Of a stretch of DNA of 64,000 nt, positions 1 to 64,000 are shown piece by piece. The notes under the pieces were generated by a model that saw nothing but the letters and a program-made list of their open reading frames with translations, was not told the origin of the DNA and did no database searches. A program made the position numbers and the translations under genes. The stretch covers positions 1-64,000 of the forward strand of contig JARGFK010000007.1 in assembly GCA_029211065.1 (NCBI GenBank), in the 5' to 3' direction. Each line of letters opens with the position of its first letter. Positions within the stretch are counted from its first letter, which is position 1. The stretch comes from Desulfobacterales bacterium (GTDB taxonomy: Bacteria > Desulfobacterota > Desulfobacteria > Desulfobacterales > JARGFK01).

Positions 1-1
1 G

Positions 2-406
2 CTAACCACAAAGACCGATGATGCAAAAAAATATTTTTTCGCAAACGCGAGTCAAACAGTAAATCTTGCTTCAATTAATATGACAACCCTTGCTAATGTT
101 CCAGTTCCTATTCCTCCATTTGAAGAACAAAACGAAATCGTCCGCCGGGTGGAAGCCCTTTTCAAAACCGCTGATCAGGTGGAAGCCCGGTATAAAAAAG
201 CCAAATCCCAGGTGGACAAACTTACGCAGTCGATCCTTGCCAAAGCCTTTCGCGGCGAGTTGGTGCCCCAGGACCCCAATGACGAACCGGCCTCGGAGCT
301 CCTGAAACGGATTAAAGCGGAAAAAGCGAAAACAATCGCTGAAAGCAAGACTATAAAAATGACAAAAAAGACAACCCGGCGTAGAAAAAGCAGCGGTTCA
401 CTGTGA
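2..406 (+). CDS. hsdS: Type I restriction-modification specificity subunit, C-terminal part
   Basis: This is the 3' end of a gene that begins before the window; the frame is open from base 2. The protein would be the DNA-recognition subunit of a type I restriction-modification complex. The visible part begins in the second target-recognition domain (TVNLASINMTTLANVPVPIP; the 'I..tTL.n.PVPIPP..EQ' junction is typical of HsdS). It continues into the conserved helical spacer (EEQNEIVRRVEALFKTADQ) and the tail segment ILAKAFRGELVPQDPNDEPA, which is characteristic of the family. A Lys/Arg-rich end closes it. HsdR and HsdM would be expected upstream, outside the window. Family assignment is confident; DNA specificity cannot be read. 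Confidence 0.93.
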   Translation, partial: LTTKTDDAKKYFFANASQTVNLASINMTTLANVPVPIPPFEEQNEIVRRVEALFKTADQVEARYKKAKSQVDKLTQSILAKAFRGELVPQDPNDEPASELLKRIKAEKAKTIAESKTIKMTKKTTRRRKSSGSL

Positions 407-439
407 AAGCTCCAAATATGTACTGAAAATCTCCCCCGG

Positions 440-488
440 CCCCTCTTTTCAAAAGAGGGGGGGTATTCCTCCCTTTGCCAAAGGGAGG
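440..488. repeat. Two adjacent perfect hairpins
   Basis: Just downstream of hsdS lie two inverted repeats. The first has arms CCCCTCTTTT / AAAAGAGGGG with a one-base loop (440-460). The second has arms CCTCCCTTT / AAAGGGAGG (468-488). They resemble dispersed palindromic repeats, and other short GC-hairpins of this sort recur in the window. No T-run follows, so a simple intrinsic terminator is not evident. Confidence 0.6.
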
Positions 489-599
489 ACAGGAGGGATT
501 TTTATACCGCTATTATCCTAAGACGATTAGATGGAGGGCGTTCCGGAAATTGCTGCCGAAGTTGCAACCTTTTCGGTGCTGTCTCATCTTTTTATAAAT

Positions 600-652
600 G
601 TTCCTAAATAGGGAACAATTATATTGACATCCATTAGGGAACATCTTAATAT
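600..652 (+). promoter_or_regulatory. Promoter and probable operator of the HigBA-type operon
   Basis: A consensus -35 TTGACA (624-629) and -10 TAATAT (647-652) are separated by 17 bases. A palindrome GTTCC-N7-GGAAC lies at 600-616, and a second half-site TTAGGGAAC (634-642) sits between -35 and -10, as expected for autorepression by the antitoxin's HTH domain. The -10 box directly touches the toxin ATG at 653, so a transcript from it would start inside the toxin gene. Confidence 0.6.
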
Positions 653-952
653 ATGCACATCATATCCCGGAAAAAATTAAAGGAATTTTGCGAAAGACCG
701 GACGGCAGGGATGCCGAAGCTCCTCTGGATGCATGGTGGTACGAAGTGAAAAGGGCAAACTGGGAATCACCATCAGATATCAAAGATAAATACCGGTCGG
801 CAAGCATCCTGAAAGACAACCGGGTGGTATTTAATATCGGAGGCAATAAATATCGATTGGTCGTCAAAATCAACTATTCCACCAAAGCGGTATTTGTCCG
901 TTTTGTGGGGACACACAAAGAATATGACCGGATCGATGCGGAGGTGATCTGA
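653..952 (+). CDS. higB: HigB-family type II toxin (RelE-like mRNA interferase)
   Basis: A 99-residue protein of the HigB toxin family, ribosome-dependent mRNA interferases of the RelE fold. It opens with MHIISRKKLKEFCE, the usual HigB start, and has the family core VVFNIGGNKYRLVVKI near residues 63-78 and FVRFVGTHKEYDRI near the C-terminus. The toxin precedes its antitoxin, the usual hig order, and its stop overlaps the antitoxin start (TGATG). Upstream, AGGGA at 636-640 is a weak, distant ribosome site. The product should cut translated mRNA when antitoxin is lost. Assignment is firm at family level; activity is inferred. Confidence 0.9.
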   Translation: MHIISRKKLKEFCERPDGRDAEAPLDAWWYEVKRANWESPSDIKDKYRSASILKDNRVVFNIGGNKYRLVVKINYSTKAVFVRFVGTHKEYDRIDAEVI

Positions 953-2166
953 TGATCAGCCGACTCATTAAAACAGAAAAAGATTACAACCTTGCATTAA
1001 ACCGTATCGAGCAGCTTATGGATGCAACATCCGGCTCCCCGGAAGCGGATGAACTTGAGCTGTTGACTGCCCTTGTGGAAATGTATGAGGATCAACACTT
1101 CCCCATGGATTTGCCTGATCCTGTTGAAGCCATCAAATTCAGGATGGAGCAGCTCGGGCTGAAACAGCAGGACCTGGTCCCCTTTATGGGAAGTCGCAGC
1201 AAGGTATCCGAAGTTCTGAACCGCAAGAAACCTCTGACGCTATCCATGATGCGGGGACTTAATAAGGGATTGGATATTCCGGCAGAGGTGCTTCTGCGGG
1301 AGCCGGGGGCGGTTTTCCCTGAAGGATTCTCTGATTTAGAGTGGTCCCGATTTCCGGTAGTGGAAATGGCCAAACGGAAATGGATTCCCGAAATCGATGG
1401 TTGTACGGATAAGAATGAGGAGTTGATGCGCGGTTTTATCAGCCGGGCAGGTGGTATTGAAGCTGTTGCCGGCGCCTGTTTGCGACAGGGATTTAGCGCC
1501 CGCATGAACGCCAAGGCGGACAAATATGCCGTTTCAGCCTGGTGTTTAAGGGTGCTGGAAAAGGCAACTGCGAGGCCGCTGGAACAAAAATACGATAAGG
1601 GGGTCTTAAGTTCCTCAGCACTTAGGGAGATTGCAAAATTGAGCTATTTCAGCAATGGTCCCCTTTTGGCCCGTGAATATCTGGAGAAACAAGGTATTCA
1701 TGTAATCGTTGTCTCTCATTTGTCCAAAACCTATCTGGATGGCGCGGCCATGCTTTTGCCGGACGGCTCCCCTGTGGTAGGCCTTACCTTGCGCTACGAC
1801 CGTCTTGACAATTTCTGGTTTTGTCTTTTGCACGAACTTGCTCACATTATTAAGCATCTTTCAAAAAACAAACAAATTATCGTTGACGATCTTGATCTGC
1901 GTAAACATGAGCATGCGGCCGCCGATCCTGTTGAACAAGAGGCCGATGAACTGGCCTCCGCTTCTCTGATACCGCCAAAGTATTGGGAAAAAATAAACAC
2001 GCGCCCGATTCCTTCCGCCGAAAAAGTAAAAGCCCTGGCAGAAAGTCTTAAAATTCATCCGGCCATTATAGCCGGTCGAATACGATATGAATTGAATAAC
2101 TTTCGGATTCTTTCACAACTTGTCGGGCATGGAAAAGCGAGGATGCTTTTTGAAACGAATGGGTAG
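952..2166 (+). CDS. higA: HigA-like antitoxin fused to an ImmA/IrrE metallopeptidase
   Basis: A 404-residue fusion. Residues about 55-110 form a HigA-type helix-turn-helix (MEQLGLKQQDLVPFMG, then SRSKVSEVLNRKKPLTLSMM), which should bind and inhibit HigB and repress the operon. The C-terminal half carries the ImmA/IrrE zinc-peptidase signature HELAH (residues 294-298) with a downstream acidic segment EQEADELASA that would supply the third metal ligand. Simple HigA antitoxins are about 100 residues, so the peptidase is an added module. It may let the antitoxin cleave itself or a partner on a signal, as ImmA does for phage repressors; that is inference. The start overlaps the higB stop, and GAGGTGAT lies just upstream. 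Confidence 0.88.
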   Translation: MISRLIKTEKDYNLALNRIEQLMDATSGSPEADELELLTALVEMYEDQHFPMDLPDPVEAIKFRMEQLGLKQQDLVPFMGSRSKVSEVLNRKKPLTLSMMRGLNKGLDIPAEVLLREPGAVFPEGFSDLEWSRFPVVEMAKRKWIPEIDGCTDKNEELMRGFISRAGGIEAVAGACLRQGFSARMNAKADKYAVSAWCLRVLEKATARPLEQKYDKGVLSSSALREIAKLSYFSNGPLLAREYLEKQGIHVIVVSHLSKTYLDGAAMLLPDGSPVVGLTLRYDRLDNFWFCLLHELAHIIKHLSKNKQIIVDDLDLRKHEHAAADPVEQEADELASASLIPPKYWEKINTRPIPSAEKVKALAESLKIHPAIIAGRIRYELNNFRILSQLVGHGKARMLFETNG

Positions 2167-2193
2167 AATTCATCATCAAGGATTGAATTCGGC

Positions 2194-2853
2194 ATGAAGA
2201 AAATAAAAGACATACCAATATCCGACCGACCGCGTGAAAAACTTCAGCAAAAAGGGGCTGCGGCATTATCCGATCAGGAACTGCTCGCCATCCTTTTGGG
2301 CAGCGGCACTAAAACGCATGATGTCATGACCCTGTCCAATCGTATTCTGAAGGTTATGGACAAAACCAGCGCCAGTCCCACTCTTAAAGAACTTCAGAGC
2401 ATCGAGGGCGTCGGTCCGGCCAAGGCCACCCTTATTGCCGCAGCTTTTGAATTTGCCCGCCGGCGCATTCGTCCGGAAGGGTTAAAAATATCCTTCCCTC
2501 CGGATGTCTTGCCGCTGATCCGTCACATAGCCGACCGCAAACAGGAGCACTTCCTCTGTGTTTCCCTCAACGGCGCCAACGAGGTCATTGCCACCCGCAC
2601 TGTTTCCGTGGGCCTGGTCAATAAAACCCAGGTGCATCCCCGCGAGGTGTTTGCCGATCCCATCACCGACCGGGCGTCCGCCGTCATCGTGGCCCACAAC
2701 CACCCCACCGGCAACCTGACCCCCAGTAAAGATGATGTTGAAATCACGAAGGAACTGAAGCGAGCCGGTGAAACCCTGGGCATCAAACTGCTTGACCACA
2801 TCATTTTCAGCCATAAGGGGTATTATAGTTTTTTGGAAAAAAATGAACTTTGA
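2194..2853 (+). CDS. radC: RadC family protein (JAMM/MPN domain)
   Basis: A 219-residue RadC/UPF0758 protein of normal length. The N-terminal half has the helix-hairpin-helix-like segment LQSIEGVGPAKATLIAAAFE. The C-terminal half is an MPN/JAMM domain with the metal motif AHNHPTGNLTPSKDD. RadC was once linked to DNA repair, but its biochemical role is unsettled, and it is often found in mobile or defence islands. Here it lies between two toxin-antitoxin systems, 27 bases after the HigA-IrrE stop, which fits that pattern. The family call is secure; the function is not. Confidence 0.92.
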   Translation: MKKIKDIPISDRPREKLQQKGAAALSDQELLAILLGSGTKTHDVMTLSNRILKVMDKTSASPTLKELQSIEGVGPAKATLIAAAFEFARRRIRPEGLKISFPPDVLPLIRHIADRKQEHFLCVSLNGANEVIATRTVSVGLVNKTQVHPREVFADPITDRASAVIVAHNHPTGNLTPSKDDVEITKELKRAGETLGIKLLDHIIFSHKGYYSFLEKNEL

Positions 2854-2936
2854 ACCTGATCACAAACAACAAATTTGCCGGTTAAATAAAAACGGTGTTG
2901 ATTTAGATCTGTAAATTTGATTTTATCAGGAATCAA

Positions 2937-3572
2937 ATGGCAACCGACCCCACTTTGATATATCATATAACCCATAAGGATAACCTTGGAAGGATTCTTT
3001 CAAATGGAGGACTGGTTGCGCAAAGCCAAATCAGCAAAGCAGATTTAACTTATTGTAATATTGCTCATAATTCCATCCAAGACCGGCGTTCTCAAAAATC
3101 AGTCCCATGTGGTCCAGGGGGATGCCTTCATGATTATGTGCCTTTTTATTTTGCCCCAAGATCACCGATGCTTTATGCGATCAGAATGGGGAATGTAACT
3201 GACTGCACAGCAGGTCAATCCGATATCGTATATTTAGTTTCAAGCGCCCAAAGAGTGAAAGCTGCGGGCATAGAATTCGTTTTTGCAGACGGCCACGGTA
3301 TCATGGCTTTCTCAGAATTTTTTGATGATTTGAAAGACCTCGATGCAGTTGATTGGGATATTATGAGTGAAACATATTGGACAGACACATTAGAAGATCC
3401 TGACCGAAAAAGAAGAAGGCAGGCTGAATTTCTGGTTTGCCAAAGATTCCCATGGACCCTAATTGAAGAGATTGCTGTTATGGACAGCCATGTTGAATCA
3501 GAAGTAGAGACTATAATTTTAAGGGCTTCCCACAAACCTCCCGTAATTATTAGACCAGCTTGGTATTATTAA
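2937..3572 (+). CDS. darT: DarT toxin: ssDNA thymidine ADP-ribosyltransferase
   Basis: A 211-residue DarT (DUF4433) protein, an NAD-dependent enzyme that attaches ADP-ribose to thymidine in single-stranded DNA and blocks replication. Family features are the N-terminal YHITHKDNLGRIL, the NAD-site region VPFYFAPRSPMLYAI (about 68-82), and RRRQAEFLVCQRFPW, whose Glu (residue 164) matches the catalytic glutamate position. It stands 12 bases before its antitoxin darG in the usual order. Base composition is clearly more AT-rich than the core genes, suggesting horizontal acquisition. Confidence is high from motifs and partner. Confidence 0.93.
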   Translation: MATDPTLIYHITHKDNLGRILSNGGLVAQSQISKADLTYCNIAHNSIQDRRSQKSVPCGPGGCLHDYVPFYFAPRSPMLYAIRMGNVTDCTAGQSDIVYLVSSAQRVKAAGIEFVFADGHGIMAFSEFFDDLKDLDAVDWDIMSETYWTDTLEDPDRKRRRQAEFLVCQRFPWTLIEEIAVMDSHVESEVETIILRASHKPPVIIRPAWYY

Positions 3573-3584
3573 AAGGAGGGCAAG

Positions 3585-4625
3585 ATGATTAAGCTATCGG
3601 AAGGAAATTTATTGGAAGCAAAGGCCGAGGCGTTGGTCAACACCGTCAATTGCGTAGGAATCATGGGGAAGGGTATTGCCCTTCAGTTCAAACAGGCATA
3701 CCCGAAGAATTTCGAGGAATATGCCAAAGCCTGTAAAATAGGACAGATACGAATTGGTCGCATGTTTGTGCATAAAAGAAATGAAATGTTTTATCCTAAA
3801 TATATAATCAATTTTCCGACCAAGAGACATTGGAAAGGCGGGTCACGGATTGAGGATATTGAGTTAGGCCTCAAAGATTTAACAAAAAAGGTAATAGAGC
3901 TGAAAATAAAGTCGATTGCGATTCCGCCGTTGGGATCAGGATTAGGGGGGTTGAACTGGCGGGATGTAAAAAAACGAATTAATGAAGCTTTTGAAGATAT
4001 TCCCAATGTTGAAATCCTTCTGTATGAACCAAAAGGTGCACCAAAAGCTGATGAAATCCGAATCTCGACCTCAAGGCCAAGCATGACTAAGGGAAGGGCT
4101 TTATTAATCAGGTTGTTAGAAGTTTATAAAAGTCAGGGATATCGCCACACATTGTTAGAAATTCAGAAATTAATGTATTTCTTGCAGAAAGCAGGGGAAG
4201 ATCTCAAACTCCGCTTTATGCGAAAAAAATATGGACCTTACGCCGAGAACCTTCATCACGTATTACAAAGAATTGATGGACACTTCATAAGGGGTTATGG
4301 CGATAGGAGCGGCGGTTCCGAGATATACCTCCTACAGGGAGCCGTTGAAGAAGCAAGATCGTCTCTTGAAGAAGATAAAGAGGCTAAAGAACGGCTCGAA
4401 GCTGTTGCCCGACTCATAAGAGGTTTTGAAACACCTTACGGCATGGAGCTTCTTTCTACAGTGCATTGGATTGCTATTGAATATCCTGAAGCTGCAAAAG
4501 ATCCAGAAATAGCCGTAAGGAAAATCCAGGACTGGAGTTCCAGAAAAAAGCTTAAAATGAAACCTCAACATATCAAAAAAGCATGGGAAAGATTGAAAGA
4601 GGAAAAGTGGCTCAGTGCGGCCTAA
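3585..4625 (+). CDS. darG: DarG antitoxin: macro-domain DNA ADP-ribosyl glycohydrolase
   Basis: A 346-residue DarG. The N-terminal macro domain (about 1-155) shows VNTVNCVGIMGKGIALQF (about residues 17-34) and IAIPPLGSGLGGLNW, the ADP-ribose-binding loops. It removes the ADP-ribose put on DNA by DarT. The C-terminal domain (about 165-346) begins ALLIRLLEVYKSQGYRHTLL and includes KYGPYAENL and GHFIRGYGD, typical of the DarG tail that also binds DarT directly. A strong ribosome site AAGGAGGG precedes the ATG, consistent with abundant antitoxin. Low GC matches darT. With DarT it forms a toxin-antitoxin and anti-phage module. Confidence 0.93.
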   Translation: MIKLSEGNLLEAKAEALVNTVNCVGIMGKGIALQFKQAYPKNFEEYAKACKIGQIRIGRMFVHKRNEMFYPKYIINFPTKRHWKGGSRIEDIELGLKDLTKKVIELKIKSIAIPPLGSGLGGLNWRDVKKRINEAFEDIPNVEILLYEPKGAPKADEIRISTSRPSMTKGRALLIRLLEVYKSQGYRHTLLEIQKLMYFLQKAGEDLKLRFMRKKYGPYAENLHHVLQRIDGHFIRGYGDRSGGSEIYLLQGAVEEARSSLEEDKEAKERLEAVARLIRGFETPYGMELLSTVHWIAIEYPEAAKDPEIAVRKIQDWSSRKKLKMKPQHIKKAWERLKEEKWLSAA

Positions 4626-4708
4626 CCAAATATAAAAATTTCGTTCTGGAAAGTCCTTAATTTTTTTCAGATTATCTTAGAATAGCCCTCTATTTGATCG
4701 CAAATCAG

Positions 4709-4790
4709 TTATATCCCCAGGTACGCTTTTTTTTAACGGATTCATTCGAAAGCAGATTGGCGGCGAACTCCGACGGGATGGCGGTGCCAC
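4709..4790 (-). pseudogene. Remnant of a second livF 3' end
   Basis: On the minus strand, bases near 4717-4766 match the 3' end of the real livF (7911-7960) at close to 90%. They encode AANLLSNESVKK, exactly the LivF tail. The A-tract has 8 bases instead of 6; removing two restores KKAYLGI followed by a stop at 4711-4709. Upstream of about 4790 the similarity fades. This is a short decayed duplicate lying in the same orientation as livF, so the two copies form direct repeats around the intervening genes. Confidence 0.7.
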
Positions 4791-4856
4791 GGTGCGATGG
4801 TCGCCGGCGTTGGCGTACTCTGCGTCGGGTGAACCCGGCGCGACAGCGGATACGGG

Positions 4857-6233
4857 TTAGGTGCTGCCCCAGGGCTTGATGGCTTCCTTGAGCTTGTGGT
4901 AACCGTCGATGTAGCGCGGACGGTTGCCGCTGTAAATCCGGTCGAACGTCGCCAGTTGCGCGTCCAGCCATCCGGCCAGCTCGGTGTTGCCCGGATTGGC
5001 GGCCTTGTAGGCCTCGTTGATCAAGACAAAGTGGATGCGCGGATCGTAAGGCTGTTTTTCGCCGCCGACCGTTTCGTCCCCCGCCAGCAGGCGCAAGAGC
5101 ATCGCGTCCGCAGAACCTAGGGTTTGTTCGAAAATCGGCGCGCCTTGCATGCGGTACATGACGCTGGTCATGTCCTTGCCGTTGGTCATGGTGAACCCCA
5201 TATCCTTCCAGACATTTTGCATCTTGGCGCCGGTCTTGACGTGGTCAAGGACCATCTGGCCCCAGTCACGCAGCACATCGGGGGCGTCCGCCATCAGGTC
5301 CGTGAGCCGGTCGCCGTCAAGGTCAGTGGCATATATGATGCAGTTGCGCTGCCGGATCATGTCGTGCAGCAGGAGCCCGAAATTGGTGTCCGAGATGTGT
5401 TCGTAAATTTCTCCCCCCCAGCTTTCCATGCCGGCCTTGAAGTCCTTGGGCAGCAGCGCAACGATGGCATCGACGTTGGCTTTATGCTCCTCGTAGGCAT
5501 CCACCGCGTACTGACGCTGGAGCTGGAACCGGGTGCCTTTCAGCAGCCAGCGCATGATGCCGGCGTTGACGGCGTCTTCCTGGGCCTGGGTCGGCTTGGT
5601 GGCGACCCGGCCGATTTGGCCGGTCTCATGGACCATTTTCAGAAACAGGCGCGCGGCGTACGCCATCCGGATGCCCGGGGTGTTCATTTCAGAGTGGATG
5701 GTGCCGGTGGCGCGGTCGACGCTGAATTTCTTCTTGTCCTGGGAGTAGGGCAGGCCGGGCATGAAACGGATGCTGGTAATCGAGCCATAGGGCCGCACAT
5801 TGCAATAGACGCCGGCGGCGGTGCGCAGCGGGGCGTTGCCCGACTTGCCGGTCACCACCACCTTCCGGCCGTTTTCGTTAACCATAAAGTCGCCGGCCGT
5901 CGACCACTTCAGCGCGGTATAGTCGAGCTTGCCGAACCACTCAAGGGAGGCCAGTTTCGTGTCGTGCCGGAACTGGGCCATCATCGGCACACCTAAGAAC
6001 GGCAGGCCGAGGACATCCAGGGCCATCAATGTGCCGTTCAGGGCGAACCGGTCGGTGAACGCATGCGCCACCGGCTTTACGCCGCCATGGGGGTTGCCGC
6101 CTTCCCAAATGATGGCACCGGTGCAGCCCCGGGGCTGCACCTTGGAGCGTTTGTAAATGCTGTCCAGATACTTGAACAGGTCGCCGCTTTCTTCTTTCTG
6201 TGCGATTTTGAGCAGATCCAGTCTTTCCGTCAT
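4857..6233 (-). CDS. Uncharacterised protein of 458 residues
   Basis: I do not recognise a family. The protein is soluble-looking, with no signal peptide or membrane segment. It has distinctive stretches GAIIWEGGNPHGGVKPVAHA (about 38-57), RTAAGVYCNVRPYGSITSIR, and an acidic region YATDLDGDRLTDLM. Codon use is GC-rich, about 60-65% by eye, well above darTG and above the liv operon. The frame stays open for 1.4 kb with strong third-position GC, so it is very likely real. Start: ATG at 6233, weak upstream ribosome site. It lies between the livF remnant and an LDH2-family dehydrogenase in the same orientation, so a metabolic role is possible but unproven. Confidence 0.6.
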   Translation of the reverse strand: MTERLDLLKIAQKEESGDLFKYLDSIYKRSKVQPRGCTGAIIWEGGNPHGGVKPVAHAFTDRFALNGTLMALDVLGLPFLGVPMMAQFRHDTKLASLEWFGKLDYTALKWSTAGDFMVNENGRKVVVTGKSGNAPLRTAAGVYCNVRPYGSITSIRFMPGLPYSQDKKKFSVDRATGTIHSEMNTPGIRMAYAARLFLKMVHETGQIGRVATKPTQAQEDAVNAGIMRWLLKGTRFQLQRQYAVDAYEEHKANVDAIVALLPKDFKAGMESWGGEIYEHISDTNFGLLLHDMIRQRNCIIYATDLDGDRLTDLMADAPDVLRDWGQMVLDHVKTGAKMQNVWKDMGFTMTNGKDMTSVMYRMQGAPIFEQTLGSADAMLLRLLAGDETVGGEKQPYDPRIHFVLINEAYKAANPGNTELAGWLDAQLATFDRIYSGNRPRYIDGYHKLKEAIKPWGST

Positions 6234-6729
6234 TATTCTCAGTCTCCGTTTTGAATAAGAATTCCCTTTCTGGAAGGGAATGCATCAAAAATTTATGGGT
6301 CTGTGTAGCGCTCGTGCCGTCCGCAACATATGCCAGTTTATCGGTTGCAGCAACAATTAGGACGCAATTACCAAAAACAAGTTGTGGAGTCAATCGCAGT
6401 TTTTGTACAACCCCGATGACCTTTGGAGATCCCCGCTTTTGCGGGGATAATTTTCAACAAGGTTTCTCAGCTGATCATTCGAGAGATAGCGGCTTTGACC
6501 GGATAGACAGGGGCGACCCCATCATAATCCGCAGAGGGGATTATATTTAAAACCGGGTTGAAGGGGGGATGGACGTGTGGTGACGGCTATTTTTTTAGTC
6601 CCCGCCTGTCGAAATTCCGGATAGACCATCCCGGCGCCGGTCGCATGGACAGGCGCCGGGGTGCTTGGATCAGGACGAGCTCCTGTTGAACAGCATGAAC
6701 GGCTTGAAAATTTTCAATAATCCATTAAG
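6234..6729. other. Intergenic region with three hairpins
   Basis: No convincing gene is seen in these 496 bases. Inverted repeats are present: ATTCCC/GGGAAT around 6260-6280, ATCCCCGC/GCGGGGAT around 6429-6450, and a perfect 9-base stem CCCGGCGCC/GGCGCCGGG with a 13-base loop (6630-6660). The last could end transcription of the minus-strand dehydrogenase gene, although a clean T-run is missing. Confidence 0.45.
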
Positions 6730-7797
6730 TTACACCAGTTGATCCGAGAGTTTCAACTCGGCGGCAAGCTGCCGGAGATTGGATACGACAATCGGTGCAA
6801 GGGGAATGCCTTTTTCCAGCCGTTCGTGAATTTGGTAATGCTCGATCTCGCCTGGCAGCCAGATGCGGTCGACCCCCTCCATGCGTTTGGATTCCCTGAT
6901 TTCCCTGATCACCCGGTCCATCTCCTGTTTGAAGGCGTCAACAGGCTGGAAATTGTCCACGCGCATCGCCATGATCATATGACCGCTGTTGTTTCTGCTG
7001 GCGACGTCCTTGTTGAAGTCGACGACGTTCCGCCCGAAGGCCGCCCCGTTGAGCACTCCGGCCAGCATCCCGATGATGACATTCAAACCGTATCCCTTGT
7101 AATCTCCGATCGGCAGCAGCATTCCTTCCGACGACCGTCGGGGGTCCGTGAGCGGCTGACCTTTCCGGTCGATCATCCACCCGAGCGGGATCGATTCTCC
7201 CTTCTGGGCCGCCAGTTTTACCTTGCCGTAGGAGGTCATCGTTGTTGCGATGTCAAGGACGATGGGGGGTTCGCTTCCGGCGGGAATGGCAAAGGAGATG
7301 GGATTGGTGCCGAGAATCAGCTCGATGCCCCCCCAGGGCGCCATGTGGTTGGCGTTGGCTACGGTCATGTACATGCCGACCATGTCATGGGCAACCGGCA
7401 TCGAGGAATAGACAGCGCCGGCCCCGGCATGATTGCCGTTGAAAGTGCCGACCCATGCCAGTCCCGATGCCTGGGCTTTTTGGATCGCAAGCTCTGTCGC
7501 AAAGTTCACCACCAGGTGGCCCATCCCGTTGTCTCCGTCCACGAGTGCGGTTACCGCGTTTTCCCGGACGGTATGAATATTCGGGTTGAGGTTGATTCCT
7601 CCCGCCTTGATCCGCTGACTGTAATGGTTCAGGCGGAAGATGCCGTGCGTATCCACGCCGCGCAGGTCTGCATCAATCATTCGGACGGCGCAAAGAGCCG
7701 CATCGGTCGGGGGAAGCCCCATGGCCGCAAAGGCGCTTGCGCCGAAATCCTCCAGCCGTTTTGCCGGGTAAATCCGTTTCTGTTCCTGTTCCGTCAT
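6730..7797 (-). CDS. LDH2/malate-type NAD(P)-dependent oxidoreductase
   Basis: A 355-residue member of the LDH2 family (malate/L-lactate, sulfolactate and ureidoglycolate dehydrogenases), which do not use a Rossmann fold. Recognisable blocks are DADLRGVDTHGIFRL (about 43-57, catalytic His region), THGIFRLNHYSQRIKAGG, NHAGAGAVYSSMPVAHDMVG, ANHMAPWGG, LGTNPISFAIPA, DIATTMTSYGKV and LPIGDYKGYGLN. It should reduce or oxidise a 2-oxoacid/2-hydroxyacid pair in the cytoplasm; the substrate cannot be told from sequence. AAGGAG precedes the ATG. It follows livF at 105 bases in the same direction and might share its transcript. Confidence 0.88.
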   Translation of the reverse strand: MTEQEQKRIYPAKRLEDFGASAFAAMGLPPTDAALCAVRMIDADLRGVDTHGIFRLNHYSQRIKAGGINLNPNIHTVRENAVTALVDGDNGMGHLVVNFATELAIQKAQASGLAWVGTFNGNHAGAGAVYSSMPVAHDMVGMYMTVANANHMAPWGGIELILGTNPISFAIPAGSEPPIVLDIATTMTSYGKVKLAAQKGESIPLGWMIDRKGQPLTDPRRSSEGMLLPIGDYKGYGLNVIIGMLAGVLNGAAFGRNVVDFNKDVASRNNSGHMIMAMRVDNFQPVDAFKQEMDRVIREIRESKRMEGVDRIWLPGEIEHYQIHERLEKGIPLAPIVVSNLRQLAAELKLSDQLV

Positions 7798-7902
7798 TTC
7801 ATTTCTCCTTCTGTGATCTCGACCGGACCCTTGGGCCTCTCGGCTGCTTTGGCAGTTCTCTGCAAGGTAAACAACGTGGATTTAAGCTGTAGTGTAATCT
7901 TA

Positions 7903-8602
7903 TTAAATTCCCAGATACGCCTTTTTAACGGATTCATTGGAGAGCAGATTGGCGGCGGAATCGGTCAGGGTGATCCGGCCGGTTTCCATGACATAGCCGC
8001 GGTGGGCGACCTTTAGGGCCAGGTTCGCGTTTTGTTCCACCAGGAAAATGGTGGTCCTGTTTTCGCTGTTTATTTTTTTGATGATGTCGAATATGCGTTT
8101 GACCACCAGGGGCGCCAGTCCTAAGGAGGGCTCATCCAGCAAGAGCAGCCGCGGCTTGGCCATCAGTGCCCGGGAGATGGCCAGCATCTGCTGCTCACCC
8201 CCGCTGAGGGTTCCGCCGGCCTGATGCCGCCGTTCCGCCAGGATGGGAAACAGTTCAAAAATATAATCCAGGTCCCTTTTTATTTCCTCCCGGTCCTTTC
8301 GCAAAAAAGCGCCCATATCCAGATTTTCCAAAACGGTCAGATAAGGGAATATCCGGCGGCCTTCCGGCACCTGGCAGATGCCGAGGGATACGATTTTGTT
8401 GGGGGGCAGGCCATGAATGGGAGCACCCCTAAACAGGATTTCGCCGAAACGGGGCGGGACAATGCCGCAGATGGACATGAGCGTCGTTGATTTTCCGGCG
8501 CCGTTGGCGCCGATCAGGGCGATGATTTCACCCTCGGAAATGTCGATGTTGATCCCTTTCAAAGCCTGAATATTGCCGTAGAAAGTTTCGACATTCTTCA
8601 GT

Positions 8603-8610
<8 letters not shown>
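7903..8610 (-). CDS. livF: Branched-chain amino acid ABC transporter ATPase LivF
   Basis: ATP-binding subunit of the Liv high-affinity branched-chain amino-acid importer. From the start MLELKNVETFYGNIQALKG the protein has 235 residues. It shows Walker A GANGAGKST, the signature TLSGGEQQMLAISRAL, Walker B LLLLDEPSLGL and the switch His region FLVEQNAN. A longer frame is open upstream, but the ATG at 8610 gives the normal LivF length and overlaps the livG stop by 8 bases, indicating translational coupling. It ends LLSNESVKKAYLGI, the segment duplicated near 4709. Confidence 0.95.
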
Positions 8611-9395
<785 letters not shown>

Positions 9396-9421
<26 letters not shown>

Positions 9422-10625
9422 GCGCTTCGAACTGGTAAGTTCGGCGAACCGTACTGATAATGCCGCCGGGCCGAAACACCATCATGGCCACCAGGATGAT
9501 GCCAAAGAGCAGCGTCCGGTATTCCGAAAATGCGCGCAGGTATTCCGGCAGCAGTATCAGCGTTAAAGCCCCGGTAATGACGCCGACAATGGAACCCATA
9601 CCGCCCAAGACAACGATGCAGAGGATAATGATCGACTCCCAGATGGTAAAACTGGCCGGGTTGATGAAGGTGGTTTTGGCCGCAAATACGACCCCCCCCA
9701 TCCCGGCCCAGGTGGCGCCGAGGGCAAAAGCGGTCAGTTTCGTTCGGGTCTTGTCGATGCCCATGGCCTGGCAGGCAATTTCATCTTCCCTTAACGCAAT
9801 CCAGGCCCTGCCGATCCTGGAATCCTGCAGCCGGTTGACCACAAAGATCGTAAAAATGACCATCCCGATCATCAAAAAGTAGATAAAGATAGTGGATTGA
9901 TGCAGGGAGAAATCGATGCCGAAGAAGCCCGGGCGGGGGATATTGGCGATGCCGCTGGGGCCGAAGGAAAAATCGTTCCAGTTTTCCAGGACCAAACGGA
10001 TGATTTCCCCGAAACCCAGGGTGACAATCGCCAGATAGTCTCCGCGCAGGCGCAGAACCGGAAACCCCAGCAGGATGCCGAAAAAAAATCCCATGCCGGC
10101 GCCGATGGGCAGAGCGGCCCAGAAACCGATGCCGAAGTGGTAATTCAGCAGGGCATAGCTGTAGGCACCGACAGCATAAAAAGCCACATAGCCAAGATCG
10201 AGCAGCCCGGCGAGTCCCACCACGATATTGAGCCCCAGCCCGATGACGATATAGATCAGCGCATTGACCATGATATTGGTTTGGTACATTGAAAAGAGAA
10301 AGGGGAATGCGATGGTGAAAAGCGCCAGAACCGTCAGCGCCGGGATGAGAACTTTTGGTTTGTCAAAGGCCGATTGGAGCAAGGATTTTCCGGGTGCCGA
10401 TCCGGATTGAACCTTTTTTTGCCCGGTTTCTTTTCGCTTGATGAGGTAACGCCATAAAAAGGACAGAAAAAAGCTGCCGACACCCACAAAAAAGAGGTTC
10501 CACCAGCGCCACTCTACCGTCTTATAGATCGTATTCACCCGGATGACCATGACGGGAAAGGTCAGAAACATGAACCAGATGGAAGTCAGCAGGGATTTTC
10601 TTATTTCTGCAAGACTTGGCATCAT
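9396..10625 (-). CDS. livM: Branched-chain amino acid ABC transporter permease LivM
   Basis: An inner-membrane permease of 409 residues. The core has the LivM hallmarks GLNIVVGLAGLLDLGYVAFY, LGFPVLRLRGDYLAIVTLGF and ALREDEIACQAMGID, the cytoplasmic coupling loop. About 90 N-terminal residues (two predicted membrane segments plus a charged linker) precede the conserved core, a longer leader than in small LivM proteins. It lies 4 bases after livH and overlaps livG, so it is co-transcribed. Confidence 0.94.
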
Positions 10626-10629
10626 GCAA

Positions 10630-11532
10630 TCACACCTTCTCGGTTTCGGATCGACCCAGGATACCGGAGGGTCTGAAAATCAGAATGAATACCAGGAATA
10701 GAAATGCAAACACGTCTTCATAATCGCTGGAAACATATCCGGTAAAAAAACTCTCGGTCCAGCCCAGGACCAGGCTGCCCAGGACTGCCCCGGGAATACT
10801 GCCGATGCCGCCCAGGACCGCCGCGACAAAGGCCTTAATGCCGGCGATGAAGCCGATGTAAAAATTGATCTGTCCGATATGGGAGGCGATCAGCACCCCG
10901 CCGATGGCGGCCGTGGCCGAACCGACGATAAAGGTAACCGAGATAACGCGGTTGACGTCCACCCCCACCAGCATGGCCATATCGCGGTCTTGGGCCGTGG
11001 CCCGCATGGCTTTGCCGATTCTGGTAAATTTGATCATCAATGTCAGGAGAATCATGACGGCGGTGGTTGTAATCAGGATGACGATTTCCGAAGACCGGAT
11101 AATGTGGGCGTAGGGCGCAAGAAATTTAAATTCCGGGATCAGACTGGGAAAAGGCAGAAAGTCGGATGTCTGGGCCAGCAGGACATAATTTTGCAAAAAC
11201 AGGGACATGCCGATGGCGCTGATCAGGGCGGACAGTCTGGGGGCATGCCGCAGGGGCTTGTAGGCTAACTTTTCAACCGTAAAGCCGTACGCGCTGGAAT
11301 AGACCACTGCCACCAGGGAGGCGATTACCAGGATCGCCACCTGATTCCAGCCCAGCAGTGTCAGTACGCCGGCCACGATCAGGGCCGTAAACGCCCCGAT
11401 CATATAGATTTCACCATGGGCAAAGTTGATCAGCTGGATAATGCCGTACACCATGGTATACCCCAGGGCGATCAGGGCATAGATGCTGCCGCGCGTCAAA
11501 CCTCCCAGTAAAAGTTCGAGAAAGTAATCCAT
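10630..11532 (-). CDS. livH: Branched-chain amino acid ABC transporter permease LivH
   Basis: An inner-membrane permease of 300 residues with about eight hydrophobic segments. It contains LGGLTRGSIYALIALGYTMV and INFAHGEIYMIGAF near the N-terminus, RATAQDRDMAMLVGVDVNRV (the coupling loop) and AFVAAVLGGIGSIPGAVLG. It forms the translocation pore with LivM. It sits 73 bases downstream of livK, separated by a hairpin that may reduce read-through from the binding-protein gene. Confidence 0.95.
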   Translation of the reverse strand: MDYFLELLLGGLTRGSIYALIALGYTMVYGIIQLINFAHGEIYMIGAFTALIVAGVLTLLGWNQVAILVIASLVAVVYSSAYGFTVEKLAYKPLRHAPRLSALISAIGMSLFLQNYVLLAQTSDFLPFPSLIPEFKFLAPYAHIIRSSEIVILITTTAVMILLTLMIKFTRIGKAMRATAQDRDMAMLVGVDVNRVISVTFIVGSATAAIGGVLIASHIGQINFYIGFIAGIKAFVAAVLGGIGSIPGAVLGSLVLGWTESFFTGYVSSDYEDVFAFLFLVFILIFRPSGILGRSETEKV

Positions 11533-11544
11533 ATGAAAAAATCA

Positions 11545-11593
11545 TAAAAAATCAGGGGGCAGGCACATCTCCGCCCGACCCCTGATTTTTTTT
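11545..11593 (-). terminator. Hairpin attenuator between livK and livH
   Basis: AATCAGGGG (11549-11557) pairs with CCCCTGATT (11579-11587), with A/T runs on both sides. Read on the minus strand after the livK stop this is an intrinsic-terminator-like structure. Partial termination here would make the binding protein more abundant than the membrane and ATPase subunits, a common arrangement in binding-protein operons. Confidence 0.7.
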
Positions 11594-11605
11594 CAAGTAA
11601 CAGGA

Positions 11606-12733
11606 TTATTTAATTTCAACATAAACGCCATTTTTGACTTGATACATGGAGAACCCGACGCCGGTGGCATCCCCTCTGTCATCAAAGTGGATTTTCCCCA
11701 GCGGGGTTTCGACATCCTGGGTGCGAAGCGCTTTGGCGACGGCGTCATAATCCGTTGAACCGGCCTTTTCAATGGCATTCAGAAGGGCCTGGGTTGCGGC
11801 GTAAGCATTCAGGAAAAATGCGCCGGGATCCGAACCATAGGCTTTTTTATGGGCTTCATTGGCGGCAATCGCCATGGGGTTTTGAGAAACATCTTTCGGG
11901 CCGGTGGCGTAAACCCCTTCCGCGTATTTGCCGGCGACTTTGATAAAGGTGTCGTCCTTTACGCCGTCATCGGAGATAAAGACGGTTTTCATCTTCTTTT
12001 TGCGCATTTGGGTGACGATCTTGGAAGCTTCCGGATGGTAGCCGCCGAAGATGACTGCGTCGGCATTGGCGCGTTTTATTTTCTGAACGACGGCGGAATA
12101 GTCCACCGCGCCGGGCGTAATGCCTTCATAGAGAACCACTTTGGCCCTGGAATCTTTTTCCAGAAATGCTTTGGCAAATTCTGCCAGCCCTTTGCCGTAG
12201 TCGCCCTTGTCATGAAGCACGGCTATTTTTTTCAGCTTCAGGGTGTCCAGGGCAAAATCAACTTCCAGTCGTGCCTGGGCGTCATCGGACGCGATGGTTC
12301 GGTAAAAGTTGGGATAATCGCCGCTTTGGGTCAGGGCCGGGTTGGTGGCCGAGGGGGACATGGCGATAATTTTGGAATCCTTGTAGATGCCGAGGGCTGC
12401 CTTGGTGGCGCCGCTGCAGATATGGCCGATAACCACATGCGCTTTCAGGGATACCAGCTTGGTTGCCGTGTTGGTGGCCACTTCCGGCTTACAGACATCA
12501 TCTTCCACCAGCAGCTCGACCTTTCTTCCCAAAATGCCGCCCTTTGCATTGACATCCTTGACCACCAGCTCTGCGGCCTTTGTGGTGGGGATGCCGTATG
12601 ATGCCAGGTCGCCGCTATGGGGACCGGCGACGCCCAGCCGAATGGGCTCTGCTGCGAAAGCATTTCCCATGAACATCAAAATCGATACCCATACGATCAA
12701 TGATACTGCTATCGGGATTCTTTTGGTTAACAT
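11606..12733 (-). CDS. livK: Branched-chain amino acid ABC transporter substrate-binding protein
   Basis: A periplasmic Leu/Ile/Val-type binding protein of 375 residues. The N-terminus is a signal peptide ending GNAFA, with cleavage before AEPIRLGVAGPHSGD. The periplasmic binding fold shows the usual blocks GGILGRKVELLVEDD, GHICSGATKAALGIY, SPSATNPALTQSGD and YRTIASDDAQ. It is the first gene of the liv operon, with AAAGGAGG ahead of its ATG. Ligand specificity within branched-chain or related amino acids cannot be settled from sequence. Confidence 0.94.
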   Translation of the reverse strand: MLTKRIPIAVSLIVWVSILMFMGNAFAAEPIRLGVAGPHSGDLASYGIPTTKAAELVVKDVNAKGGILGRKVELLVEDDVCKPEVATNTATKLVSLKAHVVIGHICSGATKAALGIYKDSKIIAMSPSATNPALTQSGDYPNFYRTIASDDAQARLEVDFALDTLKLKKIAVLHDKGDYGKGLAEFAKAFLEKDSRAKVVLYEGITPGAVDYSAVVQKIKRANADAVIFGGYHPEASKIVTQMRKKKMKTVFISDDGVKDDTFIKVAGKYAEGVYATGPKDVSQNPMAIAANEAHKKAYGSDPGAFFLNAYAATQALLNAIEKAGSTDYDAVAKALRTQDVETPLGKIHFDDRGDATGVGFSMYQVKNGVYVEIK

Positions 12734-12794
12734 AACGCCTCCTTTGTGAAAAAAAATGAAATGTGAGTTTCAAATAGGGCTCGTCCAAATTTTT

Positions 12795-12822
12795 TCTATA
12801 TACCATAAAGCTTACAAGTCAA
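12795..12822 (-). promoter_or_regulatory. Predicted sigma-70 promoter of the liv operon
   Basis: On the minus strand TTGACT (12822-12817) and TATAGA (12800-12795) are 16 bases apart, in an AT-rich stretch about 60 bases before the livK ATG. It is the best match in the intergenic region between livK and nadK. Confidence 0.5.
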
Positions 12823-12981
12823 GCAAAAGAAATTCTTAGGAAAATGAAATTTAAAAAACAGGTCTTAAAAAACTCTTGCCGTAATTAAAAATTGCTTGTA
12901 ATTAACTATTTACGGATCAGCAAGATCGGTCCAGACAAAAATTAACATGCCAAAAGGTATTTTGCAGGAGTTGATTCTATT

Positions 12982-13836
12982 TTGAAAAAAATTGGTTTGG
13001 TAGTTAAAAACGATCCGGAGGCCATTCAGAAGGCGGATGAGCTTGAAAAATGGCTATGCTCGAAAAAAGTTCGGGTGATCCGAAAGGAAAGCGCGCCGCC
13101 TGACCGCAGGCTGAAGTCCCACCGAAAGACACAGGCGCCGGCGGATTTGTTTTGTGTTTTTGTTCTGGGCGGGGACGGCACTTTCCTGAGTGCGGTTCGC
13201 TGGATCGGCGACCGGAAAATCCCCATTTTGGGGGTGAAGTTCGGGGAGGTGGGGTTTTTAGCGGAAACGGCGGAAGAGAGTCTGTTCCGGGTCGCCGAGG
13301 CGATATTAGATAATGATTTTAAAACCGAACCCCGGATGCGCCTGAAGGTCACGGTGGACCGGGCGGGCCGCGAAAGTATCAGCGAAACGGTGCTCAATGA
13401 TGTCGTCATCAATAAGGGGGCCCTGGCCAGGCTGGCCCAAATTAAAACATTTATTAATGAACACTATCTCACCACCTATCGGGCCGACGGCCTGATCATT
13501 GCAACGCCCACCGGTTCAACCGCCTATTCTCTGGCGGCCGGCGGCCCGGTCATTCATCCGGATGTGCCCGGCATCATCATGACCCCCATCAGTCCTTTTA
13601 CCCTTACCAACCGGCCGCTGATCGTTCCGGATTCGGTGACGATCACCATCAAGCTGGCGGAAAAGTCTGCGGATATCCTCTTGACGTTTGACGGCCAGGC
13701 CGGCATCGAGATAGATGAGCACGATACGATTACCGTCCGCCGGGACCAGCACCCCATTCACATGATCACCATCCCGGGACAGGACTATTTCGATGTGCTC
13801 AAGGCCAAACTGAGGTGGAGCGGGGGCCGGGTCTAG
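12982..13836 (+). CDS. nadK: NAD kinase
   Basis: A 284-residue ATP-NAD kinase (PpnK) that phosphorylates NAD to NADP in the cytoplasm. Diagnostic motifs are [14 protein letters not shown] (about 60-73, the GGDGT phosphate site), [14 protein letters not shown] and [20 protein letters not shown]. It uses a TTG start with GCAGGAG upstream; no better ATG fits the conserved N-terminus KKIGLVVK. It stands alone, divergent from the liv operon. Confidence 0.95.
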
Positions 13837-14145
13837 AACCCATCTCAAAAACACCAAGCGTCCACTGGCTGCGTCATCTGCCGATTCAAAAGGAAGTGCA
13901 TTAAACCATCTTCCCTTTTCCATGTTGACTCCTTTCAGCCATTTCTTTATAGTCAGCACTCACCACCGCGTTATTTATCATAACTTACTGAAATAATTTT
14001 AAATTAAACTTTTTCGAGTTCGTAGTTCAGCTTTAAGGTGCAGCTGCCTTTCGGCGCGAGTGCGGTAAAGTCAGCACTGCCAGACATGTAAGAAATCATG
14101 ACTTGGATCTTTGTGGATTAAACCCAACAGTAGCGGAAGGACCAA
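13837..14145. other. Intergenic region, nothing recognised
   Basis: About 310 bases between nadK and the next lipoprotein gene. Short open frames exist on the minus strand but have no recognisable product. A ribosome-site-like GGAAGG lies just before the ATG at 14146. Confidence 0.4.
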
Positions 14146-14715
14146 ATGATGATGCGTAAAGTAATGCGTGTTTTGAGTTTCAGCGGCTGTGTTATCATCA
14201 TGGCGGCGATTTTAGGATGTGCTGCGTCGGGATCAAACATAAGTACGGGAAACACCCAGCCCGAAAACGTTGTTCCCTGGCCCGGCGGCGTGTATCAACC
14301 GAAGCTTCCGTCAGCCATCGAGACCCTCGATGCTGCGAAAAGAGAACTTGCGGCGCTTCTTCAAAGTCAACAGGTCGATGACAATGCCGGTATTAGATAT
14401 CATGGCCAACTCGATTTCAATAAACCGGCCGATCAGAATAGCCTGGCAGCGTACTCGATGAGGGTGCAGGCCTACATGCTCATTCGTGATACCCGGGGTG
14501 AATTCAGATACATGCTACCGAAATCCGCCATTACGGCCCTGGATGATCGAATCCATGTGGGCCCGGTCTTTGCCTTTTTCTATACGGATTTGCTCGAAAG
14601 CCGCATCACAGTTGAAAAGAGCCGGGATGAAGAAATACGCACTTCCTGGCTGGGTACGGACCGGAAGATATATAATGATACCGATCCTGCGTTTGCAAAG
14701 TATGCGGAACCTTAA
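14146..14715 (+). CDS. Lipoprotein, N-terminal part of an interrupted TPR lipoprotein
   Basis: A 189-residue product with a lipoprotein signal peptide (VIIMAAILGC, Cys as lipidation site near residue 25). It then has an exported domain without a named family, including SLAAYSMRVQAYMLIRDTRG. The stop TAA (14713-14715) is followed in the same frame by RPLYQRPYMIQ and then by the TPR segment annotated next. That downstream frame lacks a good ribosome site and begins mid-domain. The likeliest reading is one lipoprotein-TPR gene split by a nonsense codon. Confidence 0.6.
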   Translation: MMMRKVMRVLSFSGCVIIMAAILGCAASGSNISTGNTQPENVVPWPGGVYQPKLPSAIETLDAAKRELAALLQSQQVDDNAGIRYHGQLDFNKPADQNSLAAYSMRVQAYMLIRDTRGEFRYMLPKSAITALDDRIHVGPVFAFFYTDLLESRITVEKSRDEEIRTSWLGTDRKIYNDTDPAFAKYAEP

Positions 14716-14739
14716 CGGCCGCTATATCAGCGGCCCTAT

Positions 14740-15192
14740 ATGATCCAGTGCAGCAGCCTGATTTCATTCTTCTTTAAAAAGCAGGCCGCTGCGGAAAAAT
14801 TTGCCGATGCCCTCTTTTTTGTACAGCAGACGCTGAAAAAACAGCATGACGAGCGACGCGCCCTTTTTGAATCAGAGGCGGCGCAATACCGCGCGCTGGC
14901 AATCAAACCGCCGATGTCGGAGGAGCAGAGAAAACATATTGTTCTGGCCAATGTATTGACTCAGCGCAAAGACTATGCCGGAGCCATCGACCTGTACCTG
15001 AAAGCCATCGATCTGGATCCGGTGTCCTATCCCGGGGCCTACTTCAACCTGGCCCTGCTTTATGCGCAGGTGCAGCGGCATAACAAGGCGATTTCCTTTA
15101 TGAAGCAATACCTGCTGCTCGTTCCCGACGCTGCAGACGCCCGCAGCGCCCAGGACAAAATCTATGAATGGGAGCTGATGATAAATAAATAG
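14740..15192 (+). CDS. TPR protein fragment, C-terminal part of the interrupted lipoprotein
   Basis: A 150-residue frame. It starts with ISFFFKKQAAAEKFADALFF, then carries TPR repeats (KDYAGAIDLYLKAIDLDPVS and AYFNLALLYAQVQRHNKAIS) and ends with the family-like AQDKIYEWE. It is in the same reading frame as the upstream lipoprotein, beyond a TAA. No Shine-Dalgarno sequence is seen near 14740. On its own it would be a cytoplasmic TPR stub, so it is probably the rest of a broken exported protein, or it indicates a sequence error. Confidence 0.55.
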   Translation: MIQCSSLISFFFKKQAAAEKFADALFFVQQTLKKQHDERRALFESEAAQYRALAIKPPMSEEQRKHIVLANVLTQRKDYAGAIDLYLKAIDLDPVSYPGAYFNLALLYAQVQRHNKAISFMKQYLLLVPDAADARSAQDKIYEWELMINK

Positions 15193-15202
15193 GATTGTAA
15201 AA

Positions 15203-16738
15203 ATGGACCGTATGATAAAAATTTTCTTTTTTACATTATTGCTGGCAGGCATTCTATCCGGCCGGGCCGATGTTCTGGCCCAATCCGTCCCCGGGGCATC
15301 CGGGCCCACGATAGATTGCGCGGGGTCGGCGGCGGCCTACCGCGCCCAGGGGATTCCCTGCGATTGTGTCGGCGGACGAATCGTTTGCAACAACTCCTCA
15401 TCCGGGGGGAGTTCGTCCGGCAAAAAGTATAGCGCAGATCATGACGTCAAGATGATGGTGGTGGGCACCATATTCGAGAGCCTTTTAACCTCCCTGTTCA
15501 TGGATGATACCGCCAGTCAAAAGGAAGCCCTTGCCGCACAGCAAAAGGCGGCTGCGCTGGCCGCCCAGCAGGCGGCGGCATTGGAAAGGGCCAAGGCTGC
15601 GGCCGCCCAGGCTGAATATGAAAAAATGATGCGGTTTTACAAACAGTTGGATGGCGGCGGGGGAGCGGCCTTTAAAACCTTGTCGAATTCAAACCTTGCC
15701 TTTAAAACCCTGGACGGGGACGCCGAGACCCTTGCCGCCAATGCCCGAAAACCCTTTGACACTCCTTTAGATACGGCAACGCCCGACTCCGGGACAATCA
15801 CCGCAGGCGGCGCCACGCCCTTCTTTGGGGACACCATGCCGATCGAGCAAATTCAACTGCTGGTCCATCCCGAGAAGGACCCTAATGTGGTAGACCTCAG
15901 AAACGCGACGACCTATGTGGTCGAGAATATTAAAAATGATGGCCAGAAACTGGCTGCGGCTGCAAAACCGGATGCGGGAAAAGGCAAGGACGAACCCGCT
16001 AACCGATCCTTGGAGTGTGAGAAGCTATCTCAAAGGCTGAACGGTTATATCGACCAGAGGGCCAAGTTTCAGAAAACCATCCATCTGGCTCAGGATCAGT
16101 TGACCACCTGGCAAACCGCCAACCGCAATGCCCTGCTGAATGCCGCCAAAGAAGGACTGGAGGTTTACACAGGGCACCTGCTTGAAAAATTTACCCAAAG
16201 GGCCAAGGCGGCCGAACGTCTTCAGCGGATTTACGAAAAGAATGCCGGGAAGATGGCCCAGGACGGCCTGAATGTTGCTGAAATTCATGCCAAAATAGAG
16301 CGGTTGCGACTCCTTTCTTCAGCCGGCCGGATTGTTGAACTTGGCAGCAACATCAATGACTGGCAGGCCTTCATCAAGGACGGCGTATCCGGCCTGATGG
16401 CGCAGCTGACCTCTTCAAATCAGGAGATTCAGGCAATGATAGAAGATCCCAGGATGCAGAAATACTTCGAGACGGAAGCCCCGGAGTTGAAGGCCCTGCT
16501 CGACATCTCCAAGATTGCCGCCTCGAACAAGGTGTTCGGGAAGTGGGTTGCGAAAAAACTGCCTATCATTGCCGGCGTTGAGTTTGCGATCAATCAGGCT
16601 TACAATGCCTTTGACTGGTACCTGAGTTACGAGCGTCTGTCTGAGGCCCATAAAATCAACGGGCGCGTAATGAATTCCGCCAGATACATCCAGAAAAACA
16701 TTGATGACACCTACCTGGCATTGGGAGAATGTCGCTGA
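15203..16738 (+). CDS. Exported coiled-coil protein of unknown function
   Basis: A 511-residue protein with a clear signal peptide (IKIFFFTLLLAGILSGR, cleavage near VLA-QS). The mature part has a Cys-containing segment (DCAGSAAAYRAQGIPCDC), a Ser/Gly linker, and an Ala/Gln-rich coiled coil around residues 110-150 (QKAAALAAQQAAALERAKAA). A long helical C-terminal half follows. No family was recognised. It begins 10 bases after the TPR fragment and is likely in the same operon. It should be periplasmic or cell-surface. Confidence 0.75.
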   Translation: MDRMIKIFFFTLLLAGILSGRADVLAQSVPGASGPTIDCAGSAAAYRAQGIPCDCVGGRIVCNNSSSGGSSSGKKYSADHDVKMMVVGTIFESLLTSLFMDDTASQKEALAAQQKAAALAAQQAAALERAKAAAAQAEYEKMMRFYKQLDGGGGAAFKTLSNSNLAFKTLDGDAETLAANARKPFDTPLDTATPDSGTITAGGATPFFGDTMPIEQIQLLVHPEKDPNVVDLRNATTYVVENIKNDGQKLAAAAKPDAGKGKDEPANRSLECEKLSQRLNGYIDQRAKFQKTIHLAQDQLTTWQTANRNALLNAAKEGLEVYTGHLLEKFTQRAKAAERLQRIYEKNAGKMAQDGLNVAEIHAKIERLRLLSSAGRIVELGSNINDWQAFIKDGVSGLMAQLTSSNQEIQAMIEDPRMQKYFETEAPELKALLDISKIAASNKVFGKWVAKKLPIIAGVEFAINQAYNAFDWYLSYERLSEAHKINGRVMNSARYIQKNIDDTYLALGECR

Positions 16739-16829
16739 GCGGAACGAACGACTTCACGTTGTGCGATGGTGGTTTTAGGAAATGGGAGAAAAACGACCCT
16801 TTCGGTTCACCCCTGCGTAGGCGGGGAAC

Positions 16830-16931
16830 ATTTGAAACCATATCCGAACCGCTCTTGGGCCAGATGACCCCGTTGCGATCGAAATAGGGCTTGTCGATTC
16901 CCTTGGAGATGGTGAGTTGGAAAAGGCCACC
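16830..16931 (-). pseudogene. Fragment of an AlbA_2/Schlafen-type DNA-binding protein gene
   Basis: On the minus strand this stretch encodes LTISKGIDKPYFDRNGVIWP followed by KSGSDM. This resembles the conserved tail of AlbA_2-domain proteins ('ISKGIDKPYF.kNGviWvKsGsDK'). The frame is lost on both sides: upstream within about 20 bases, and downstream it runs into a hairpin (CCCCTGCGTAGGCGGGG, near 16809-16826). It is a gene relic in a scarred intergenic region. Confidence 0.45.
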
Positions 16932-17077
16932 CGTTCAGCTGCAGGGACTTCACCACCTTGTTGGTTGCACCCCTAGCAGGTCAAAATTTACAGGACAGGA
17001 AATTTTCTTTTTCATCAGGATGAATAAACGCGATTCTTCCCCTTCTGTTTGGCCACATACAACGCATCATCGGTTCT

Positions 17078-17893
17078 TTATACAAGGGCTTCCATCTCCT
17101 TCCCCGGTTTAAATTGGGACGCACCCATGCTGACAGTAATGGTTAAAGTCTCATTTGTAATGAAAGAGAAATCCTGTGCTTCAAACCCCTTTCCGATTCT
17201 TTCAGCAACATTCATGGCTGCCTCGATCCCGGTTCCGGGCAAAAGAACTGCAAATTCCTCTCCGCCATACCGGTAGGGGGTATCTGTTTTCCGTAAAAAA
17301 GCCGCGATGATCCCTCCCGCAATTTTCAGGACTTTGTCACCGGTCAGGTGCCCGTACTGGTCGTTTACTTTCTTGAAGTCATCGATATCAATAAGCAATA
17401 AGGACATTGGCTGTTTATAGCGCATCATCCGGTTGATTTCTTCTTTCAATTTTCTAAAAAAATGTCTCGCGTTGTATAGTCGGGTGAGATCGTCAGTAAT
17501 GCTTAGATTCTTATATTCTTCCTCGCTCATCAGGAGTTTTCTTTCCACCTCAAGGCGCTTGATCACCTCAGACTCCAGTTTTTGGATTCGGCGATAAGAA
17601 AACAACACGAATCCAATTGCCAAAAAGGAAGGCAGAAAAGCAGCAATTTCATCAAATTGAAAGTGTTCTAACGGACGGGAGAACATGAAAAGTTTTTCAA
17701 ATGCATTCAGATACATCATTAATGCAGTGCCCAGGAATGCAAAAATAATGACGGCCAAAAGTTCTTTCAATTCAGAGCGCAGAAAGTTTTCAGCAACCCG
17801 GGGACCCATCGATTGATCCTCGGCCTGCAAATCATCTTTTTGCAGCAGTTGAATTGGCTCTAATTTCTGATTTTTTACGTTAGACGTAGCCAT
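17078..17893 (-). CDS. Membrane-anchored diguanylate cyclase (GGDEF), interrupted near its end
   Basis: A 271-residue protein with two hydrophobic segments (about 48-65 and 88-104), a short coiled coil and a GGDEF domain (SITDDLTRLYNARHFFRKL to the end). The active site is GGEEF, preceded by an RKTD inhibitory-site motif with correct spacing (RxxD-x5-GGEEF). It should make cyclic di-GMP. The frame closes at TAA (17080-17078), but the next codons in phase read RTDDALYVAKQKGKNRVYSS, the missing end of the domain, to a TGA at 17015. So the gene was 17015-17893 and carries a nonsense codon. It lies 22 bases after mlaD, apparently in the same operon. Confidence 0.85.
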   Translation of the reverse strand: MATSNVKNQKLEPIQLLQKDDLQAEDQSMGPRVAENFLRSELKELLAVIIFAFLGTALMMYLNAFEKLFMFSRPLEHFQFDEIAAFLPSFLAIGFVLFSYRRIQKLESEVIKRLEVERKLLMSEEEYKNLSITDDLTRLYNARHFFRKLKEEINRMMRYKQPMSLLLIDIDDFKKVNDQYGHLTGDKVLKIAGGIIAAFLRKTDTPYRYGGEEFAVLLPGTGIEAAMNVAERIGKGFEAQDFSFITNETLTITVSMGASQFKPGKEMEALV

Positions 17894-17915
17894 GACCGTC
17901 CCACTTTATATTTAC

Positions 17916-19022
17916 CTACTGCCTTAAACCCGCATCAGTATTTCTGCCCACCGGTTCAGGCGGGAGATTCGGCCGGATCAAAAAGTTCTGTTGTAGCGAC
18001 TTCACCACCTTGTCGATGTTTTCGATGCTTTCCCTGACCTCTTTGATTCCTTCAGCCGTTGATCGGGTAACTTTTGGGACGTCAAAACTTGCCGTTTCCA
18101 TGTTGTTCAGGATGACTTTGAATGCATCCAGATTTTCTTTGACCTCTTTCAGAATTGCCTTAAGCTGCGTTATATTCTCAACCAGGCCTTCCCCCGCCGC
18201 CTGGATCGTTACCAGGTTCTCCTGAACCTTATCCATTGCCCCGGGCGTCTTGGCGGCAGCCTCATTGATATGGTCAAGGATCTCATCGATCCGGGTCGCT
18301 TTCTGGGGCAGCGTTGCGGTGGTAATTTCAATATGATCGAGAATCGCGCCTACTTTGGTTAAATTTTCATGGATGCTGTTTATGAGCTGATTGGATTTTA
18401 ACAGCGAGCCGGCCGTTCCCTTGCCCGCCTGGAGCCCCCGGGCAATATTTTCAATATGGCCGATGGTGGTGGTGATGTCGTTGAGTATCCGGAAGAGGGG
18501 ACCCTCGGGCTGGCGAATGATGTGGGCCAGCTCTGAAAAATCCTGGACCGCCTGGACGACCAATTTGGCGGTTTTTTCCACTTCAAATTCTTCCAGAAGG
18601 TCCGTAAGGGATCTTCTGGGGGAGGAAGGGATCAGACCGCCTTCGGGGATCAGGGGCGCATCTTTGTTTTTGCCGGGCTTGATGGAAAGATATTCGGAGC
18701 CGATAAAGGTCGGACTGCCCACGGTCGCCACGGCGCCGGTCCGGATCCTGGGGGCGTATTCTTCCAAAATCAACAACTCCACCCGGACCCGGTCGCCCAG
18801 GAGTGAAATATTTTTAATTTTGCCGATGTTGGTTTCCAGCAGTTTTACCGCGGTATCTTGCTGCAGGTTATAACTTTCGTCAAAGGTGGTATAATAGGGG
18901 ACATATTTTTTAAACCAATCCTTGCCCCTTCCGATAATGACCAGTGTGGTGACAAGAAGCAGGACGCTGCAGATCACGAAAACACCCGCAACCCTCTCTT
19001 TGCTGCTGTATTTCAGTTCCAT
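17916..19022 (-). CDS. mlaD: MCE-family lipid transport protein (MlaD-like)
   Basis: A 368-residue MlaD/MCE protein: an N-terminal membrane anchor (VAGVFVICSVLLLVTTLVII) followed by an MCE domain (about 40-120, YYTTFDESYNLQQDTAVKLL to GSEYLSIKPG). A long helical tail follows that is predicted to form a coiled-coil tunnel. Such proteins pass phospholipids or other lipids between the membranes. It stands third in the mlaE-mlaF-mlaD order. It is longer than E. coli MlaD (183) because of the helical extension, in the manner of PqiB/Yrb-type variants. The helical tail contains repeated Ile/Thr-rich heptads. Confidence 0.88.
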   Translation of the reverse strand: MELKYSSKERVAGVFVICSVLLLVTTLVIIGRGKDWFKKYVPYYTTFDESYNLQQDTAVKLLETNIGKIKNISLLGDRVRVELLILEEYAPRIRTGAVATVGSPTFIGSEYLSIKPGKNKDAPLIPEGGLIPSSPRRSLTDLLEEFEVEKTAKLVVQAVQDFSELAHIIRQPEGPLFRILNDITTTIGHIENIARGLQAGKGTAGSLLKSNQLINSIHENLTKVGAILDHIEITTATLPQKATRIDEILDHINEAAAKTPGAMDKVQENLVTIQAAGEGLVENITQLKAILKEVKENLDAFKVILNNMETASFDVPKVTRSTAEGIKEVRESIENIDKVVKSLQQNFLIRPNLPPEPVGRNTDAGLRQ

Positions 19023-19046
19023 GTGTTTTAACCGATCCTGGATACG

Positions 19047-19718
19047 CTATTGAGAAAGCAATGTTAAACGGCCTTTGGATATTTTTATCTTTTTATTGGA
19101 AAATGATTTTATAAAAGCCCTATCGGACGAATAAAACACCACCGGCAGGTTTCGCCGGGTCATGCCCCTTATATTGTCCATAAAAAGGCTGAACTTGGTA
19201 TGGTCGATGAAATCTTCCGGACGTTCCAGCACCAGCACATCCGGATATTTGGACAGCTCCCGGATGGTTATGGTGTTTTTTATGTCCTGGGGGTGCAGTT
19301 CTCCGGGGCGCCGTTCAAGTTTGTCAAATATATCGAATTTGCGGCACAATTGGGCCGCATGGTCATCCAGGGTTAACAATAGGGAATCTTCATGAAAGTA
19401 TCGCATGAAGAGCAAGTTTTCACGTAACGTACGGTTGCTGATTAAGGCGGCATCCGAAGCAATATATCCTATTCGTCTCTTGCAGGAAAGCGAGCTGCGG
19501 TAGTCGGACAAATCAATTTTCACATCGTTAAAACAGTATGTCCCTTTCCGGGGCGATACAAGGGTGGCGAGTGCTTTTAAAAAAAGGGCTGCATCATCAA
19601 TAGAATCGGTCTCGATTGAACAGCCGTCGCCGCTGGAAAGCGAAAAACTGAAATCATTTAAGCCGTTTCCGGCGCCTTCCGGTTCAAGGGTATAATCCGT
19701 CAATTCAATTATCGGCAT
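19047..19718 (-). CDS. Degenerate ABC ATPase of an Mla-type transporter
   Basis: It occupies the MlaF position between permease and MCE protein. From MPIIELTDYTLEPEGAG it has 223 residues and keeps the ABC fold outline (RRIGYIASDAALISNRTLRE at the Q-loop region; YPDVLVLERPEDFIDH at the Walker B region). The Walker A P-loop is absent (SIETDSIDDAALF in its place), the LSGGQ signature is gone (PGELHPQDIKN), and the Walker B/catalytic pair DE is ER. It therefore should not hydrolyse ATP. An earlier ATG (19784) lies inside mlaE, and the start at 19718 fits better. Confidence 0.7.
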   Translation of the reverse strand: MPIIELTDYTLEPEGAGNGLNDFSFSLSSGDGCSIETDSIDDAALFLKALATLVSPRKGTYCFNDVKIDLSDYRSSLSCKRRIGYIASDAALISNRTLRENLLFMRYFHEDSLLLTLDDHAAQLCRKFDIFDKLERRPGELHPQDIKNTITIRELSKYPDVLVLERPEDFIDHTKFSLFMDNIRGMTRRNLPVVFYSSDRAFIKSFSNKKIKISKGRLTLLSQ

Positions 19719-19726
19719 ATCATTTT

Positions 19727-20503
19727 TCACAGGTAAAATAAAACCGAAATAATGACATCTATGACCAAACAGCTGAAAAAGCATTCTATGGCCACTTTTG
19801 AAGTTTGCGCCGGAATTCCCGTTATCTTCATGTCGGGTTTAAACCCGTGGTAGAGACATATAACGGTAATGGATAGCCCGAAGAGAAGCGCTTTGATAAT
19901 CCCCACCAGGATGTCGGTGAATGTAATCGCCGCCTCGATTTGTCCAAAGAGATTTTTTATGGGAATATAAGTGAAAATCCACACTATCAGATATCCGCCG
20001 ATCACGGCCACCAGGTTAAAGATAACAAAAAGACAAAGAATGGCGGCCGTTATCCCCACGAGTCTGGGAAGACAAATAATTCGCAGGGGGTCGATGCCGG
20101 CCATCTCAATGGCTTCCATTTCATGAAATACCTGCATGTAGCCGATTTCGATGCTGACGGCGGTGGCGGTTCTTAATATGACAACCAGCGCCGTTACAAG
20201 GGGGCCGATTTCGCGGACGACCAGTAAAACCATTATTTTGCCGAGATCATACTGGGCTGAAACCTTGGCAAACTGGACGATCAGCATGCTGCCGATGAGC
20301 AGTGCAACGGGTATGATGACGTAAAGCGCCTGATAGGCCGTAAAGTATATTTGTTCGAGGGTGAACTTTTTTAACATCGCCCGGCCGGTTGGGGGTCGAT
20401 GGAAAATCAGCTTTAAAATACTGTAAATAAAAGCGAACAAATCAAGCATATGATCGACGGCTGCCAGGGTCCGCCGTCCGATGTGACCGGCCAGTTGATT
20501 CAT
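19727..20503 (-). CDS. mlaE: Mla-type lipid ABC transporter permease (MlaE-like)
   Basis: An inner-membrane permease of about 258 residues from MNQLAGHIGRRTLAAVD. It has the MlaE family features LEQIYFTAYQALYVIIPVAL, LVVREIGPLVTALVVILRT (the conserved EIGP motif) and EMEAIEMAGIDPLRIICLPR. The frame is open to 20698, but the upstream 65 residues are not family-like. It forms the core of a lipid transporter with the degenerate ATPase and MlaD. It is the first gene of the operon; no strong ribosome site is visible. Confidence 0.9.
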   Translation of the reverse strand: MNQLAGHIGRRTLAAVDHMLDLFAFIYSILKLIFHRPPTGRAMLKKFTLEQIYFTAYQALYVIIPVALLIGSMLIVQFAKVSAQYDLGKIMVLLVVREIGPLVTALVVILRTATAVSIEIGYMQVFHEMEAIEMAGIDPLRIICLPRLVGITAAILCLFVIFNLVAVIGGYLIVWIFTYIPIKNLFGQIEAAITFTDILVGIIKALLFGLSITVICLYHGFKPDMKITGIPAQTSKVAIECFFSCLVIDVIISVLFYL

Positions 20504-20800
20504 GGGTAATCTGTCGTCTCGTTCACGCAGCAGGCGTGGTTGTGTAAATCCTAAATCAGGTAGTTGACAATTAAAAACTCTTACAATATAAGAGGGAGAA
20601 AGATCAACAAAATTAAATAAATACCTGTTTTTCTCAAAGAGCGTCTTCTCCTCCTGAGATTTTTTTATTGTTCTTAAAAATAATGCAGCAACTCTCAATG
20701 GGGGTCTGTATCGCGGTCCGTGAGGGTTGTTGTGTTTTTACCGGTAATGAATTTAGGCCGACGGTCTGGGTGAATCTGTTTTCCGGAAAACGGTATTTTT

Positions 20801-23044
20801 ATGAAGATCAGTAAAAAACTCCACCCGTTTATGCTGACGATGCTGGCCGTTATGGCAGGGATCGGTGCGTATTTGTTCGGAATTCCTTTTCTCGACGTGA
20901 TGGAGCTTAAAACCATTGACTTGCGGTTTGAATCCCGGGGAAGCAAAGTTCCCGGTCCGGAGGTAGTGCTGGCAGTCATCGACGAGAAAAGCATCGCCCG
21001 GGAAGGCAAATGGATCTGGCCCCGTTCGAAAATAGCGGAACTTGTCAATCGGCTATCCGCTTACGGTGCAAAAGTGGTGGCTTTTGACATCGGTTTTCTG
21101 GAGCCCGATGAAAATGCCGGCGGGCGGGTCATCGAGCAAATCATTGAAAAAATCAACACAAGCGGCGGGCAAAATCAGGCGATTCAGAATTACTTGAAAA
21201 AATTAAAATCTGAATCGGATAATGACCGCCGCCTGGCGGATGCGATCCGAAACTCAAGCGCAAAGGTGGTGCTGGGATATTTCTTCCAGATGGCCCCCCA
21301 CGGGTCAGACCAGTTGTCGGCGGAAGAATATCATCGGCACCAGGAAAACGTCAAAGGCTCCCGGTACCAATTTGTTCGGTTTAAGTCTGACAATGCCCGC
21401 AAGGTCAAATTGATGGAGCCGGCGTTGCCGCAATCAAACATTACGGCCATTTCAGAGGCAACGGATTATGCCGGTTTTTTTAATATGGAAGCGGATCGGG
21501 ACGGCGTTGTCCGGTGGATTCCAGCGGTTTTTAAATACAAAGACACCCTTTATGCCCCGCTGGCGGTGATGGCCGCCGGGGCTTTTCTGGACAGTCCGCC
21601 GTCCCTTCAAGTGGCTGATTACGGGATTGAATCCTTGCAGGTGGATCGGATTTCCATTCCCGTCGACGAACTTGGGCGCATCATGATAAATTATCGCGGC
21701 GGCGCTAAGACCTATCCGCATATTTCAGTTACCGACATCCTTAACGGAAATGTCGCCGAGGCGGATTTAAGGGATAAAATCGTCATCGTCGGCGCCACGG
21801 CCGTGGGAATTTATGATTTAAGGGTAACGCCTTTTTCCAGTGTTTACCCCGGAGTTGAGATTCACGCCAATATCATCGATAATATCCTGTCAAAAAATTT
21901 TTTGTACCAACCCTCATGGGCGGCTGTGTTCGATATTTTTGGAATCATAGCGACCGGATTAATATTGGGCTTTATTTTGCCGCGTACGGGTGTTTTTACA
22001 GGTATTCTGTCCAGCTTAATGGTCTTTGCCGGGTATATCTTTGTGTGCCAGTTGTTTTTCACGCAAAAGGGATTCATCCTCAACCTGGTATATCCCCTGG
22101 CCGTTCTGTTGATGGTGTATGTCATTATTACGGCATACAAATATTTGGTTGAATCCCGGCAAAAGCGGTTTATTAAAGATGCTTTTTCCACTTATCTGGC
22201 CCCCTCGGTGGTCAAGCAGCTGATCGATTCACCGGAAAAGCTGGTGCTGGGGGGCGAGAAGCGTGTCATTACCGCTTTTTTTTCAGACGTCCAGGGCTTT
22301 ACCAGTATTTCGGAAAAGCTGAGCCCTGAAAAGCTGGTTGAAATTTTAAATGAATTCTTGACGGAGATGACCGATATCATCCTGAAAGATGAAGGAACGG
22401 TGGACAAATTCGAAGGGGATGCCATTATTGCATTTTTTGGCGCGCCCAACGAACTTGAAAATCATGCGGCAACGGCCTGTGCCGCCTCCATCGAAATGCA
22501 AAAAAAGCTGGCCAAGCTCCGGGCAAAGTGGAAGGCGGAAGGAAAGTCCGAACTCATGATGCGGATCGGTCTTTGCAGCGGCGCGGCCGTCGTCGGCAAT
22601 ATGGGCTCCAAAAATCGCATGGATTATACCATGATGGGCGATACGGTGAATACCGCCGCCCGCCTGGAGGGCGTCAACAAGGTCTATGGCACCTACACGC
22701 TGGTCAGTGATACGACTTGTCATGCGGCCGGCCAAAATTTTATATTCAGGGAAATCGACAAAATCAATGTTGTCGGGAAAAAAGAACCGATCACCATTTA
22801 TCAGCTGTTGGGCTATGCGGGCGAAAGCGATGAGCGCATGGATAAGGTGCGCGATTTTTATGCACGCGGTCTTAAAGCCTATCAATCCCGGGAATGGGAA
22901 CAGGCCATCGGTTTTTTTAATGAGGTTTTGAAAATTGCCCCCGAAGACGGCCCCAGTCTGAGCTTGCGGGGTCGCTGTCAGACGTTGCATGAAAATCCTC
23001 CGGGGAAAGACTGGAACGGCGCTTTTGTTATCAAACACAAATAA
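20801..23044 (+). CDS. CHASE2-domain adenylate cyclase with C-terminal TPR
   Basis: A 747-residue class III nucleotide cyclase. After an N-terminal membrane segment comes a periplasmic CHASE2 sensor (about 35-370; LDVMELKTIDLRFESRG, VVLAVIDEKSI, VVAFDIGFLEPDE). Then there are about three membrane segments (370-450) and the catalytic domain (about 480-650). Both metal Asp motifs are present (FFSDVQGFTS; KFEGDAIIAFFGAP), with Lys for adenine, DYTMMGDTVNTAARLEG with the base-specifying Asp, and the N-x3-R motif. It looks fully active as an adenylate cyclase. A TPR-like tail (about 690-725) follows. It heads the plus-strand envelope cluster; such cyclases are often near FecR proteins, as here (34539). 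Confidence 0.92.
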   Translation: MKISKKLHPFMLTMLAVMAGIGAYLFGIPFLDVMELKTIDLRFESRGSKVPGPEVVLAVIDEKSIAREGKWIWPRSKIAELVNRLSAYGAKVVAFDIGFLEPDENAGGRVIEQIIEKINTSGGQNQAIQNYLKKLKSESDNDRRLADAIRNSSAKVVLGYFFQMAPHGSDQLSAEEYHRHQENVKGSRYQFVRFKSDNARKVKLMEPALPQSNITAISEATDYAGFFNMEADRDGVVRWIPAVFKYKDTLYAPLAVMAAGAFLDSPPSLQVADYGIESLQVDRISIPVDELGRIMINYRGGAKTYPHISVTDILNGNVAEADLRDKIVIVGATAVGIYDLRVTPFSSVYPGVEIHANIIDNILSKNFLYQPSWAAVFDIFGIIATGLILGFILPRTGVFTGILSSLMVFAGYIFVCQLFFTQKGFILNLVYPLAVLLMVYVIITAYKYLVESRQKRFIKDAFSTYLAPSVVKQLIDSPEKLVLGGEKRVITAFFSDVQGFTSISEKLSPEKLVEILNEFLTEMTDIILKDEGTVDKFEGDAIIAFFGAPNELENHAATACAASIEMQKKLAKLRAKWKAEGKSELMMRIGLCSGAAVVGNMGSKNRMDYTMMGDTVNTAARLEGVNKVYGTYTLVSDTTCHAAGQNFIFREIDKINVVGKKEPITIYQLLGYAGESDERMDKVRDFYARGLKAYQSREWEQAIGFFNEVLKIAPEDGPSLSLRGRCQTLHENPPGKDWNGAFVIKHK

Positions 23045-23484
23045 AGTAATCCCTGCCGCAATAGAATTTTGTATCTGTTGCACTTTGGTCGTTCAAATTT
23101 TAAACCCAGACTCCGGCGTTCGGGCAAAATTGCCGAAACCTACATTTATTGATGGAAAATTCGCATAAAACGGAGCTGTTTTTGAGATTATTTGTCGCAT
23201 AAAACGAGTTCAATCATGTATTAATTAATGGTGTTTTTAAAGATTTTAAAATGTTTGCAAATAATATATTATAATCAATTCAAACGGATTAACTGGTTTA
23301 AGGACCGGCTCGGTTTTTTGCAGTTCTGCTTTAAAAGTATATTTTTTAAAATACAGGGCTTGGCATGAAATATGAATAAATAATCGATCTGCTCAGGTAG
23401 GGTTAATGCAGAAGGGCCGAAAATATTCATGGGAAATCGATCACCTGGTGGGGGTCATTATCAGCAAAGAGAGAAAATAAGCGG
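23045..23484 (+). promoter_or_regulatory. AT-rich regulatory region before the envelope cluster
   Basis: No gene is seen in these 440 bases. Two direct copies of TCGCATAAAACG occur at 23161-23172 and 23195-23206, 34 bases apart, close to three helical turns. An AT-rich stretch follows with a perfect -10-like TATAAT at 23270-23275, but no good -35 at 16-18 bases. This suggests an activator-dependent promoter feeding the genes from 23485 on. Confidence 0.4.
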
Positions 23485-24558
23485 ATGCTGAAAAAAACAG
23501 TTTTGATCATAACGACGCTGGTTTGCTTTTTCCCGACCGCCTTGCCGGCCGGGGAGCGGGTTACCGCAAAGGGGATGAGTTTTTTTGAGGCCGGACGCGA
23601 GGTCGTTGCCCGCGAGAAGGCCATGGACGAGGCCAAGCGGGCTGCCATTGAGCAGGCTGTCGGTACGATGGTTGAATCCAGGACGGTGGTGGAGGATTTT
23701 CAGGTCGTTAAAGACCAAATCTTCAGCCGCACCACCGGGTATCTCAAGAACCTGAATGTCCTGGAAGAAAAAAAATCGGATCTCGGCACCTATGAGGTGA
23801 CGATTCATGCGGAGGTCGAAATAGCAGACCTGGTAAGCGATCTGGACCGGTTTAACAAAATTATAGGCTGGCAGAAAAACCCCCGGATTGCCATTGTCAT
23901 CGAACCGAAGCCGGCAAATGAATATCTTGCCGCCGCCCAGAAAACGGTCGGCCTGCTGACAACCAAATTAAAGGACGACGGCTTCAAGGTATTTAAGTAT
24001 TCCGGACCAAGTGATATTCAAATGGGATTGCTGGTGAGCCTCAACCTAGAACTGAGCTCGAAAGGGACAAAATTTCAGGACCTCGACCTGACCTTGAACG
24101 AAGTCAGCCTCAGTGCCAATATCTATCGGCCCGGCGACGGCGAAATTGTCGCCGCTGCCAGCGCCGTCAAATCGCTTCCCGGTGAAAACCGGCTGCAGGC
24201 GCTGGACAAAGGCGCCCGGTTCTGTGTGGACAACATCTGGAGGGATCTGCGCCGAAAACTGACGGCAACCTGGGAAAAAGAACTATACAGCGAGCGGGAA
24301 GTCTATTTGATCGTCAAAAATATTTCTTCCCACGCCGGGGCTGAAGAAACAGCCTTTATTTTTAAATCGGACGTCAGCGGCGTTCTGGATAGCGGACTGA
24401 TCACGTATCGCGACCAAACGGCCGAGTTCGGCATAAAGTATCGGGGCTGGCCGGAGCAGCTGTTAAATGAACTGCAGATGTCTTATTTTAAAAATAAATA
24501 TTTTGACGCCGACCTTGAAGCGATCAGCGGGAATAAAATCCTAATCAGAATAAAATAA
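23485..24558 (+). CDS. Exported FlgT-like protein
   Basis: A 357-residue protein with a signal peptide (TVLIITTLVCFFPTALPAG). The N-terminal domain (about 25-115) has the FlgT/LPP20-type helix rich in Ala and Arg (REKAMDEAKRAAIEQAVG, MVESRTVVEDF, VTIHAEVEIADL). This is the alpha-beta domain found in FlgT of polar flagella and in related outer-membrane proteins. The middle resembles a CsgG/FlgT-like binding fold (RIAIVIEPKPANEYLA). The C-terminal part is unassigned. It should be periplasmic or associated with the outer membrane. It is the first of the exported series; no flagellar genes are nearby. Confidence 0.75.
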   Translation: MLKKTVLIITTLVCFFPTALPAGERVTAKGMSFFEAGREVVAREKAMDEAKRAAIEQAVGTMVESRTVVEDFQVVKDQIFSRTTGYLKNLNVLEEKKSDLGTYEVTIHAEVEIADLVSDLDRFNKIIGWQKNPRIAIVIEPKPANEYLAAAQKTVGLLTTKLKDDGFKVFKYSGPSDIQMGLLVSLNLELSSKGTKFQDLDLTLNEVSLSANIYRPGDGEIVAAASAVKSLPGENRLQALDKGARFCVDNIWRDLRRKLTATWEKELYSEREVYLIVKNISSHAGAEETAFIFKSDVSGVLDSGLITYRDQTAEFGIKYRGWPEQLLNELQMSYFKNKYFDADLEAISGNKILIRIK

Positions 24559-24581
24559 TATGTTGCAGCAGGAGGGGAGTT

Positions 24582-26591
24582 ATGTCTCAAAAAAGATATT
24601 TTCGTATCGGAACCGCCCTGTTCATGGCGCTTTTCCTTTACGCCTGTGCCGCGGGTCAAAAACAGTATGATATCGGAACGCAGCTGGGACAGGCCGGCAA
24701 GTACAAGGAAGCCATTGCCTATTTAAAGCAGGCCATTGAACTGGAGCCCGGCAACACCGCCTATCAGAAGGCCCTGGCCGATCTCATCGACAGCCATGTC
24801 AATAAATTTGTCGCCCAGGGGACGCAGGCTTTGAATTCCGAGTCGCCGGTGACATTGACGGCCATTAACCGGGCCATGGACCAACTGCAGCTGGCCAGGG
24901 AAATCGCCCCGGATTCTCCGGCCGTGACAGATCTTTCCGCAAAGATCGAAAGCCAGCAACAAGTTCTGCTGGAAGATATCCAAAAGCTTTATTCCCAGGC
25001 AAAGCAAAATACGGCCGCGCAGGAATGGGTCGAAGCCTATTTCAACCTGCAGCAGATCCAAAACAGATATCCCAATTATGAAGACTCCTTCCAACTCTTA
25101 AATGAAGTCGCCAATAAGGGATCAGAGGCGTTTTATCAAAAGGCCCAAGCCCTATTTGACCGGGAAGATTTTAAGGGGGCCGACGAGTACCTGCGTAAAG
25201 CGCTTTCGTTAAGGGGGGACAGCAGGCCCGCCCGGGAAATGCAGGCGCTTATCCGGGAGCGTAACAACAAGGAATATTTTATCGGCCGGGCACGGGAGGC
25301 GATTACCGCGCAGAAATGGGATCGTGCCGTCGGCGCCTACGAGCGGGCGCTGGAATACGACCCGGAAAACAAAGACCTCCGGCAGCTGATTATACAGGTT
25401 CGCACCAAAGCCGGGGAATTCAATATTCGTAAATCCAAGGAGTTAATGGATCAGGGCTGGCTGCTGCAGGCTTTTGAAGCATACGCGTCGGCCGTCCGCA
25501 ACATCGATGACCCCAAAGACTTTAAGCTGAACAGCCTGCTCAAGGACCTGACGGACCGGGCCGTTTATGCGGCTGAGCAGTTCAAAGAGCAAAACCGTTT
25601 CGGTGCAGCCTGGTTCTGGTTTGAAAAAATAAGAAATGTCGATCCCCAGTACAAGGACATTTTCTTTTTGACCCAGGCGATGGAGGATCAGATCAAGCAG
25701 CGGGTCCAGAAATCCATCGCGGTTTTTGATTTCAACAGCCCGACGGACAATAAAGATGCCGGCGTCATTGTTGCCAACAACCTGATTACAAACTTATTCA
25801 ATAACGCCAGCGGCGACATTAAAATCCTGGAAAGAGAAAATTTAAAATCCATTCTGGAAGAAATGAAACTGGGACAGATCGGCGTGGTTTCGGCAAACTC
25901 GGCCAAGGAGATGGGCCGGGTATACGGAATCGATGTCGCCATTATGGGTAGCGTGTTGTTGTATAAAGTGGATTCCTCCGTTTCCCAGGGAACCAAGTCG
26001 GTCCGTTATCAGATCGGAACCAAGATCGAAGACAACATTGAATACCTGAACTGGAAGGCCAAGCATCCGACCCCGAATGAAAAGCAGCTGGCCGAGGCGC
26101 CGCCGGCTAAAGTCACCGTCCCTGAGATTGCCGAAAAAGATTATCAGGTTTCCAATCACAAAAAAGTCGGATTTGTACAGCTGTCTTTTCGGATTGTGGA
26201 TGTTCGCACCGGCGAGAACATCCAGGTCCGGACCATCGAGAGCAAAAAAACCGTTCAAGATGAAACCAGCGCCGGACTGCCGGAGGCAAAAGTCAAGTTT
26301 GACCCCCTGGATATTCCGACGGATACGGAACTGCTTCAAAAAATGACGGATGAGGTGGTGTCGGAACTGGGAAGGGAAGCCTTGCGGCCGTTGAGCAATC
26401 TTGAGAAAACCTATTTCCAGGAAGGGGAGAAGCTTATCCGGCGCCGCGACAGGCTGGAGGCGGCTGAGAATTTCATAAATGCGGTTTTTGACGAAAGATT
26501 AAAACAGATTCAGGGATCTCCCATGACGCAACAAGCGTTGGAAAACCTGGATGATATTTTTCGGAATTATAAAATAGCCATTGGAGGGTGA
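24582..26591 (+). CDS. TPR lipoprotein with CsgG domain
   Basis: A 669-residue lipoprotein (lipobox LFLYAC, Cys near residue 22). Residues about 25-370 are TPR repeats (AGKYKEAIAYLKQAIELEPG; AQKWDRAVGAYERALEYDPE). Residues about 375-480 match CsgG-like domains (SIAVFDFNSPTDNKDAG; IKILERENLKSILEEMKLGQ; VYGIDVAIMGSVL), and the segment to about 600 continues it (VQLSFRIVDVRTGENI). CsgG forms the curli secretion pore, and related CsgG/TPR proteins act at the outer membrane. AGGAGGGGAG precedes the ATG, so expression may be strong. It lies 23 bases after the FlgT-like gene. Confidence 0.82.
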   Translation: MSQKRYFRIGTALFMALFLYACAAGQKQYDIGTQLGQAGKYKEAIAYLKQAIELEPGNTAYQKALADLIDSHVNKFVAQGTQALNSESPVTLTAINRAMDQLQLAREIAPDSPAVTDLSAKIESQQQVLLEDIQKLYSQAKQNTAAQEWVEAYFNLQQIQNRYPNYEDSFQLLNEVANKGSEAFYQKAQALFDREDFKGADEYLRKALSLRGDSRPAREMQALIRERNNKEYFIGRAREAITAQKWDRAVGAYERALEYDPENKDLRQLIIQVRTKAGEFNIRKSKELMDQGWLLQAFEAYASAVRNIDDPKDFKLNSLLKDLTDRAVYAAEQFKEQNRFGAAWFWFEKIRNVDPQYKDIFFLTQAMEDQIKQRVQKSIAVFDFNSPTDNKDAGVIVANNLITNLFNNASGDIKILERENLKSILEEMKLGQIGVVSANSAKEMGRVYGIDVAIMGSVLLYKVDSSVSQGTKSVRYQIGTKIEDNIEYLNWKAKHPTPNEKQLAEAPPAKVTVPEIAEKDYQVSNHKKVGFVQLSFRIVDVRTGENIQVRTIESKKTVQDETSAGLPEAKVKFDPLDIPTDTELLQKMTDEVVSELGREALRPLSNLEKTYFQEGEKLIRRRDRLEAAENFINAVFDERLKQIQGSPMTQQALENLDDIFRNYKIAIGG

Positions 26592-26594
26592 GCC

Positions 26595-28583
26595 ATGTTC
26601 CGTGTGCGGAACACCTGCATTTTGCTCTTTGCGGTCTGCGGCTTGCTTTTGCTTCCTGCAGCCGCGACCGCTCGCCAAAATGCCCTGGCTATTTTCAACC
26701 TGATTCCCACGAACATAGAAGCGATGGGATATAACGGCGATATTTTATATGCGCTGATCTCCACCCTGGAAAAGGAGAAAAATATCGAACTCATGCCCCG
26801 GCGGGAAATGGAGGAAATTTTGTTTCACGCCGGAATTGTCCAGGGGGACAATCCCGAGATGATTCTTAAGGCCGGAAAGGTTCTGGACACCAATTTCATT
26901 CTGTTCGGCCAGGTGACCAAGGCCGGACAACAAATTCAGGCCCGCCTGAAATTGATGGACATCAAGAAGAATACCGTAGTAAAAACCTGGACGCCCACAT
27001 ATTCGGGACGCGAAGCCATCTTAAGCGGGGTGCCGGAACTTGCCAGGGAACTGAGCGCCAGCGTCTTAAAGAGTCCCCAGACAGCCGCCCCCCCTCCGGC
27101 CGAACGGATCGAGCCCCGGATTGACATCACTAATTTCCGGGCCGAATTCCGGGACGGTAAAGTGGTTTTAAAATGGGAGGTCGATTCAAGCCGACCGGCG
27201 GTTGGGTTCAACCTGTATCGCTCTGAAACCCTTGAGGGGCCCTATCAGTATCATGGCAAGGCTACGGAAAACATGTTTGTCGATGCCAATATCAAAAGGG
27301 GACGGTCCTATTTTTATCGAGTGGGGGTCCTGCTTGCCTCCGGAGAAGAGATAAAGGGGAGACAGGCGGCCCGGATTCAGAGCGTGGGCGAGAAAATACC
27401 GCATCCCCCTTTAATTTTAGAAAGCAGGGGACACATTGGCAGAGCGGTCATAAAATTTGTGCCCTCGCTGCAGAATGAGCAGGAAAAATTTAGTATCAAG
27501 GAATATAAAATTTATCGACAGAAACAGGTGGACGGCAACTGGGAAAATATTTCAACGATCGAGGCCAAGTTGTCCTCCCAGTCCGAACTGGCATTCAGTG
27601 TTGAGGATACCCGGGAGCTTGACGACGGCCGGACTTACATATATGCGGTCGCCAGCGTGGACCAGGAAAAACGAGAAAGCCCGTTGTCGGATACGGTGTC
27701 CATTACCACGGTGGAAAGGCCGGTTTTGACCCTGGTAAAAGACAATCTGCTCCGGCGGACGATTTTTTCCTGGCAGCCGATCCAAAATGTTGACGGTTAT
27801 TATCTATACCGACAAGGGGATGGAAAGGATTGGGAAAAGGTCGGCCGGATCAACGATGCGGCGGCCGTAAAGACAGAGGACACTTCAGAACTTGAAGACG
27901 GGCGGTTTTATCGGTATTACCTGTCGGCCTATGACGCCAAGGGTGAAACCGGCCCATCCAAACTGGTTAAGGCCAAAACAAAAGACTTGCCCCTGCCGCC
28001 GGCAGATCTGCTGGCGGAGAGCGGCCTGGTAAAGGCGGTCCGCCTGAGCTGGACCCCGCTGAAGGATCCGGATGTGGGGGGATATTTTATTTACCGGGGC
28101 ACCCAACCGGAAGCGCTCAAACAAATCGAAAAAATTAATAGCCATACGGTCGGCGCCTATCAGGATAAGGGTGCGATGTTTGTTTCGCTGGAAGATGGGG
28201 CCACTTACCATTACGTGGTCTCCAGTTTCAATCTTTTCGGAGCGGAAGGAAAGCAGACCCCGGCGGTCACAGCCAAAACCAAACCCCGGCCGGTTCCTGT
28301 AAGGGGCCTGTCGGTCAAGGCTGAACAGCAGCAAATCAGCGTGAATTGGGCGCCGAATCCTGAAGGGGACATCCAGTCCTATATCCTTTCCCGCAGCCGC
28401 AATGGCGGGTTTTGGTCTGATATTTCAACCCTGGACGGAGACAAAAACAGTTTTGCCGACAGTGATTTAAGGCCGGAGTCCGAATATCGCTATAGGATAA
28501 TCGCCCAGGATAAGGACGGACTTCAAAGCGATCCGGTTGAAAGCGATGGAATGTTAAGCCCGATTATAAAGCTGAAAAAGTAA
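26595..28583 (+). CDS. Exported protein with CsgG/LpoB-like domain and fibronectin III repeats
   Basis: 662 residues. A signal peptide (CILLFAVCGLLLLPAAATA) is followed by a domain of about 120 residues related to FlgO/CsgG-type nucleotide-binding-like folds (ALAIFNLIPTNIEAMGYNG; FILFGQVTKAGQQIQARLKL). A Pro-rich linker comes next. From about 150 to the end there are roughly five fibronectin type III units, each with a 'W.vp....v.gY.lYR' strand (FNLYRSETLEGPYQYHGKA; GYYLYRQGDGKDWEKVG; GGYFIYRGTQPEALKQI). It is probably an adhesive or scaffold protein of the envelope. The start is 4 bases after the previous stop, and the ribosome site GGAGGG overlaps that stop. Confidence 0.78.
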   Translation: MFRVRNTCILLFAVCGLLLLPAAATARQNALAIFNLIPTNIEAMGYNGDILYALISTLEKEKNIELMPRREMEEILFHAGIVQGDNPEMILKAGKVLDTNFILFGQVTKAGQQIQARLKLMDIKKNTVVKTWTPTYSGREAILSGVPELARELSASVLKSPQTAAPPPAERIEPRIDITNFRAEFRDGKVVLKWEVDSSRPAVGFNLYRSETLEGPYQYHGKATENMFVDANIKRGRSYFYRVGVLLASGEEIKGRQAARIQSVGEKIPHPPLILESRGHIGRAVIKFVPSLQNEQEKFSIKEYKIYRQKQVDGNWENISTIEAKLSSQSELAFSVEDTRELDDGRTYIYAVASVDQEKRESPLSDTVSITTVERPVLTLVKDNLLRRTIFSWQPIQNVDGYYLYRQGDGKDWEKVGRINDAAAVKTEDTSELEDGRFYRYYLSAYDAKGETGPSKLVKAKTKDLPLPPADLLAESGLVKAVRLSWTPLKDPDVGGYFIYRGTQPEALKQIEKINSHTVGAYQDKGAMFVSLEDGATYHYVVSSFNLFGAEGKQTPAVTAKTKPRPVPVRGLSVKAEQQQISVNWAPNPEGDIQSYILSRSRNGGFWSDISTLDGDKNSFADSDLRPESEYRYRIIAQDKDGLQSDPVESDGMLSPIIKLKK

Positions 28584-28584
28584 A

Positions 28585-28600
28585 CCCTGCAACAACAGGG
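28585..28600 (+). repeat. CCCTG..CAGGG hairpin, copy 1
   Basis: CCCTGCAACAACAGGG lies 2 bases after the stop of the FN3 gene: a 5-base stem with a 6-base loop. A near-identical copy is at 30821. It may act in mRNA processing or stability between cluster genes. Confidence 0.5.
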
Positions 28601-28658
28601 GAAACATAGAAGTTGGTTCGGAATGAAAGATGATATGCATTCAACAGGAGTCCATGCC

Positions 28659-30788
28659 ATGTTATCGATCCAAAGAAGGTATTGTTTTATTCTGCTGTTT
28701 ATAGCTGCGGCAATGGCCATGAGCTGCGCGCATGTGTCCACCGATGGAGACACACTGGGTATCGTCGCAACCAGTGAGGCCTTTAAATGGTTTGACGGTG
28801 AATTTGAAAATACCCCTTATTTTTTAAAGCACAAACCCATATCCGTGGCCGTGCTCCCCTTTGCGTATTCAGGCAGTAAGGGCTATTCCATCGAAAACAA
28901 GGAGGAGAGCCCTGCAGATATCGTCCGGCGGGGGTTGTATAACCATGTGTCTTCGCTTCCCTTCAGAGACTTGGAGCTTTTCAGCACCGACCGGCAGCTT
29001 AAAAATGCGGGCTTTACTGATATTCAAAAAATCAACCAGCTCATCAGTGAAAACCCCAAAAAACTGAAAAGCATCCTCGGGGTGGATGCCGTTGTCTCGG
29101 GTCAGGTGACCCATTTCGACCGGATCTTTTTGGGCATCTACTCGCAGGTGGCAGTGGGTTGTGAAGTCAAAATGTGGGATTTAGACAGCGGGAAGCTGTT
29201 GTGGCGTGCAAAACACGTGAGCCGGGCCCACGCCGGCGGCCTTTCGGTCAATCCCATCGGCCTTGCAATGGCGACGGTGGCATCCGTATGGAACCTTCGC
29301 AAAACCGAAATGTTGAGTCAGACCGATGAACTTTTTCGCGAAGTTGTCTCCACCGTCGATGTGCCCCAATCGGCCCTGGCGGTTCAGTCGCCGCCGCCCC
29401 GGATCGATCTGTTTGCAACGATGAATTCGGGAAAAGCTTTTACCCTGGGCGAAAAGGTCGCCTTCAGACTGATCGGAGACCCGAACGGCGCCGCGTATGT
29501 GGATCTGGGGGATTTCAAATCCGCAATCCAGCTGACGCCTGTTTCAGCAGAGATGAAACAGGCCCTGCAGGCGGAAGTTTTAGAGGTGATCAAAAAGAAT
29601 TACAAGGATACCGGTCAGGAGCTGACACCGGCGGTAATTGAGGCGGTCCGACAGGAACTGGGGTCGCGCGAAGTGTATGAAGGCAGTTATACGGTTGAAC
29701 CCCGGGAAGAGGCCTATGGCCTGATGGCAAAAGGGTATTTGGTGAATTCCGCCGGTGTTCAAAAAACGGCGCTGGATGTGGCCCACACCATTGATGTGGA
29801 CAGCCTGCCGCCCAAGGGCGTGGCCGGATTGACAACAGCATCTCTGGACGGCAAAATTATGGTTCGCTGGCACCCCAACAGTGAAAATGATCTGGTGCTT
29901 TATGAGGTCTGGTCCAGCACGACCCCTTTGAGCGGGTATTCCCTCAGCCTTAAAAGTGAAAAAAATGAGGCTTTGGTTCAGGGCCTGGCGAACTTTTCAA
30001 AGATATATATTCAAGTCCGGGCAGTGGACAAGGCCGTCAACAAGGGCCCATTCGAAAAGTATGTGGAAGCCGTTCCCCTGCCGGAGCCCGGCCTCTTTAA
30101 CTTGCCCCAGCCCGGACCGATGTTGGGCGGCCCCATAAATGAAAAAATTTTACTGCTGGCTGAAAAAAGTCCATATACAGTTCAATCCGACCTAAGCGTC
30201 AATCCCAATGGTGCGGTTTACATGGCGCCCGGCGTCACACTGGTGTTTGCCCCGGATACGGCCTTGGTGGTTGCCGGCGGCGATTTGTTTGCTTATGGCA
30301 GCGGCGAAAAGCCGATTCAATTTTCTTCTCAATCCCAAAGCAGGCAGCCGGGGTCCTGGCGCGGCGTGGTTCTCAACGGCGCCAAGCGAACGGATTTGCG
30401 GCATGTGACCATCGAGGGGGCTGTTGTGGGATTGACCATCCGCGACAGTGCGCCGTCCATAACGGCTGCGACGGTACGCGGATCTTCACAGGCCGGTCTT
30501 CATCTCAAAGACAAAGCCAAGCCTAACATTGTGTGCTCATTATTTAAGGACAACGAAGGCCAGGGAGGCGTTGTGATTGAAGGTGAAGGGGTCTCTCCCA
30601 TGATCCGAAACAACGTATTCAAAGGCAACCTGCCATTCCAGGTGCAGAGCTACACGCCTTTGAAGATGAATCTGAGTGAAAATTTCTGGGGTCTTTCCGA
30701 GCCCCGGGCCGAATCGTTTTTAGGTGATGTCGTCTGGCAACCGGCGCTGTCGACTCCCCCGGGGAGCTGCGCTGAAAGGCAGTGGTAA
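28659..30788 (+). CDS. GNA1162-like lipoprotein with FN3 and beta-helix regions
   Basis: 709 residues from MLSIQRRYCF; the ATG at 28659 has AGGAG 8 bases upstream. It is a lipoprotein (AMAMSC). Residues about 25-225 resemble the GNA1162/DUF799 family of outer-membrane-associated lipoproteins (ISVAVLPFAYSGSKGYSIEN; VDAVVSGQVTHFDRIF; KLLWRAKHVS). About 370-460 is an FN3-like unit (ASLDGKIMVRWHPNSENDLV). About 500-690 is a right-handed parallel beta-helix, as in NosD-like proteins (APGVTLVFAPDTALVVAGG; TVRGSSQAGLHLKDKAKPN; EGVSPMIRNNVFKGN). The combination suggests a surface-exposed structural or carbohydrate-contacting part of the cluster's assembly. Confidence 0.75.
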   Translation: MLSIQRRYCFILLFIAAAMAMSCAHVSTDGDTLGIVATSEAFKWFDGEFENTPYFLKHKPISVAVLPFAYSGSKGYSIENKEESPADIVRRGLYNHVSSLPFRDLELFSTDRQLKNAGFTDIQKINQLISENPKKLKSILGVDAVVSGQVTHFDRIFLGIYSQVAVGCEVKMWDLDSGKLLWRAKHVSRAHAGGLSVNPIGLAMATVASVWNLRKTEMLSQTDELFREVVSTVDVPQSALAVQSPPPRIDLFATMNSGKAFTLGEKVAFRLIGDPNGAAYVDLGDFKSAIQLTPVSAEMKQALQAEVLEVIKKNYKDTGQELTPAVIEAVRQELGSREVYEGSYTVEPREEAYGLMAKGYLVNSAGVQKTALDVAHTIDVDSLPPKGVAGLTTASLDGKIMVRWHPNSENDLVLYEVWSSTTPLSGYSLSLKSEKNEALVQGLANFSKIYIQVRAVDKAVNKGPFEKYVEAVPLPEPGLFNLPQPGPMLGGPINEKILLLAEKSPYTVQSDLSVNPNGAVYMAPGVTLVFAPDTALVVAGGDLFAYGSGEKPIQFSSQSQSRQPGSWRGVVLNGAKRTDLRHVTIEGAVVGLTIRDSAPSITAATVRGSSQAGLHLKDKAKPNIVCSLFKDNEGQGGVVIEGEGVSPMIRNNVFKGNLPFQVQSYTPLKMNLSENFWGLSEPRAESFLGDVVWQPALSTPPGSCAERQW

Positions 30789-30820
30789 TATTCGGAATGG
30801 ATCCGAAACGGCAATTATAA

Positions 30821-30836
30821 CCCTGCAGCAACAGGG
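30821..30836 (+). repeat. CCCTG..CAGGG hairpin, copy 2
   Basis: CCCTGCAGCAACAGGG lies 33 bases after the stop at 30788 and differs by one base from the copy at 28585. Flanking AA/TT lengthens the stem to 7 pairs. It directly abuts the inverted-repeat element starting at 30837. Confidence 0.5.
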
Positions 30837-31102
30837 TTAACCCTAACGTTTCATAAACAACATGGCAAAGAGTGGTTATCAATTCGATATTCTAATGAAA
30901 ATACGAAAGCAGGCCTCATTTTTATTTCCAACCTCTGGTGAATTCAAAGGTTGGTGTCGATTTTTGCCATGTTGTTTACCCTTCGGGAAAGCCGGAGAAC
31001 TCCAGATCCTGTGTTGCCAAGGGTTGGCAGTAGGGCTGACTACGGCTTCACCCTTGGCGTCTTGGCTCTGGCGCCCTCCGACTTTTGCAACGATAGGGTT
31101 AA
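30837..31102. mobile_element. MITE-like element with nested inverted repeats
   Basis: TTAACCCTAACGTT (30837-30850) and its near-perfect inverse AACGATAGGGTTAA (31089-31102; 13 of 14) bound a 266-base non-coding stretch. Nested inside is a perfect 16-base inverted repeat, TAAACAACATGGCAAA (30854-30869) and TTTGCCATGTTGTTTA (30963-30978). No transposase is present. A small open frame crossing it has no recognisable product. It fills most of the only long gap inside the envelope cluster. Confidence 0.5.
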
Positions 31103-31133
31103 GACCAGGCCGCAACAGAAAAGGGAGGTATGC

Positions 31134-32309
31134 ATGAAGGTCCGAATAAAAGAAATCGGGCTTGGCTTAATCTTCTTGGGAAGCCTTTTTATCAACCAGC
31201 CATGTCAGGCCCGTGAGCCGGATTTGGAACCGGTGGGTCAATACGGCGCTATAGACTGGATAGGTCAGAAAATCAGAGCCACCGGAATCGGGGCGCCCTC
31301 GGCCGAAGCCGGTCAGAATCCGGCCCAGGCCAGGGCGATGGCCAGGCGTGCGGCCGAAGTGGTTGCCCGGCGGAACCTGCTGGAGGTGATAATGGGGGTA
31401 CGGATCGACTCAAGGACTACCGTGGTCGACTATGCCGTCAAGGATGATACCATTGTCTCTAAGGTTAAAGGTGTGCTGGATAATTCTGTGGTCGAAGGTT
31501 TTCGCTACATGACCGACGGTACCGTTGAAGCAACCGTCAGCATGCCTCTCGGCGGACAGCTGAGAGGGATCCTATTGCAGGTTCCGGGTCGACCGGATAC
31601 GGCGCCGGCGGCACCCCCCCCGGCTGAAGCCGTTGAAAAACGAATGTTTATGCTGGAGGAACGGATTCGGGTGCTGGAAGAAAAATTAAGCGGTTTTAAA
31701 CGGCTCAATTTTGAACAGGAGCAAGCGATTCTGCTTTTCAGACAGCTTCTGGCGGCATGGGGAGACTACCTGTCATCCAGCCCGCAACTCATGCCGGCGG
31801 GTTATGTATCGGACAGCGATCTGGCGGCATTACGAAATGAAATCATTCTGCAGGGAGCTAAAATGGCCGAGCTGTCGAAGAGGCTTGACGACATGTCCAG
31901 CCGGGTAAAAGCGATGGAAACATCTCCAAGACAGCCGGACCCAGCCCCTAAAACCATGGAATCGAGGACGTCTCCTTCTTATACGGGACTGGTGATCGAT
32001 GCCCGCCAAACCAACTTTAAACCGAGCCTTAAGCCCGAAATATTTTTTCAGGGACAGCTCATTTATCCGGGCGATTACGTAAATTTAGAAAAGGCGATTC
32101 GCAACGGCTATGTCCGCTACTATCGCAAAATAGAAGGCGCCCAGCAAAGCACCCAGGCCGGCAATCTGCCCCTTACCATTACCGCTAGGGAAGGCAGCCT
32201 GGGTCCGGGCAGTTTGGAGATCGGTTCGGAAGCGTATGGGACTTTAAGAAAGATGATGCAGACAGCCGATAATTTCATGACAAATTGTAATGTGGTGATT
32301 GTGTTTTAA
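31134..32309 (+). CDS. Exported LPP20-like protein with coiled coil (paralogue 1)
   Basis: 391 residues from ATG 31134, which has AAGGGAGGT just upstream; a longer open frame is not supported. It has a signal peptide (IGLGLIFLGSLFINQPCQA) and an LPP20/FlgP-type domain (about 35-145; ARAMARRAAEVVARRNLLEV, GVRIDSRTTVVDYAVKDD, YMTDGTVEATVSMPLGG). A coiled coil (about 165-265; MLEERIRVLEEKLSG) follows. The C-terminal domain begins YTGLVIDARQTNFKPSLKPE. FlgP, with this domain, builds an outer-membrane-linked ring in polar flagella. The same two domains recur in the next gene. Confidence 0.78.
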   Translation: MKVRIKEIGLGLIFLGSLFINQPCQAREPDLEPVGQYGAIDWIGQKIRATGIGAPSAEAGQNPAQARAMARRAAEVVARRNLLEVIMGVRIDSRTTVVDYAVKDDTIVSKVKGVLDNSVVEGFRYMTDGTVEATVSMPLGGQLRGILLQVPGRPDTAPAAPPPAEAVEKRMFMLEERIRVLEEKLSGFKRLNFEQEQAILLFRQLLAAWGDYLSSSPQLMPAGYVSDSDLAALRNEIILQGAKMAELSKRLDDMSSRVKAMETSPRQPDPAPKTMESRTSPSYTGLVIDARQTNFKPSLKPEIFFQGQLIYPGDYVNLEKAIRNGYVRYYRKIEGAQQSTQAGNLPLTITAREGSLGPGSLEIGSEAYGTLRKMMQTADNFMTNCNVVIVF

Positions 32310-32376
32310 TGTGATATAAATCATATTTACTTGGTATATGACACTGTATAAGTCTGAGCGGATTAGAGGAGGTACT

Positions 32377-33237
32377 ATGAGAAAGTATAAAATGATCGTG
32401 ATTATGTTCTGCCTGGCACTCATGTTTCCTGTTTGGGGAAATGCGCAAGAGTGGCAGGACCTGGTCGAAAAAATGGGGAGCGGCAACATCAATTGGACCA
32501 AGGGACTTGTGGTGGCCAAAGGGATTGGGGCGCCGCCGCAACAATATTACGGCAAACCCCAGGCACGACCGACAGCGTTAAGGGCTGCACGTCTGGATGC
32601 GATGCGAAACATCCTTGAAGTCATCCAGGGCGTGCGGATCGATTCCACAACAACCGTGAAAAATTTTGCAACCGAAAGCGATGTCATTACCTCCAAGGTT
32701 GAAGGCATGGTCCGGGGCGCCAAGGTGGTCAAGCAGGAATATATGTCGGACGGAACCGTGGAGGTTACGCTTGAGATGAGCCTGCATGGCGGTTTTTCCC
32801 AGCTGGTTCTTCCGGCTGAAATCAGACAGGTGGAAACGGTTAAACCGATGACGCCGGGGCCCGCGCAGGAGTCTGCGACGCCTTCAGTTTCTTCCGAAGT
32901 TTATACCGGCCTGGTGATCGATGCGCGCGGACTGAATGCCAGGCCCGCCATGGCGCCGAAAATCATGGACGAGACCGGGCAGGAAGTTTATGGCTCCGCC
33001 TATGTCAGCCGGGAGTTTGCGGTTCAGCAGGGCATGAGTGGCTATGCCAAGGAAATCGACGCCGCGCGGCAGAATCCCAGGGTTACCGATAATCCGCTGA
33101 TGGTCAAAGGGTTAAAAACGGATGGACCCGGCGGCGCTGATGTGGTTATCAGCAATGCCGATGCCGCCAAACTTCGGAGCGCATCAGAAAATCTTTCATT
33201 TCTGAAAAAGTGCCGGGTCATGATTGTGGTGGATTAA
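32377..33237 (+). CDS. Exported LPP20-like protein (paralogue 2)
   Basis: 286 residues from ATG 32377 with AGAGGAGGT upstream. The signal peptide is MIVIMFCLALMFPVWGNAQ. The LPP20/FlgP-like domain reads ALRAARLDAMRNILEVIQGV, RIDSTTTVKNFATESDVIT and YMSDGTVEVTLEMSLHGG. The C-terminal domain starts YTGLVIDARGLNARPAMAPK and ends KKCRVMIVVD. It parallels the preceding gene domain by domain but lacks the coiled-coil insert, so the pair arose by duplication. It is expected in the periplasm or at the outer membrane, perhaps as a co-oligomer. Confidence 0.8.
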   Translation: MRKYKMIVIMFCLALMFPVWGNAQEWQDLVEKMGSGNINWTKGLVVAKGIGAPPQQYYGKPQARPTALRAARLDAMRNILEVIQGVRIDSTTTVKNFATESDVITSKVEGMVRGAKVVKQEYMSDGTVEVTLEMSLHGGFSQLVLPAEIRQVETVKPMTPGPAQESATPSVSSEVYTGLVIDARGLNARPAMAPKIMDETGQEVYGSAYVSREFAVQQGMSGYAKEIDAARQNPRVTDNPLMVKGLKTDGPGGADVVISNADAAKLRSASENLSFLKKCRVMIVVD

Positions 33238-33356
33238 GTCTTCAGTTACGAGAGGCATCCGAATGGATCTCATAATAAATATACCGATTCGCCTGCTGGA
33301 AAAATATTTGCCGAAGCGCAGCAATTGCTTTCCGGCAGCTTGGTCAAGGAGGTTTT

Positions 33357-34520
33357 ATGCTGTATAGAAACAAATTTCTCTACCTGTCGATGGTATTGAT
33401 ATGCCTGCTGGCGTTGGCGGCATGCGGCCCGAAAGCTGATGCGCCCCAGGCAAAACTGGATACTCCGGAACATCATGTCAAGAACGGTAATAAGTTGCTC
33501 GAAAACGGAAAAATCGATGCGGCTTTTTTTGAGTTCAACCGCGCCAAGGAGCTGGATCCGGAATATGCACCCGCCTATATCGGCTTGGGGCTGGTGGCGG
33601 CTTACCGGGGGGATTTTGCAAGTGGAATAAAAACCATGAAGACCGCCCGAAAGTACAGCCGCGATGACGAGCAGAAGCGATCCGTCAGCGTCGGTTTCAT
33701 GCGGGTTTATATTATGGGCGGCGAAAAGATCGACAAAGACTGGCTGGAGCTGGTGGAAGATGAATTCAGCACAGCCAAAAAGAACGGGCCCAACCACCCG
33801 GAGGCTTATTATTACATGGGGGTCGCCTATAAATTATCTTTTGAGTTTGCCAAGGCTTCGGAACAGTTTAAGAAAGTCCTCCAACTCAACAGCGGTTTTA
33901 TCGCCCAAGCGGACCGGGAATACGCGTTGACACAGAAGATCGAAAGGGCCATGCCCGGCTCCATTTATGGGAAAAAGATCGCCATTCTGGAGCAGATAAC
34001 CCGTGCGGATGTTGCCGCTCTTTTTATCGAAGAGCTTAAAATCGATGAGATCTATGCCAAAAAAACACCGAAAAAATTTGATTCGTCTTTTAAAAGTCCG
34101 GATAAAGGGTTCGTCTCCGGACAATATGTTAAGGTGGCGCCGGCCATTGACATCGATGACCACGTCCTGAAAGCCGACATCAACGCGGTGATCGAAATCG
34201 GCATCAAAGGTCTGCAGCCGTTTCCCGACCACACCTACCGGCCCAACCAGATGGTCAGCCGGGCTGAATTCGCCATGATGGTCGAGGATATCCTGATCAA
34301 GATTACCCATTCGGATGCATTGGCCACGCAGTTTATCGGCAGCAAATCACCCTTTCCGGACTTGCGATCTGACTTGCCGTATTTTAATGCCGTAATGACC
34401 TGCACGACTCGGGGCATTATGACCGCAAAGGACATTCGGACCGGAGAGTTCGATCCGATGGGTCTGATATCAGGCGCCGATGCCCTTTTGAGCATTCGGG
34501 CGCTGAAAACACAGCTGTAA
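33357..34520 (+). CDS. TPR lipoprotein with SLH domains
   Basis: A 387-residue lipoprotein (LLALAAC, Cys near 22). N-terminal TPR repeats (about 35-195: VKNGNKLLENGKIDAAFFEF, YYMGVAYKLSFEFAKASEQF) are followed by S-layer-homology segments (about 215-385: ITRADVAALFIEEL; PDHTYRPNQMVSRAEFAMMV; FPDLRSDLPYFNAVM). SLH domains bind cell-wall polymers or peptidoglycan, so the protein may tether the outer membrane to the wall. AAGGAGG precedes the ATG. Confidence 0.85.
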   Translation: MLYRNKFLYLSMVLICLLALAACGPKADAPQAKLDTPEHHVKNGNKLLENGKIDAAFFEFNRAKELDPEYAPAYIGLGLVAAYRGDFASGIKTMKTARKYSRDDEQKRSVSVGFMRVYIMGGEKIDKDWLELVEDEFSTAKKNGPNHPEAYYYMGVAYKLSFEFAKASEQFKKVLQLNSGFIAQADREYALTQKIERAMPGSIYGKKIAILEQITRADVAALFIEELKIDEIYAKKTPKKFDSSFKSPDKGFVSGQYVKVAPAIDIDDHVLKADINAVIEIGIKGLQPFPDHTYRPNQMVSRAEFAMMVEDILIKITHSDALATQFIGSKSPFPDLRSDLPYFNAVMTCTTRGIMTAKDIRTGEFDPMGLISGADALLSIRALKTQL

Positions 34521-34538
34521 CCATCAGGAGTGGAGTCC

Positions 34539-35306
34539 ATGAGGCTTTTTTTTAAAACAGCGCTAGCGTTAATGGTAATCTGGTTGTTTTTGAACCCGTG
34601 TTTGTCACAGGCCCAAAGCAAGGCCGTCAGCATCGAGACCGCGGGCGGCCAAACGGTCGTTACAATGCTGGAGGGGCGCGCGTTTTTAATCAAGGAAGAT
34701 CTGACCCGGATTCGTTCCCTGGCCCGGGGGGATTATTTAAAACAAAACGATCGCGTGCAAACCGAAAAAAAATCCAGGATCGAACTCAAGCTGCCGGATC
34801 AAAGTTATATCCGCTTTGACGAAATGACCATCTTCGTCCTCAAATCGGCATCCTTTGATCAGGAGCAAAAGCAGCGGGATATCGATGTGGCCATGATTTT
34901 AGGTAAATTGTGGGCCAAAGTGGCCAAGTTTTTAAACAAGGAAGACCGCTTTGCGGTTTCGGCCCATACAGCCGTTGCCGGTGTCCGGGGAACCACCTAT
35001 CGGATGAATGTGGACTCGGATAACTCGGCCATGGTCAAGGTGTATGACGGAGAGGTCGAGGTCAGCGGCAGAAGACCGGAAACCGCTGCTGCGCAACCCC
35101 CCAGGCTGGGGGAACCCTCCGTCATCCAGGGTCCGCGGCCGATTCCCGGGCCGCATCCCGTATCCATGGAGCAGTGGACCCGTATCGTCGGCGCCATGCA
35201 GCAGATCAACATCCAACCGGACGGCACCCCGTCGGAACCCTTTCGATTTTCAGCAGAGGCCGACCTGGATGATTGGGTGCGCTGGAATATTGACAGAGAC
35301 CGGTAA
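34539..35306 (+). CDS. FecR-domain exported protein
   Basis: 255 residues from ATG 34539, with AGGAG 8 bases upstream. It has a signal peptide (TALALMVIWLFLNPCLSQA) and a FecR-type domain (about 45-170; LARGDYLKQNDRVQTEKKSR, AVSAHTAVAGVRGTTYRMNV, VKVYDGEVEVSG). A Pro-rich linker and a short C-terminal domain follow. It lacks the sigma-regulator architecture of true FecR. Periplasmic FecR-domain proteins of this type often accompany CHASE2 adenylate cyclases, as at 20801. It is the last gene of the cluster, followed by a strong terminator. Confidence 0.85.
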   Translation: MRLFFKTALALMVIWLFLNPCLSQAQSKAVSIETAGGQTVVTMLEGRAFLIKEDLTRIRSLARGDYLKQNDRVQTEKKSRIELKLPDQSYIRFDEMTIFVLKSASFDQEQKQRDIDVAMILGKLWAKVAKFLNKEDRFAVSAHTAVAGVRGTTYRMNVDSDNSAMVKVYDGEVEVSGRRPETAAAQPPRLGEPSVIQGPRPIPGPHPVSMEQWTRIVGAMQQINIQPDGTPSEPFRFSAEADLDDWVRWNIDRDR

Positions 35307-35338
35307 AGGGCTGACAGGATTTACTGGAGAATCAGGAT

Positions 35339-35376
35339 ACTTATGGCCTTTCCTCAGGAAAGGCCATAAGTTTTAT
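35339..35376 (+). terminator. Intrinsic terminator of the envelope cluster
   Basis: A perfect 15-base stem, ACTTATGGCCTTTCC (35339-35353) with GGAAAGGCCATAAGT (35357-35371), a 3-base loop, then TTTTAT. It lies 33 bases after the FecR-domain gene and before the convergent ahcY, so it may serve both directions. Confidence 0.85.
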
Positions 35377-35422
35377 CTCTGTTGATATTATCAAAAAACC
35401 TGCAAAACTATAAATTGAAACC

Positions 35423-36679
35423 TTATGTCCCCATGGTCCATGACGACAGATACTTTTTCTGTTCGGCCGTCAAGTTGTCAATGCTGATCCCCATGGCGGT
35501 GAGTTTTTCCCTGGCGATGGACATATCGATATCCGCCGGCACCGGATACACATCATTGGCGAACTTTGTTTTGCTTTTGACCATGTATTCGATACTGAGG
35601 GCCTGGTTGGCGAAACTCATGTCCATCACGCTGGAAGGGTGGCCTTCGGCAGCCGCCAGGTTGATCAGCCGGCCTTCGCCGAGGACGTTGATGCGACGCC
35701 CGTTTTCAATGACATGCTCTTCCACAAAGGGGCGGATGGTCCGCTTTGATTTGGTAATGGTGGTCAGTCCCTCCAGGTCCAGCTCCACATTGAAATGACC
35801 GGAATTGGCCACGATGGCGCCGTCTTTCATGGTTTTAAAGTGTTCTTTGCGGATGACGTTGATATTTCCCGTCAGGGTGCAGAAAATATCGCCGACTTTG
35901 GCGGCCTGTTTGATGGGCGCCACCGTGAATCCATCCATGACCGCTTCCAGGGCGGCAACCGCGTCGACTTCCGTTATAATCACATTGGCCCCCATGCCCC
36001 GGGCCCGCATGGCCAGTCCGCGGCCGCACCAGCCATACCCGCAGACCACGAAACTGGAACCGGCTATCAGGCGGTTGGTTGCCCGGATGATGCCGTCGAT
36101 GGTGCTTTGGCCGGTGCCGTAGCGGTTGTCGAAGAAGTGCTTGGTGCGGGCGTCGTTTACCGCGATGATGGGGTATTGCAAGACGCCGTCGGCCGCCATG
36201 CTTTTCAGGCGAATGATGCCGGTAGTGGTCTCTTCGGTGCCGCCGCGCACGTTGGCGATCAGCTCGGTCCGTTCGGAATGCAGTACCGATACCAGGTCGG
36301 CGCCGTCGTCCATGGTATAGTGCGGTTTGGTATCGAGGGCGGCGTTGATATGTTGATAATAGGTTTTGTTGTTTTCGCCCTTAATGGCAAAGACGGAAAT
36401 TTTGTCATTCTTAACCAGAGAAGCGGCGGCATCATCCTGGGTGCTCAGGGGATTGGAAGCGCACAGGACGACGCCGGCGCCCCCCGCCTTTAATGTTTGC
36501 ATCAGCGAAGCGGTTTCAGTGGTGACATGCAGGCAGGCGGCGATGCGGATGCCTTTTAATGGTTTTTTCTTGTTAAACCGGTCTTTGATGCGGTTGAGCA
36601 CCGGCATGCTTTGGTTGGCCCAGCCGATTCTGAGCGCGCCTTCTTTTGCGAGTTTTATATCCTTTATATCAAAATTCAT
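35423..36679 (-). CDS. ahcY: Adenosylhomocysteinase
   Basis: A 418-residue S-adenosylhomocysteine hydrolase, splitting SAH into adenosine and homocysteine to complete the methyl cycle. Motifs are [17 protein letters not shown] (substrate site), [35 protein letters not shown] and the NAD-binding [20 protein letters not shown]. It is the short form without the insertion of the E. coli-absent/eukaryote-like longer enzymes and ends SSWTMGT. It follows metK by 40 bases on the same strand, a functionally coherent pair. Confidence 0.96.
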
Positions 36680-36719
36680 GATGAGTATTCCTCTCTTGTT
36701 TTGAAGCCATTAACAACCC

Positions 36720-37879
<1,160 letters not shown>

Positions 37880-37883
<4 letters not shown>

Positions 37884-38761
37884 TGGGTGTCTCCTTTGTT
37901 TTTTTCACTGGGATCCAGTATCCTGTTGTCGATCAGACGGGTTGCCCCTATCTTGACGGCGAGCGCCATTAATGCCGGTTTGTTAATGGTGGTGATGTCT
38001 TCAAGTGTTTCCGGGTCACAGACGGCGATATAATCAATGTCGGTTTGGGGGTGCGAAAGAATCCGTTCGGATGCGCCCTTAATCAGACGACCGGCATCAT
38101 CAATGCCGCTGTCGAGCAGGACCTGGGCATTTTCTAAGGCCTCATAGAGACAGCGGGCATGGCGCCGCTGGTCCGGCGACAGATAACTGTTGCGTGAACT
38201 CATGGCCAGTCCGTCCGCTTCCCGGACCGTTGGGCAGCCGACGATTTCAATATCAAAGTTTAAATCCTGAACCATGCGGCGGATGACGGCCAGCTGCTGA
38301 AAGTCCTTTTGACCGAATATCGCCACCTGGGGGTTTACGATATTAAAGAGTTTGGTCACCACCGTGGCAACGCCGCGAAAAAAGTGGGGGCGGGAAATTC
38401 CGCACAGATGTCCGGGAAGGGTTTCAAGGCTGACAAATGTCTGGAATCCCGCCGGATAAAGTTCTGTTTCGGAAGGGGCGAACACACAATCCACGCCTTC
38501 TTTACGGGTCAATTCAAGGTCCCGGGAAAAATTGCGGGGATAGGTTTTTAAATCTTCAGTCGGCCCGAACTGGGCCGGATTGATAAATATGCTGACAATC
38601 AGGCTATCGGCCCTTTTACGCCCTTCCCGGATAAGGGCAAGGTGACCGTCATGCAAAAATCCCATGGTGGGAACAAAGGCGATGGTTTTGCCTTGTTGCC
38701 GCAGCAGGTTGGAATGCGTCTGCATTTCTGCAATGGAATAGATAATTTTAATGGATGTCAC
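37880..38761 (-). CDS. panC: Pantothenate synthetase
   Basis: A 293-residue pantoate-beta-alanine ligase, the last step of pantothenate synthesis. It has the nucleotidylyl-transferase signature [54 protein letters not shown] and the KMSKS-equivalent [13 protein letters not shown]. It uses a GTG start at 38761 with TGAG just upstream. It leads the panC-metK-ahcY unit. Confidence 0.95.
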
Positions 38762-38784
38762 CTCAGCTTATTTGAAAAAACGAT

Positions 38785-38813
38785 TATTTAGATCAATTCT
38801 ATCGGAATGTCAA
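38785..38813 (-). promoter_or_regulatory. Predicted promoter of panC-metK-ahcY
   Basis: On the minus strand TTGACA (38813-38808) stands 17 bases before TAAATA (38790-38785). The -35 is a consensus match and the -10 is weak. It lies about 25 bases before the panC GTG. Confidence 0.4.
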
Positions 38814-38918
38814 CTTATGGAGAAAAAAAGCAGCAATTCTCTGTGGAAATGGTCAACGCCTGTTGTTTGCCGGGCAATTGCGTTTTAAACCGGGAAGCTC
38901 TTTGAGCAAAAAGATTGC

Positions 38919-39395
38919 CTAAAAAAGGGATTGAATATCAGGATGATTCTGGATCGCTCTGAGAAATTGTTCGGTGCGATGATCCAGCCGTTTTTTAATG
39001 ATCCGCAGCAGCCGCTGGGTGAAAATATACCCCATGGAGGGATCCGCGTTCATCAGGGTCAACATTTTTTCTCTTCTGACCGAGTAAACTGCACAGGTTT
39101 CAGCGCAAACCGCATCGGAGGTATAGGCCCCGTCGTCCAGCATGGACGACCAGCCGAAGGAAAATCCGGCTTTGACCGCACCCACCGAAACGGTAACCTT
39201 TTCAGAAAGTCGTTTTTCTAAAAGGACCTTTCCCCTTGCCAGCATAAAAAAATAATCCGCCATATCGCCTTCTTTAAATATGATGTCATTCTGATGATAC
39301 ATCATCTGATTGACGAGCGGCATTAACTTGTCCAGCATCTGGTCGTCCAGATATTTCAAGATGACAATCTGCTTTAAATCTTCCCGCGAAACCAT
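38919..39395 (-). CDS. Cyclic nucleotide-binding domain protein
   Basis: 158 residues from ATG 39395, with AAGGAG upstream; a longer open frame runs into the preceding gene and is not used. A cNMP-binding beta-barrel occupies about 15-130 (LVNQMMYHQNDIIFKEGDMA, DYFFMLARGKVLLEKR, AGFSFGWSSMLDDGAYTSDA). No DNA-binding helix-turn-helix is attached. It ends the Mrp operon, 11 bases after the last NuoN-like gene, so it may couple antiporter activity to cAMP or c-di-GMP-type signals. That role is inferred. Confidence 0.82.
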   Translation of the reverse strand: MVSREDLKQIVILKYLDDQMLDKLMPLVNQMMYHQNDIIFKEGDMADYFFMLARGKVLLEKRLSEKVTVSVGAVKAGFSFGWSSMLDDGAYTSDAVCAETCAVYSVRREKMLTLMNADPSMGYIFTQRLLRIIKKRLDHRTEQFLRAIQNHPDIQSLF

Positions 39396-39406
39396 GGGTT
39401 GCTCCT

Positions 39407-40888
39407 TTAAGGACCGATAAAAATATAGGCGGCAGCCATATTGGCCAGGGCGACAAATGGCTGTGGATAGAAAAACAGAACAATTGAAGCGACAGCCGTC
39501 ACAACAAGCGACACCAGGCACCAGGGCGGCGCTTCCCGGCCCTTGCCGTCGAACAGGGCGTCCTGGGGCGCACAGAAAAAGGCGCGATAGACAATCGGCA
39601 AGAAGTAAGCTGCGTTTAAAATCGAACTGGTCAAGAGCACCAGCAGCATGAGCCGCTGATCGGCTTCCAGCGTTCCTAAAACCAGATACCATTTGCTGAT
39701 AAAACCGCCGGTGGGCGGCAGACCGATGACGCTCAAGGCGCCGATAAAAAAAGCCGCCATGGTCACCGGCATCTGTTTGCCGATTCCGGTCATTCGGCTG
39801 ATATGTTTGGTTCCGGTGGCAACAAAGATAGCCCCGGCGCAGAAAAAAAGGGTTATTTTTCCAAAGGCGTGCATGGCGATATGGATCATGCCGCCGGCCA
39901 AGCCTTTGGGCGACAGCAGTGCCGCCCCCAAAACGATATACGAAAGCTGGCTGATGGTGGAAAATGCCAACCGCCGTTTCAGCTCATCCTGAGCGAGCGC
40001 GATCAGCGAAGCGGCGATAATGGTAAAAGCGGCGATGTAGGCAACGACCTCACCCATATGAAGTGATGATAAAAACTGCGTTCCGAATACGCCGGTCAGG
40101 ACTCGCAGAATGCTGAAGACCCCCACTTTGACTACGGCAACCGCATGCAGCAGTGCGCTGACCGGTGTCGGGGCGACCATAGCCGCCGGCAACCAGGAAT
40201 GAAACGGCATCATGGCAGCCTTTGCGAACCCGAACAACAGCAGCAGGAGAAGCAGGAAGGCTAAAGACGGTGATGCGGCGCCGGCCAGAATTCCCTGGCG
40301 TGCGAAATCAAGGGTGCCGGTTTTGCTGTAGATAATCAGCATGGCCGGCAGGACAAAAGCAATGGATAAGCCAACGATGTACAGCAGGTATTTTCGTCCG
40401 GAGCTTCTGGCCTCGCTATCCTGATGATGGACAACCAGCGGATAGGTTGCAAAAGAAAGCATTTCATAAAAAAGATAGAGGGTCAGCAGGTTTGCTGAAA
40501 AGGCTACCCCGATGGTTGCGGAAAGGGAAAGGGCAAAAAAACAAAAATAGCGGGTCTGACTGTGTTCATCCAGCCCCCGCATGTACCCGATGGAATAGGC
40601 GGATGTGATAATCCAGAGGAAAGAGGATACCAGCGCAAAAAGGATTCCGAATGCATCGACCCGGAACTTGATTGCGACGGCCGGCAGGATCCGGGCGACG
40701 GTAAATTCGATTTGATGGCCGCTGAGGATTGCCGGGAGCATGGACACGATAATCAGAAATTTTGCAACGGCTGCAACAAACGTCCAGGTTTCGCGCAGAT
40801 TCGGTTTTCCGCTGACCATCAGCAGGATGGGGATCAGCAGTGAGATCAGAACGGCCAGCAAAGGTTTTATGGATATCAGTGTGTCCAT
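39407..40888 (-). CDS. mrpD: Mrp/NuoN-type antiporter subunit D (second copy)
   Basis: A 493-residue integral membrane protein of the proton-translocating NuoL/M/N-MrpA/D family, with about 14 hydrophobic segments. Conserved features are LYLFYEMLSFATYPLVVHHQ (Glu of the channel), FAKAAMMPFHSWLPAAMVAP (Lys and His), ALLHAVAVVKVG and LKRRLAFSTISQLSYIVLGA. It is next to another D-type subunit; such tandem copies occur in Mbh/Mrp-like clusters. It should exchange H+ for Na+ or K+ as part of the complex. Confidence 0.88.
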   Translation of the reverse strand: MDTLISIKPLLAVLISLLIPILLMVSGKPNLRETWTFVAAVAKFLIIVSMLPAILSGHQIEFTVARILPAVAIKFRVDAFGILFALVSSFLWIITSAYSIGYMRGLDEHSQTRYFCFFALSLSATIGVAFSANLLTLYLFYEMLSFATYPLVVHHQDSEARSSGRKYLLYIVGLSIAFVLPAMLIIYSKTGTLDFARQGILAGAASPSLAFLLLLLLLFGFAKAAMMPFHSWLPAAMVAPTPVSALLHAVAVVKVGVFSILRVLTGVFGTQFLSSLHMGEVVAYIAAFTIIAASLIALAQDELKRRLAFSTISQLSYIVLGAALLSPKGLAGGMIHIAMHAFGKITLFFCAGAIFVATGTKHISRMTGIGKQMPVTMAAFFIGALSVIGLPPTGGFISKWYLVLGTLEADQRLMLLVLLTSSILNAAYFLPIVYRAFFCAPQDALFDGKGREAPPWCLVSLVVTAVASIVLFFYPQPFVALANMAAAYIFIGP

Positions 40889-40890
40889 AT

Positions 40891-42375
40891 TCAGGTAATA
40901 CCGGCTGGAATCGCAAATCGAATGATGTTGTTTACAATGTCGTCCGTATAAAATCCCAGAACAATCAGCAGGGCGGCTACAACCATCAGCGGCACCAGCA
41001 TCTCTATGGGCGCCTCTTCAACCGGCGTACTGTCGGAGGAGTGGTGTTCCTGGGCCGGCTCAAAAAAGCCGATTTCAAAGATCCTGAAAAAGAGGACCAC
41101 ATTCACCAGGCTGCTGAATATCAAGGCAGCCACAAAACCATACTGGCCGGCATCAATCCCTCCCCAAATGAGATACCATTTGCTGAAAAATCCGCAGGTG
41201 GGCGGCACCCCTATAATGGATAACGCGCCGATTACCAGGGCCGCCATGGAAAAAGGCATTTTACGAAACACTCCCTTCAAATGGTCGAAAGAATCATGTT
41301 TCAGTTTAAATAAAAGGTTGCCCGCCGCCAGAAAAACACACAAGGTCATGGCGGCGTCGTTGATGATATGCAGAATCGCTCCGGTTATGCCGTTGCGATT
41401 GCCCAGCCACAAACCGCCGACCATATAACCGACTTCGGCAATAATAATGTACGCCAGCATCTTTTTCACACTTCTTTGTGAAAGCGCCAGGATCGAGGCC
41501 ATCACAATGGCGATGGCGGCCAGCCATACAAAGGAGGTGCTTACTTTCAGGCTGGCAAATGTGAAACGAGGCGTAAAGACCGTCAGCGCGATTCGGATCA
41601 TGACATATACCATCACTTTGGTGGTCAGGGGGGCGATCAGGCTGATGGATGCCGATGGGGAATAGGCGTACGCATCCGGGAGCCAGAGATGCAGGGGAAA
41701 CATCGCCATTTTTATAAACAGCCCTGTCATGCAGATGATAAAGGCCAGCAGCACGACTTTAGAATGGTAAATCTCCGGCAGCAATGCGGCAATATCGGCC
41801 ATGTTCAACGAACCGGTGGCCAGATAAAGATAGCCGATTCCCAGCAGATAAAAACTGGCGCCGATGGTTCCCATGAAGACATAGTTCAGGCTGGCCAGCG
41901 GCGCCCGGCCTTCCCCCATTCCAAGAAGGGCATAGCCGGTCAATGCCGCAATTTCCAGAAGAACGTAGAGGTTAAAAGCATCGCCGGTTACGACGATTCC
42001 CAGAAGCCCGGTGACAAACAGGACATAAAGCGCGTAAAACGGGCCGAGTTTTTCAGGAAACTCCAAAGCGACGCTGCTTCGGGTAGCCAGCAGATTAATA
42101 AAGGCGACCGCTGCCACCACAATCAAAACAATACTGTTTAAATAATCAATGTGGTAAGCGATTCCCCAGGGGGGCGACCAGCCGCCCAGATGGTAGATGA
42201 CCTGCCCGTTACTGACGACCTTGAGAAGCAGCGCAACTGCGGAATAGAGCGATACGGCCATGGCAAATACTGCGATGGGGAAGCAGAGCATCCGCCTGAT
42301 CCAGCCGGTTGCGGCAATCAAAAAGGCGGAAAGCAGTGGAACCACAATGATCAAGGCCGGAAAATGGTCGCTCAT
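40891..42375 (-). CDS. mrpD: Mrp-type antiporter subunit D (first copy)
   Basis: 494 residues with about 14 membrane segments. It has LYVLLEIAALTGYALLGMGE, FIKMAMFPLHLWLPDAYAYS, SLIAPLTTKVMVYVMIRIAL and KKMLAYIIIAEVGYMVGGLW, the charged channel residues of the family. It follows MrpC by 2 bases and precedes the second D copy by 2 bases, so all are in one transcript. It is closer to canonical MrpD by gene order. Confidence 0.9.
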   Translation of the reverse strand: MSDHFPALIIVVPLLSAFLIAATGWIRRMLCFPIAVFAMAVSLYSAVALLLKVVSNGQVIYHLGGWSPPWGIAYHIDYLNSIVLIVVAAVAFINLLATRSSVALEFPEKLGPFYALYVLFVTGLLGIVVTGDAFNLYVLLEIAALTGYALLGMGEGRAPLASLNYVFMGTIGASFYLLGIGYLYLATGSLNMADIAALLPEIYHSKVVLLAFIICMTGLFIKMAMFPLHLWLPDAYAYSPSASISLIAPLTTKVMVYVMIRIALTVFTPRFTFASLKVSTSFVWLAAIAIVMASILALSQRSVKKMLAYIIIAEVGYMVGGLWLGNRNGITGAILHIINDAAMTLCVFLAAGNLLFKLKHDSFDHLKGVFRKMPFSMAALVIGALSIIGVPPTCGFFSKWYLIWGGIDAGQYGFVAALIFSSLVNVVLFFRIFEIGFFEPAQEHHSSDSTPVEEAPIEMLVPLMVVAALLIVLGFYTDDIVNNIIRFAIPAGIT

Positions 42376-42377
42376 TT

Positions 42378-42779
42378 TTACTCCACCTGCTTTTTCAGGA
42401 AGTCATGGATCTCGTCTTCTTCCAGCGTATCGTAATGCCGGTAAACCTTTATGGCCAAAGCCAACGCTACGCCTAACGTCGCCACCGCCACGACGATGGC
42501 GGTGAGCATGAGAACATGCGGCAGCGGATTGATGTAGTCGCTGGCCCGGACGATATCAGCAGCGCCGTTGTGTCCATGGGTGATGATGGGGATGGTCGCG
42601 TTTTTTTTAACCCCGACGGACACATAAAAAAATATAATGGCGGTCTGCATGATGCTCATGCCGATGATTTTTTTCACCAGGTTTTTCTTGATGATCATGG
42701 CGTAGAGTCCCACCATCATCAGAATGATATAGCCCCAATAATTATATTTTGAAATCAGGATGGATAATATGTCGTCCAT
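42378..42779 (-). CDS. mrpC: Mrp antiporter subunit C (NuoK-like)
   Basis: 133 residues with three membrane segments, homologous to NuoK/MnhC. Typical segments are IIGMSIMQTAIIFFYVSVG and INPLPHVLMLTAIVVAVATL. The charged C-terminus (YDTLEEDEIHDFLKKQVE) is a common extension in clusters of this type. It lies between MrpB and MrpD, as expected. Confidence 0.9.
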   Translation of the reverse strand: MDDILSILISKYNYWGYIILMMVGLYAMIIKKNLVKKIIGMSIMQTAIIFFYVSVGVKKNATIPIITHGHNGAADIVRASDYINPLPHVLMLTAIVVAVATLGVALALAIKVYRHYDTLEEDEIHDFLKKQVE

Positions 42780-42781
42780 GT

Positions 42782-43612
42782 TCAGAGGCCCTCATCTTGC
42801 CTGCCACGGGAAGAAAGGTTGTAATAAATCCAGACCATGACCGCCATTACGGTGGTGCCGACCCCGATTTCGACAATAAGGATTCCGTGGGAGCGCGCGG
42901 TCACCGGATCAACACCCAGGATTGACGCCAGGGCGCCGTAGTCTAAAAAATTTGAGGCCAGCAACAGGCAAAGCGCGCCGGTGCCCGCATAAATAAAGAC
43001 ACCGATGGTGCTGAGAAGAGCGGCCGCCTTTTCGGACAGTTTTCGGTTTGCGGATCTCAAGTCATATGAAATTGCAAACAAAATAATGGCGGCCCCAAGG
43101 ATCACCCCGCCCTGAAAACCGCCGCCGGGGCTGTGATGTCCATGGGCGATAACATACAGGGCGAAGATCAGTATGAAGGGGATAATCAGGCGGGCTGTGG
43201 TTTTAATGATCAGATCATGGGGAGCATACAGCGTGTCGATTCTTTCAAACACCTTGGAATCCTCCGGAAGTTTCGCCCCTTGTTCGATGCGAAGGGTGAT
43301 GCCGGTGGGAATATGTCGGTAGTATCTTATTTCAGGCTCTTTACGACGGACCCGCAGCAGAAAAAAACAGGCAATTCCGGCCGTAAAAATTACGGTTGTC
43401 TCAAACATGGTGTCGTAGCCGCGGTAATCCGCAAGTACGGCAGTGACAATATTGGGGACGGAAGTTTCCGGAATGGATTTTTCAATATAATACGGCGAAA
43501 CATGCCTGCTGGCCGGAGATTGCGGGTCCCCCCAGTCCGGGAAATCGGCTGTTCCGATCAGCAGCATCACGCCGCACAGTACAACGGTGATGAACCCAAT
43601 GGTTTTATTCAA
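42782..43612 (-). CDS. mrpB: Mrp antiporter subunit B with MbhE-like N-terminus
   Basis: 276 residues from a TTG start at 43612 that overlaps the previous gene's stop (TTGA); a longer open frame simply shadows that gene. The N-terminal half resembles the MbhE/MrpA-tail domain (IGFITVVLCGVMLLIGTADF; IVTAVLADYRGYDTMFETTV). The C-terminal half is MnhB (AHGHHSPGGGFQGGVILGAA). Gene order and short overlaps place it in the operon. The TTG start is inferred from overlap and homology span. Confidence 0.85.
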   Translation of the reverse strand: MNKTIGFITVVLCGVMLLIGTADFPDWGDPQSPASRHVSPYYIEKSIPETSVPNIVTAVLADYRGYDTMFETTVIFTAGIACFFLLRVRRKEPEIRYYRHIPTGITLRIEQGAKLPEDSKVFERIDTLYAPHDLIIKTTARLIIPFILIFALYVIAHGHHSPGGGFQGGVILGAAIILFAISYDLRSANRKLSEKAAALLSTIGVFIYAGTGALCLLLASNFLDYGALASILGVDPVTARSHGILIVEIGVGTTVMAVMVWIYYNLSSRGRQDEGL

Positions 43613-43854
43613 TCTCTGGATCTCCGGGTTGTTCGAAAAACGGCGGCCACAAACAGGACGGTGCTGACGCCGGCGCCCACCGACGCCTCGGTAAAGGCAA
43701 CATCCACGGCCCCCATGATGGACCACAACAGGCACATCATGAAACTGTAAGCCCCGAATAAAACAGCCGCGCCCAACAGGTCCTTGATGCTGATGGCCGC
43801 GATGCCGCTGATAATCACCAGCGTCAGGATGATGAAATCGAGCTGCCAGATCAT
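43609..43854 (-). CDS. DUF4040/MrpA C-terminal-type subunit (MbhD-like)
   Basis: An 81-residue membrane protein equal to one small domain of MrpA (the MbhD segment): IKDLLGAAVLFGAYSFMMCL, MGAVDVAFTEASVGAGVSTV. In classical Mrp this is part of the large MrpA; here it is a separate gene. It overlaps MrpG by 4 bases and MrpB by 4 bases. Confidence 0.88.
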   Translation of the reverse strand: MIWQLDFIILTLVIISGIAAISIKDLLGAAVLFGAYSFMMCLLWSIMGAVDVAFTEASVGAGVSTVLFVAAVFRTTRRSRD

Positions 43855-44180
43855 TCCGGTTCCTCCTTATGCTCCTTGGTCCACGGCTGCAGGCCGGCTC
43901 TGGCGCCGGCATCCATAATCGCATGGGTCGCGGTGGGGCTGGTGATAAAAACAAAGACGACGATCAGCATGATCTTCAGACTGGTCAGCAAAGCATCCAC
44001 GGAAAAATGGTTTAGGGTATAGCATGCCATTCCCGCCATGGCCATCAGCACCCCCATGGTGTCGAGTTTTCCCGCCGGATGCAGACGCGAATAAAAATCG
44101 GGGAAACGGATGATGCCGACGGAACCCCCCGTGAAAAACAGCAGCCCCAGGAGTAAAAAAATGACGGCCGCGATCACCAT
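43851..44180 (-). CDS. mrpG: Mrp antiporter subunit G
   Basis: 109 residues, three membrane segments, MnhG/PhaG family. It shows GSVGIIRFPDFYSRLHPAGK (the highly conserved 'RFPD.y.RlHa' motif), LDTMGVLMAMAG and FVFITSPTATHAIMDAGARA. It is 3 bases after MrpF. Confidence 0.93.
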   Translation of the reverse strand: MVIAAVIFLLLGLLFFTGGSVGIIRFPDFYSRLHPAGKLDTMGVLMAMAGMACYTLNHFSVDALLTSLKIMLIVVFVFITSPTATHAIMDAGARAGLQPWTKEHKEEPE

Positions 44181-44183
44181 CGG

Positions 44184-44492
44184 TCAGCTCCTTCTCTCGG
44201 TGGCTTTAAGGCGAGGGGCCTCGTCATACAGGCCCTTGCGCTTATGAAAATAACTGGAAACCGCCAAGACGGCTATGAAATTCAGCATGGCATAAGCCAG
44301 GGCGATATCCACAAACATGTCTACCCGCTGATAGATGAGGCCGACCATTAATAACAGGACGACTGTTTTGCTGCCGATGGCGTTTGCGCCGATAATACGG
44401 TCAAGGATGGTCGGCCCGGCCACGGCGCGGTACAGCGGCATCAGCATCAGAATGCCCAGGTAAATGCCCGAATAAAGAAAAAAGGTATCCAT
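44184..44492 (-). CDS. mrpF: Mrp antiporter subunit F
   Basis: 102 residues with three membrane segments, MnhF/PhaF family. Conserved GPTILDRIIGANAIGSKTVV and VDIALAYAMLNFIAVLAVSS are present. It overlaps MrpE by one base and is co-transcribed. Confidence 0.93.
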   Translation of the reverse strand: MDTFFLYSGIYLGILMLMPLYRAVAGPTILDRIIGANAIGSKTVVLLLMVGLIYQRVDMFVDIALAYAMLNFIAVLAVSSYFHKRKGLYDEAPRLKATERRS

Positions 44493-45067
44493 TATTCACC
44501 GAAAATTTCAGCTATCCGAGCGTCCATGATCCAGGGCAGGGACTGCCCGGACTCCACGTCGATGGCGTGAACCGTAACATCACCGAAGATTGAAACATAA
44601 ACCGTAATCGTTCCGGGGGTCAGCGTGATGGAATTGGCCAGCGTTACCAGGGACAGGTCACTTTTTAAGCGACTTCTAAAAACGATAATTTGCGGGTCGA
44701 TCAGATCGATCATTTTGGGATGAAACGCAAGGTACATCACATGGATGTTTGCCACCAGCACCTGGTACAGCAGCCAGGGGACATACCGGATAAAGCGGAA
44801 CCAGACAATCGGGAGTTCCTTTATTTTCAGATCAGGGAACAACAGTTCGCTGCCGAACACTGAAACAAGCGCACAGGATATGATGCCGAGGGAGATATGG
44901 AATCGGTCAAATTTGCCCGAAAAAAGAATCCATACGCTGAACATGATTATAAACGTCAGTATATGCGGGAGTACATTCTTTTTGGGTTGAGAACGAACCG
45001 GCGGGTCTTCCGTATCCTGAGAAAACGCGGGCGCATTCTGGTGGTTTTTTTGCTTTTCAGCCGTCAC
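44492..45067 (-). CDS. mrpE: Mrp antiporter subunit E
   Basis: 191 residues, MnhE family, with a longer charged N-terminus than usual, then two membrane segments and the conserved VTLANSITLTPGTITVYVS. It uses a GTG start at 45067 with AGGAG upstream. It is the first of the E-F-G-A'-B-C-D-D series; the 140-base gap upstream could hold a separate promoter. Confidence 0.9.
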   Translation of the reverse strand: MTAEKQKNHQNAPAFSQDTEDPPVRSQPKKNVLPHILTFIIMFSVWILFSGKFDRFHISLGIISCALVSVFGSELLFPDLKIKELPIVWFRFIRYVPWLLYQVLVANIHVMYLAFHPKMIDLIDPQIIVFRSRLKSDLSLVTLANSITLTPGTITVYVSIFGDVTVHAIDVESGQSLPWIMDARIAEIFGE

Positions 45068-45207
45068 GTAAGATGCTCCTGTTCAATCGAGATGGTGAAG
45101 ATTCGGGACCAATGCAAAACTCAAAAGCGCGACATGTGCATAACTTCAAGTAAAACCAACCATTTTGTTCAAATTATGTTATGCTTAAAGACAAAAAAAT
45201 GTCAAAT

Positions 45208-45822
45208 TTAATATTTCCCTACCAAGGCGCAAATCAATTTAAGGGCTCGTTTCAAATCGAGCTGGCTCATATTGAGGACCAGGTGGTACAGGTGCGGCTG
45301 GTCATAATCTTTCCTGCCGAACTTGCGATACAGATTTGCCCTTCGCTTTTCCCGGCGGTTTACCACCTGTTTTGCCTTTGCAGGCGGGAATCTGTAATGT
45401 TTTTGCAGAAACTTGAGGCGGTCCACTCTATCGGCTACCAACAGGACATGATATACACTTTTTTGATCTTTAAGGATGTATTGACTGGCTCTGCCGAGGA
45501 TGACTGCATTTCCTTCCTTGGCAATTTTGGTAATGATCTGATTTAACAAATCAACGTAGATTTCTTCGTCAATCTAACCTTTCTGGGTGTCGGAACAGCG
45601 GTGCAGAAATTTTTTTCGGCCCGGTCCGGAAATAAACTTGAGCAGGGTGCTGCCGGCCTCCCTTTCAATGCACTCCACCCAGTCTTTGGATACCTTTGCT
45701 GCACGGGCAACCATTTGAATGATATCATCCTCGGCAAAATAATATCCCAGTTTCCGGGCGACCATCTGGCCCAGTGTTTTACCCCCGGCGCCGTATTGTC
45801 TTGAAATTGTAATTACCGCCAT
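45208..45822 (-). pseudogene. Cytidylate-kinase-like protein, interrupted by an in-frame TAG
   Basis: Start ATG 45822 (AAGGAGG upstream) gives MAVITISRQYGAGGKTLGQM, the P-loop of the cytidylate-kinase-like family. The frame reaches RCSDTQKG and meets TAG (45576-45574), then continues in the same phase as IDEEIYVDLLNQIITKIAKE, GNAVILGRASQYILKD and HVLLVADRVDRLKFLQKHY, with a normal end at 45208. So one 200-residue gene carries a nonsense codon. The intact family phosphorylates CMP-like nucleotides or is regulatory, and it is common near Mrp-type clusters. It may also be a sequencing error. Confidence 0.75.
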
Positions 45823-45866
45823 GTGTCCTCCTTCCGTATAAAGCGATTTCATCTATGAAGGGGGTA

Positions 45867-47657
45867 TCAAAAAAATGTAGACAGTCTCAGGTAAACCAGC
45901 CCATAGAAAAAAAGAAAAAGTATTGAAACGCAGACACCCCATCCGATGGGAAACGGACGGTTTGTTGTGGAACTGATACGACCGGCCGGGTATTTGTCCG
46001 GCACGGCTTTACCCTGCAGCTTATGCCACAGCATTTCCAGTACGGTCAGAGGGTTCCGGCTGAAATCGGCAAGGCGGGCGGTTCCGCCGGTAGTGCAGGA
46101 CCGGAGGGAGTTGCTGAACCCCTGCAGGGGAGAATGGCAAAACCGGAAGAGCGCCCGGCCGAACATCCGGTAAAACCAGTCGGTATCCAGAGAAACGGCC
46201 GGTTTGCCGGCCATTAATTTGTCGATAAAAATCCAGAAGGCGGCCGCCGTCAAGAGCAACAGTTGCAGTGCGGCGACGACATAACCGGCTTCATAAGGAT
46301 GAAAGTCAACGGCATAGGGCAATAGATCATAAATCGGTTTTGGATAAATCCCTGTAAAAATGCACAGAAAAGCGGTCAACCCCATGGCCAGCAGCATGTT
46401 GATGGGTGGTTCCTTGGCCGGGGATATTTCGTCCGGTTTAGCGTCCGGCTTGCCGAACCAGGTGCCCCACGGGAGTTTCAGGCCGACGCTGAGAAAGGTG
46501 CCGATGGAGGCCAGGTGCAGCATCAGTTCAATTGCGGGCCGGTCGAGTTTCCCGGCGGCAGCCACCACCATGGTTTTGCTGACAAACCCGTTAAAGAGCG
46601 GCACCGCCGAAATCGAAAACGCGCCGACCATGTATAAGGCCAGGGTGAGCGGCATTTTGCGATAGAGATTATGTCCCTGCAGGTCGGTCATTTTTCTTTT
46701 TCCGGTAACATGGATCACAGCCCCGGCCCCCATAAACAGCAGGGCCTTGTAGAGAATATGGCAGAAAGCGTGGGCACTGGCCCCGTTGATGGCCATTTGA
46801 CTGCCGAGTCCAACGCCGCAGACCATGTACCCGACCTGGCTGACGATATGGTAGGCCAGCAGCCGCCGCAGATCTTTTTCAAGGACGGCGTAGACGACCC
46901 CGTAGATCGTCATAACGGCGCCCAGCCAGACCAGAATTTCAACGCCGGCAAAGGAGCGGGCCAGGACATATACGGCGCTTTTCGTGGTAAAAGCCGTCAT
47001 AAAGACGCTGCCGGTGATGGTCCCTTCGGGATAAGCGTCGGGCAGCCAGGCATGCAGCGGCGGCACCGCGGCATTGATGATAAACCCCGCCAGAATAAAT
47101 TTGGCGGCGGTGGTGCCGAAGTCGAACATTGAAAATCCAATGGAGCCGGTTTGAACCACCTGCATCACGATGCCGGCCATCAGGATGCAGCCGCCGGCCA
47201 GGTGCACCAGAATATAACGAAACCCCGCATCCAGAGAGGCTTTTGTTCTCCCGTACCAGATCAGGAAGACCGAAGCGGCCGCCATAATTTCCCAGCAGAC
47301 AAACAGCGTGAAGAGGTCGCCGCTAAACACCACGCCGAGCGAGCTGCCGACGTAAAGATAGGCGGCGACATGCTGGCCGTATTCTCGGATATGAATGGCG
47401 TAAAGGATACTGAGAAAAGAGATGATCACAAAAACATACCCAAAGACCATGCTGAGCTTATCCACTCTTCCCAGGACCAGCTCGTAGCCGAGGAACGGAT
47501 AGGTCCAGTAGACACCGTGGGGCATGTAGAGAAGATCGATAAAGGCAATCACCGGTATCAGCAGCGCCAGGGTCTGCTTCATCTTTCTGCCGGGCAAAAA
47601 AGGCAGGATGAGAGCGCCGATAAAGTAGATAAAGGCCGGCGGGACGATGCTAATCAT
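45867..47657 (-). CDS. NuoL/MrpD-like antiporter subunit with long C-terminal tail
   Basis: 596 residues. About 14 membrane segments carry the family's channel residues (FTLFVCWEIMAAASVFLIWY, AAVPPLHAWLPDAYPEGTIT, FTTKSAVYVLARSFAG, LRRLLAYHIVSQVGYMVCG). These are followed by about 150 extra residues with a terminal membrane anchor. It is the third D/L-type subunit of the operon, and no full-length MrpA is present, so it may fill that role. It overlaps the upstream small membrane-protein gene by 8 bases. Confidence 0.87.
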   Translation of the reverse strand: MISIVPPAFIYFIGALILPFLPGRKMKQTLALLIPVIAFIDLLYMPHGVYWTYPFLGYELVLGRVDKLSMVFGYVFVIISFLSILYAIHIREYGQHVAAYLYVGSSLGVVFSGDLFTLFVCWEIMAAASVFLIWYGRTKASLDAGFRYILVHLAGGCILMAGIVMQVVQTGSIGFSMFDFGTTAAKFILAGFIINAAVPPLHAWLPDAYPEGTITGSVFMTAFTTKSAVYVLARSFAGVEILVWLGAVMTIYGVVYAVLEKDLRRLLAYHIVSQVGYMVCGVGLGSQMAINGASAHAFCHILYKALLFMGAGAVIHVTGKRKMTDLQGHNLYRKMPLTLALYMVGAFSISAVPLFNGFVSKTMVVAAAGKLDRPAIELMLHLASIGTFLSVGLKLPWGTWFGKPDAKPDEISPAKEPPINMLLAMGLTAFLCIFTGIYPKPIYDLLPYAVDFHPYEAGYVVAALQLLLLTAAAFWIFIDKLMAGKPAVSLDTDWFYRMFGRALFRFCHSPLQGFSNSLRSCTTGGTARLADFSRNPLTVLEMLWHKLQGKAVPDKYPAGRISSTTNRPFPIGWGVCVSILFLFFYGLVYLRLSTFF

Positions 47658-47859
47658 AGTAATCCTCGTCTCGCGTCAGCCAGCGGTGACCCGGCCCTTT
47701 GGCAAAGAGGATAATGACGATGCAACCGACGAAACCAAAAACAGCATCAAAGACGGGAATTTTTTGCCACCAGAAATGGGGATGCTGGTAAGGAAAGATA
47801 AAACCGAGAAGAGACACTGCTGCAATGCCGATATACAGGGCCAGGCGTAGTTTTTTCAC
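47650..47859 (-). CDS. Small membrane protein of the Mrp operon
   Basis: 69 residues from a GTG at 47859 (VKKLRLALYIGIAAV) with GGAGGAT upstream; a longer open frame lacks such support. Two hydrophobic segments are present (LALYIGIAAVSLLGFIF; VFDAVFGFVGCIVIILFAKG), then a charged tail WLTRDEDYYD. No named family. It is the first gene of the antiporter operon and overlaps the next, so it is probably an accessory subunit. Confidence 0.75.
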   Translation of the reverse strand: MKKLRLALYIGIAAVSLLGFIFPYQHPHFWWQKIPVFDAVFGFVGCIVIILFAKGPGHRWLTRDEDYYD

Positions 47860-48042
47860 CAGCGGTAATCCTCCAAGATCGATATTCGCGGTCCGGTGAT
47901 TCTCTGGAGACAGCGACAACAGGTCGGTCAGTTTTCCAACGCGCTGAAGTTAACGGACATTAAAGGATCTATAGTGAAAAATCGGTTTAAGGTCAAGCGG
48001 GAATTTGGGGGTCGTTTTTAGTTGTAATAGATTTCCCCCGAA

Positions 48043-48639
48043 TCAGATATTGATCACCTTGTCGGCCAACTGCATGGCGGTGACGATGTCCAGCATATTG
48101 GTCGTCTCGCCGGACTGTTTTCTTTCCAGAAGATTGAAATGGTTCAAGCAAGTGCCGCACACCAGAATCTTGAGCCCTTCCTTTTCGTAGTTTTTGAGAT
48201 CCTCTATCACCTCCGAGCCGTCGATGGTCAGCTTCACACCATTGTTCACGAATACCAGCCGCCACAACTCGTTGCCCATTTCTTTAAGCGTGCGCAGGAA
48301 ATTGAACATCAGCTTCCGGCCCAGGTCATCGTCTCCGAAACCCATGCGGTCGGTAGCGCACATGACCATGATCTTTTTTTCACCGGATTTTTTCTCCTCG
48401 GATAAACGGGGCGGTATATCGGGCGCTGCATCACAGGTCCCGATGACCAGGTAATCAGCCTCATTTTGTCCAAGCGTCGTCTGAAAACCCTGGGACTCCA
48501 GGAAGCGTTGAACATTCTGCTGGGAAGCGGCATTGTCGACAACAATTCTTACGCTTTGGAGATTTTCCTTCTGCAGCGCTGCTTTGGTTTGAAGCACAGG
48601 CGCCGGGCAGGCCAATCCACGGACATCTATTTCCTTCAT
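48043..48639 (-). CDS. yedF: YedF-like sulfurtransferase/selenium metabolism protein
   Basis: 198 residues. An N-terminal SirA/TusA domain with the conserved Cys (DVRGLACPAPVLQTKAAL, about 1-75) is joined to a DsrE-like domain (about 90-198) with VFVNNGVKLTIDGSEVIEDL and ILVCGTCLNHFNLLERK. This architecture is the 'selenium metabolism protein YedF' seen beside selD. It may carry selenium or sulfur as a persulfide/perselenide; that is inferred. It lies 69 bases after selD with a GGAGGT ribosome site. Confidence 0.88.
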   Translation of the reverse strand: MKEIDVRGLACPAPVLQTKAALQKENLQSVRIVVDNAASQQNVQRFLESQGFQTTLGQNEADYLVIGTCDAAPDIPPRLSEEKKSGEKKIMVMCATDRMGFGDDDLGRKLMFNFLRTLKEMGNELWRLVFVNNGVKLTIDGSEVIEDLKNYEKEGLKILVCGTCLNHFNLLERKQSGETTNMLDIVTAMQLADKVINI

Positions 48640-48708
48640 GCTAAAACCTCCTATATAACTTTTATTTGAAATTTTGTTGTCGTAGGGTGTAGTGGGGTGA
48701 CTGGCGCC

Positions 48709-49758
48709 TTATACAACCCATATTTTTTCTTCCGGACCGCTTAGTATTTCCCCAATCTGAGCCGCATCGGAGATGCCCGCATTTTTCAGGGCTTCAACGA
48801 GTTTGCCAGCTTGATGGCCGTTTATGCTAATCAGCAATCCACCCGACGTTTGGGGGTCGAACAGGATATCCTGCCGGGTACGCTTTACCGGTTCCGCAAA
48901 GGCGATCATCGGCTCCCGAAACTCCCTGTTCTTGTATGCACCGGCAGGGATCAGGCCCATAGCTGCAAATTCAAGGGCTTCCGCAATCACCGGCACCTGC
49001 TCGGAAAAGACCCGCGCGCTCATTCCCGACCCGCAGACCATCTCGGCCAGGTGCCCGAGCAGACCGAAGCCGGTAACATCGGTACAGGCACTGACGTTAA
49101 AATTCGACATGCTCCTGGTGGCGTCTCGGTTGAGCAAGGCCATCAAATGGGTCACTTTATCTGTGAGGTGCGCAGAAGCCATCCTTGCCTTGATGGCGGT
49201 GCTGACAATTCCTGTGCCGAGCGGTTTTGTCAAAATTATCTGGTCTCCCGCCTGCAGGTTCTTCTTGATAAGCACCCGCGCCGGGTGCACGAATCCGGTA
49301 ACGGACAGGCCGTACTTTAATTCCTTGTCCTCAATGCTATGCCCGCCGATGAGAACCACTTCAGCCTCCGTCAGTTTGTCAAGGCCACCCTGGATAATTT
49401 GCCGAAGAATCGATAAATCCATTTCCTTGACCGGAAAGGCCACCAGGTTCATGGCGGTCTTTGGTGTTCCACCCATGGCGTAGACATCGCTCAGTGCGTT
49501 AGCGGCGGCAATTTGTCCGAACCAGTATGGATCGTCCACGACGGGTGTGAAGAAATCAACCGTCTGGATCAGCGCCAGGTCGTCTGAAATTTTGTAAACA
49601 CCGGCATCGTCCGCACTGCCTAACCCCACGAGAACGTTCTCATCCGTCGGAAACACCATGCCGCGCAACACCCTGTCCAGGTCCCCTGGAGGAAGTTTGG
49701 ACGCTCAGCCGGCCCCTGTTAACATCTCCGTCAGGCGCATTCTTTTTTTATCCTCCAT
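48709..49758 (-). CDS. selD: Selenide, water dikinase (selenoprotein)
   Basis: SelD makes selenophosphate from selenide and ATP for selenocysteine and selenouridine. A naive frame begins at 49671, but the true start is ATG 49758 (GGAGGACACCC upstream). The first codons read MEDKKRMRLTEMLTGAG, then TGA at 49707-49705, then ASKLPPGDLDRVLRGM. The TGA sits where SelD has its catalytic Cys or Sec, so it is codon 18 read as selenocysteine. The rest shows the SelD blocks GLGSADDAGVYKISDD, DFFTPVVDDPYWFGQIAAAN, ANALSDVYAMGG and FGLLGHLAEMV. Length is 349 residues, the family's norm. Confidence 0.93.
49676..49690 (-). promoter_or_regulatory. SECIS-like hairpin of selD
   Basis: On the minus strand TCCAGGGGACCTGGA folds into a perfect 5-pair stem with loop GGGAC. 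It begins 14 bases after the UGA, so its loop is about 19 bases downstream, within the distance used by bacterial SelB. This supports selenocysteine insertion rather than termination. Confidence 0.65.
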
Positions 49759-50087
49759 GGGTGTCCTCCTTTATTTAAATCGCAAAAACGAGCGCATTCC
49801 CCGTCCCGCCATGGCGGGAATGCAGGGTTCTTCAATAAAAAAATTATTCCATGGAAATTATAAATATGTTAAATAGGTAATTATGATGTATAAATTTGCT
49901 TTCATCGAAAATCTCAATGCATATTATAAATCGTGTGTTATTTATCGGTATCCACGCTGAGGCTAAAATGTTCTCTTAATATATCTCGGCGAGAGGGATT
50001 TACTCATATTTTTTGAAATCGCATTCGGATCGTGCTATGATTTTTCAAACTCAAACAGCTTGATAAAAAAACAGGCAGGTGACTTTA
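49759..50087 (+). promoter_or_regulatory. Intergenic region with umuDC promoter
   Basis: The gap between divergent selD and umuD. It contains a palindrome around CCCGCCATGGCGGG (49802-49818), an AT-rich core, and a good sigma-70 promoter for umuD: TTGAAA (50013-50018), 17 bases, TATGAT (50036-50041). No LexA box of a known consensus could be recognised, although SOS control would be expected. Confidence 0.55.
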
Positions 50088-50519
50088 ATGGTTACAACAG
50101 TAGATGCAGTGTTTTCTCCGGACCTTTCCACAGCTTGTGAGCGGCCCTTGTTCATGGTTCCGGTGGCGGCCGGGTTTCCTTCCCCGGCTGAAGATTACCT
50201 TGAGGGTAAGCTCGATCTGAACAAATACCTGATTAAACACCCGGCCGCCACCTTTTTTGTGCGTGTAGCCGGCGATTCCATGATCGCAGCCGGCATCCAC
50301 CCCGGCGATATCCTGATCGTGGACCGTTCCATCGAGCCGGCCGACAAAAAAGTCGTCATCGCGGTGATTGAGGGAGAGCTGACCGTCAAACGGATCCGCA
50401 GGCTCAAGGACAAAATTTTATTAATGCCCGAAAACGAAAACTATAAACCGCTGCAAATCAACGCGGAGATGAATTTTGAGATCTGGGGGGTGGTGACGAG
50501 CGTCATACATCCGTTATAG
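50088..50519 (+). CDS. umuD: UmuD-type error-prone polymerase accessory protease
   Basis: 143 residues from ATG 50088; a GTG three codons upstream is less well placed. It is a peptidase S24 domain without a DNA-binding domain, hence UmuD rather than LexA. The cleavage site is AAGF (Ala28-Gly29); the catalytic Ser64 lies in GDSMIAAG and Lys101 in ELTVKRI, matching S60/K97 of E. coli UmuD. RecA-stimulated self-cleavage would convert it to the active form that joins UmuC. Confidence 0.92.
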   Translation: MVTTVDAVFSPDLSTACERPLFMVPVAAGFPSPAEDYLEGKLDLNKYLIKHPAATFFVRVAGDSMIAAGIHPGDILIVDRSIEPADKKVVIAVIEGELTVKRIRRLKDKILLMPENENYKPLQINAEMNFEIWGVVTSVIHPL

Positions 50520-50696
50520 CCGGCTGGAAAGCTGGGAGGCCGGGAAGCAAGGAAAGTTCAAAAGAAAATTCCCTAACACCATAGCATCCACGCATCCTGG
50601 CATCCCGGCAAAACCCGGAACGTTTTCAAACCGTGAACCCTGGAATCCTGGATTCCTTCCTTTCAATTGGAAGACTAATCAGAAAAGATCGCTTTT

Positions 50697-51968
50697 ATGT
50701 CCAAGGTTTTTGCACTGGTCGACTGCAACAATTTCTATGTTTCCTGTGAGCGGGTGTTTAACCCCAGGCTTGCCGGAAAGCCGGTCATCGTCCTGTCCAA
50801 CAATGACGGGTGTGCGGTGGCGCGCTCAAACGAAGCCAAGGCGCTCGGTTTCCGGTTCGGCGTGCCGGTGTTTGAGATCCAGGCCCTGATAAAAACCCAT
50901 GATATCCAGGTGTATTCCTCCAACTACGCCCTGTACGGCGACATGTCCCGGCGGGTTATGGAAACCCTTGCGCAGTTTGCGCCGGAAATGGAAATCTATT
51001 CCATTGACGAGGCCTTCCTGGACCTGTCGGATCTGCCGGGGGACGGTCTCACCGAATACGGGCGTCGCATCCAGGCCGCTGTCAGGCAGTGGACCGGGAT
51101 TCCCGTTTCCGTCGGGATTGCGGAAACCAAGACCCTGGCCAAGATAGCCAACCGGCTGGCGAAACAATCGGAAAAAACGGGCGGTGTCCTGAATTTGACC
51201 GCTTCCCCCCTTCAGGACCGGGCGCTGGCCGAAGTGGAAGTGGCCGACGTGTGGGGGATCGGCCGCCGCTATGCCGAGTTTCTTAAGAAAAGCGGCATTA
51301 TCAACGCCCGGCAGCTTCGCGATGCCGACCGGGAGTTTATCCGGGGCAGGATGGGGGTCGTGGGGACCCGTATGCAGCAGGAACTCAAAGGATGTTGCTG
51401 TTATCCCCTGGAAGAAAACCCCCCCGTTAAAAAAGGGATCACGGTCTCGCGAAGTTTCAAGGCGGGAGTCGAATCCCTGGCGCAGCTCAACGAGGCGGTT
51501 GCCGCCTATGTATCTCGCGGGGCCGAGAAACTCCGCAAGGAAAACGTCGCTGCCGGCGTTCTCATGGTTTTTCTGATGACCAACCGTTTTAAGCAGGAAC
51601 GGTACTACTGCAACCTGGAAACCATCCGGCTGCCGGTGCCCACCAGCGATACGGCCGAACTGATCCACTATGCCGGTGAGGGGCTCCGGGCGATTTACCG
51701 CCGGGGGTATTGCTATAAGCGTGCCGGGGTGATGTTTAAGGATCTGGTGAGCGCCGGTCCGATTCAGGCCGGCCTCTTTGATGACAGGGACCGCCGCCGG
51801 TCCAAAAAACTGATGCAGACGCTGGACCGCATCAACACCCAAATGGGCGCCGGCACCCTGCTCTATGCCGCCGCCGGTCTGGGAAAAGGGCAGCGCTGGC
51901 GGACGGCCTTTAAAAAGCGTTCCCCGGCCTATACCACCAACTGGGCGCAGTTGCCGACGGTAACGTGA
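50697..51968 (+). CDS. umuC: DNA polymerase V catalytic subunit UmuC
   Basis: 423-residue Y-family translesion polymerase. It shows FALVDCNNFYVSCERVFNPR (first catalytic Asp), YSIDEAFLDLSDL (second acidic pair), PVSVGIAETKTLAKIANRLA, and a C-terminal UmuC tail (MQTLDRINTQMGAGTLLYAA). It copies damaged DNA in partnership with UmuD'. It is separated from umuD by about 180 bases without a gene. Confidence 0.95.
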   Translation: MSKVFALVDCNNFYVSCERVFNPRLAGKPVIVLSNNDGCAVARSNEAKALGFRFGVPVFEIQALIKTHDIQVYSSNYALYGDMSRRVMETLAQFAPEMEIYSIDEAFLDLSDLPGDGLTEYGRRIQAAVRQWTGIPVSVGIAETKTLAKIANRLAKQSEKTGGVLNLTASPLQDRALAEVEVADVWGIGRRYAEFLKKSGIINARQLRDADREFIRGRMGVVGTRMQQELKGCCCYPLEENPPVKKGITVSRSFKAGVESLAQLNEAVAAYVSRGAEKLRKENVAAGVLMVFLMTNRFKQERYYCNLETIRLPVPTSDTAELIHYAGEGLRAIYRRGYCYKRAGVMFKDLVSAGPIQAGLFDDRDRRRSKKLMQTLDRINTQMGAGTLLYAAAGLGKGQRWRTAFKKRSPAYTTNWAQLPTVT

Positions 51969-52015
51969 GACCTTTGCAAAACGCCCCCTTTTGCCCATTT
52001 CCCGGGGCTGAAGCG

Positions 52016-52198
52016 TTATTTGATTTCGGTAGATTTTCTGCAGGGGAGCCTTCGCTCCCGGCGGCAAACCTGACAGCGGTCGTCCCCGCAGTTCTGGCAG
52101 GAAAAACAATCCTCACAGGCGTGTTTTTTTTCGGTTTTCGGCTTTTTGTCCGGGACATATAATTTTCCGGCAAGCCCCGGAATTTTGACAAATGCCAT
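52016..52198 (-). CDS. Small Cys-rich protein
   Basis: 60 residues from MAFVKIPGLAGKLYVPDKKP, followed by a compact Cys cluster ACEDCFSCQNCGDDRCQVCR (CxxCxxCxxC-x4-CxxC pattern) and a basic tail. It looks like a zinc- or iron-sulfur-binding mini-protein. Similar short genes accompany anaerobic metabolism genes in sulfate-reducer relatives, from memory and not verified. It is transcribed away from the aldehyde oxidoreductase, so the two share an upstream region. Confidence 0.6.
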   Translation of the reverse strand: MAFVKIPGLAGKLYVPDKKPKTEKKHACEDCFSCQNCGDDRCQVCRRERRLPCRKSTEIK

Positions 52199-52377
52199 GA
52201 GTTTTCTCTCTATCTTGCCTACCGCCAAAAAGATGTCATGGGGCAGGCGGAGGTGCTGCTTGAAAAAGTTTCCTATTTGTTTTACAAAACCAAAGCAGGG
52301 TATTTGTCAAGAAAATATACCGGGCAGAAGACCACACCGAAAGTGTTGAACGGGTGAAACTATAAAGGAGGGTTCAG

Positions 52378-54234
52378 ATGGTCGATTTGACGAAAATCGG
52401 ATATGCAGGAAAAATTTTGCGGGTGAATTTGTCCGAAGAAAAAATAGGGGCGGAGGATCTGGATGAAGCAACCGTCCGGAAATGGGTCGGCGGTGTCGGC
52501 CTCGGCGCAAAATATCTTTATGATGAGGTGCCGTCGGAAGTGAAATGGTCTGATCCGCAAAACCGCCTGATATGGACTTCCGGACCGCTGGCCGGTACCG
52601 GGGTTGCCGGCGCCGCAACAATCAACATCATGGCAAAGGGCCCCATGACCAACCTGGCCGGGTCTTCCCAGGCAAACGGTTTTTTCGGGGCTTACCTGAA
52701 ATTTTGCGGTTACGACGGCATTATTTTCCAGGGCAAAGCACCGAAGCTTGTCTACCTTCTGCTCAGACCGGGAGCGGCTGAAATTCGAGATGCCAACCAC
52801 ATCAAGGGAAAAACCGTTGGTGAGGTCGAGGCTATCTTAAAAAAAGAACTGGGGGTCGGCAAATCCGGGGCAAGTGTTTTCGGCATTGGCCCTGCCGGAG
52901 AAAATCTCGTTCGACACGCCTGTATTGTTGGCGACGCCGGCCATTCCGCTTCCCACAACGGCCTGGGGGCCGTAATGGGGGCCAAGAATCTGAAAGCGGT
53001 GGTGGCCCTTAAAGCAGCGGCAGCTTTCAGCGTCTACGATCCGGACCTGCTGAAAATAAAAGCGGCGGATATGGTAGCATACGCCAAAACCACCCGAATT
53101 TATGAGTGGGGCACCGGCGGCGGGTTTTCAGCGACGCATGGTCTCGGCGCCCTGCCGGTTAAGAATTATACCACCAATGTTTTTCCGGAGCATGAAACAA
53201 TGAACGGGCAGTACATGCGGACCCATTTCAAGATTCGCTCCAGACCCTGCTACAAGTGCGCGGTCGCCCATGTCAAAGAGGTTACCGTCACAGAGGGACC
53301 CTACAAAGGGTTTGTGGGCGAAGAGCCTGAATACGAAATGCTGGCGGCCTGGGGGCCTCAGATCGGCAACACGGATTTGGGGGCGGTGGTCATGCTGTCC
53401 AACGAAGTCGATACCCTTGGGATGGACTGCAACGAAACATCCTGGGTGATCGGCTGGGCCATGGAATGCTTTCAAAAGGGCGTCTTTACCACCAAAGAGA
53501 CCGACGGGCTCGATCTAAGCTGGGGCAATGTGGAAGCCGTCAAAACCCTGATGAACCGGATTGCCCGGCGGGAGGGCGCTTTCGGCGACCTGCTTGCCGA
53601 CGGGGTCATGCGGGCCTCCAAAAAGATCGGCGGTAAAGCCGCCGACTGGGCCGTCTATACCCAAAAAGGCTCGGCCCCCAGGGGCCACGACCATCGTGGT
53701 CGCGGAAGATGGTTTGAGCTTTTTGACACCTGCCTGACCAACACCAGCACGTTGGAAGCGACCCACGGGCCGATCCAGCCTAAACTGGTGGATATTGAAG
53801 AGCCCAGCGATTATTTTTCCCATGAACAGGTTTCCACCTTCAACGCCAGGCATAACGGTATCGGTCTATATCACGACTGCACCGGCACCTGCCGATTTGT
53901 GGCCGCCGATCCCAAGCGGTTGATCGCCTGTTTCAACGCGGCCACCGGATGGGACTGGGCGCTTAAAGATGCCTTTACCCTAGGCCGGCGCATCGTCAAC
54001 CAACTGCGCATTTTTAACCTCAGGCACGGGTTGGATATTGAAGATGAGCGGCCATCGGTCCGTTACGGCTCAGTGCCGGTTGACGGTCCCAACAAAGGGG
54101 TCGACATCATGGAAAAATGGGACTGGATGGTAAAGAATTACTACACCCTGATGGGCTGGGATCCGCAAACCGGCGTGCCGCTGCCTGAAACGCTGGAAAA
54201 GCTTGATCTCAAAGAGCTGATCAAAGACCTGTAA
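52378..54234 (+). CDS. aor: Aldehyde:ferredoxin oxidoreductase (tungsten enzyme family)
   Basis: 618-residue AOR-family protein, which oxidises aldehydes (or related carbonyl compounds) to acids with ferredoxin. The N-terminal domain has KILRVNLSEEKI, WVGGVGLGAKYLYDE and TGVAGAATINIMAKGPMTN (pterin-binding). The iron-sulfur region has RPCYKCAVAHVKEV, where the usual third Cys is replaced by Ala-His, and a later Cys pair HDCTGTCRFV. The cofactor would be tungstopterin plus [4Fe-4S], inferred from family. AGGAGGG precedes the ATG. CaiB and a peptide-type transporter follow, hinting at use of an imported substrate through a CoA ester. Confidence 0.9.
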   Translation: MVDLTKIGYAGKILRVNLSEEKIGAEDLDEATVRKWVGGVGLGAKYLYDEVPSEVKWSDPQNRLIWTSGPLAGTGVAGAATINIMAKGPMTNLAGSSQANGFFGAYLKFCGYDGIIFQGKAPKLVYLLLRPGAAEIRDANHIKGKTVGEVEAILKKELGVGKSGASVFGIGPAGENLVRHACIVGDAGHSASHNGLGAVMGAKNLKAVVALKAAAAFSVYDPDLLKIKAADMVAYAKTTRIYEWGTGGGFSATHGLGALPVKNYTTNVFPEHETMNGQYMRTHFKIRSRPCYKCAVAHVKEVTVTEGPYKGFVGEEPEYEMLAAWGPQIGNTDLGAVVMLSNEVDTLGMDCNETSWVIGWAMECFQKGVFTTKETDGLDLSWGNVEAVKTLMNRIARREGAFGDLLADGVMRASKKIGGKAADWAVYTQKGSAPRGHDHRGRGRWFELFDTCLTNTSTLEATHGPIQPKLVDIEEPSDYFSHEQVSTFNARHNGIGLYHDCTGTCRFVAADPKRLIACFNAATGWDWALKDAFTLGRRIVNQLRIFNLRHGLDIEDERPSVRYGSVPVDGPNKGVDIMEKWDWMVKNYYTLMGWDPQTGVPLPETLEKLDLKELIKDL

Positions 54235-54322
54235 TTGACTGCGCCTGGACCATGCAAAAATCAGGAAAAGACGAAAGAAGCTTTTGAAGGAATTTTATTC
54301 TAATTTATTTAAGGAGATATAG

Positions 54323-55537
54323 GTGATTATGGGTGGAGCCCTTGAAGGTATCAGAGTCGTTGATCTTGGCCATGTGCTGGCGGCGCCGACCGCAACCATG
54401 TTTCTGGCGGATCTGGGTGCTGAAGTTATTCATGTTGAACCTCCCCGTGGAGATGATGCCAGAGAATACGGACCCTTTATAAAAGAACCCGATAAGAATC
54501 GGAGTGGATATTTTATAAGCCTCAACCGGAATAAAAAGAGCATGGTTTTAAACTTGAAACATGAGCATGGTAGAAAAATACTTCGCGAGCTTATTACGAA
54601 GTCAGATGTTCTTGTTGAAAATTTCAGACCGATAACGATGAAAAAAATGGGCTTTAGCTGGGACGAAATACAGAAAATAAATCCCAGAATGATATATGCT
54701 TCAATTTCCGGTTTCGGTCACGACGCTCCTTCTGACTACGCTGCGCGACCGGCTTATGACATGGTAGCTCAGGCTTACAGCGGTATGATGAGTATTACCG
54801 GTCCCACGGATGGACCGCCCTGCAGGGCCGGATCATCCATCGGGGATATCTTTGCCGGTCATCAGGCCGCAATCGCTATTCTTGCCGCGTTGATTCATCG
54901 AGAGAAAACAGGCCGAGGGCAATATTATGACGGATCCATGCTGGACGGTTTGTTTGCCGTTTTGGAAAGCGCCGTTGCCAGATATACAGTTGACGGTATC
55001 ATTCCGGGGCCATTAGGCTCTGCGCATCCATCCATTTCACCTTTTCAGGCGTTTAAAACCAAAGACGCTTGGATAATCGTTGCAATCGGGAATGACAACC
55101 TGTGGTCAAAATTTTGTAAAATCCTTGAAAGAGAAGATTTACTGAATGACCCCAGGTTTAATTCCAATCTGGCCAGAACCGAAAATATAAAAACGCTTGC
55201 CGGAATTATTCAAGAAGAAATAGGCAAACAGACAACGACGCAATGGATTGATATTTTTAAGAAAGCCGGCCTGCCGTATTCACCCATACATAATCTGAAA
55301 CAAATATGTGACGATCCGGTTATCAAGCATCGAAATATGCTGGTAGAGATAGAGCAGCCGGCAGCTGGAAAAGTAAAAATTGTGGGCTCCCCGATTCACC
55401 TATCTGAAACTCCCGGAAAAATTTACACGCACGCGCCACTTCTGGGAGAACATACGGAAGAAGTTTTACAAGAAATCCTTGGTTATTCTCGGCAAGAAAT
55501 AGACCGGTTGACTGCCGAAGGTGTTTTAAATATTTAA
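54323..55537 (+). CDS. CaiB/BaiF-type (family III) CoA transferase
   Basis: 404 residues. Family III CoA-transferase features are GIRVVDLGHVLAAPTATMFL, ADLGAEVIHVEPPRGDDARE, VLVENFRPITMKKMGFSWD and PAYDMVAQAYSGMMSITGP (catalytic Asp), then GSSIGDIFAGHQAAIAILAA. It transfers CoA between carboxylic acids; the substrate is unknown. Composition is noticeably AT-richer than the flanking AOR and dpp genes, suggesting a different origin. AAGGAG favours the GTG at 54323, with the ATG at 54329 as the alternative. Confidence 0.9.
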   Translation: MIMGGALEGIRVVDLGHVLAAPTATMFLADLGAEVIHVEPPRGDDAREYGPFIKEPDKNRSGYFISLNRNKKSMVLNLKHEHGRKILRELITKSDVLVENFRPITMKKMGFSWDEIQKINPRMIYASISGFGHDAPSDYAARPAYDMVAQAYSGMMSITGPTDGPPCRAGSSIGDIFAGHQAAIAILAALIHREKTGRGQYYDGSMLDGLFAVLESAVARYTVDGIIPGPLGSAHPSISPFQAFKTKDAWIIVAIGNDNLWSKFCKILEREDLLNDPRFNSNLARTENIKTLAGIIQEEIGKQTTTQWIDIFKKAGLPYSPIHNLKQICDDPVIKHRNMLVEIEQPAAGKVKIVGSPIHLSETPGKIYTHAPLLGEHTEEVLQEILGYSRQEIDRLTAEGVLNI

Positions 55538-55771
55538 TATTTTTGACAGCAAGCGCCGAAGGTGATAATTAAAAAAAATTGTGGACCGAAACACTGCCTG
55601 GTCCAGAATGCCTGTTGCCAATTCACCCTCTTTCAGAAAATGGTTTTATATCACCATGCATCATCGACGGAGCAGAGAATATTTCCGGCATATGGCTGTG
55701 CTTTTTGGAAAACAGCAGGGTTTGGTTCTGACGTTGACGGGTTCAATTAAAATAAAAAAAGGAGGCCGAGT

Positions 55772-57417
55772 ATGTTTAAAAAAATTGCAGTATTGATGAC
55801 CGTAGTTTTTTTTCTGATTGCCGGCATTGCCCTGGCCCAGACAACTAAAAAACCAAAGCCGCCCAAAAGGCCGGCGGTCCCCAAAAAGGGGGTACGCTGG
55901 TTTACGGCCGTGGGGGGGATTCGGTGGGACTCGATCCGGCCTATGAAACCGACGGCAACTCGTTTATGGTTTGTGACAATATCTTCGAGGCCCTGGTGGC
56001 CTACGCGGATGAGTCAACTCAACTGGAACCCGGACTGGCCGAGTCCTGGGACATTTCAGCGGACGGCATGACCTATACCTTCCATCTGCGCAAAGGGGTC
56101 AAGTTCCATGATGGAACACCCTTTAACGCCGACGCGGTGGTTTTCTCCATCGGCCGGATGATGAAAGAGCGCAAGGTTAAATTCCTGAATCAGCCCCTGA
56201 CGATTCCTGCCCAGGAACGGACGCCCGAGTATTGGGTGTCCATGGAAATGGACAACACCGTCGACACCATTGAAGCTATTGACGATTACACGGTCGTTTT
56301 TAAACTCAAGCGCGTAGAGGCTCCTTTTCTGGCAAACATGGGGATGGACTTTGCCGATATCATCAGCCCCACCGCCTTTACCAAAAATCCCAAGGAATTC
56401 GTCCGGAATCCCGTGGGAACCGGTCCTTTCAAGTTCGTCAGTTGGGTGAAAGACGACCGTATCATTCTGGAAAAGAACAAGGACTACTGGGATAAAAAGG
56501 GCGGTCCGTACCTTGATAAACTCATTTTTCGCAGCATTCCGGAAAATTCCGTCCGCTTTCTTGAACTGAAAACCGGCAATATTAACATCTGTCAGTATCC
56601 CAACCCCGCCGACATTCCCATGGCCGCGAAAGACAAGAAGCTCAAGCTGGTATCCCAGCCCGGCATGAACATCGGCTACCTGTCTTTCAATCACACCAAA
56701 AAGCTGTGGCAGGATGCCAGCATGCGCAAGGCCATTGCGCATGCCATCAACCGCGAGGCCATCGTGGACAACATCTATCAGGGCATGGGCCAGGTCGCCA
56801 GCAATCCGATTCCGCCCACCATGTGGGGATATAACAAAGAGGTCCCGGGGTTCAAATACGATCTCGATCTCGCCAAAGCCTATCTGGCCAAGGCCGGTTT
56901 TCCCGAAGGCAAAGGCCTTCCTGAAATCACCCTGTGGTCCATGCCGGTGCCCCGACCCTACAACCCCGAAGGGCTGAAGGTCGGCGTCGCCATGATTTCG
57001 GATCTGAGCAAAATCGGCATTAAAGCCAAAATCGTCAGCTATGACTGGGGAACCTATCTCAAGCGGCAGCGGGAACAGCCCGACGACATGGACCTCTTCC
57101 AACTCGGCTGGACCGGCGACAACGGCGATCCGGACAACTTCCTGGCAGTGCTGTTTGACGGGTTGGCGTCTTCTTCCATCCGCACCCAATGGAAAAACGA
57201 GCAGTACCACAACTACATGCTCGAAGGAAAACAAACCGTGGATCAGGCCAAACGGGCCGAGATTTATAAAAAAGCCCTGCAGCTCATTTATGAGGAGTGT
57301 CCGGTCATCAGCATCGCCCATTCCACCGTGATTTCCCCCATCACCAAGAATGTGATGAACTACAAGCTGCACCCCACGGCTTCGGTTCGCATGAAGGATG
57401 TCTGGATGCAGAAATAG
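55772..57417 (+). CDS. Peptide/nickel-type ABC transporter binding protein (frameshifted)
   Basis: A family 5 solute-binding protein. The 5' frame (55772 on) gives a signal peptide (AVLMTVVFFLIAGIALAQ) and KKPKPPKRPAVPKKG, then shifts. The main frame (55924-57417, 497 residues) holds the fold: VGLDPAYETDGNSF, ALVAYADESTQLEPGLAESW and ADGMTYTFHLRKGVKFHDGT. The break is a run of five G at 55888-55892. One extra G would give KKGGTLVYGRGGDSVGLDPA, an ideal join. So this is either a real frameshift or a homopolymer error. It is the binding protein for the dppBCDF transporter just downstream. Confidence 0.88.
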
Positions 57418-57426
57418 TGGATCCTT

Positions 57427-57457
57427 AGGGGAAAAGGCGCTTTTCGCCTTTTCCCCT
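57427..57457 (+). repeat. Strong hairpin between binding-protein and permease genes
   Basis: AGGGGAAAAGGCG (57427-57439) pairs perfectly with CGCCTTTTCCCCT (57445-57457) around a 5-base loop. No T-run follows. It probably stabilises the upstream mRNA or attenuates transcription so that the binding protein is made in excess. Confidence 0.7.
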
Positions 57458-57498
57458 GAGAGCCTGCCAACGCACGGGTGAATGCGAGAGGGCTAAGC

Positions 57499-58503
57499 AT
57501 GCCGGCCTATATTTTGCGAAGATTCCTGATTCTGATCCCCACGCTTCTGGGTGTGTCCATTATCGTCTTTATGATGCTGCGCCTTACGCCCGGGGATCCG
57601 GCCGAACTGCTGTTGGGCGAACGGGCCACCGAAAGCGCGCTCCAGGAAGTCCGGGAACACCTGGGGCTCAATGAACCGCTGCATGTCCAGTACGGTCTGT
57701 TTCTCAAGCGGCTCATGAAAGGCGATTTGGGGGAAACCATCTGGACGCGGCAAAAGGTCTGGATCGAGGTCAAACAGCGCTTTCCCGCCACCATAGAACT
57801 GTCCCTGGTGGCACTATGCATCAGCTGTTTTTTCGGCGTCCTTTTCGGCATCGTTTCCGCAACCCGGCAATATTCCCTGTTTGACTACCTGAGCATGTTG
57901 GGCGCCCTGGCCGGCGTCAGTATGCCGATCTTCTGGCTCGGTCTGGTTTTTATGCTGATTTTTTCCCTGAACCTGGGATGGCTGCCCATTTCCGGGCGTC
58001 TGGACGTCCACATCAATCTCGAGGTCATCACCAATTTTTACATCCTGGATGCCGTTCTGACCCGAAACTGGGAGGCGCTGCGGGACGTCATCTGGCATAT
58101 CATCATGCCGGCTGTCACGCTCAGCACCATTCCCACAGCGATTGTTGCCCGCATGACCCGTTCCTCCATGCTGGAAGTCTTGCGGCAGGACTATATAAAA
58201 ACGGCCAAGGCCAAAGGGCTTTCCAACTTTAAGGTGATTTTCAAACACGCCCTGCGCAACGCCTTGATTCCCGTCGTCACCACCATCGGCCTGCAGTTCG
58301 GCATCCTGATGGGAGGCGCAATCCTGACGGAAACGATTTTCGCCTGGCCGGGCGTCGGCAAATGGATGTATGATGCCGTCATGCAGCGCGATTACATGGT
58401 CATCCAGGGAGGAACCCTGTTTATCGCAACGATATTTGTGGTGATAAACCTTTTCGTCGACGTCTTGTACGCCGTTATCAACCCGCGGATCAGTGTAAAA
58501 TAA
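57499..58503 (+). CDS. dppB: Dipeptide-type ABC transporter permease DppB
   Basis: 334 residues from ATG 57499 (GAGAGG upstream); a GTG at 57478 is possible. It is the inner-membrane permease of the peptide/nickel family. MPAYILRRFLILIPTLLGVS, LRLTPGDPAELLLGE and RMTRSSMLEVLRQDYIKTAK (coupling loop) are present, with AWPGVGKWMYDAVMQRDY near the end. It pairs with DppC. Confidence 0.93.
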   Translation: MPAYILRRFLILIPTLLGVSIIVFMMLRLTPGDPAELLLGERATESALQEVREHLGLNEPLHVQYGLFLKRLMKGDLGETIWTRQKVWIEVKQRFPATIELSLVALCISCFFGVLFGIVSATRQYSLFDYLSMLGALAGVSMPIFWLGLVFMLIFSLNLGWLPISGRLDVHINLEVITNFYILDAVLTRNWEALRDVIWHIIMPAVTLSTIPTAIVARMTRSSMLEVLRQDYIKTAKAKGLSNFKVIFKHALRNALIPVVTTIGLQFGILMGGAILTETIFAWPGVGKWMYDAVMQRDYMVIQGGTLFIATIFVVINLFVDVLYAVINPRISVK

Positions 58504-58520
58504 GCGGTAGATCGAATGAT

Positions 58521-59414
58521 ATGAAAACCAGAAACCCGCGAAAAAATCCTGAAGACCGGCATCCGCTGATGGTTCAGCTCAGCCAGTTGTGGCGAAATAA
58601 AATCGCCGTCATCGGGCTGGTCATCATTTTAATATTTATTCTGGCAGCGATCTTTGCGCCGGTTCTCAGTCCCCACAACCCCGTTGATACCGCACTCTAT
58701 GACCAGCTCAAACCGCCGGTGTGGCATGAAACCGGCAAGTGGCTAAATATCCTCGGCACGGACGATCTGGGTCGAGACATTCTGTCCCGGCTGATCTACG
58801 GCGCCCGAATATCGCTGCTGGTGTCGGTGGTCAGTGTGGGGCTGGCCTTTGTTTGCGGGACCTTCCTCGGCTGCATTTCCGGATATTTCAAGGGTTTCAG
58901 GGATTCGCTGATCATGCGTCTCATGGACATACTTTTGGCATTTCCCTATATTCTACTGGCCATCGTTATTGTGGCCTACCTCGGCCCCAGCCTGCGCAAC
59001 GCCATGGTGGCCATCGGCATCACCTATGTGCCGCGTTTTGCCCGCATTGTGCGCGGAAGCGTTTTAGAAGAGTGTGAAAAGGACTATGTCACGGCGGCCC
59101 GTTCCATCGGCGTTAGTGACAGCCGCATCATTTTCATTGAGATTCTGCCCAACTGCCTCGGGCCGCTCATTGTCCAGACCACGCTGAGTTTTGCCTCCGC
59201 CATACTGGATGCCGCAGCCCTCAGTTTCCTGGGCCTTGGCGCTCAGCCGCCCACTCCGGAATGGGGCGCCATGATCGCCCAGAGCCGCTCGCTGATCCTT
59301 AGGGCTCCCTGGGTCATGACACTTCCCGGCTTGGCCATATTGTTCGCCGTGCTGGGGTTTAACCTTCTCGGCGACGGCCTGCGGGACGCGCTTGATCCAC
59401 GCCTGCGGGACTAG
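58521..59414 (+). CDS. dppC: Dipeptide-type ABC transporter permease DppC
   Basis: 297 residues. It has the typical N-terminal cytoplasmic stretch then a membrane segment (VIGLVIILIFILAAIFAPVL), LGTDDLGRDILSRLIYGARI, ARIVRGSVLEECEKDYVTAA (coupling loop) and LSFLGLGAQPPTPEWGAMIA. It lies 17 bases after dppB in the same transcript. Confidence 0.94.
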   Translation: MKTRNPRKNPEDRHPLMVQLSQLWRNKIAVIGLVIILIFILAAIFAPVLSPHNPVDTALYDQLKPPVWHETGKWLNILGTDDLGRDILSRLIYGARISLLVSVVSVGLAFVCGTFLGCISGYFKGFRDSLIMRLMDILLAFPYILLAIVIVAYLGPSLRNAMVAIGITYVPRFARIVRGSVLEECEKDYVTAARSIGVSDSRIIFIEILPNCLGPLIVQTTLSFASAILDAAALSFLGLGAQPPTPEWGAMIAQSRSLILRAPWVMTLPGLAILFAVLGFNLLGDGLRDALDPRLRD

Positions 59415-59457
59415 CCCGGTTGTTTCATGAATATTTCTCAGAACTTGAAAACAGGTT

Positions 59458-60432
59458 ATGATGAGTCATCTTCTGGAAATTAGGAATCTGCAAACCCATT
59501 TTTATGTCCACGGCCATGTGGCCAGGGCCGTGGACGACATCACCCTGTCTTTGGACCCGGGTGAGACATTGGGCCTGGTGGGGGAGTCGGGTTGCGGCAA
59601 GAGTGTTACCGCCCATTCCATTATTCAACTGATCCCGGATCCGCCGGGCAAAATCGTGGACGGTAAAATTCTGCTGGAAGGAAGGGACCTGTTAACGCTT
59701 TCCGAGGCCCAGATGAGAAAGATCCGGGGCAATCGGATTTCCATGATCTTTCAGGAGCCCATGACATCACTTAATCCGGTTTTCCCCGTGAGCGATCAGG
59801 TCGGCGAAGTCATCCGGCTGCATCAGAAACTTTCACGCGCAGACACCCGGCAGCGGGTGGTCGAGATGTTCAAGCTGGTGGGCATTCCGGCGCCTGAATC
59901 CCGTCTGGAGGACTTTCCGCACCAGATGAGCGGCGGCATGCGCCAGCGGGTGATGATCGCCATGGCGCTTTCCTGCAACCCGCGGCTGATGATCGCCGAT
60001 GAGCCCACCACGGCACTGGATGTAACCATCCAGGCCCAGATTCTCGATTTGATGAACAAGCTCAAGGAGGAGACCGGCGCCGCCATCCTGTTCATCACCC
60101 ATGACCTGGGCGTGATCGCGGAGATGGCCCAGCAGGTTGCCGTCATGTATGCCGGCAAGGTGGTTGAATATACCGATGTTAAAACCATTTATGCAAACCC
60201 GAAACATCCTTATACGGTCGGGCTGCTGCAGTCGATCCCGGTGATCGGGCGTAAAATAAAAGGCGGCCGCCTGAACACCATTTCAGGGACCGTACCGTCT
60301 CTGTTCAACCTGCCGGCAGGATGCCTCTTCAGCGATCGCTGTCCGGATGTATTTGCGGACTGCCGCGACATACAGCCGGGGATGTACAGGATTACGGCAC
60401 ATCATATCGCGCGGTGTTTGAAATATGCCTGA
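59458..60432 (+). CDS. dppD: Dipeptide-type ABC transporter ATPase DppD
   Basis: 324 residues with Walker [10 protein letters not shown], the signature [20 protein letters not shown], Walker [13 protein letters not shown] and the oligopeptide C-terminal domain with Cys ([15 protein letters not shown]), which in some members binds [4Fe-4S]. It overlaps dppF by 8 bases. Either of two adjacent ATG codons may serve as start. Confidence 0.94.
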
Positions 60433-61420
60433 CTCACGAAAACAGACCATCCTCCTGGATGCCAGAAATATCGTAAAATACTACCCCATTCATGGCTGCG
60501 TGTTTATGAAAGAAGTCGCAGCCGTAAAGGCGGTGGACGATGTCAGTCTGACCATCCGTGAGGGCGAAACGTTAGGCCTGGTGGGAGAATCGGGCTGCGG
60601 CAAGACCACCTTCGGCCGCACCGTTTTGCGGCTGGAGGAGCCCACGTCCGGAGAAATCTACTTTGAAGGCGAAAATATTCTGACATATGATCCGGAGCAG
60701 ATGCGGGCGCTCAGAAGAAAAATGCAGATCATCTTTCAGGACCCCTTTTCTTCCCTTAATCCTAGAAAAACCGTGTCCCATATTGTCGGGTACCCTTTGC
60801 TGATTCATGGCGGACTAAGCAAACCGGAAAGGGAAAAAAAGGTGCTGGAATTACTTGAGGTGGTGGGGCTTCGCAAAGAACATATGCGGCGCTACCCCCA
60901 TCAGTTTTCAGGGGGGCAGCGCCAGCGCATCGGGGTGGCGCGGGCCCTGGCGCTCAACCCCAAGCTGATCATCTGCGATGAACCGGTTTCGGCCCTGGAT
61001 GTGTCCATCCAGGCCCAGGTGATCAACCTGCTCAAGGACCTTCAGGAGGAGTTCGGGCTGACCTATCTGTTTATCTCTCACAATCTGTCGGTGGTGGAAC
61101 ACGTCAGCGACCGGGTGGCGGTCATGTATCTGGGCAAGCTCGCCGAGTTGGCCGACAGTCAGACACTTTATCGAACGCCGCTGCACCCCTACACCCGGGC
61201 GCTTCTGTCCGCATCGCCGGTGCCTGATCCGACGCTGACGCGCAAGCGCTTGATCATTAAGGGCGATGTGCCCAGTCCCATCAATCCGCCCCCGGGCTGC
61301 CGGTTTCACACGCGCTGCGATTTTGTGAACGCACGCTGTAAAGCGGAAATACCGATGCTGATCCCACACCCTTCCGGATCCCAGGTGGCCTGTCACGCCG
61401 TCGAGGAGAATCGTATCTAA
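60425..61420 (+). CDS. dppF: Dipeptide-type ABC transporter ATPase DppF
   Basis: 331 residues with Walker [10 protein letters not shown], the DppF-type [15 protein letters not shown], signature [20 protein letters not shown], Walker [13 protein letters not shown], and the tail [15 protein letters not shown]. It completes the importer. The C-terminal oligopeptide domain is intact. Confidence 0.94.
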
Positions 61421-61446
61421 ATCCCTTAAGTTGAAAAAAAGTTCGA

Positions 61447-62100
61447 TCAGATGTGTGGACAGCCGGGATCTTCCGGCGGCAGCGGGTCCATGGTTTTGCG
61501 CCTGAATAATTGCGCCAGATAACCGAAGATTTTTTTAACCCCCCGCCAGAGCTTGGGCAACAGCCATATCAGCAGGACGATAAAGATTGCCAGCAGCGCC
61601 ACAAACACCCAGGGGTGATAGAGCGCGGCCCACAGGCCGACAATTACGACAAAATCTTCCAACAATGAAACGATCCAGTTGCTGAAGGGTTCGGGCGAGG
61701 TGTTGATGATGACCCGGGCGCCGGACTTGGCGGCATGGGTGCCGGCGGCCAGGCTGCCGCCAGCGATTGCGGCGGCAAGCGCCAGGGGCGGGTTTACCTC
61801 GCCCACCGCACCGGCAGCCAGCAGCGCCCCTAAGGGAATGCGGACAAAGGTTTGAACCGTGTCCCAGCCGGTATCGACACCGGGGATCTTGTCGGCAACA
61901 AACTCCACCAGATACATCAATCCCGCTGCAACGACCACGATGGGGTTTGTCAGGATCTGCAGGTCCGGCGGCAGGACGATGTTGCCGGTCATCCCCAAAA
62001 TCCCCAACACCAGGAGGGCGGCGTAAAGGTTAATGCCGCTGGCCCAGGCCGCACCCATGGTCAGGGCGATGATTTTCACGATCGGGTCAAGCTGTTCCAT
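61447..62100 (-). CDS. DUF4126 membrane protein
   Basis: 217 residues with about five hydrophobic segments, DUF4126 family. Features are TMGAAWASGINLYAALLVLG, LMYLVEFVADKIPGVDTGWD and GTHAAKSGARVIINTSPEPF. It ends in a short Arg/Pro-rich cytoplasmic tail. Function unknown. It is convergent to dppF with a 26-base gap and no visible terminator. Confidence 0.8.
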   Translation of the reverse strand: MEQLDPIVKIIALTMGAAWASGINLYAALLVLGILGMTGNIVLPPDLQILTNPIVVVAAGLMYLVEFVADKIPGVDTGWDTVQTFVRIPLGALLAAGAVGEVNPPLALAAAIAGGSLAAGTHAAKSGARVIINTSPEPFSNWIVSLLEDFVVIVGLWAALYHPWVFVALLAIFIVLLIWLLPKLWRGVKKIFGYLAQLFRRKTMDPLPPEDPGCPHI

Positions 62101-62138
62101 GGCTGGTTACGCTCCTTTTATATAAATATGCCAGAACA

Positions 62139-62308
62139 CCCCGTTTTTTAAAACGGGGATGAATGGCATCCTTTGTCATTCCCGCGTAAGCGGGAATCCA
62201 GATGATTTCACCAGTAATAGAATTCTGGATGCCCGCCTTCGCGGGCATGACAGGTATGAGGATTACATAAAAAATTTTTAGAAAGAAGCCCCACGTTTTA
62301 ACACGGGG
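62139..62308. repeat. Composite hairpin repeat (IS200/IS605-end-like outer, palindromic MITE inner)
   Basis: The outer hairpins are CCCCGTTTT/AAAACGGGG (62139-62158) and an imperfect CCCCACGTTTTAACACGGGG (62289-62308). They look like the subterminal hairpins of IS200/IS605 elements. Between them, 62174-62252 is an inverted-repeat unit starting TGTCATTCCCGC and ending GCGGGCATGACA, with its own inner palindromes, a typical dispersed MITE. No transposase is present. Confidence 0.6.
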
Positions 62309-62312
62309 AGTT

Positions 62313-63374
62313 TCACTCCCACACAAGGGTTTCGCCATGTTTTAGCACCGTAAAATCAGGGGCCGGGTTTTTCTTTTGCTTTAGCGCGGCCCCAAGCCTT
62401 TGGGGCGGCTCATCCAAGGGTTCGTCCGTGAGGATAAAGGTGCCCCAGTGAATTCCGATGGATTTTTTGGCTTTGATATCCTCGTGGACCTGCAGGGCTT
62501 CTTCCGGGTTCATGTGATGCCGCCCCATAAACCAGCGCGGTTCATAGGCGCCGATGGGTATGGCCGCCAGATCAAAAGGACCCATCCGGGCGCCGATCTC
62601 TTTAAAATGCGGGGTATAGCCGGAATCGCCGCTGAAGAAGAACCGAAACCGTTCGGACCGGACCACCCAGCCGGCCCACAGGGTTTTGTTTCTCGAAAAC
62701 AGGCTCCGTTTGCTCCAGTGCTGGACCGGCACCGCCGTAATGATCAGTCCTTTCTGCGGGTGTGCTTCCCACCAGTCCAATTCAACCACATTGCGGATGC
62801 CAAGATCATGAAACCAGTTTTTAAAACCGAGGGGAACAAAAAAAACAGTGTCGGCGCCGCCTTTTCGGCGATACAGCCTTATAATGGTGGGTTTGTCCAG
62901 CGCATCGTAATGGTCATGGGAAATCACCACCATGTCGATGGGCGGCAGGTTTTCAAATGCAAGGCCCGGCGGAACCACCCGCTTGGGTCCGGCCCACTCT
63001 ACCGGAGAGGCGCGCTGGGAAAAAACCGGATCCGTCAAAATGTTTTTTCCATCCAGCTGGAGCAGCAGCGTGGCATGGCCGATCCAGGTCGGGGTGATTT
63101 TATCCGTGTTTGACCCGAGAAAGGCGGGGTTATTTTTCGCCAGGGGGAACGCATAAGATTCCGGCTCCGGCCTGCTTTGCCAGAGGCGCTGCCAGCGCCA
63201 TTTTAAAAAGTCCGAAAAGCCGTGGCGCTCATACCCATAAAGATTCCGGAACCCATCGGGGGTATGGTGAGGCTTGGTTGTACTAGGCATTTGCGCGGCA
63301 CAGTTGCTGATAAGCATCACCAGAAGACCTAACGCCAGCAGCTTGAGTGTTTTGTATTTGGAAACCGGATACAC
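62313..63374 (-). CDS. Lipoprotein metallo-beta-lactamase-fold hydrolase (NAPE-PLD-like)
   Basis: 353 residues from a GTG start. It has a lipoprotein signal (LVMLISNC) and a metallo-beta-lactamase fold of the RomA/NAPE-PLD type: PTWIGHATLLLQLDGKNILT, VVISHDHYDALDKPTI (metal-binding SHDHYD), FFFSGDSGYTPHF and HMNPEEALQVHEDI. It probably acts at the outer membrane on a phospholipid or phosphodiester; the substrate is unproven. It starts 20 bases after panE, so the two may be co-transcribed. Confidence 0.85.
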   Translation of the reverse strand: MYPVSKYKTLKLLALGLLVMLISNCAAQMPSTTKPHHTPDGFRNLYGYERHGFSDFLKWRWQRLWQSRPEPESYAFPLAKNNPAFLGSNTDKITPTWIGHATLLLQLDGKNILTDPVFSQRASPVEWAGPKRVVPPGLAFENLPPIDMVVISHDHYDALDKPTIIRLYRRKGGADTVFFVPLGFKNWFHDLGIRNVVELDWWEAHPQKGLIITAVPVQHWSKRSLFSRNKTLWAGWVVRSERFRFFFSGDSGYTPHFKEIGARMGPFDLAAIPIGAYEPRWFMGRHHMNPEEALQVHEDIKAKKSIGIHWGTFILTDEPLDEPPQRLGAALKQKKNPAPDFTVLKHGETLVWE

Positions 63375-63394
63375 AATATAATTCTCTCATGGAA

Positions 63395-64000
63395 TTAACG
63401 GATCAGCTTTCTATACACCTTGTCATGCAGGGGGGTGGGAATTCCCAATTCCTTCCCTTTTTTGACAATATAACCAGTAAATATGTCGATTTCAATCTTG
63501 CGGCCGGATTCATAGTCCATTTGCAGGGAAGTTTTGGTGTCATACGGAAAGAGGGAGTTCTTTTTCAGGGCGGCCTGGACCATCTCTTCAGAGATGGTGA
63601 CTCCTTGGGCGATGCCGATTTCTGCGACCTCGTGCATCAGACCTTCCAGAAAATCGAGTTTTTCGGATTTTTCCACAAACGCGCCGATGGGTTGCTTCAA
63701 ATAAGCGGTGGCGCTGGCAAGCGGCGAGACAAACAGATATTTTTCCCACACAACGGTTCGGATGTCGGCTGTCAGCGACGCTTTGATGGCCGCCTTTTTT
63801 AATATTGTTTCGATGGCGGACAGCCCTTCCATGTTGCCGTCTTCAGGCCCGAATAGAAGCTGACAGGTTCCGCCGGCCTGCCGGACGACCCCCGGTTCGA
63901 CAATATGGGCGCCGATATAGACGCAGCCGTTTAAAACCCTTGCTTCAGGCAGAGCGGTTTTAAGCGGTCCGACATTGTCGACGCCGTTTAACAGGGTGAT
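63395..64000 (-). CDS. panE: 2-dehydropantoate 2-reductase, C-terminal part
   Basis: The gene runs past the right edge. The visible part, reading in from base 64000, starts ITLLNGVDNVGPLKTALPEA and VLNGCVYIGAHIVEPGVVRQ, typical of ketopantoate reductase. The C-terminal helical domain follows (AAIKASLTADIRTVVWEKYL, TKTSLQMDYESGRKIEID, YIVKKGKELGIPTPLHDKVY). It reduces ketopantoate with NADPH. Together with panC this gives two pantothenate genes in the window, far apart. The N-terminal Rossmann half lies outside the window. Confidence 0.9.
   Translation of the reverse strand: MTLLNGVDNVGPLKTALPEARVLNGCVYIGAHIVEPGVVRQAGGTCQLLFGPEDGNMEGLSAIETILKKAAIKASLTADIRTVVWEKYLFVSPLASATAYLKQPIGAFVEKSEKLDFLEGLMHEVAEIGIAQGVTISEEMVQAALKKNSLFPYDTKTSLQMDYESGRKIEIDIFTGYIVKKGKELGIPTPLHDKVYRKLIR

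Follow-up and report, generated by a model that had tools for sequence, protein, structure and literature searches.

A conserved set of exported proteins beside an Mla-like operon with a dead-looking ATPase points to an envelope-spanning machine

A run of plus-strand genes in a Desulfobacterales bacterium encodes a CHASE2 cyclase followed by exported proteins that in part resemble flagellar ring and curli pore proteins, raising the question of what these proteins assemble into, and whether they form one system. The stretch of DNA analysed (the window) comprises 64,000 nucleotides, and all positions refer to it. In a preliminary description, the genes were proposed to encode an outer-membrane ring or pore under the control of cAMP.

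Gene products of the locus

The nine plus-strand ORFs of that description (g0 to g8) were all recovered at their positions, and each of the eight products predicted to be exported has a signal sequence or a lipobox. The hairpin taken to be a strong terminator is the strongest of the region. A divergent MlaE-MlaF-MlaD operon, which had been overlooked, starts 102 bp 5' of the cyclase gene g0, and the feature should be widened to take it in (17916-20698, minus strand). The features are as follows.

17916..19022, minus strand: MlaD-like MCE protein, long type (368 aa; Pfam MlaD 50.0 bits, cut-off 25.1)
19047..19784, minus strand: MlaF-like ABC ATPase homologue, catalytic motifs all degenerate (putative pseudo-ATPase)
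19727..20698, minus strand: MlaE-like permease of the divergent, system-associated type (Pfam MlaE 156 bits; start codon uncertain)
20801..23044, plus strand: g0, CHASE2 receptor with class III nucleotide cyclase (Pfam CHASE2 216.8, Guanylate_cyc 84.7 bits)
23485..24558, plus strand: g1, FlgT-like exported protein, core gene 1 (FlgT_N in orthologues; AF2/Foldseek)
24582..26591, plus strand: g2, TPR and CsgG-fold lipoprotein, core gene 2 (Pfam TPR; CsgG 40.6, cut-off 20.8)
26595..28583, plus strand: g3, exported FN3-repeat protein with a small, weakly CsgG-like N-terminal domain, core gene 3 (Pfam fn3)
28623..30788, plus strand: g4, GNA1162-like lipoprotein with beta-helix-like C-terminal region (Pfam GNA1162-like 34.7, cut-off 25.9)
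31131..32309, plus strand: g5, exported LPP20-family-like protein (N-terminal part resembles g6)
32338..33237, plus strand: g6, exported LPP20-domain protein (Pfam LPP20 31.1, cut-off 25.9)
33357..34520, plus strand: g7, TPR and SLH lipoprotein (Pfam TPR; SLH 35.1, cut-off 20.8; lipobox LAAC)
34530..35306, plus strand: g8, exported FecR-domain protein (Pfam FecR 64.7, cut-off 24.0)
35339..35371, plus strand: intrinsic-terminator-like hairpin, 15 pairs, T tail

Most of the domains assigned earlier were detected above the Pfam cut-off, namely CHASE2 and cyclase (g0), TPR and CsgG (g2), fn3 (g3), GNA1162-like (g4), LPP20 (g6), TPR and SLH (g7) and FecR (g8). In the single g1 protein FlgT_N scored 17.4 bits, under the cut-off of 28.8, and the Beta_helix match of g4 (21.0, cut-off 25.9) was likewise too low, while the LPP20 domain assigned to g5 and the FlgO domain assigned to g3 gave no Pfam match. 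The g5 and g6 proteins match each other at 39-45% over about 125-135 aa, both within the own genome and in related loci, and the start of g5 is most likely at 31131 instead of 30951. The g6 protein has an ordinary signal sequence, with no lipobox found by pattern.

The pairs g0/g1 and g4/g5 are separated by 440 and 342 nt, respectively, and the modules move independently of each other, which leaves the reading of the nine genes as a single operon unsupported; the gene set is conserved, yet modular. No Rfam family was found in the 16.7-38 kb interval, both gaps included, and an RNA element in either of them was therefore rejected.

The conserved core and the flagellar question

For g2, 75 loci were surveyed in Desulfobacterota, Syntrophia and Alteromonadales, 70 of them testable for neighbours. 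The g1 gene was immediately 5' of g2 in 62 of the 70 testable loci and g3 immediately 3' in 63, with tight spacing, mostly within tens of bases. The genes g1-g2-g3, encoding a FlgT-like protein, a TPR and CsgG lipoprotein and an FN3 protein, make up the conserved core, and the gene order is retained by relatives in two phyla. A plasmid-borne or recently mobile set was rejected, as no g2 match was obtained among 72,556 plasmids.

The FlgT-like character of g1 was borne out by its AF2 model (pLDDT 81.7), for which FlgT was the top Foldseek match (3w1e, E 6e-10), and by FlgT_N matches in 45 of 52 orthologues. The g1 profile also matched a FlgP-type lipoprotein chain (9hmf, E 5e-8). Among 38 g3 orthologues, all contain fn3 and five match CsgG weakly; the FlgO family of Pfam matched none of the 38, nor g2, so that the earlier view of g3 as a FlgO-like protein is not supported.

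FlgO, FlgP and FlgT form outer-membrane rings of Vibrio-type polar flagella, and FlgP forms the basal disk in Campylobacter and Helicobacter. The FlgT fold and FlgT_N/FlgP-like N-domain of g1, and the LPP20 domain that g6 has in common with FlgP-type proteins, could indicate that the locus is such a flagellar accessory set, moved off its flagellar locus. This origin is very improbable and was largely refuted, since FlgH is absent from 8 of 13 core carriers in the order, and both FlgH and flagellin from the own genome (100% complete). Across 58 genomes no association with FlgH was observed (Fisher p 0.21, negative trend), and the homologues are found in flagella-free genomes and away from flagellar loci, in agreement with the non-flagellar system first proposed. 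Unlike the flagellar rings, the set has no FlgO match and has fused TPR, FN3 and SLH parts added.

In g2, Cys22 is invariant among 53 homologues. The CsgG-fold domain assigned earlier was supported by Pfam and by the AF2 model (pLDDT 88.7), in which residues 375-607 gave Z scores of 14 with FlgT, 14 with PelC, 13 with GNA1162 and 10-11 with CsgG. CsgG has two membrane hairpins per subunit, and PelB and PelC combine TPR and a ring. The g2 lipoprotein shares the fold of the curli pore and the PelC ring, and its TPR part recalls the PelB/PelC combination. In contrast to CsgG, the model has a single long hairpin (452-540) with mostly polar residues, so that the proposed membrane pore stays hypothetical.

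The divergent MlaE-MlaF-MlaD operon

Linkage to MlaE was scored in the flanking sequence obtained for each locus (up to 10 kb). Core and MlaE were linked in 16 of 22 Alteromonadales, 0 of 18 Syntrophia and 3 of 36 other Desulfobacterota loci, in addition to the window itself. The Alteromonadales MlaE is placed after the core, before it or divergent from it, and the cluster (16 of 22 loci) comprises the core, MlaEFD, LPP20 proteins, TPR proteins and an SLT lytic transglycosylase (76 bits). In relatives at the level of the order that have no core, or have it elsewhere, the operon with the apparently dead MlaF is divergently flanked by homologues of g4, g5, g6, g7, g8 and g0 (L143, L144, L146, L148, L152, L153, L156, L157, L158). 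Across 58 genomes, the Fisher test of co-occurrence gave p 0.002 for this MlaF with g6, p 0.01 for the core with g6 and p 0.04 for the core with this MlaF. It was also found that the core is present without a close divergent MlaE in five genomes of the survey (G003, G024, G032, G037, G055), two Glaciecola and Paraglaciecola, and that operons of this type exist without any core gene. The association of the core with the Mla-like operon is strong but not universal, and MlaEFD is not obligate.

These exceptions are relevant to another explanation, in which the core is a stand-alone PelC/CsgG-like outer-membrane ring or export channel for the FN3 protein or a polymer, and the unrelated Mla-like operon is nearby through general envelope co-regulation. 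Besides the genomes with a core and no MlaEFD, the match of the g2 domain to PelC, CsgG and GNA1162 and its combination with TPR, reminiscent of Pel export, speak for a channel. Such a channel is nevertheless rather unlikely, given the mostly polar hairpin of g2 and the occurrence of MlaEFD with the core in three Alteromonadales arrangements and, independently, with g4-g6 in Desulfobacterota. Moreover, the loci read contained, near the core, no recognisable polysaccharide synthase or curli subunit genes, and neither CsgA/CsgB/CsgE/CsgF nor Pel genes.

In MlaD, the MCE domain is followed by an extended helical tail, which has a conserved LIRxNLPPEP...DAGLR motif at its end; the homologues of MlaD have 308-390 aa and a conserved C-terminus. 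No ABC_tran match in Pfam was obtained for MlaF, which still matched ABC ATPases of the PDB by phmmer (best PsdA, E 2.5e-7). None of Walker A, Q-loop, signature and Walker B is retained by the copy in the window or by any aligned Desulfobacterota copy. All Alteromonadales copies have TGVLDGG[ST]S, without the Lys, as Walker A, and LNDVQ in place of LSGGQ; the divergent MlaF is shortened to 140-154 aa in two Syntrophia and without motifs in a further genome (G066). By its motifs, the MlaF of this operon looks catalytically dead. Of the components of an Mla/MCE phospholipid ABC transporter, MlaE and MlaD are thus present and intact MlaF motifs are missing.

A second, separate housekeeping MlaE is encoded in the own genome (Pfam 243 bits, compared with 156 bits for the system-associated copy). 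Quick MlaE trees recovered a single system-associated group (SH-aLRT 99-100) in which long branches meet, and a tree that unites the system-associated and housekeeping MlaE of Alteromonadales was not rejected (AU p 0.11); a single origin, being not secure, was therefore not relied on.

In Veillonella parvula, MlaE, MlaF and MlaD are likewise encoded by a three-gene operon; its MlaD is long and helical, with a reported average length (374 residues) similar to that found here, and provides a precedent for long MlaD as a trans-envelope bridge (PMC10665443). The present operon differs from it in an MlaF that appears dead by motif loss, in the linkage to LPP20, GNA1162-like, FlgT-like and CsgG-fold proteins, in an MlaD without a C-terminal beta-barrel seen by eye, and in the separate housekeeping MlaE of the same genome.

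A possible MCE-linked envelope machine

With the Mla/MCE operon and its dead-looking ATPase taken into account, an MCE-linked machine of the envelope becomes a likelier function than a generic ring or pore. Our tentatively preferred explanation, plausible though short of probable, is a trans-envelope conduit or tether for lipids of the MCE type, whose outer-membrane end is formed by FlgT/LPP20/CsgG-fold proteins. The core would most likely use the CsgG/PelC/FlgT fold to build a ring or scaffold anchored in the outer membrane. A second module would be the inner-membrane MCE complex (MlaE, long MlaD, dead MlaF) with the LPP20-family and GNA1162-like proteins g4-g6, joined in Alteromonadales by the lytic transglycosylase, which could open the peptidoglycan. 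Where both modules are present, a hexamer of the long MlaD may span the periplasm and dock on the LPP20/CsgG/FlgT ring, and the TPR-SLH lipoprotein g7 may attach the machine to the cell wall. The result would be a lipid conduit, ATP-independent or externally powered, or a membrane tether, and would maintain the outer membrane. What the analysis shows is that the genes are linked and conserved, that their products have export signals and the predicted folds, and that the ATPase motifs are lost; transport by the MCE-linked system is inferred, as are complex formation, lipid cargo, direction and regulation.

Flagellar H/T and basal-disk rings brace the outer membrane to the peptidoglycan. A passive scaffold with the same role, in which MlaEFD would be a lipid sensor or repair site and not a transporter, would suit the lytic transglycosylase, the SLH lipoprotein and the parts of FlgT, FlgP and LPP20 type, which all fit a wall-anchored ring. 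It also has a precedent in H. pylori, where the barrier function of the outer membrane is protected by a lipoprotein of the flagellar outer-membrane ring whose gene belongs to the flgP operon (PMC11756786). We regard this scaffold as unlikely, as the own genome has no rotating machine that needs bracing, and a dedicated MlaE and MlaD with conserved domains argue for lipid handling.

In the MCE-linked machine, the CHASE2 cyclase g0 and the FecR protein g8 would be optional sensing parts. Homologues of g0 repeatedly adjoin MlaE in other genomes, and g0 and g8 homologues, members of the families that form CHASE2-cyclase/FecR sensory pairs, lie directly side by side in some relatives (L143, L147). 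Unlike such pairs, g0 and g8 are present in few loci only and are absent from the Alteromonadales clusters, and the suggested control by cAMP through them is not supported. A Pycsar-like cyclic-nucleotide defence system has a negligible probability: the g0 cyclase domain matches Pycsar cyclase models, as would any class III cyclase, whereas the effector models of PADLOC matched no other gene, an effector beside the cyclase was not found, the cyclase is limited to a handful of loci, and none of the plasmids searched carries g2.

The most specific form of the preferred explanation is possible but doubtful. In it, MlaE-MlaD with a pseudo-ATPase would form an ATP-independent conduit, its MCE tunnel set on a FlgT/LPP20/CsgG ring, with a peptidoglycan-cutting enzyme in Alteromonadales and a core shared between Desulfobacterota and Alteromonadales by transfer. 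If true, it would add an undescribed class of envelope machine; a search of the open-access literature found no paper on this gene cluster or on an MCE system with a dead MlaF.

How lipids cross the periplasm in MCE systems, and what powers them, is still debated. An MlaEFD that has kept the permease and the MCE protein while apparently losing the ATPase in several lineages would let transport without ATP hydrolysis be tested directly. The existence of FlgT/LPP20-type ring proteins outside flagella also bears on the origin of the flagellar outer rings. Hosts are in culture (Alteromonas, Catenovulum, Pseudoalteromonas denitrificans and Paraglaciecola), so that knock-outs are possible. Taken as a whole, the conserved exported set beside an Mla-like transporter with a dead-looking ATPase points to an undescribed machine spanning the envelope.

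Gene content and predicted folds

The region had been described as nine plus-strand genes, eight of them encoding exported proteins, followed by a strong terminator. ORFs, Pfam matches and signal or lipobox patterns bore this out, and an operon overlooked in the preliminary description was found to start 102 bp upstream of g0 on the opposite strand:

17916-20698 (-), MlaE-MlaF-MlaD operon (Pfam MlaE 156 bits, MlaD 50 bits)
20801-35306 (+), nine ORFs, g0 to g8
at 35339, terminator-like hairpin of 15 pairs, after g8

Pfam matches above curated cut-offs were obtained for g0 (CHASE2 and class III cyclase), g2 (TPR and CsgG), g3 (FN3), g4 (GNA1162-like), g6 (LPP20), g7 (TPR and SLH) and g8 (FecR). 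A signal sequence or lipoprotein cysteine was found in eight of the nine products, and the lipoprotein cysteine of g2 is invariant in 53 homologues. The FlgT-like assignment of g1 fell below the FlgT_N cut-off for the protein itself, but was upheld by 45 of 52 orthologues (best E 3e-12) and by the model fold. For g3, said to be CsgG/FlgO-like with FN3 units, the FN3 part stood; FlgO had no match among 38 orthologues, and CsgG matched the N-terminal part of only five. Because of the gaps between g0 and g1 (440 nt) and between g4 and g5 (342 nt), a single transcript is unproven.

The AF2 model of g1 (pLDDT 81.7) had FlgT (3w1e) as its best Foldseek match (E 6e-10), followed by chain 8z5n_0 of the flagellar LPHT ring. 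TM-scores were low, suggesting that the placing of the modelled domains relative to each other differs or is uncertain. The middle domain of the model resembles the LptE/PelC/CsgG/HpaA group (Z 10-12.6). In the g2 model (pLDDT 88.7) a TPR superhelix precedes one further domain, which matches FlgT (Z 14.4), PelC (14.2), GNA1162 (12.9) and CsgG (about 10-11) and projects one long hairpin (residues 452-540). This hairpin is mostly polar across 53 sequences, so that neither a membrane crossing nor the outer-membrane pore proposed earlier was supported.

Control by cAMP, also proposed earlier, gained nothing beyond the presence of the genes, g0 occurring in 4 and g8 in 5 of 79 other loci. A cyclic-nucleotide-binding-domain protein is encoded 3.6 kb beyond g8 (38919-39692, -), and is possibly a receptor for the cyclase product. 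Of three co-directional ORFs (14146-16738, +; 189, 150 and 511 aa), the middle one encodes a TPR protein and the outer two had no Pfam match at E 0.001.

Conservation of the core

In a set of 58 order-level genomes, one per family, 12 besides the source genome had a full-length g2 orthologue (32-67% identity). Scanning genome contigs yielded 79 g2 loci, which belong to Desulfobacterota (Syntrophia among them) and to Alteromonadales (Alteromonas, Catenovulum, Colwellia, Pseudoalteromonas, Glaciecola and Paraglaciecola). At 70 testable loci g1 lies directly 5' of g2 in 62 and g3 directly 3' in 63, which defines g1-g2-g3 as the core; spacing is tens of bases in most loci. The g4-g5 and g6-g7-g8 modules are attached in varying order: g4-g5 precedes the core in loci L033 and L037 and follows it in the window, and in genomes that lack the core, g6 with g7 or g8 often stands by itself next to ahcY-metK.

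In the window ahcY and metK lie just 3' of g8 on the opposite strand (35423-37883, -), and these two genes also neighbour g6 (with g7 or g8) in many core-less genomes of the order (L196, L199, L200, L201, L144). In many Syntrophia loci (L102, L111, L121 and others) core-g4-g6 lies between truA/rfbD-like genes and mutL-miaA, some having a TPR-SLH lipoprotein gene after miaA. In Desulfothermus okinawensis (L098) g3 is largely intact and g1 and g2 are split into several short frames, through either decay or sequencing errors.

The source genome (100% complete) had neither FlgH nor flagellin, FlgH was absent in 8 of 13 core carriers of the order, and no flagellar genes were recognised in the core loci read. 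Core and FlgH showed no positive association (Fisher p 0.21, trend negative). The finding thus survived both checks that were run, on gene order in relatives and on ties to flagellar loci.

The core is patchy: a phylum-wide set of 296 genomes contained it in 23, and among 296 genomes from the order to which an Alteromonas carrier belongs, the query genome was the only one. In a quick g2 tree (midpoint root) Alteromonadales formed one group (99) inside Desulfobacterota, and one transfer of the core between phyla would be the simplest explanation of these sequences.

The divergent MlaE-MlaF-MlaD operon

The window MlaF had no Pfam match of any kind and aligned with ABC ATPases (best PDB E 2.5e-7). 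Its Walker A reads TDSIDDAALF against GxxGxGK[ST], and the Q-loop glutamine, LSGGQ signature, Walker B/catalytic Glu (VLVLERPE) and switch His have also been lost. Motif loss was equal throughout the aligned Desulfobacterota copies. A membrane GGDEF protein gene (17078-17893, -) follows mlaD in the same orientation after 22 nt, and is not shared by relatives of the operon.

The Alteromonadales core shares its cluster with a second MlaEFD, and the MlaF of this set can still be recognised as such (best PDB match an A. baumannii MlaF entry, E 1e-20); its Walker A, TGVLDGG[ST]S, has no lysine, and LSGGQ has become LNDVQ. Of 22 long Alteromonadales loci, 16 carry MlaE in the flanks of the core (up to 10 kb), placed in one of three ways: downstream of the core in the same orientation in Alteromonas, upstream of it in the same orientation in Catenovulum, and divergently in Colwellia and Pseudoalteromonas. 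By our estimate, with about two MlaE per 4-Mb genome, some 1% of loci would have one within 10 kb by chance. Also encoded in the Alteromonadales cluster are LPP20 proteins and two TPR proteins; an SLT lytic transglycosylase (Pfam 76 bits) is present at 20 of 22 loci.

Desulfobacterota cores with flanking MlaE were those of the window, L044, L045 and L048; in Syntrophia there were none in the flanks of up to 10 kb (0 of 18 loci). A close divergent MlaE is lacking in several Desulfobacterota and Glaciecola/Paraglaciecola core carriers, indicating that MlaEFD is not required for persistence of the core. Independently of this linkage, operons with a motif-degenerate ("dead") MlaF in relatives are divergently flanked by g4-g5-g6 (L153, L157), g6 with g7 or g8 (L144, L146, L152, L158), g6 (L148) or g0 (L143, L156), also in genomes that lack the core or carry it on a different contig. 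Over 58 genomes (kinship uncorrected), dead MlaF was associated with g6 (p 0.002), and weakly so with the core (p 0.04). In two Syntrophia carriers a divergent MlaEFD lies at another genomic site, its MlaF cut to 140-154 aa, and in carrier G066 MlaF is motif-less.

In the Syntrophia loci L193 and L194 the 140-154 aa remnant lacks the N-terminal nucleotide-binding part, and the divergent MlaE and MlaD lie near unknown ORFs of 494-616 aa. In a variant cluster without the g2 core (L143, genome G023), MlaE-deadMlaF-MlaD, CHASE2 cyclase, FecR, a pair of small CsgG-like proteins and two or three FlgT-like ones are encoded side by side, and g6 lies some 14 kb beyond; as first found, the match to MlaF in this genome crossed stop codons near its ends.

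A divergent MlaE was present in 13 of 14 genomes searched, all 13 of which also had at least one ordinary MlaE (about 230-285 bits), identifying the divergent set as an addition to housekeeping Mla. In quick trees all system-associated MlaE stood apart from housekeeping MlaE (SH-aLRT 99-100; branches long). Grouping of the Alteromonadales system and housekeeping MlaE was not rejected (AU p 0.11), so the ATPase may have been lost more than once.

A possible role at the outer membrane

The gene set is real and conserved, its earlier interpretation is partly revised, and the dead-ATPase MCE operon alongside makes it more interesting than first described. No account of the cluster was found in the open-access text searched.

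MlaE-MlaD complexes hold lipid. In Veillonella, a long MlaD has been proposed as a bridge across both membranes (PMC10665443). The system MlaD is long (308-390 aa), with a short conserved C-terminal motif in Desulfobacterota, and we infer that it may form such a bridge. Inspection by eye showed no C-terminal barrel, and an outer-membrane partner would therefore likely be needed. The linked LPP20, GNA1162-like, FlgT-like and CsgG-fold proteins would be good candidates, since proteins with these folds form rings in the outer membrane. The transglycosylase would fit passage through the wall, and the SLH lipoprotein attachment to it. Without its ATPase motifs, the complex could act as a sensor or a tether, or movement could be passive or driven from outside. 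A role of the present system in outer-membrane upkeep is favoured by a case in H. pylori, where the outer-membrane barrier is protected by a lipoprotein ring encoded together with flgP (PMC11756786).
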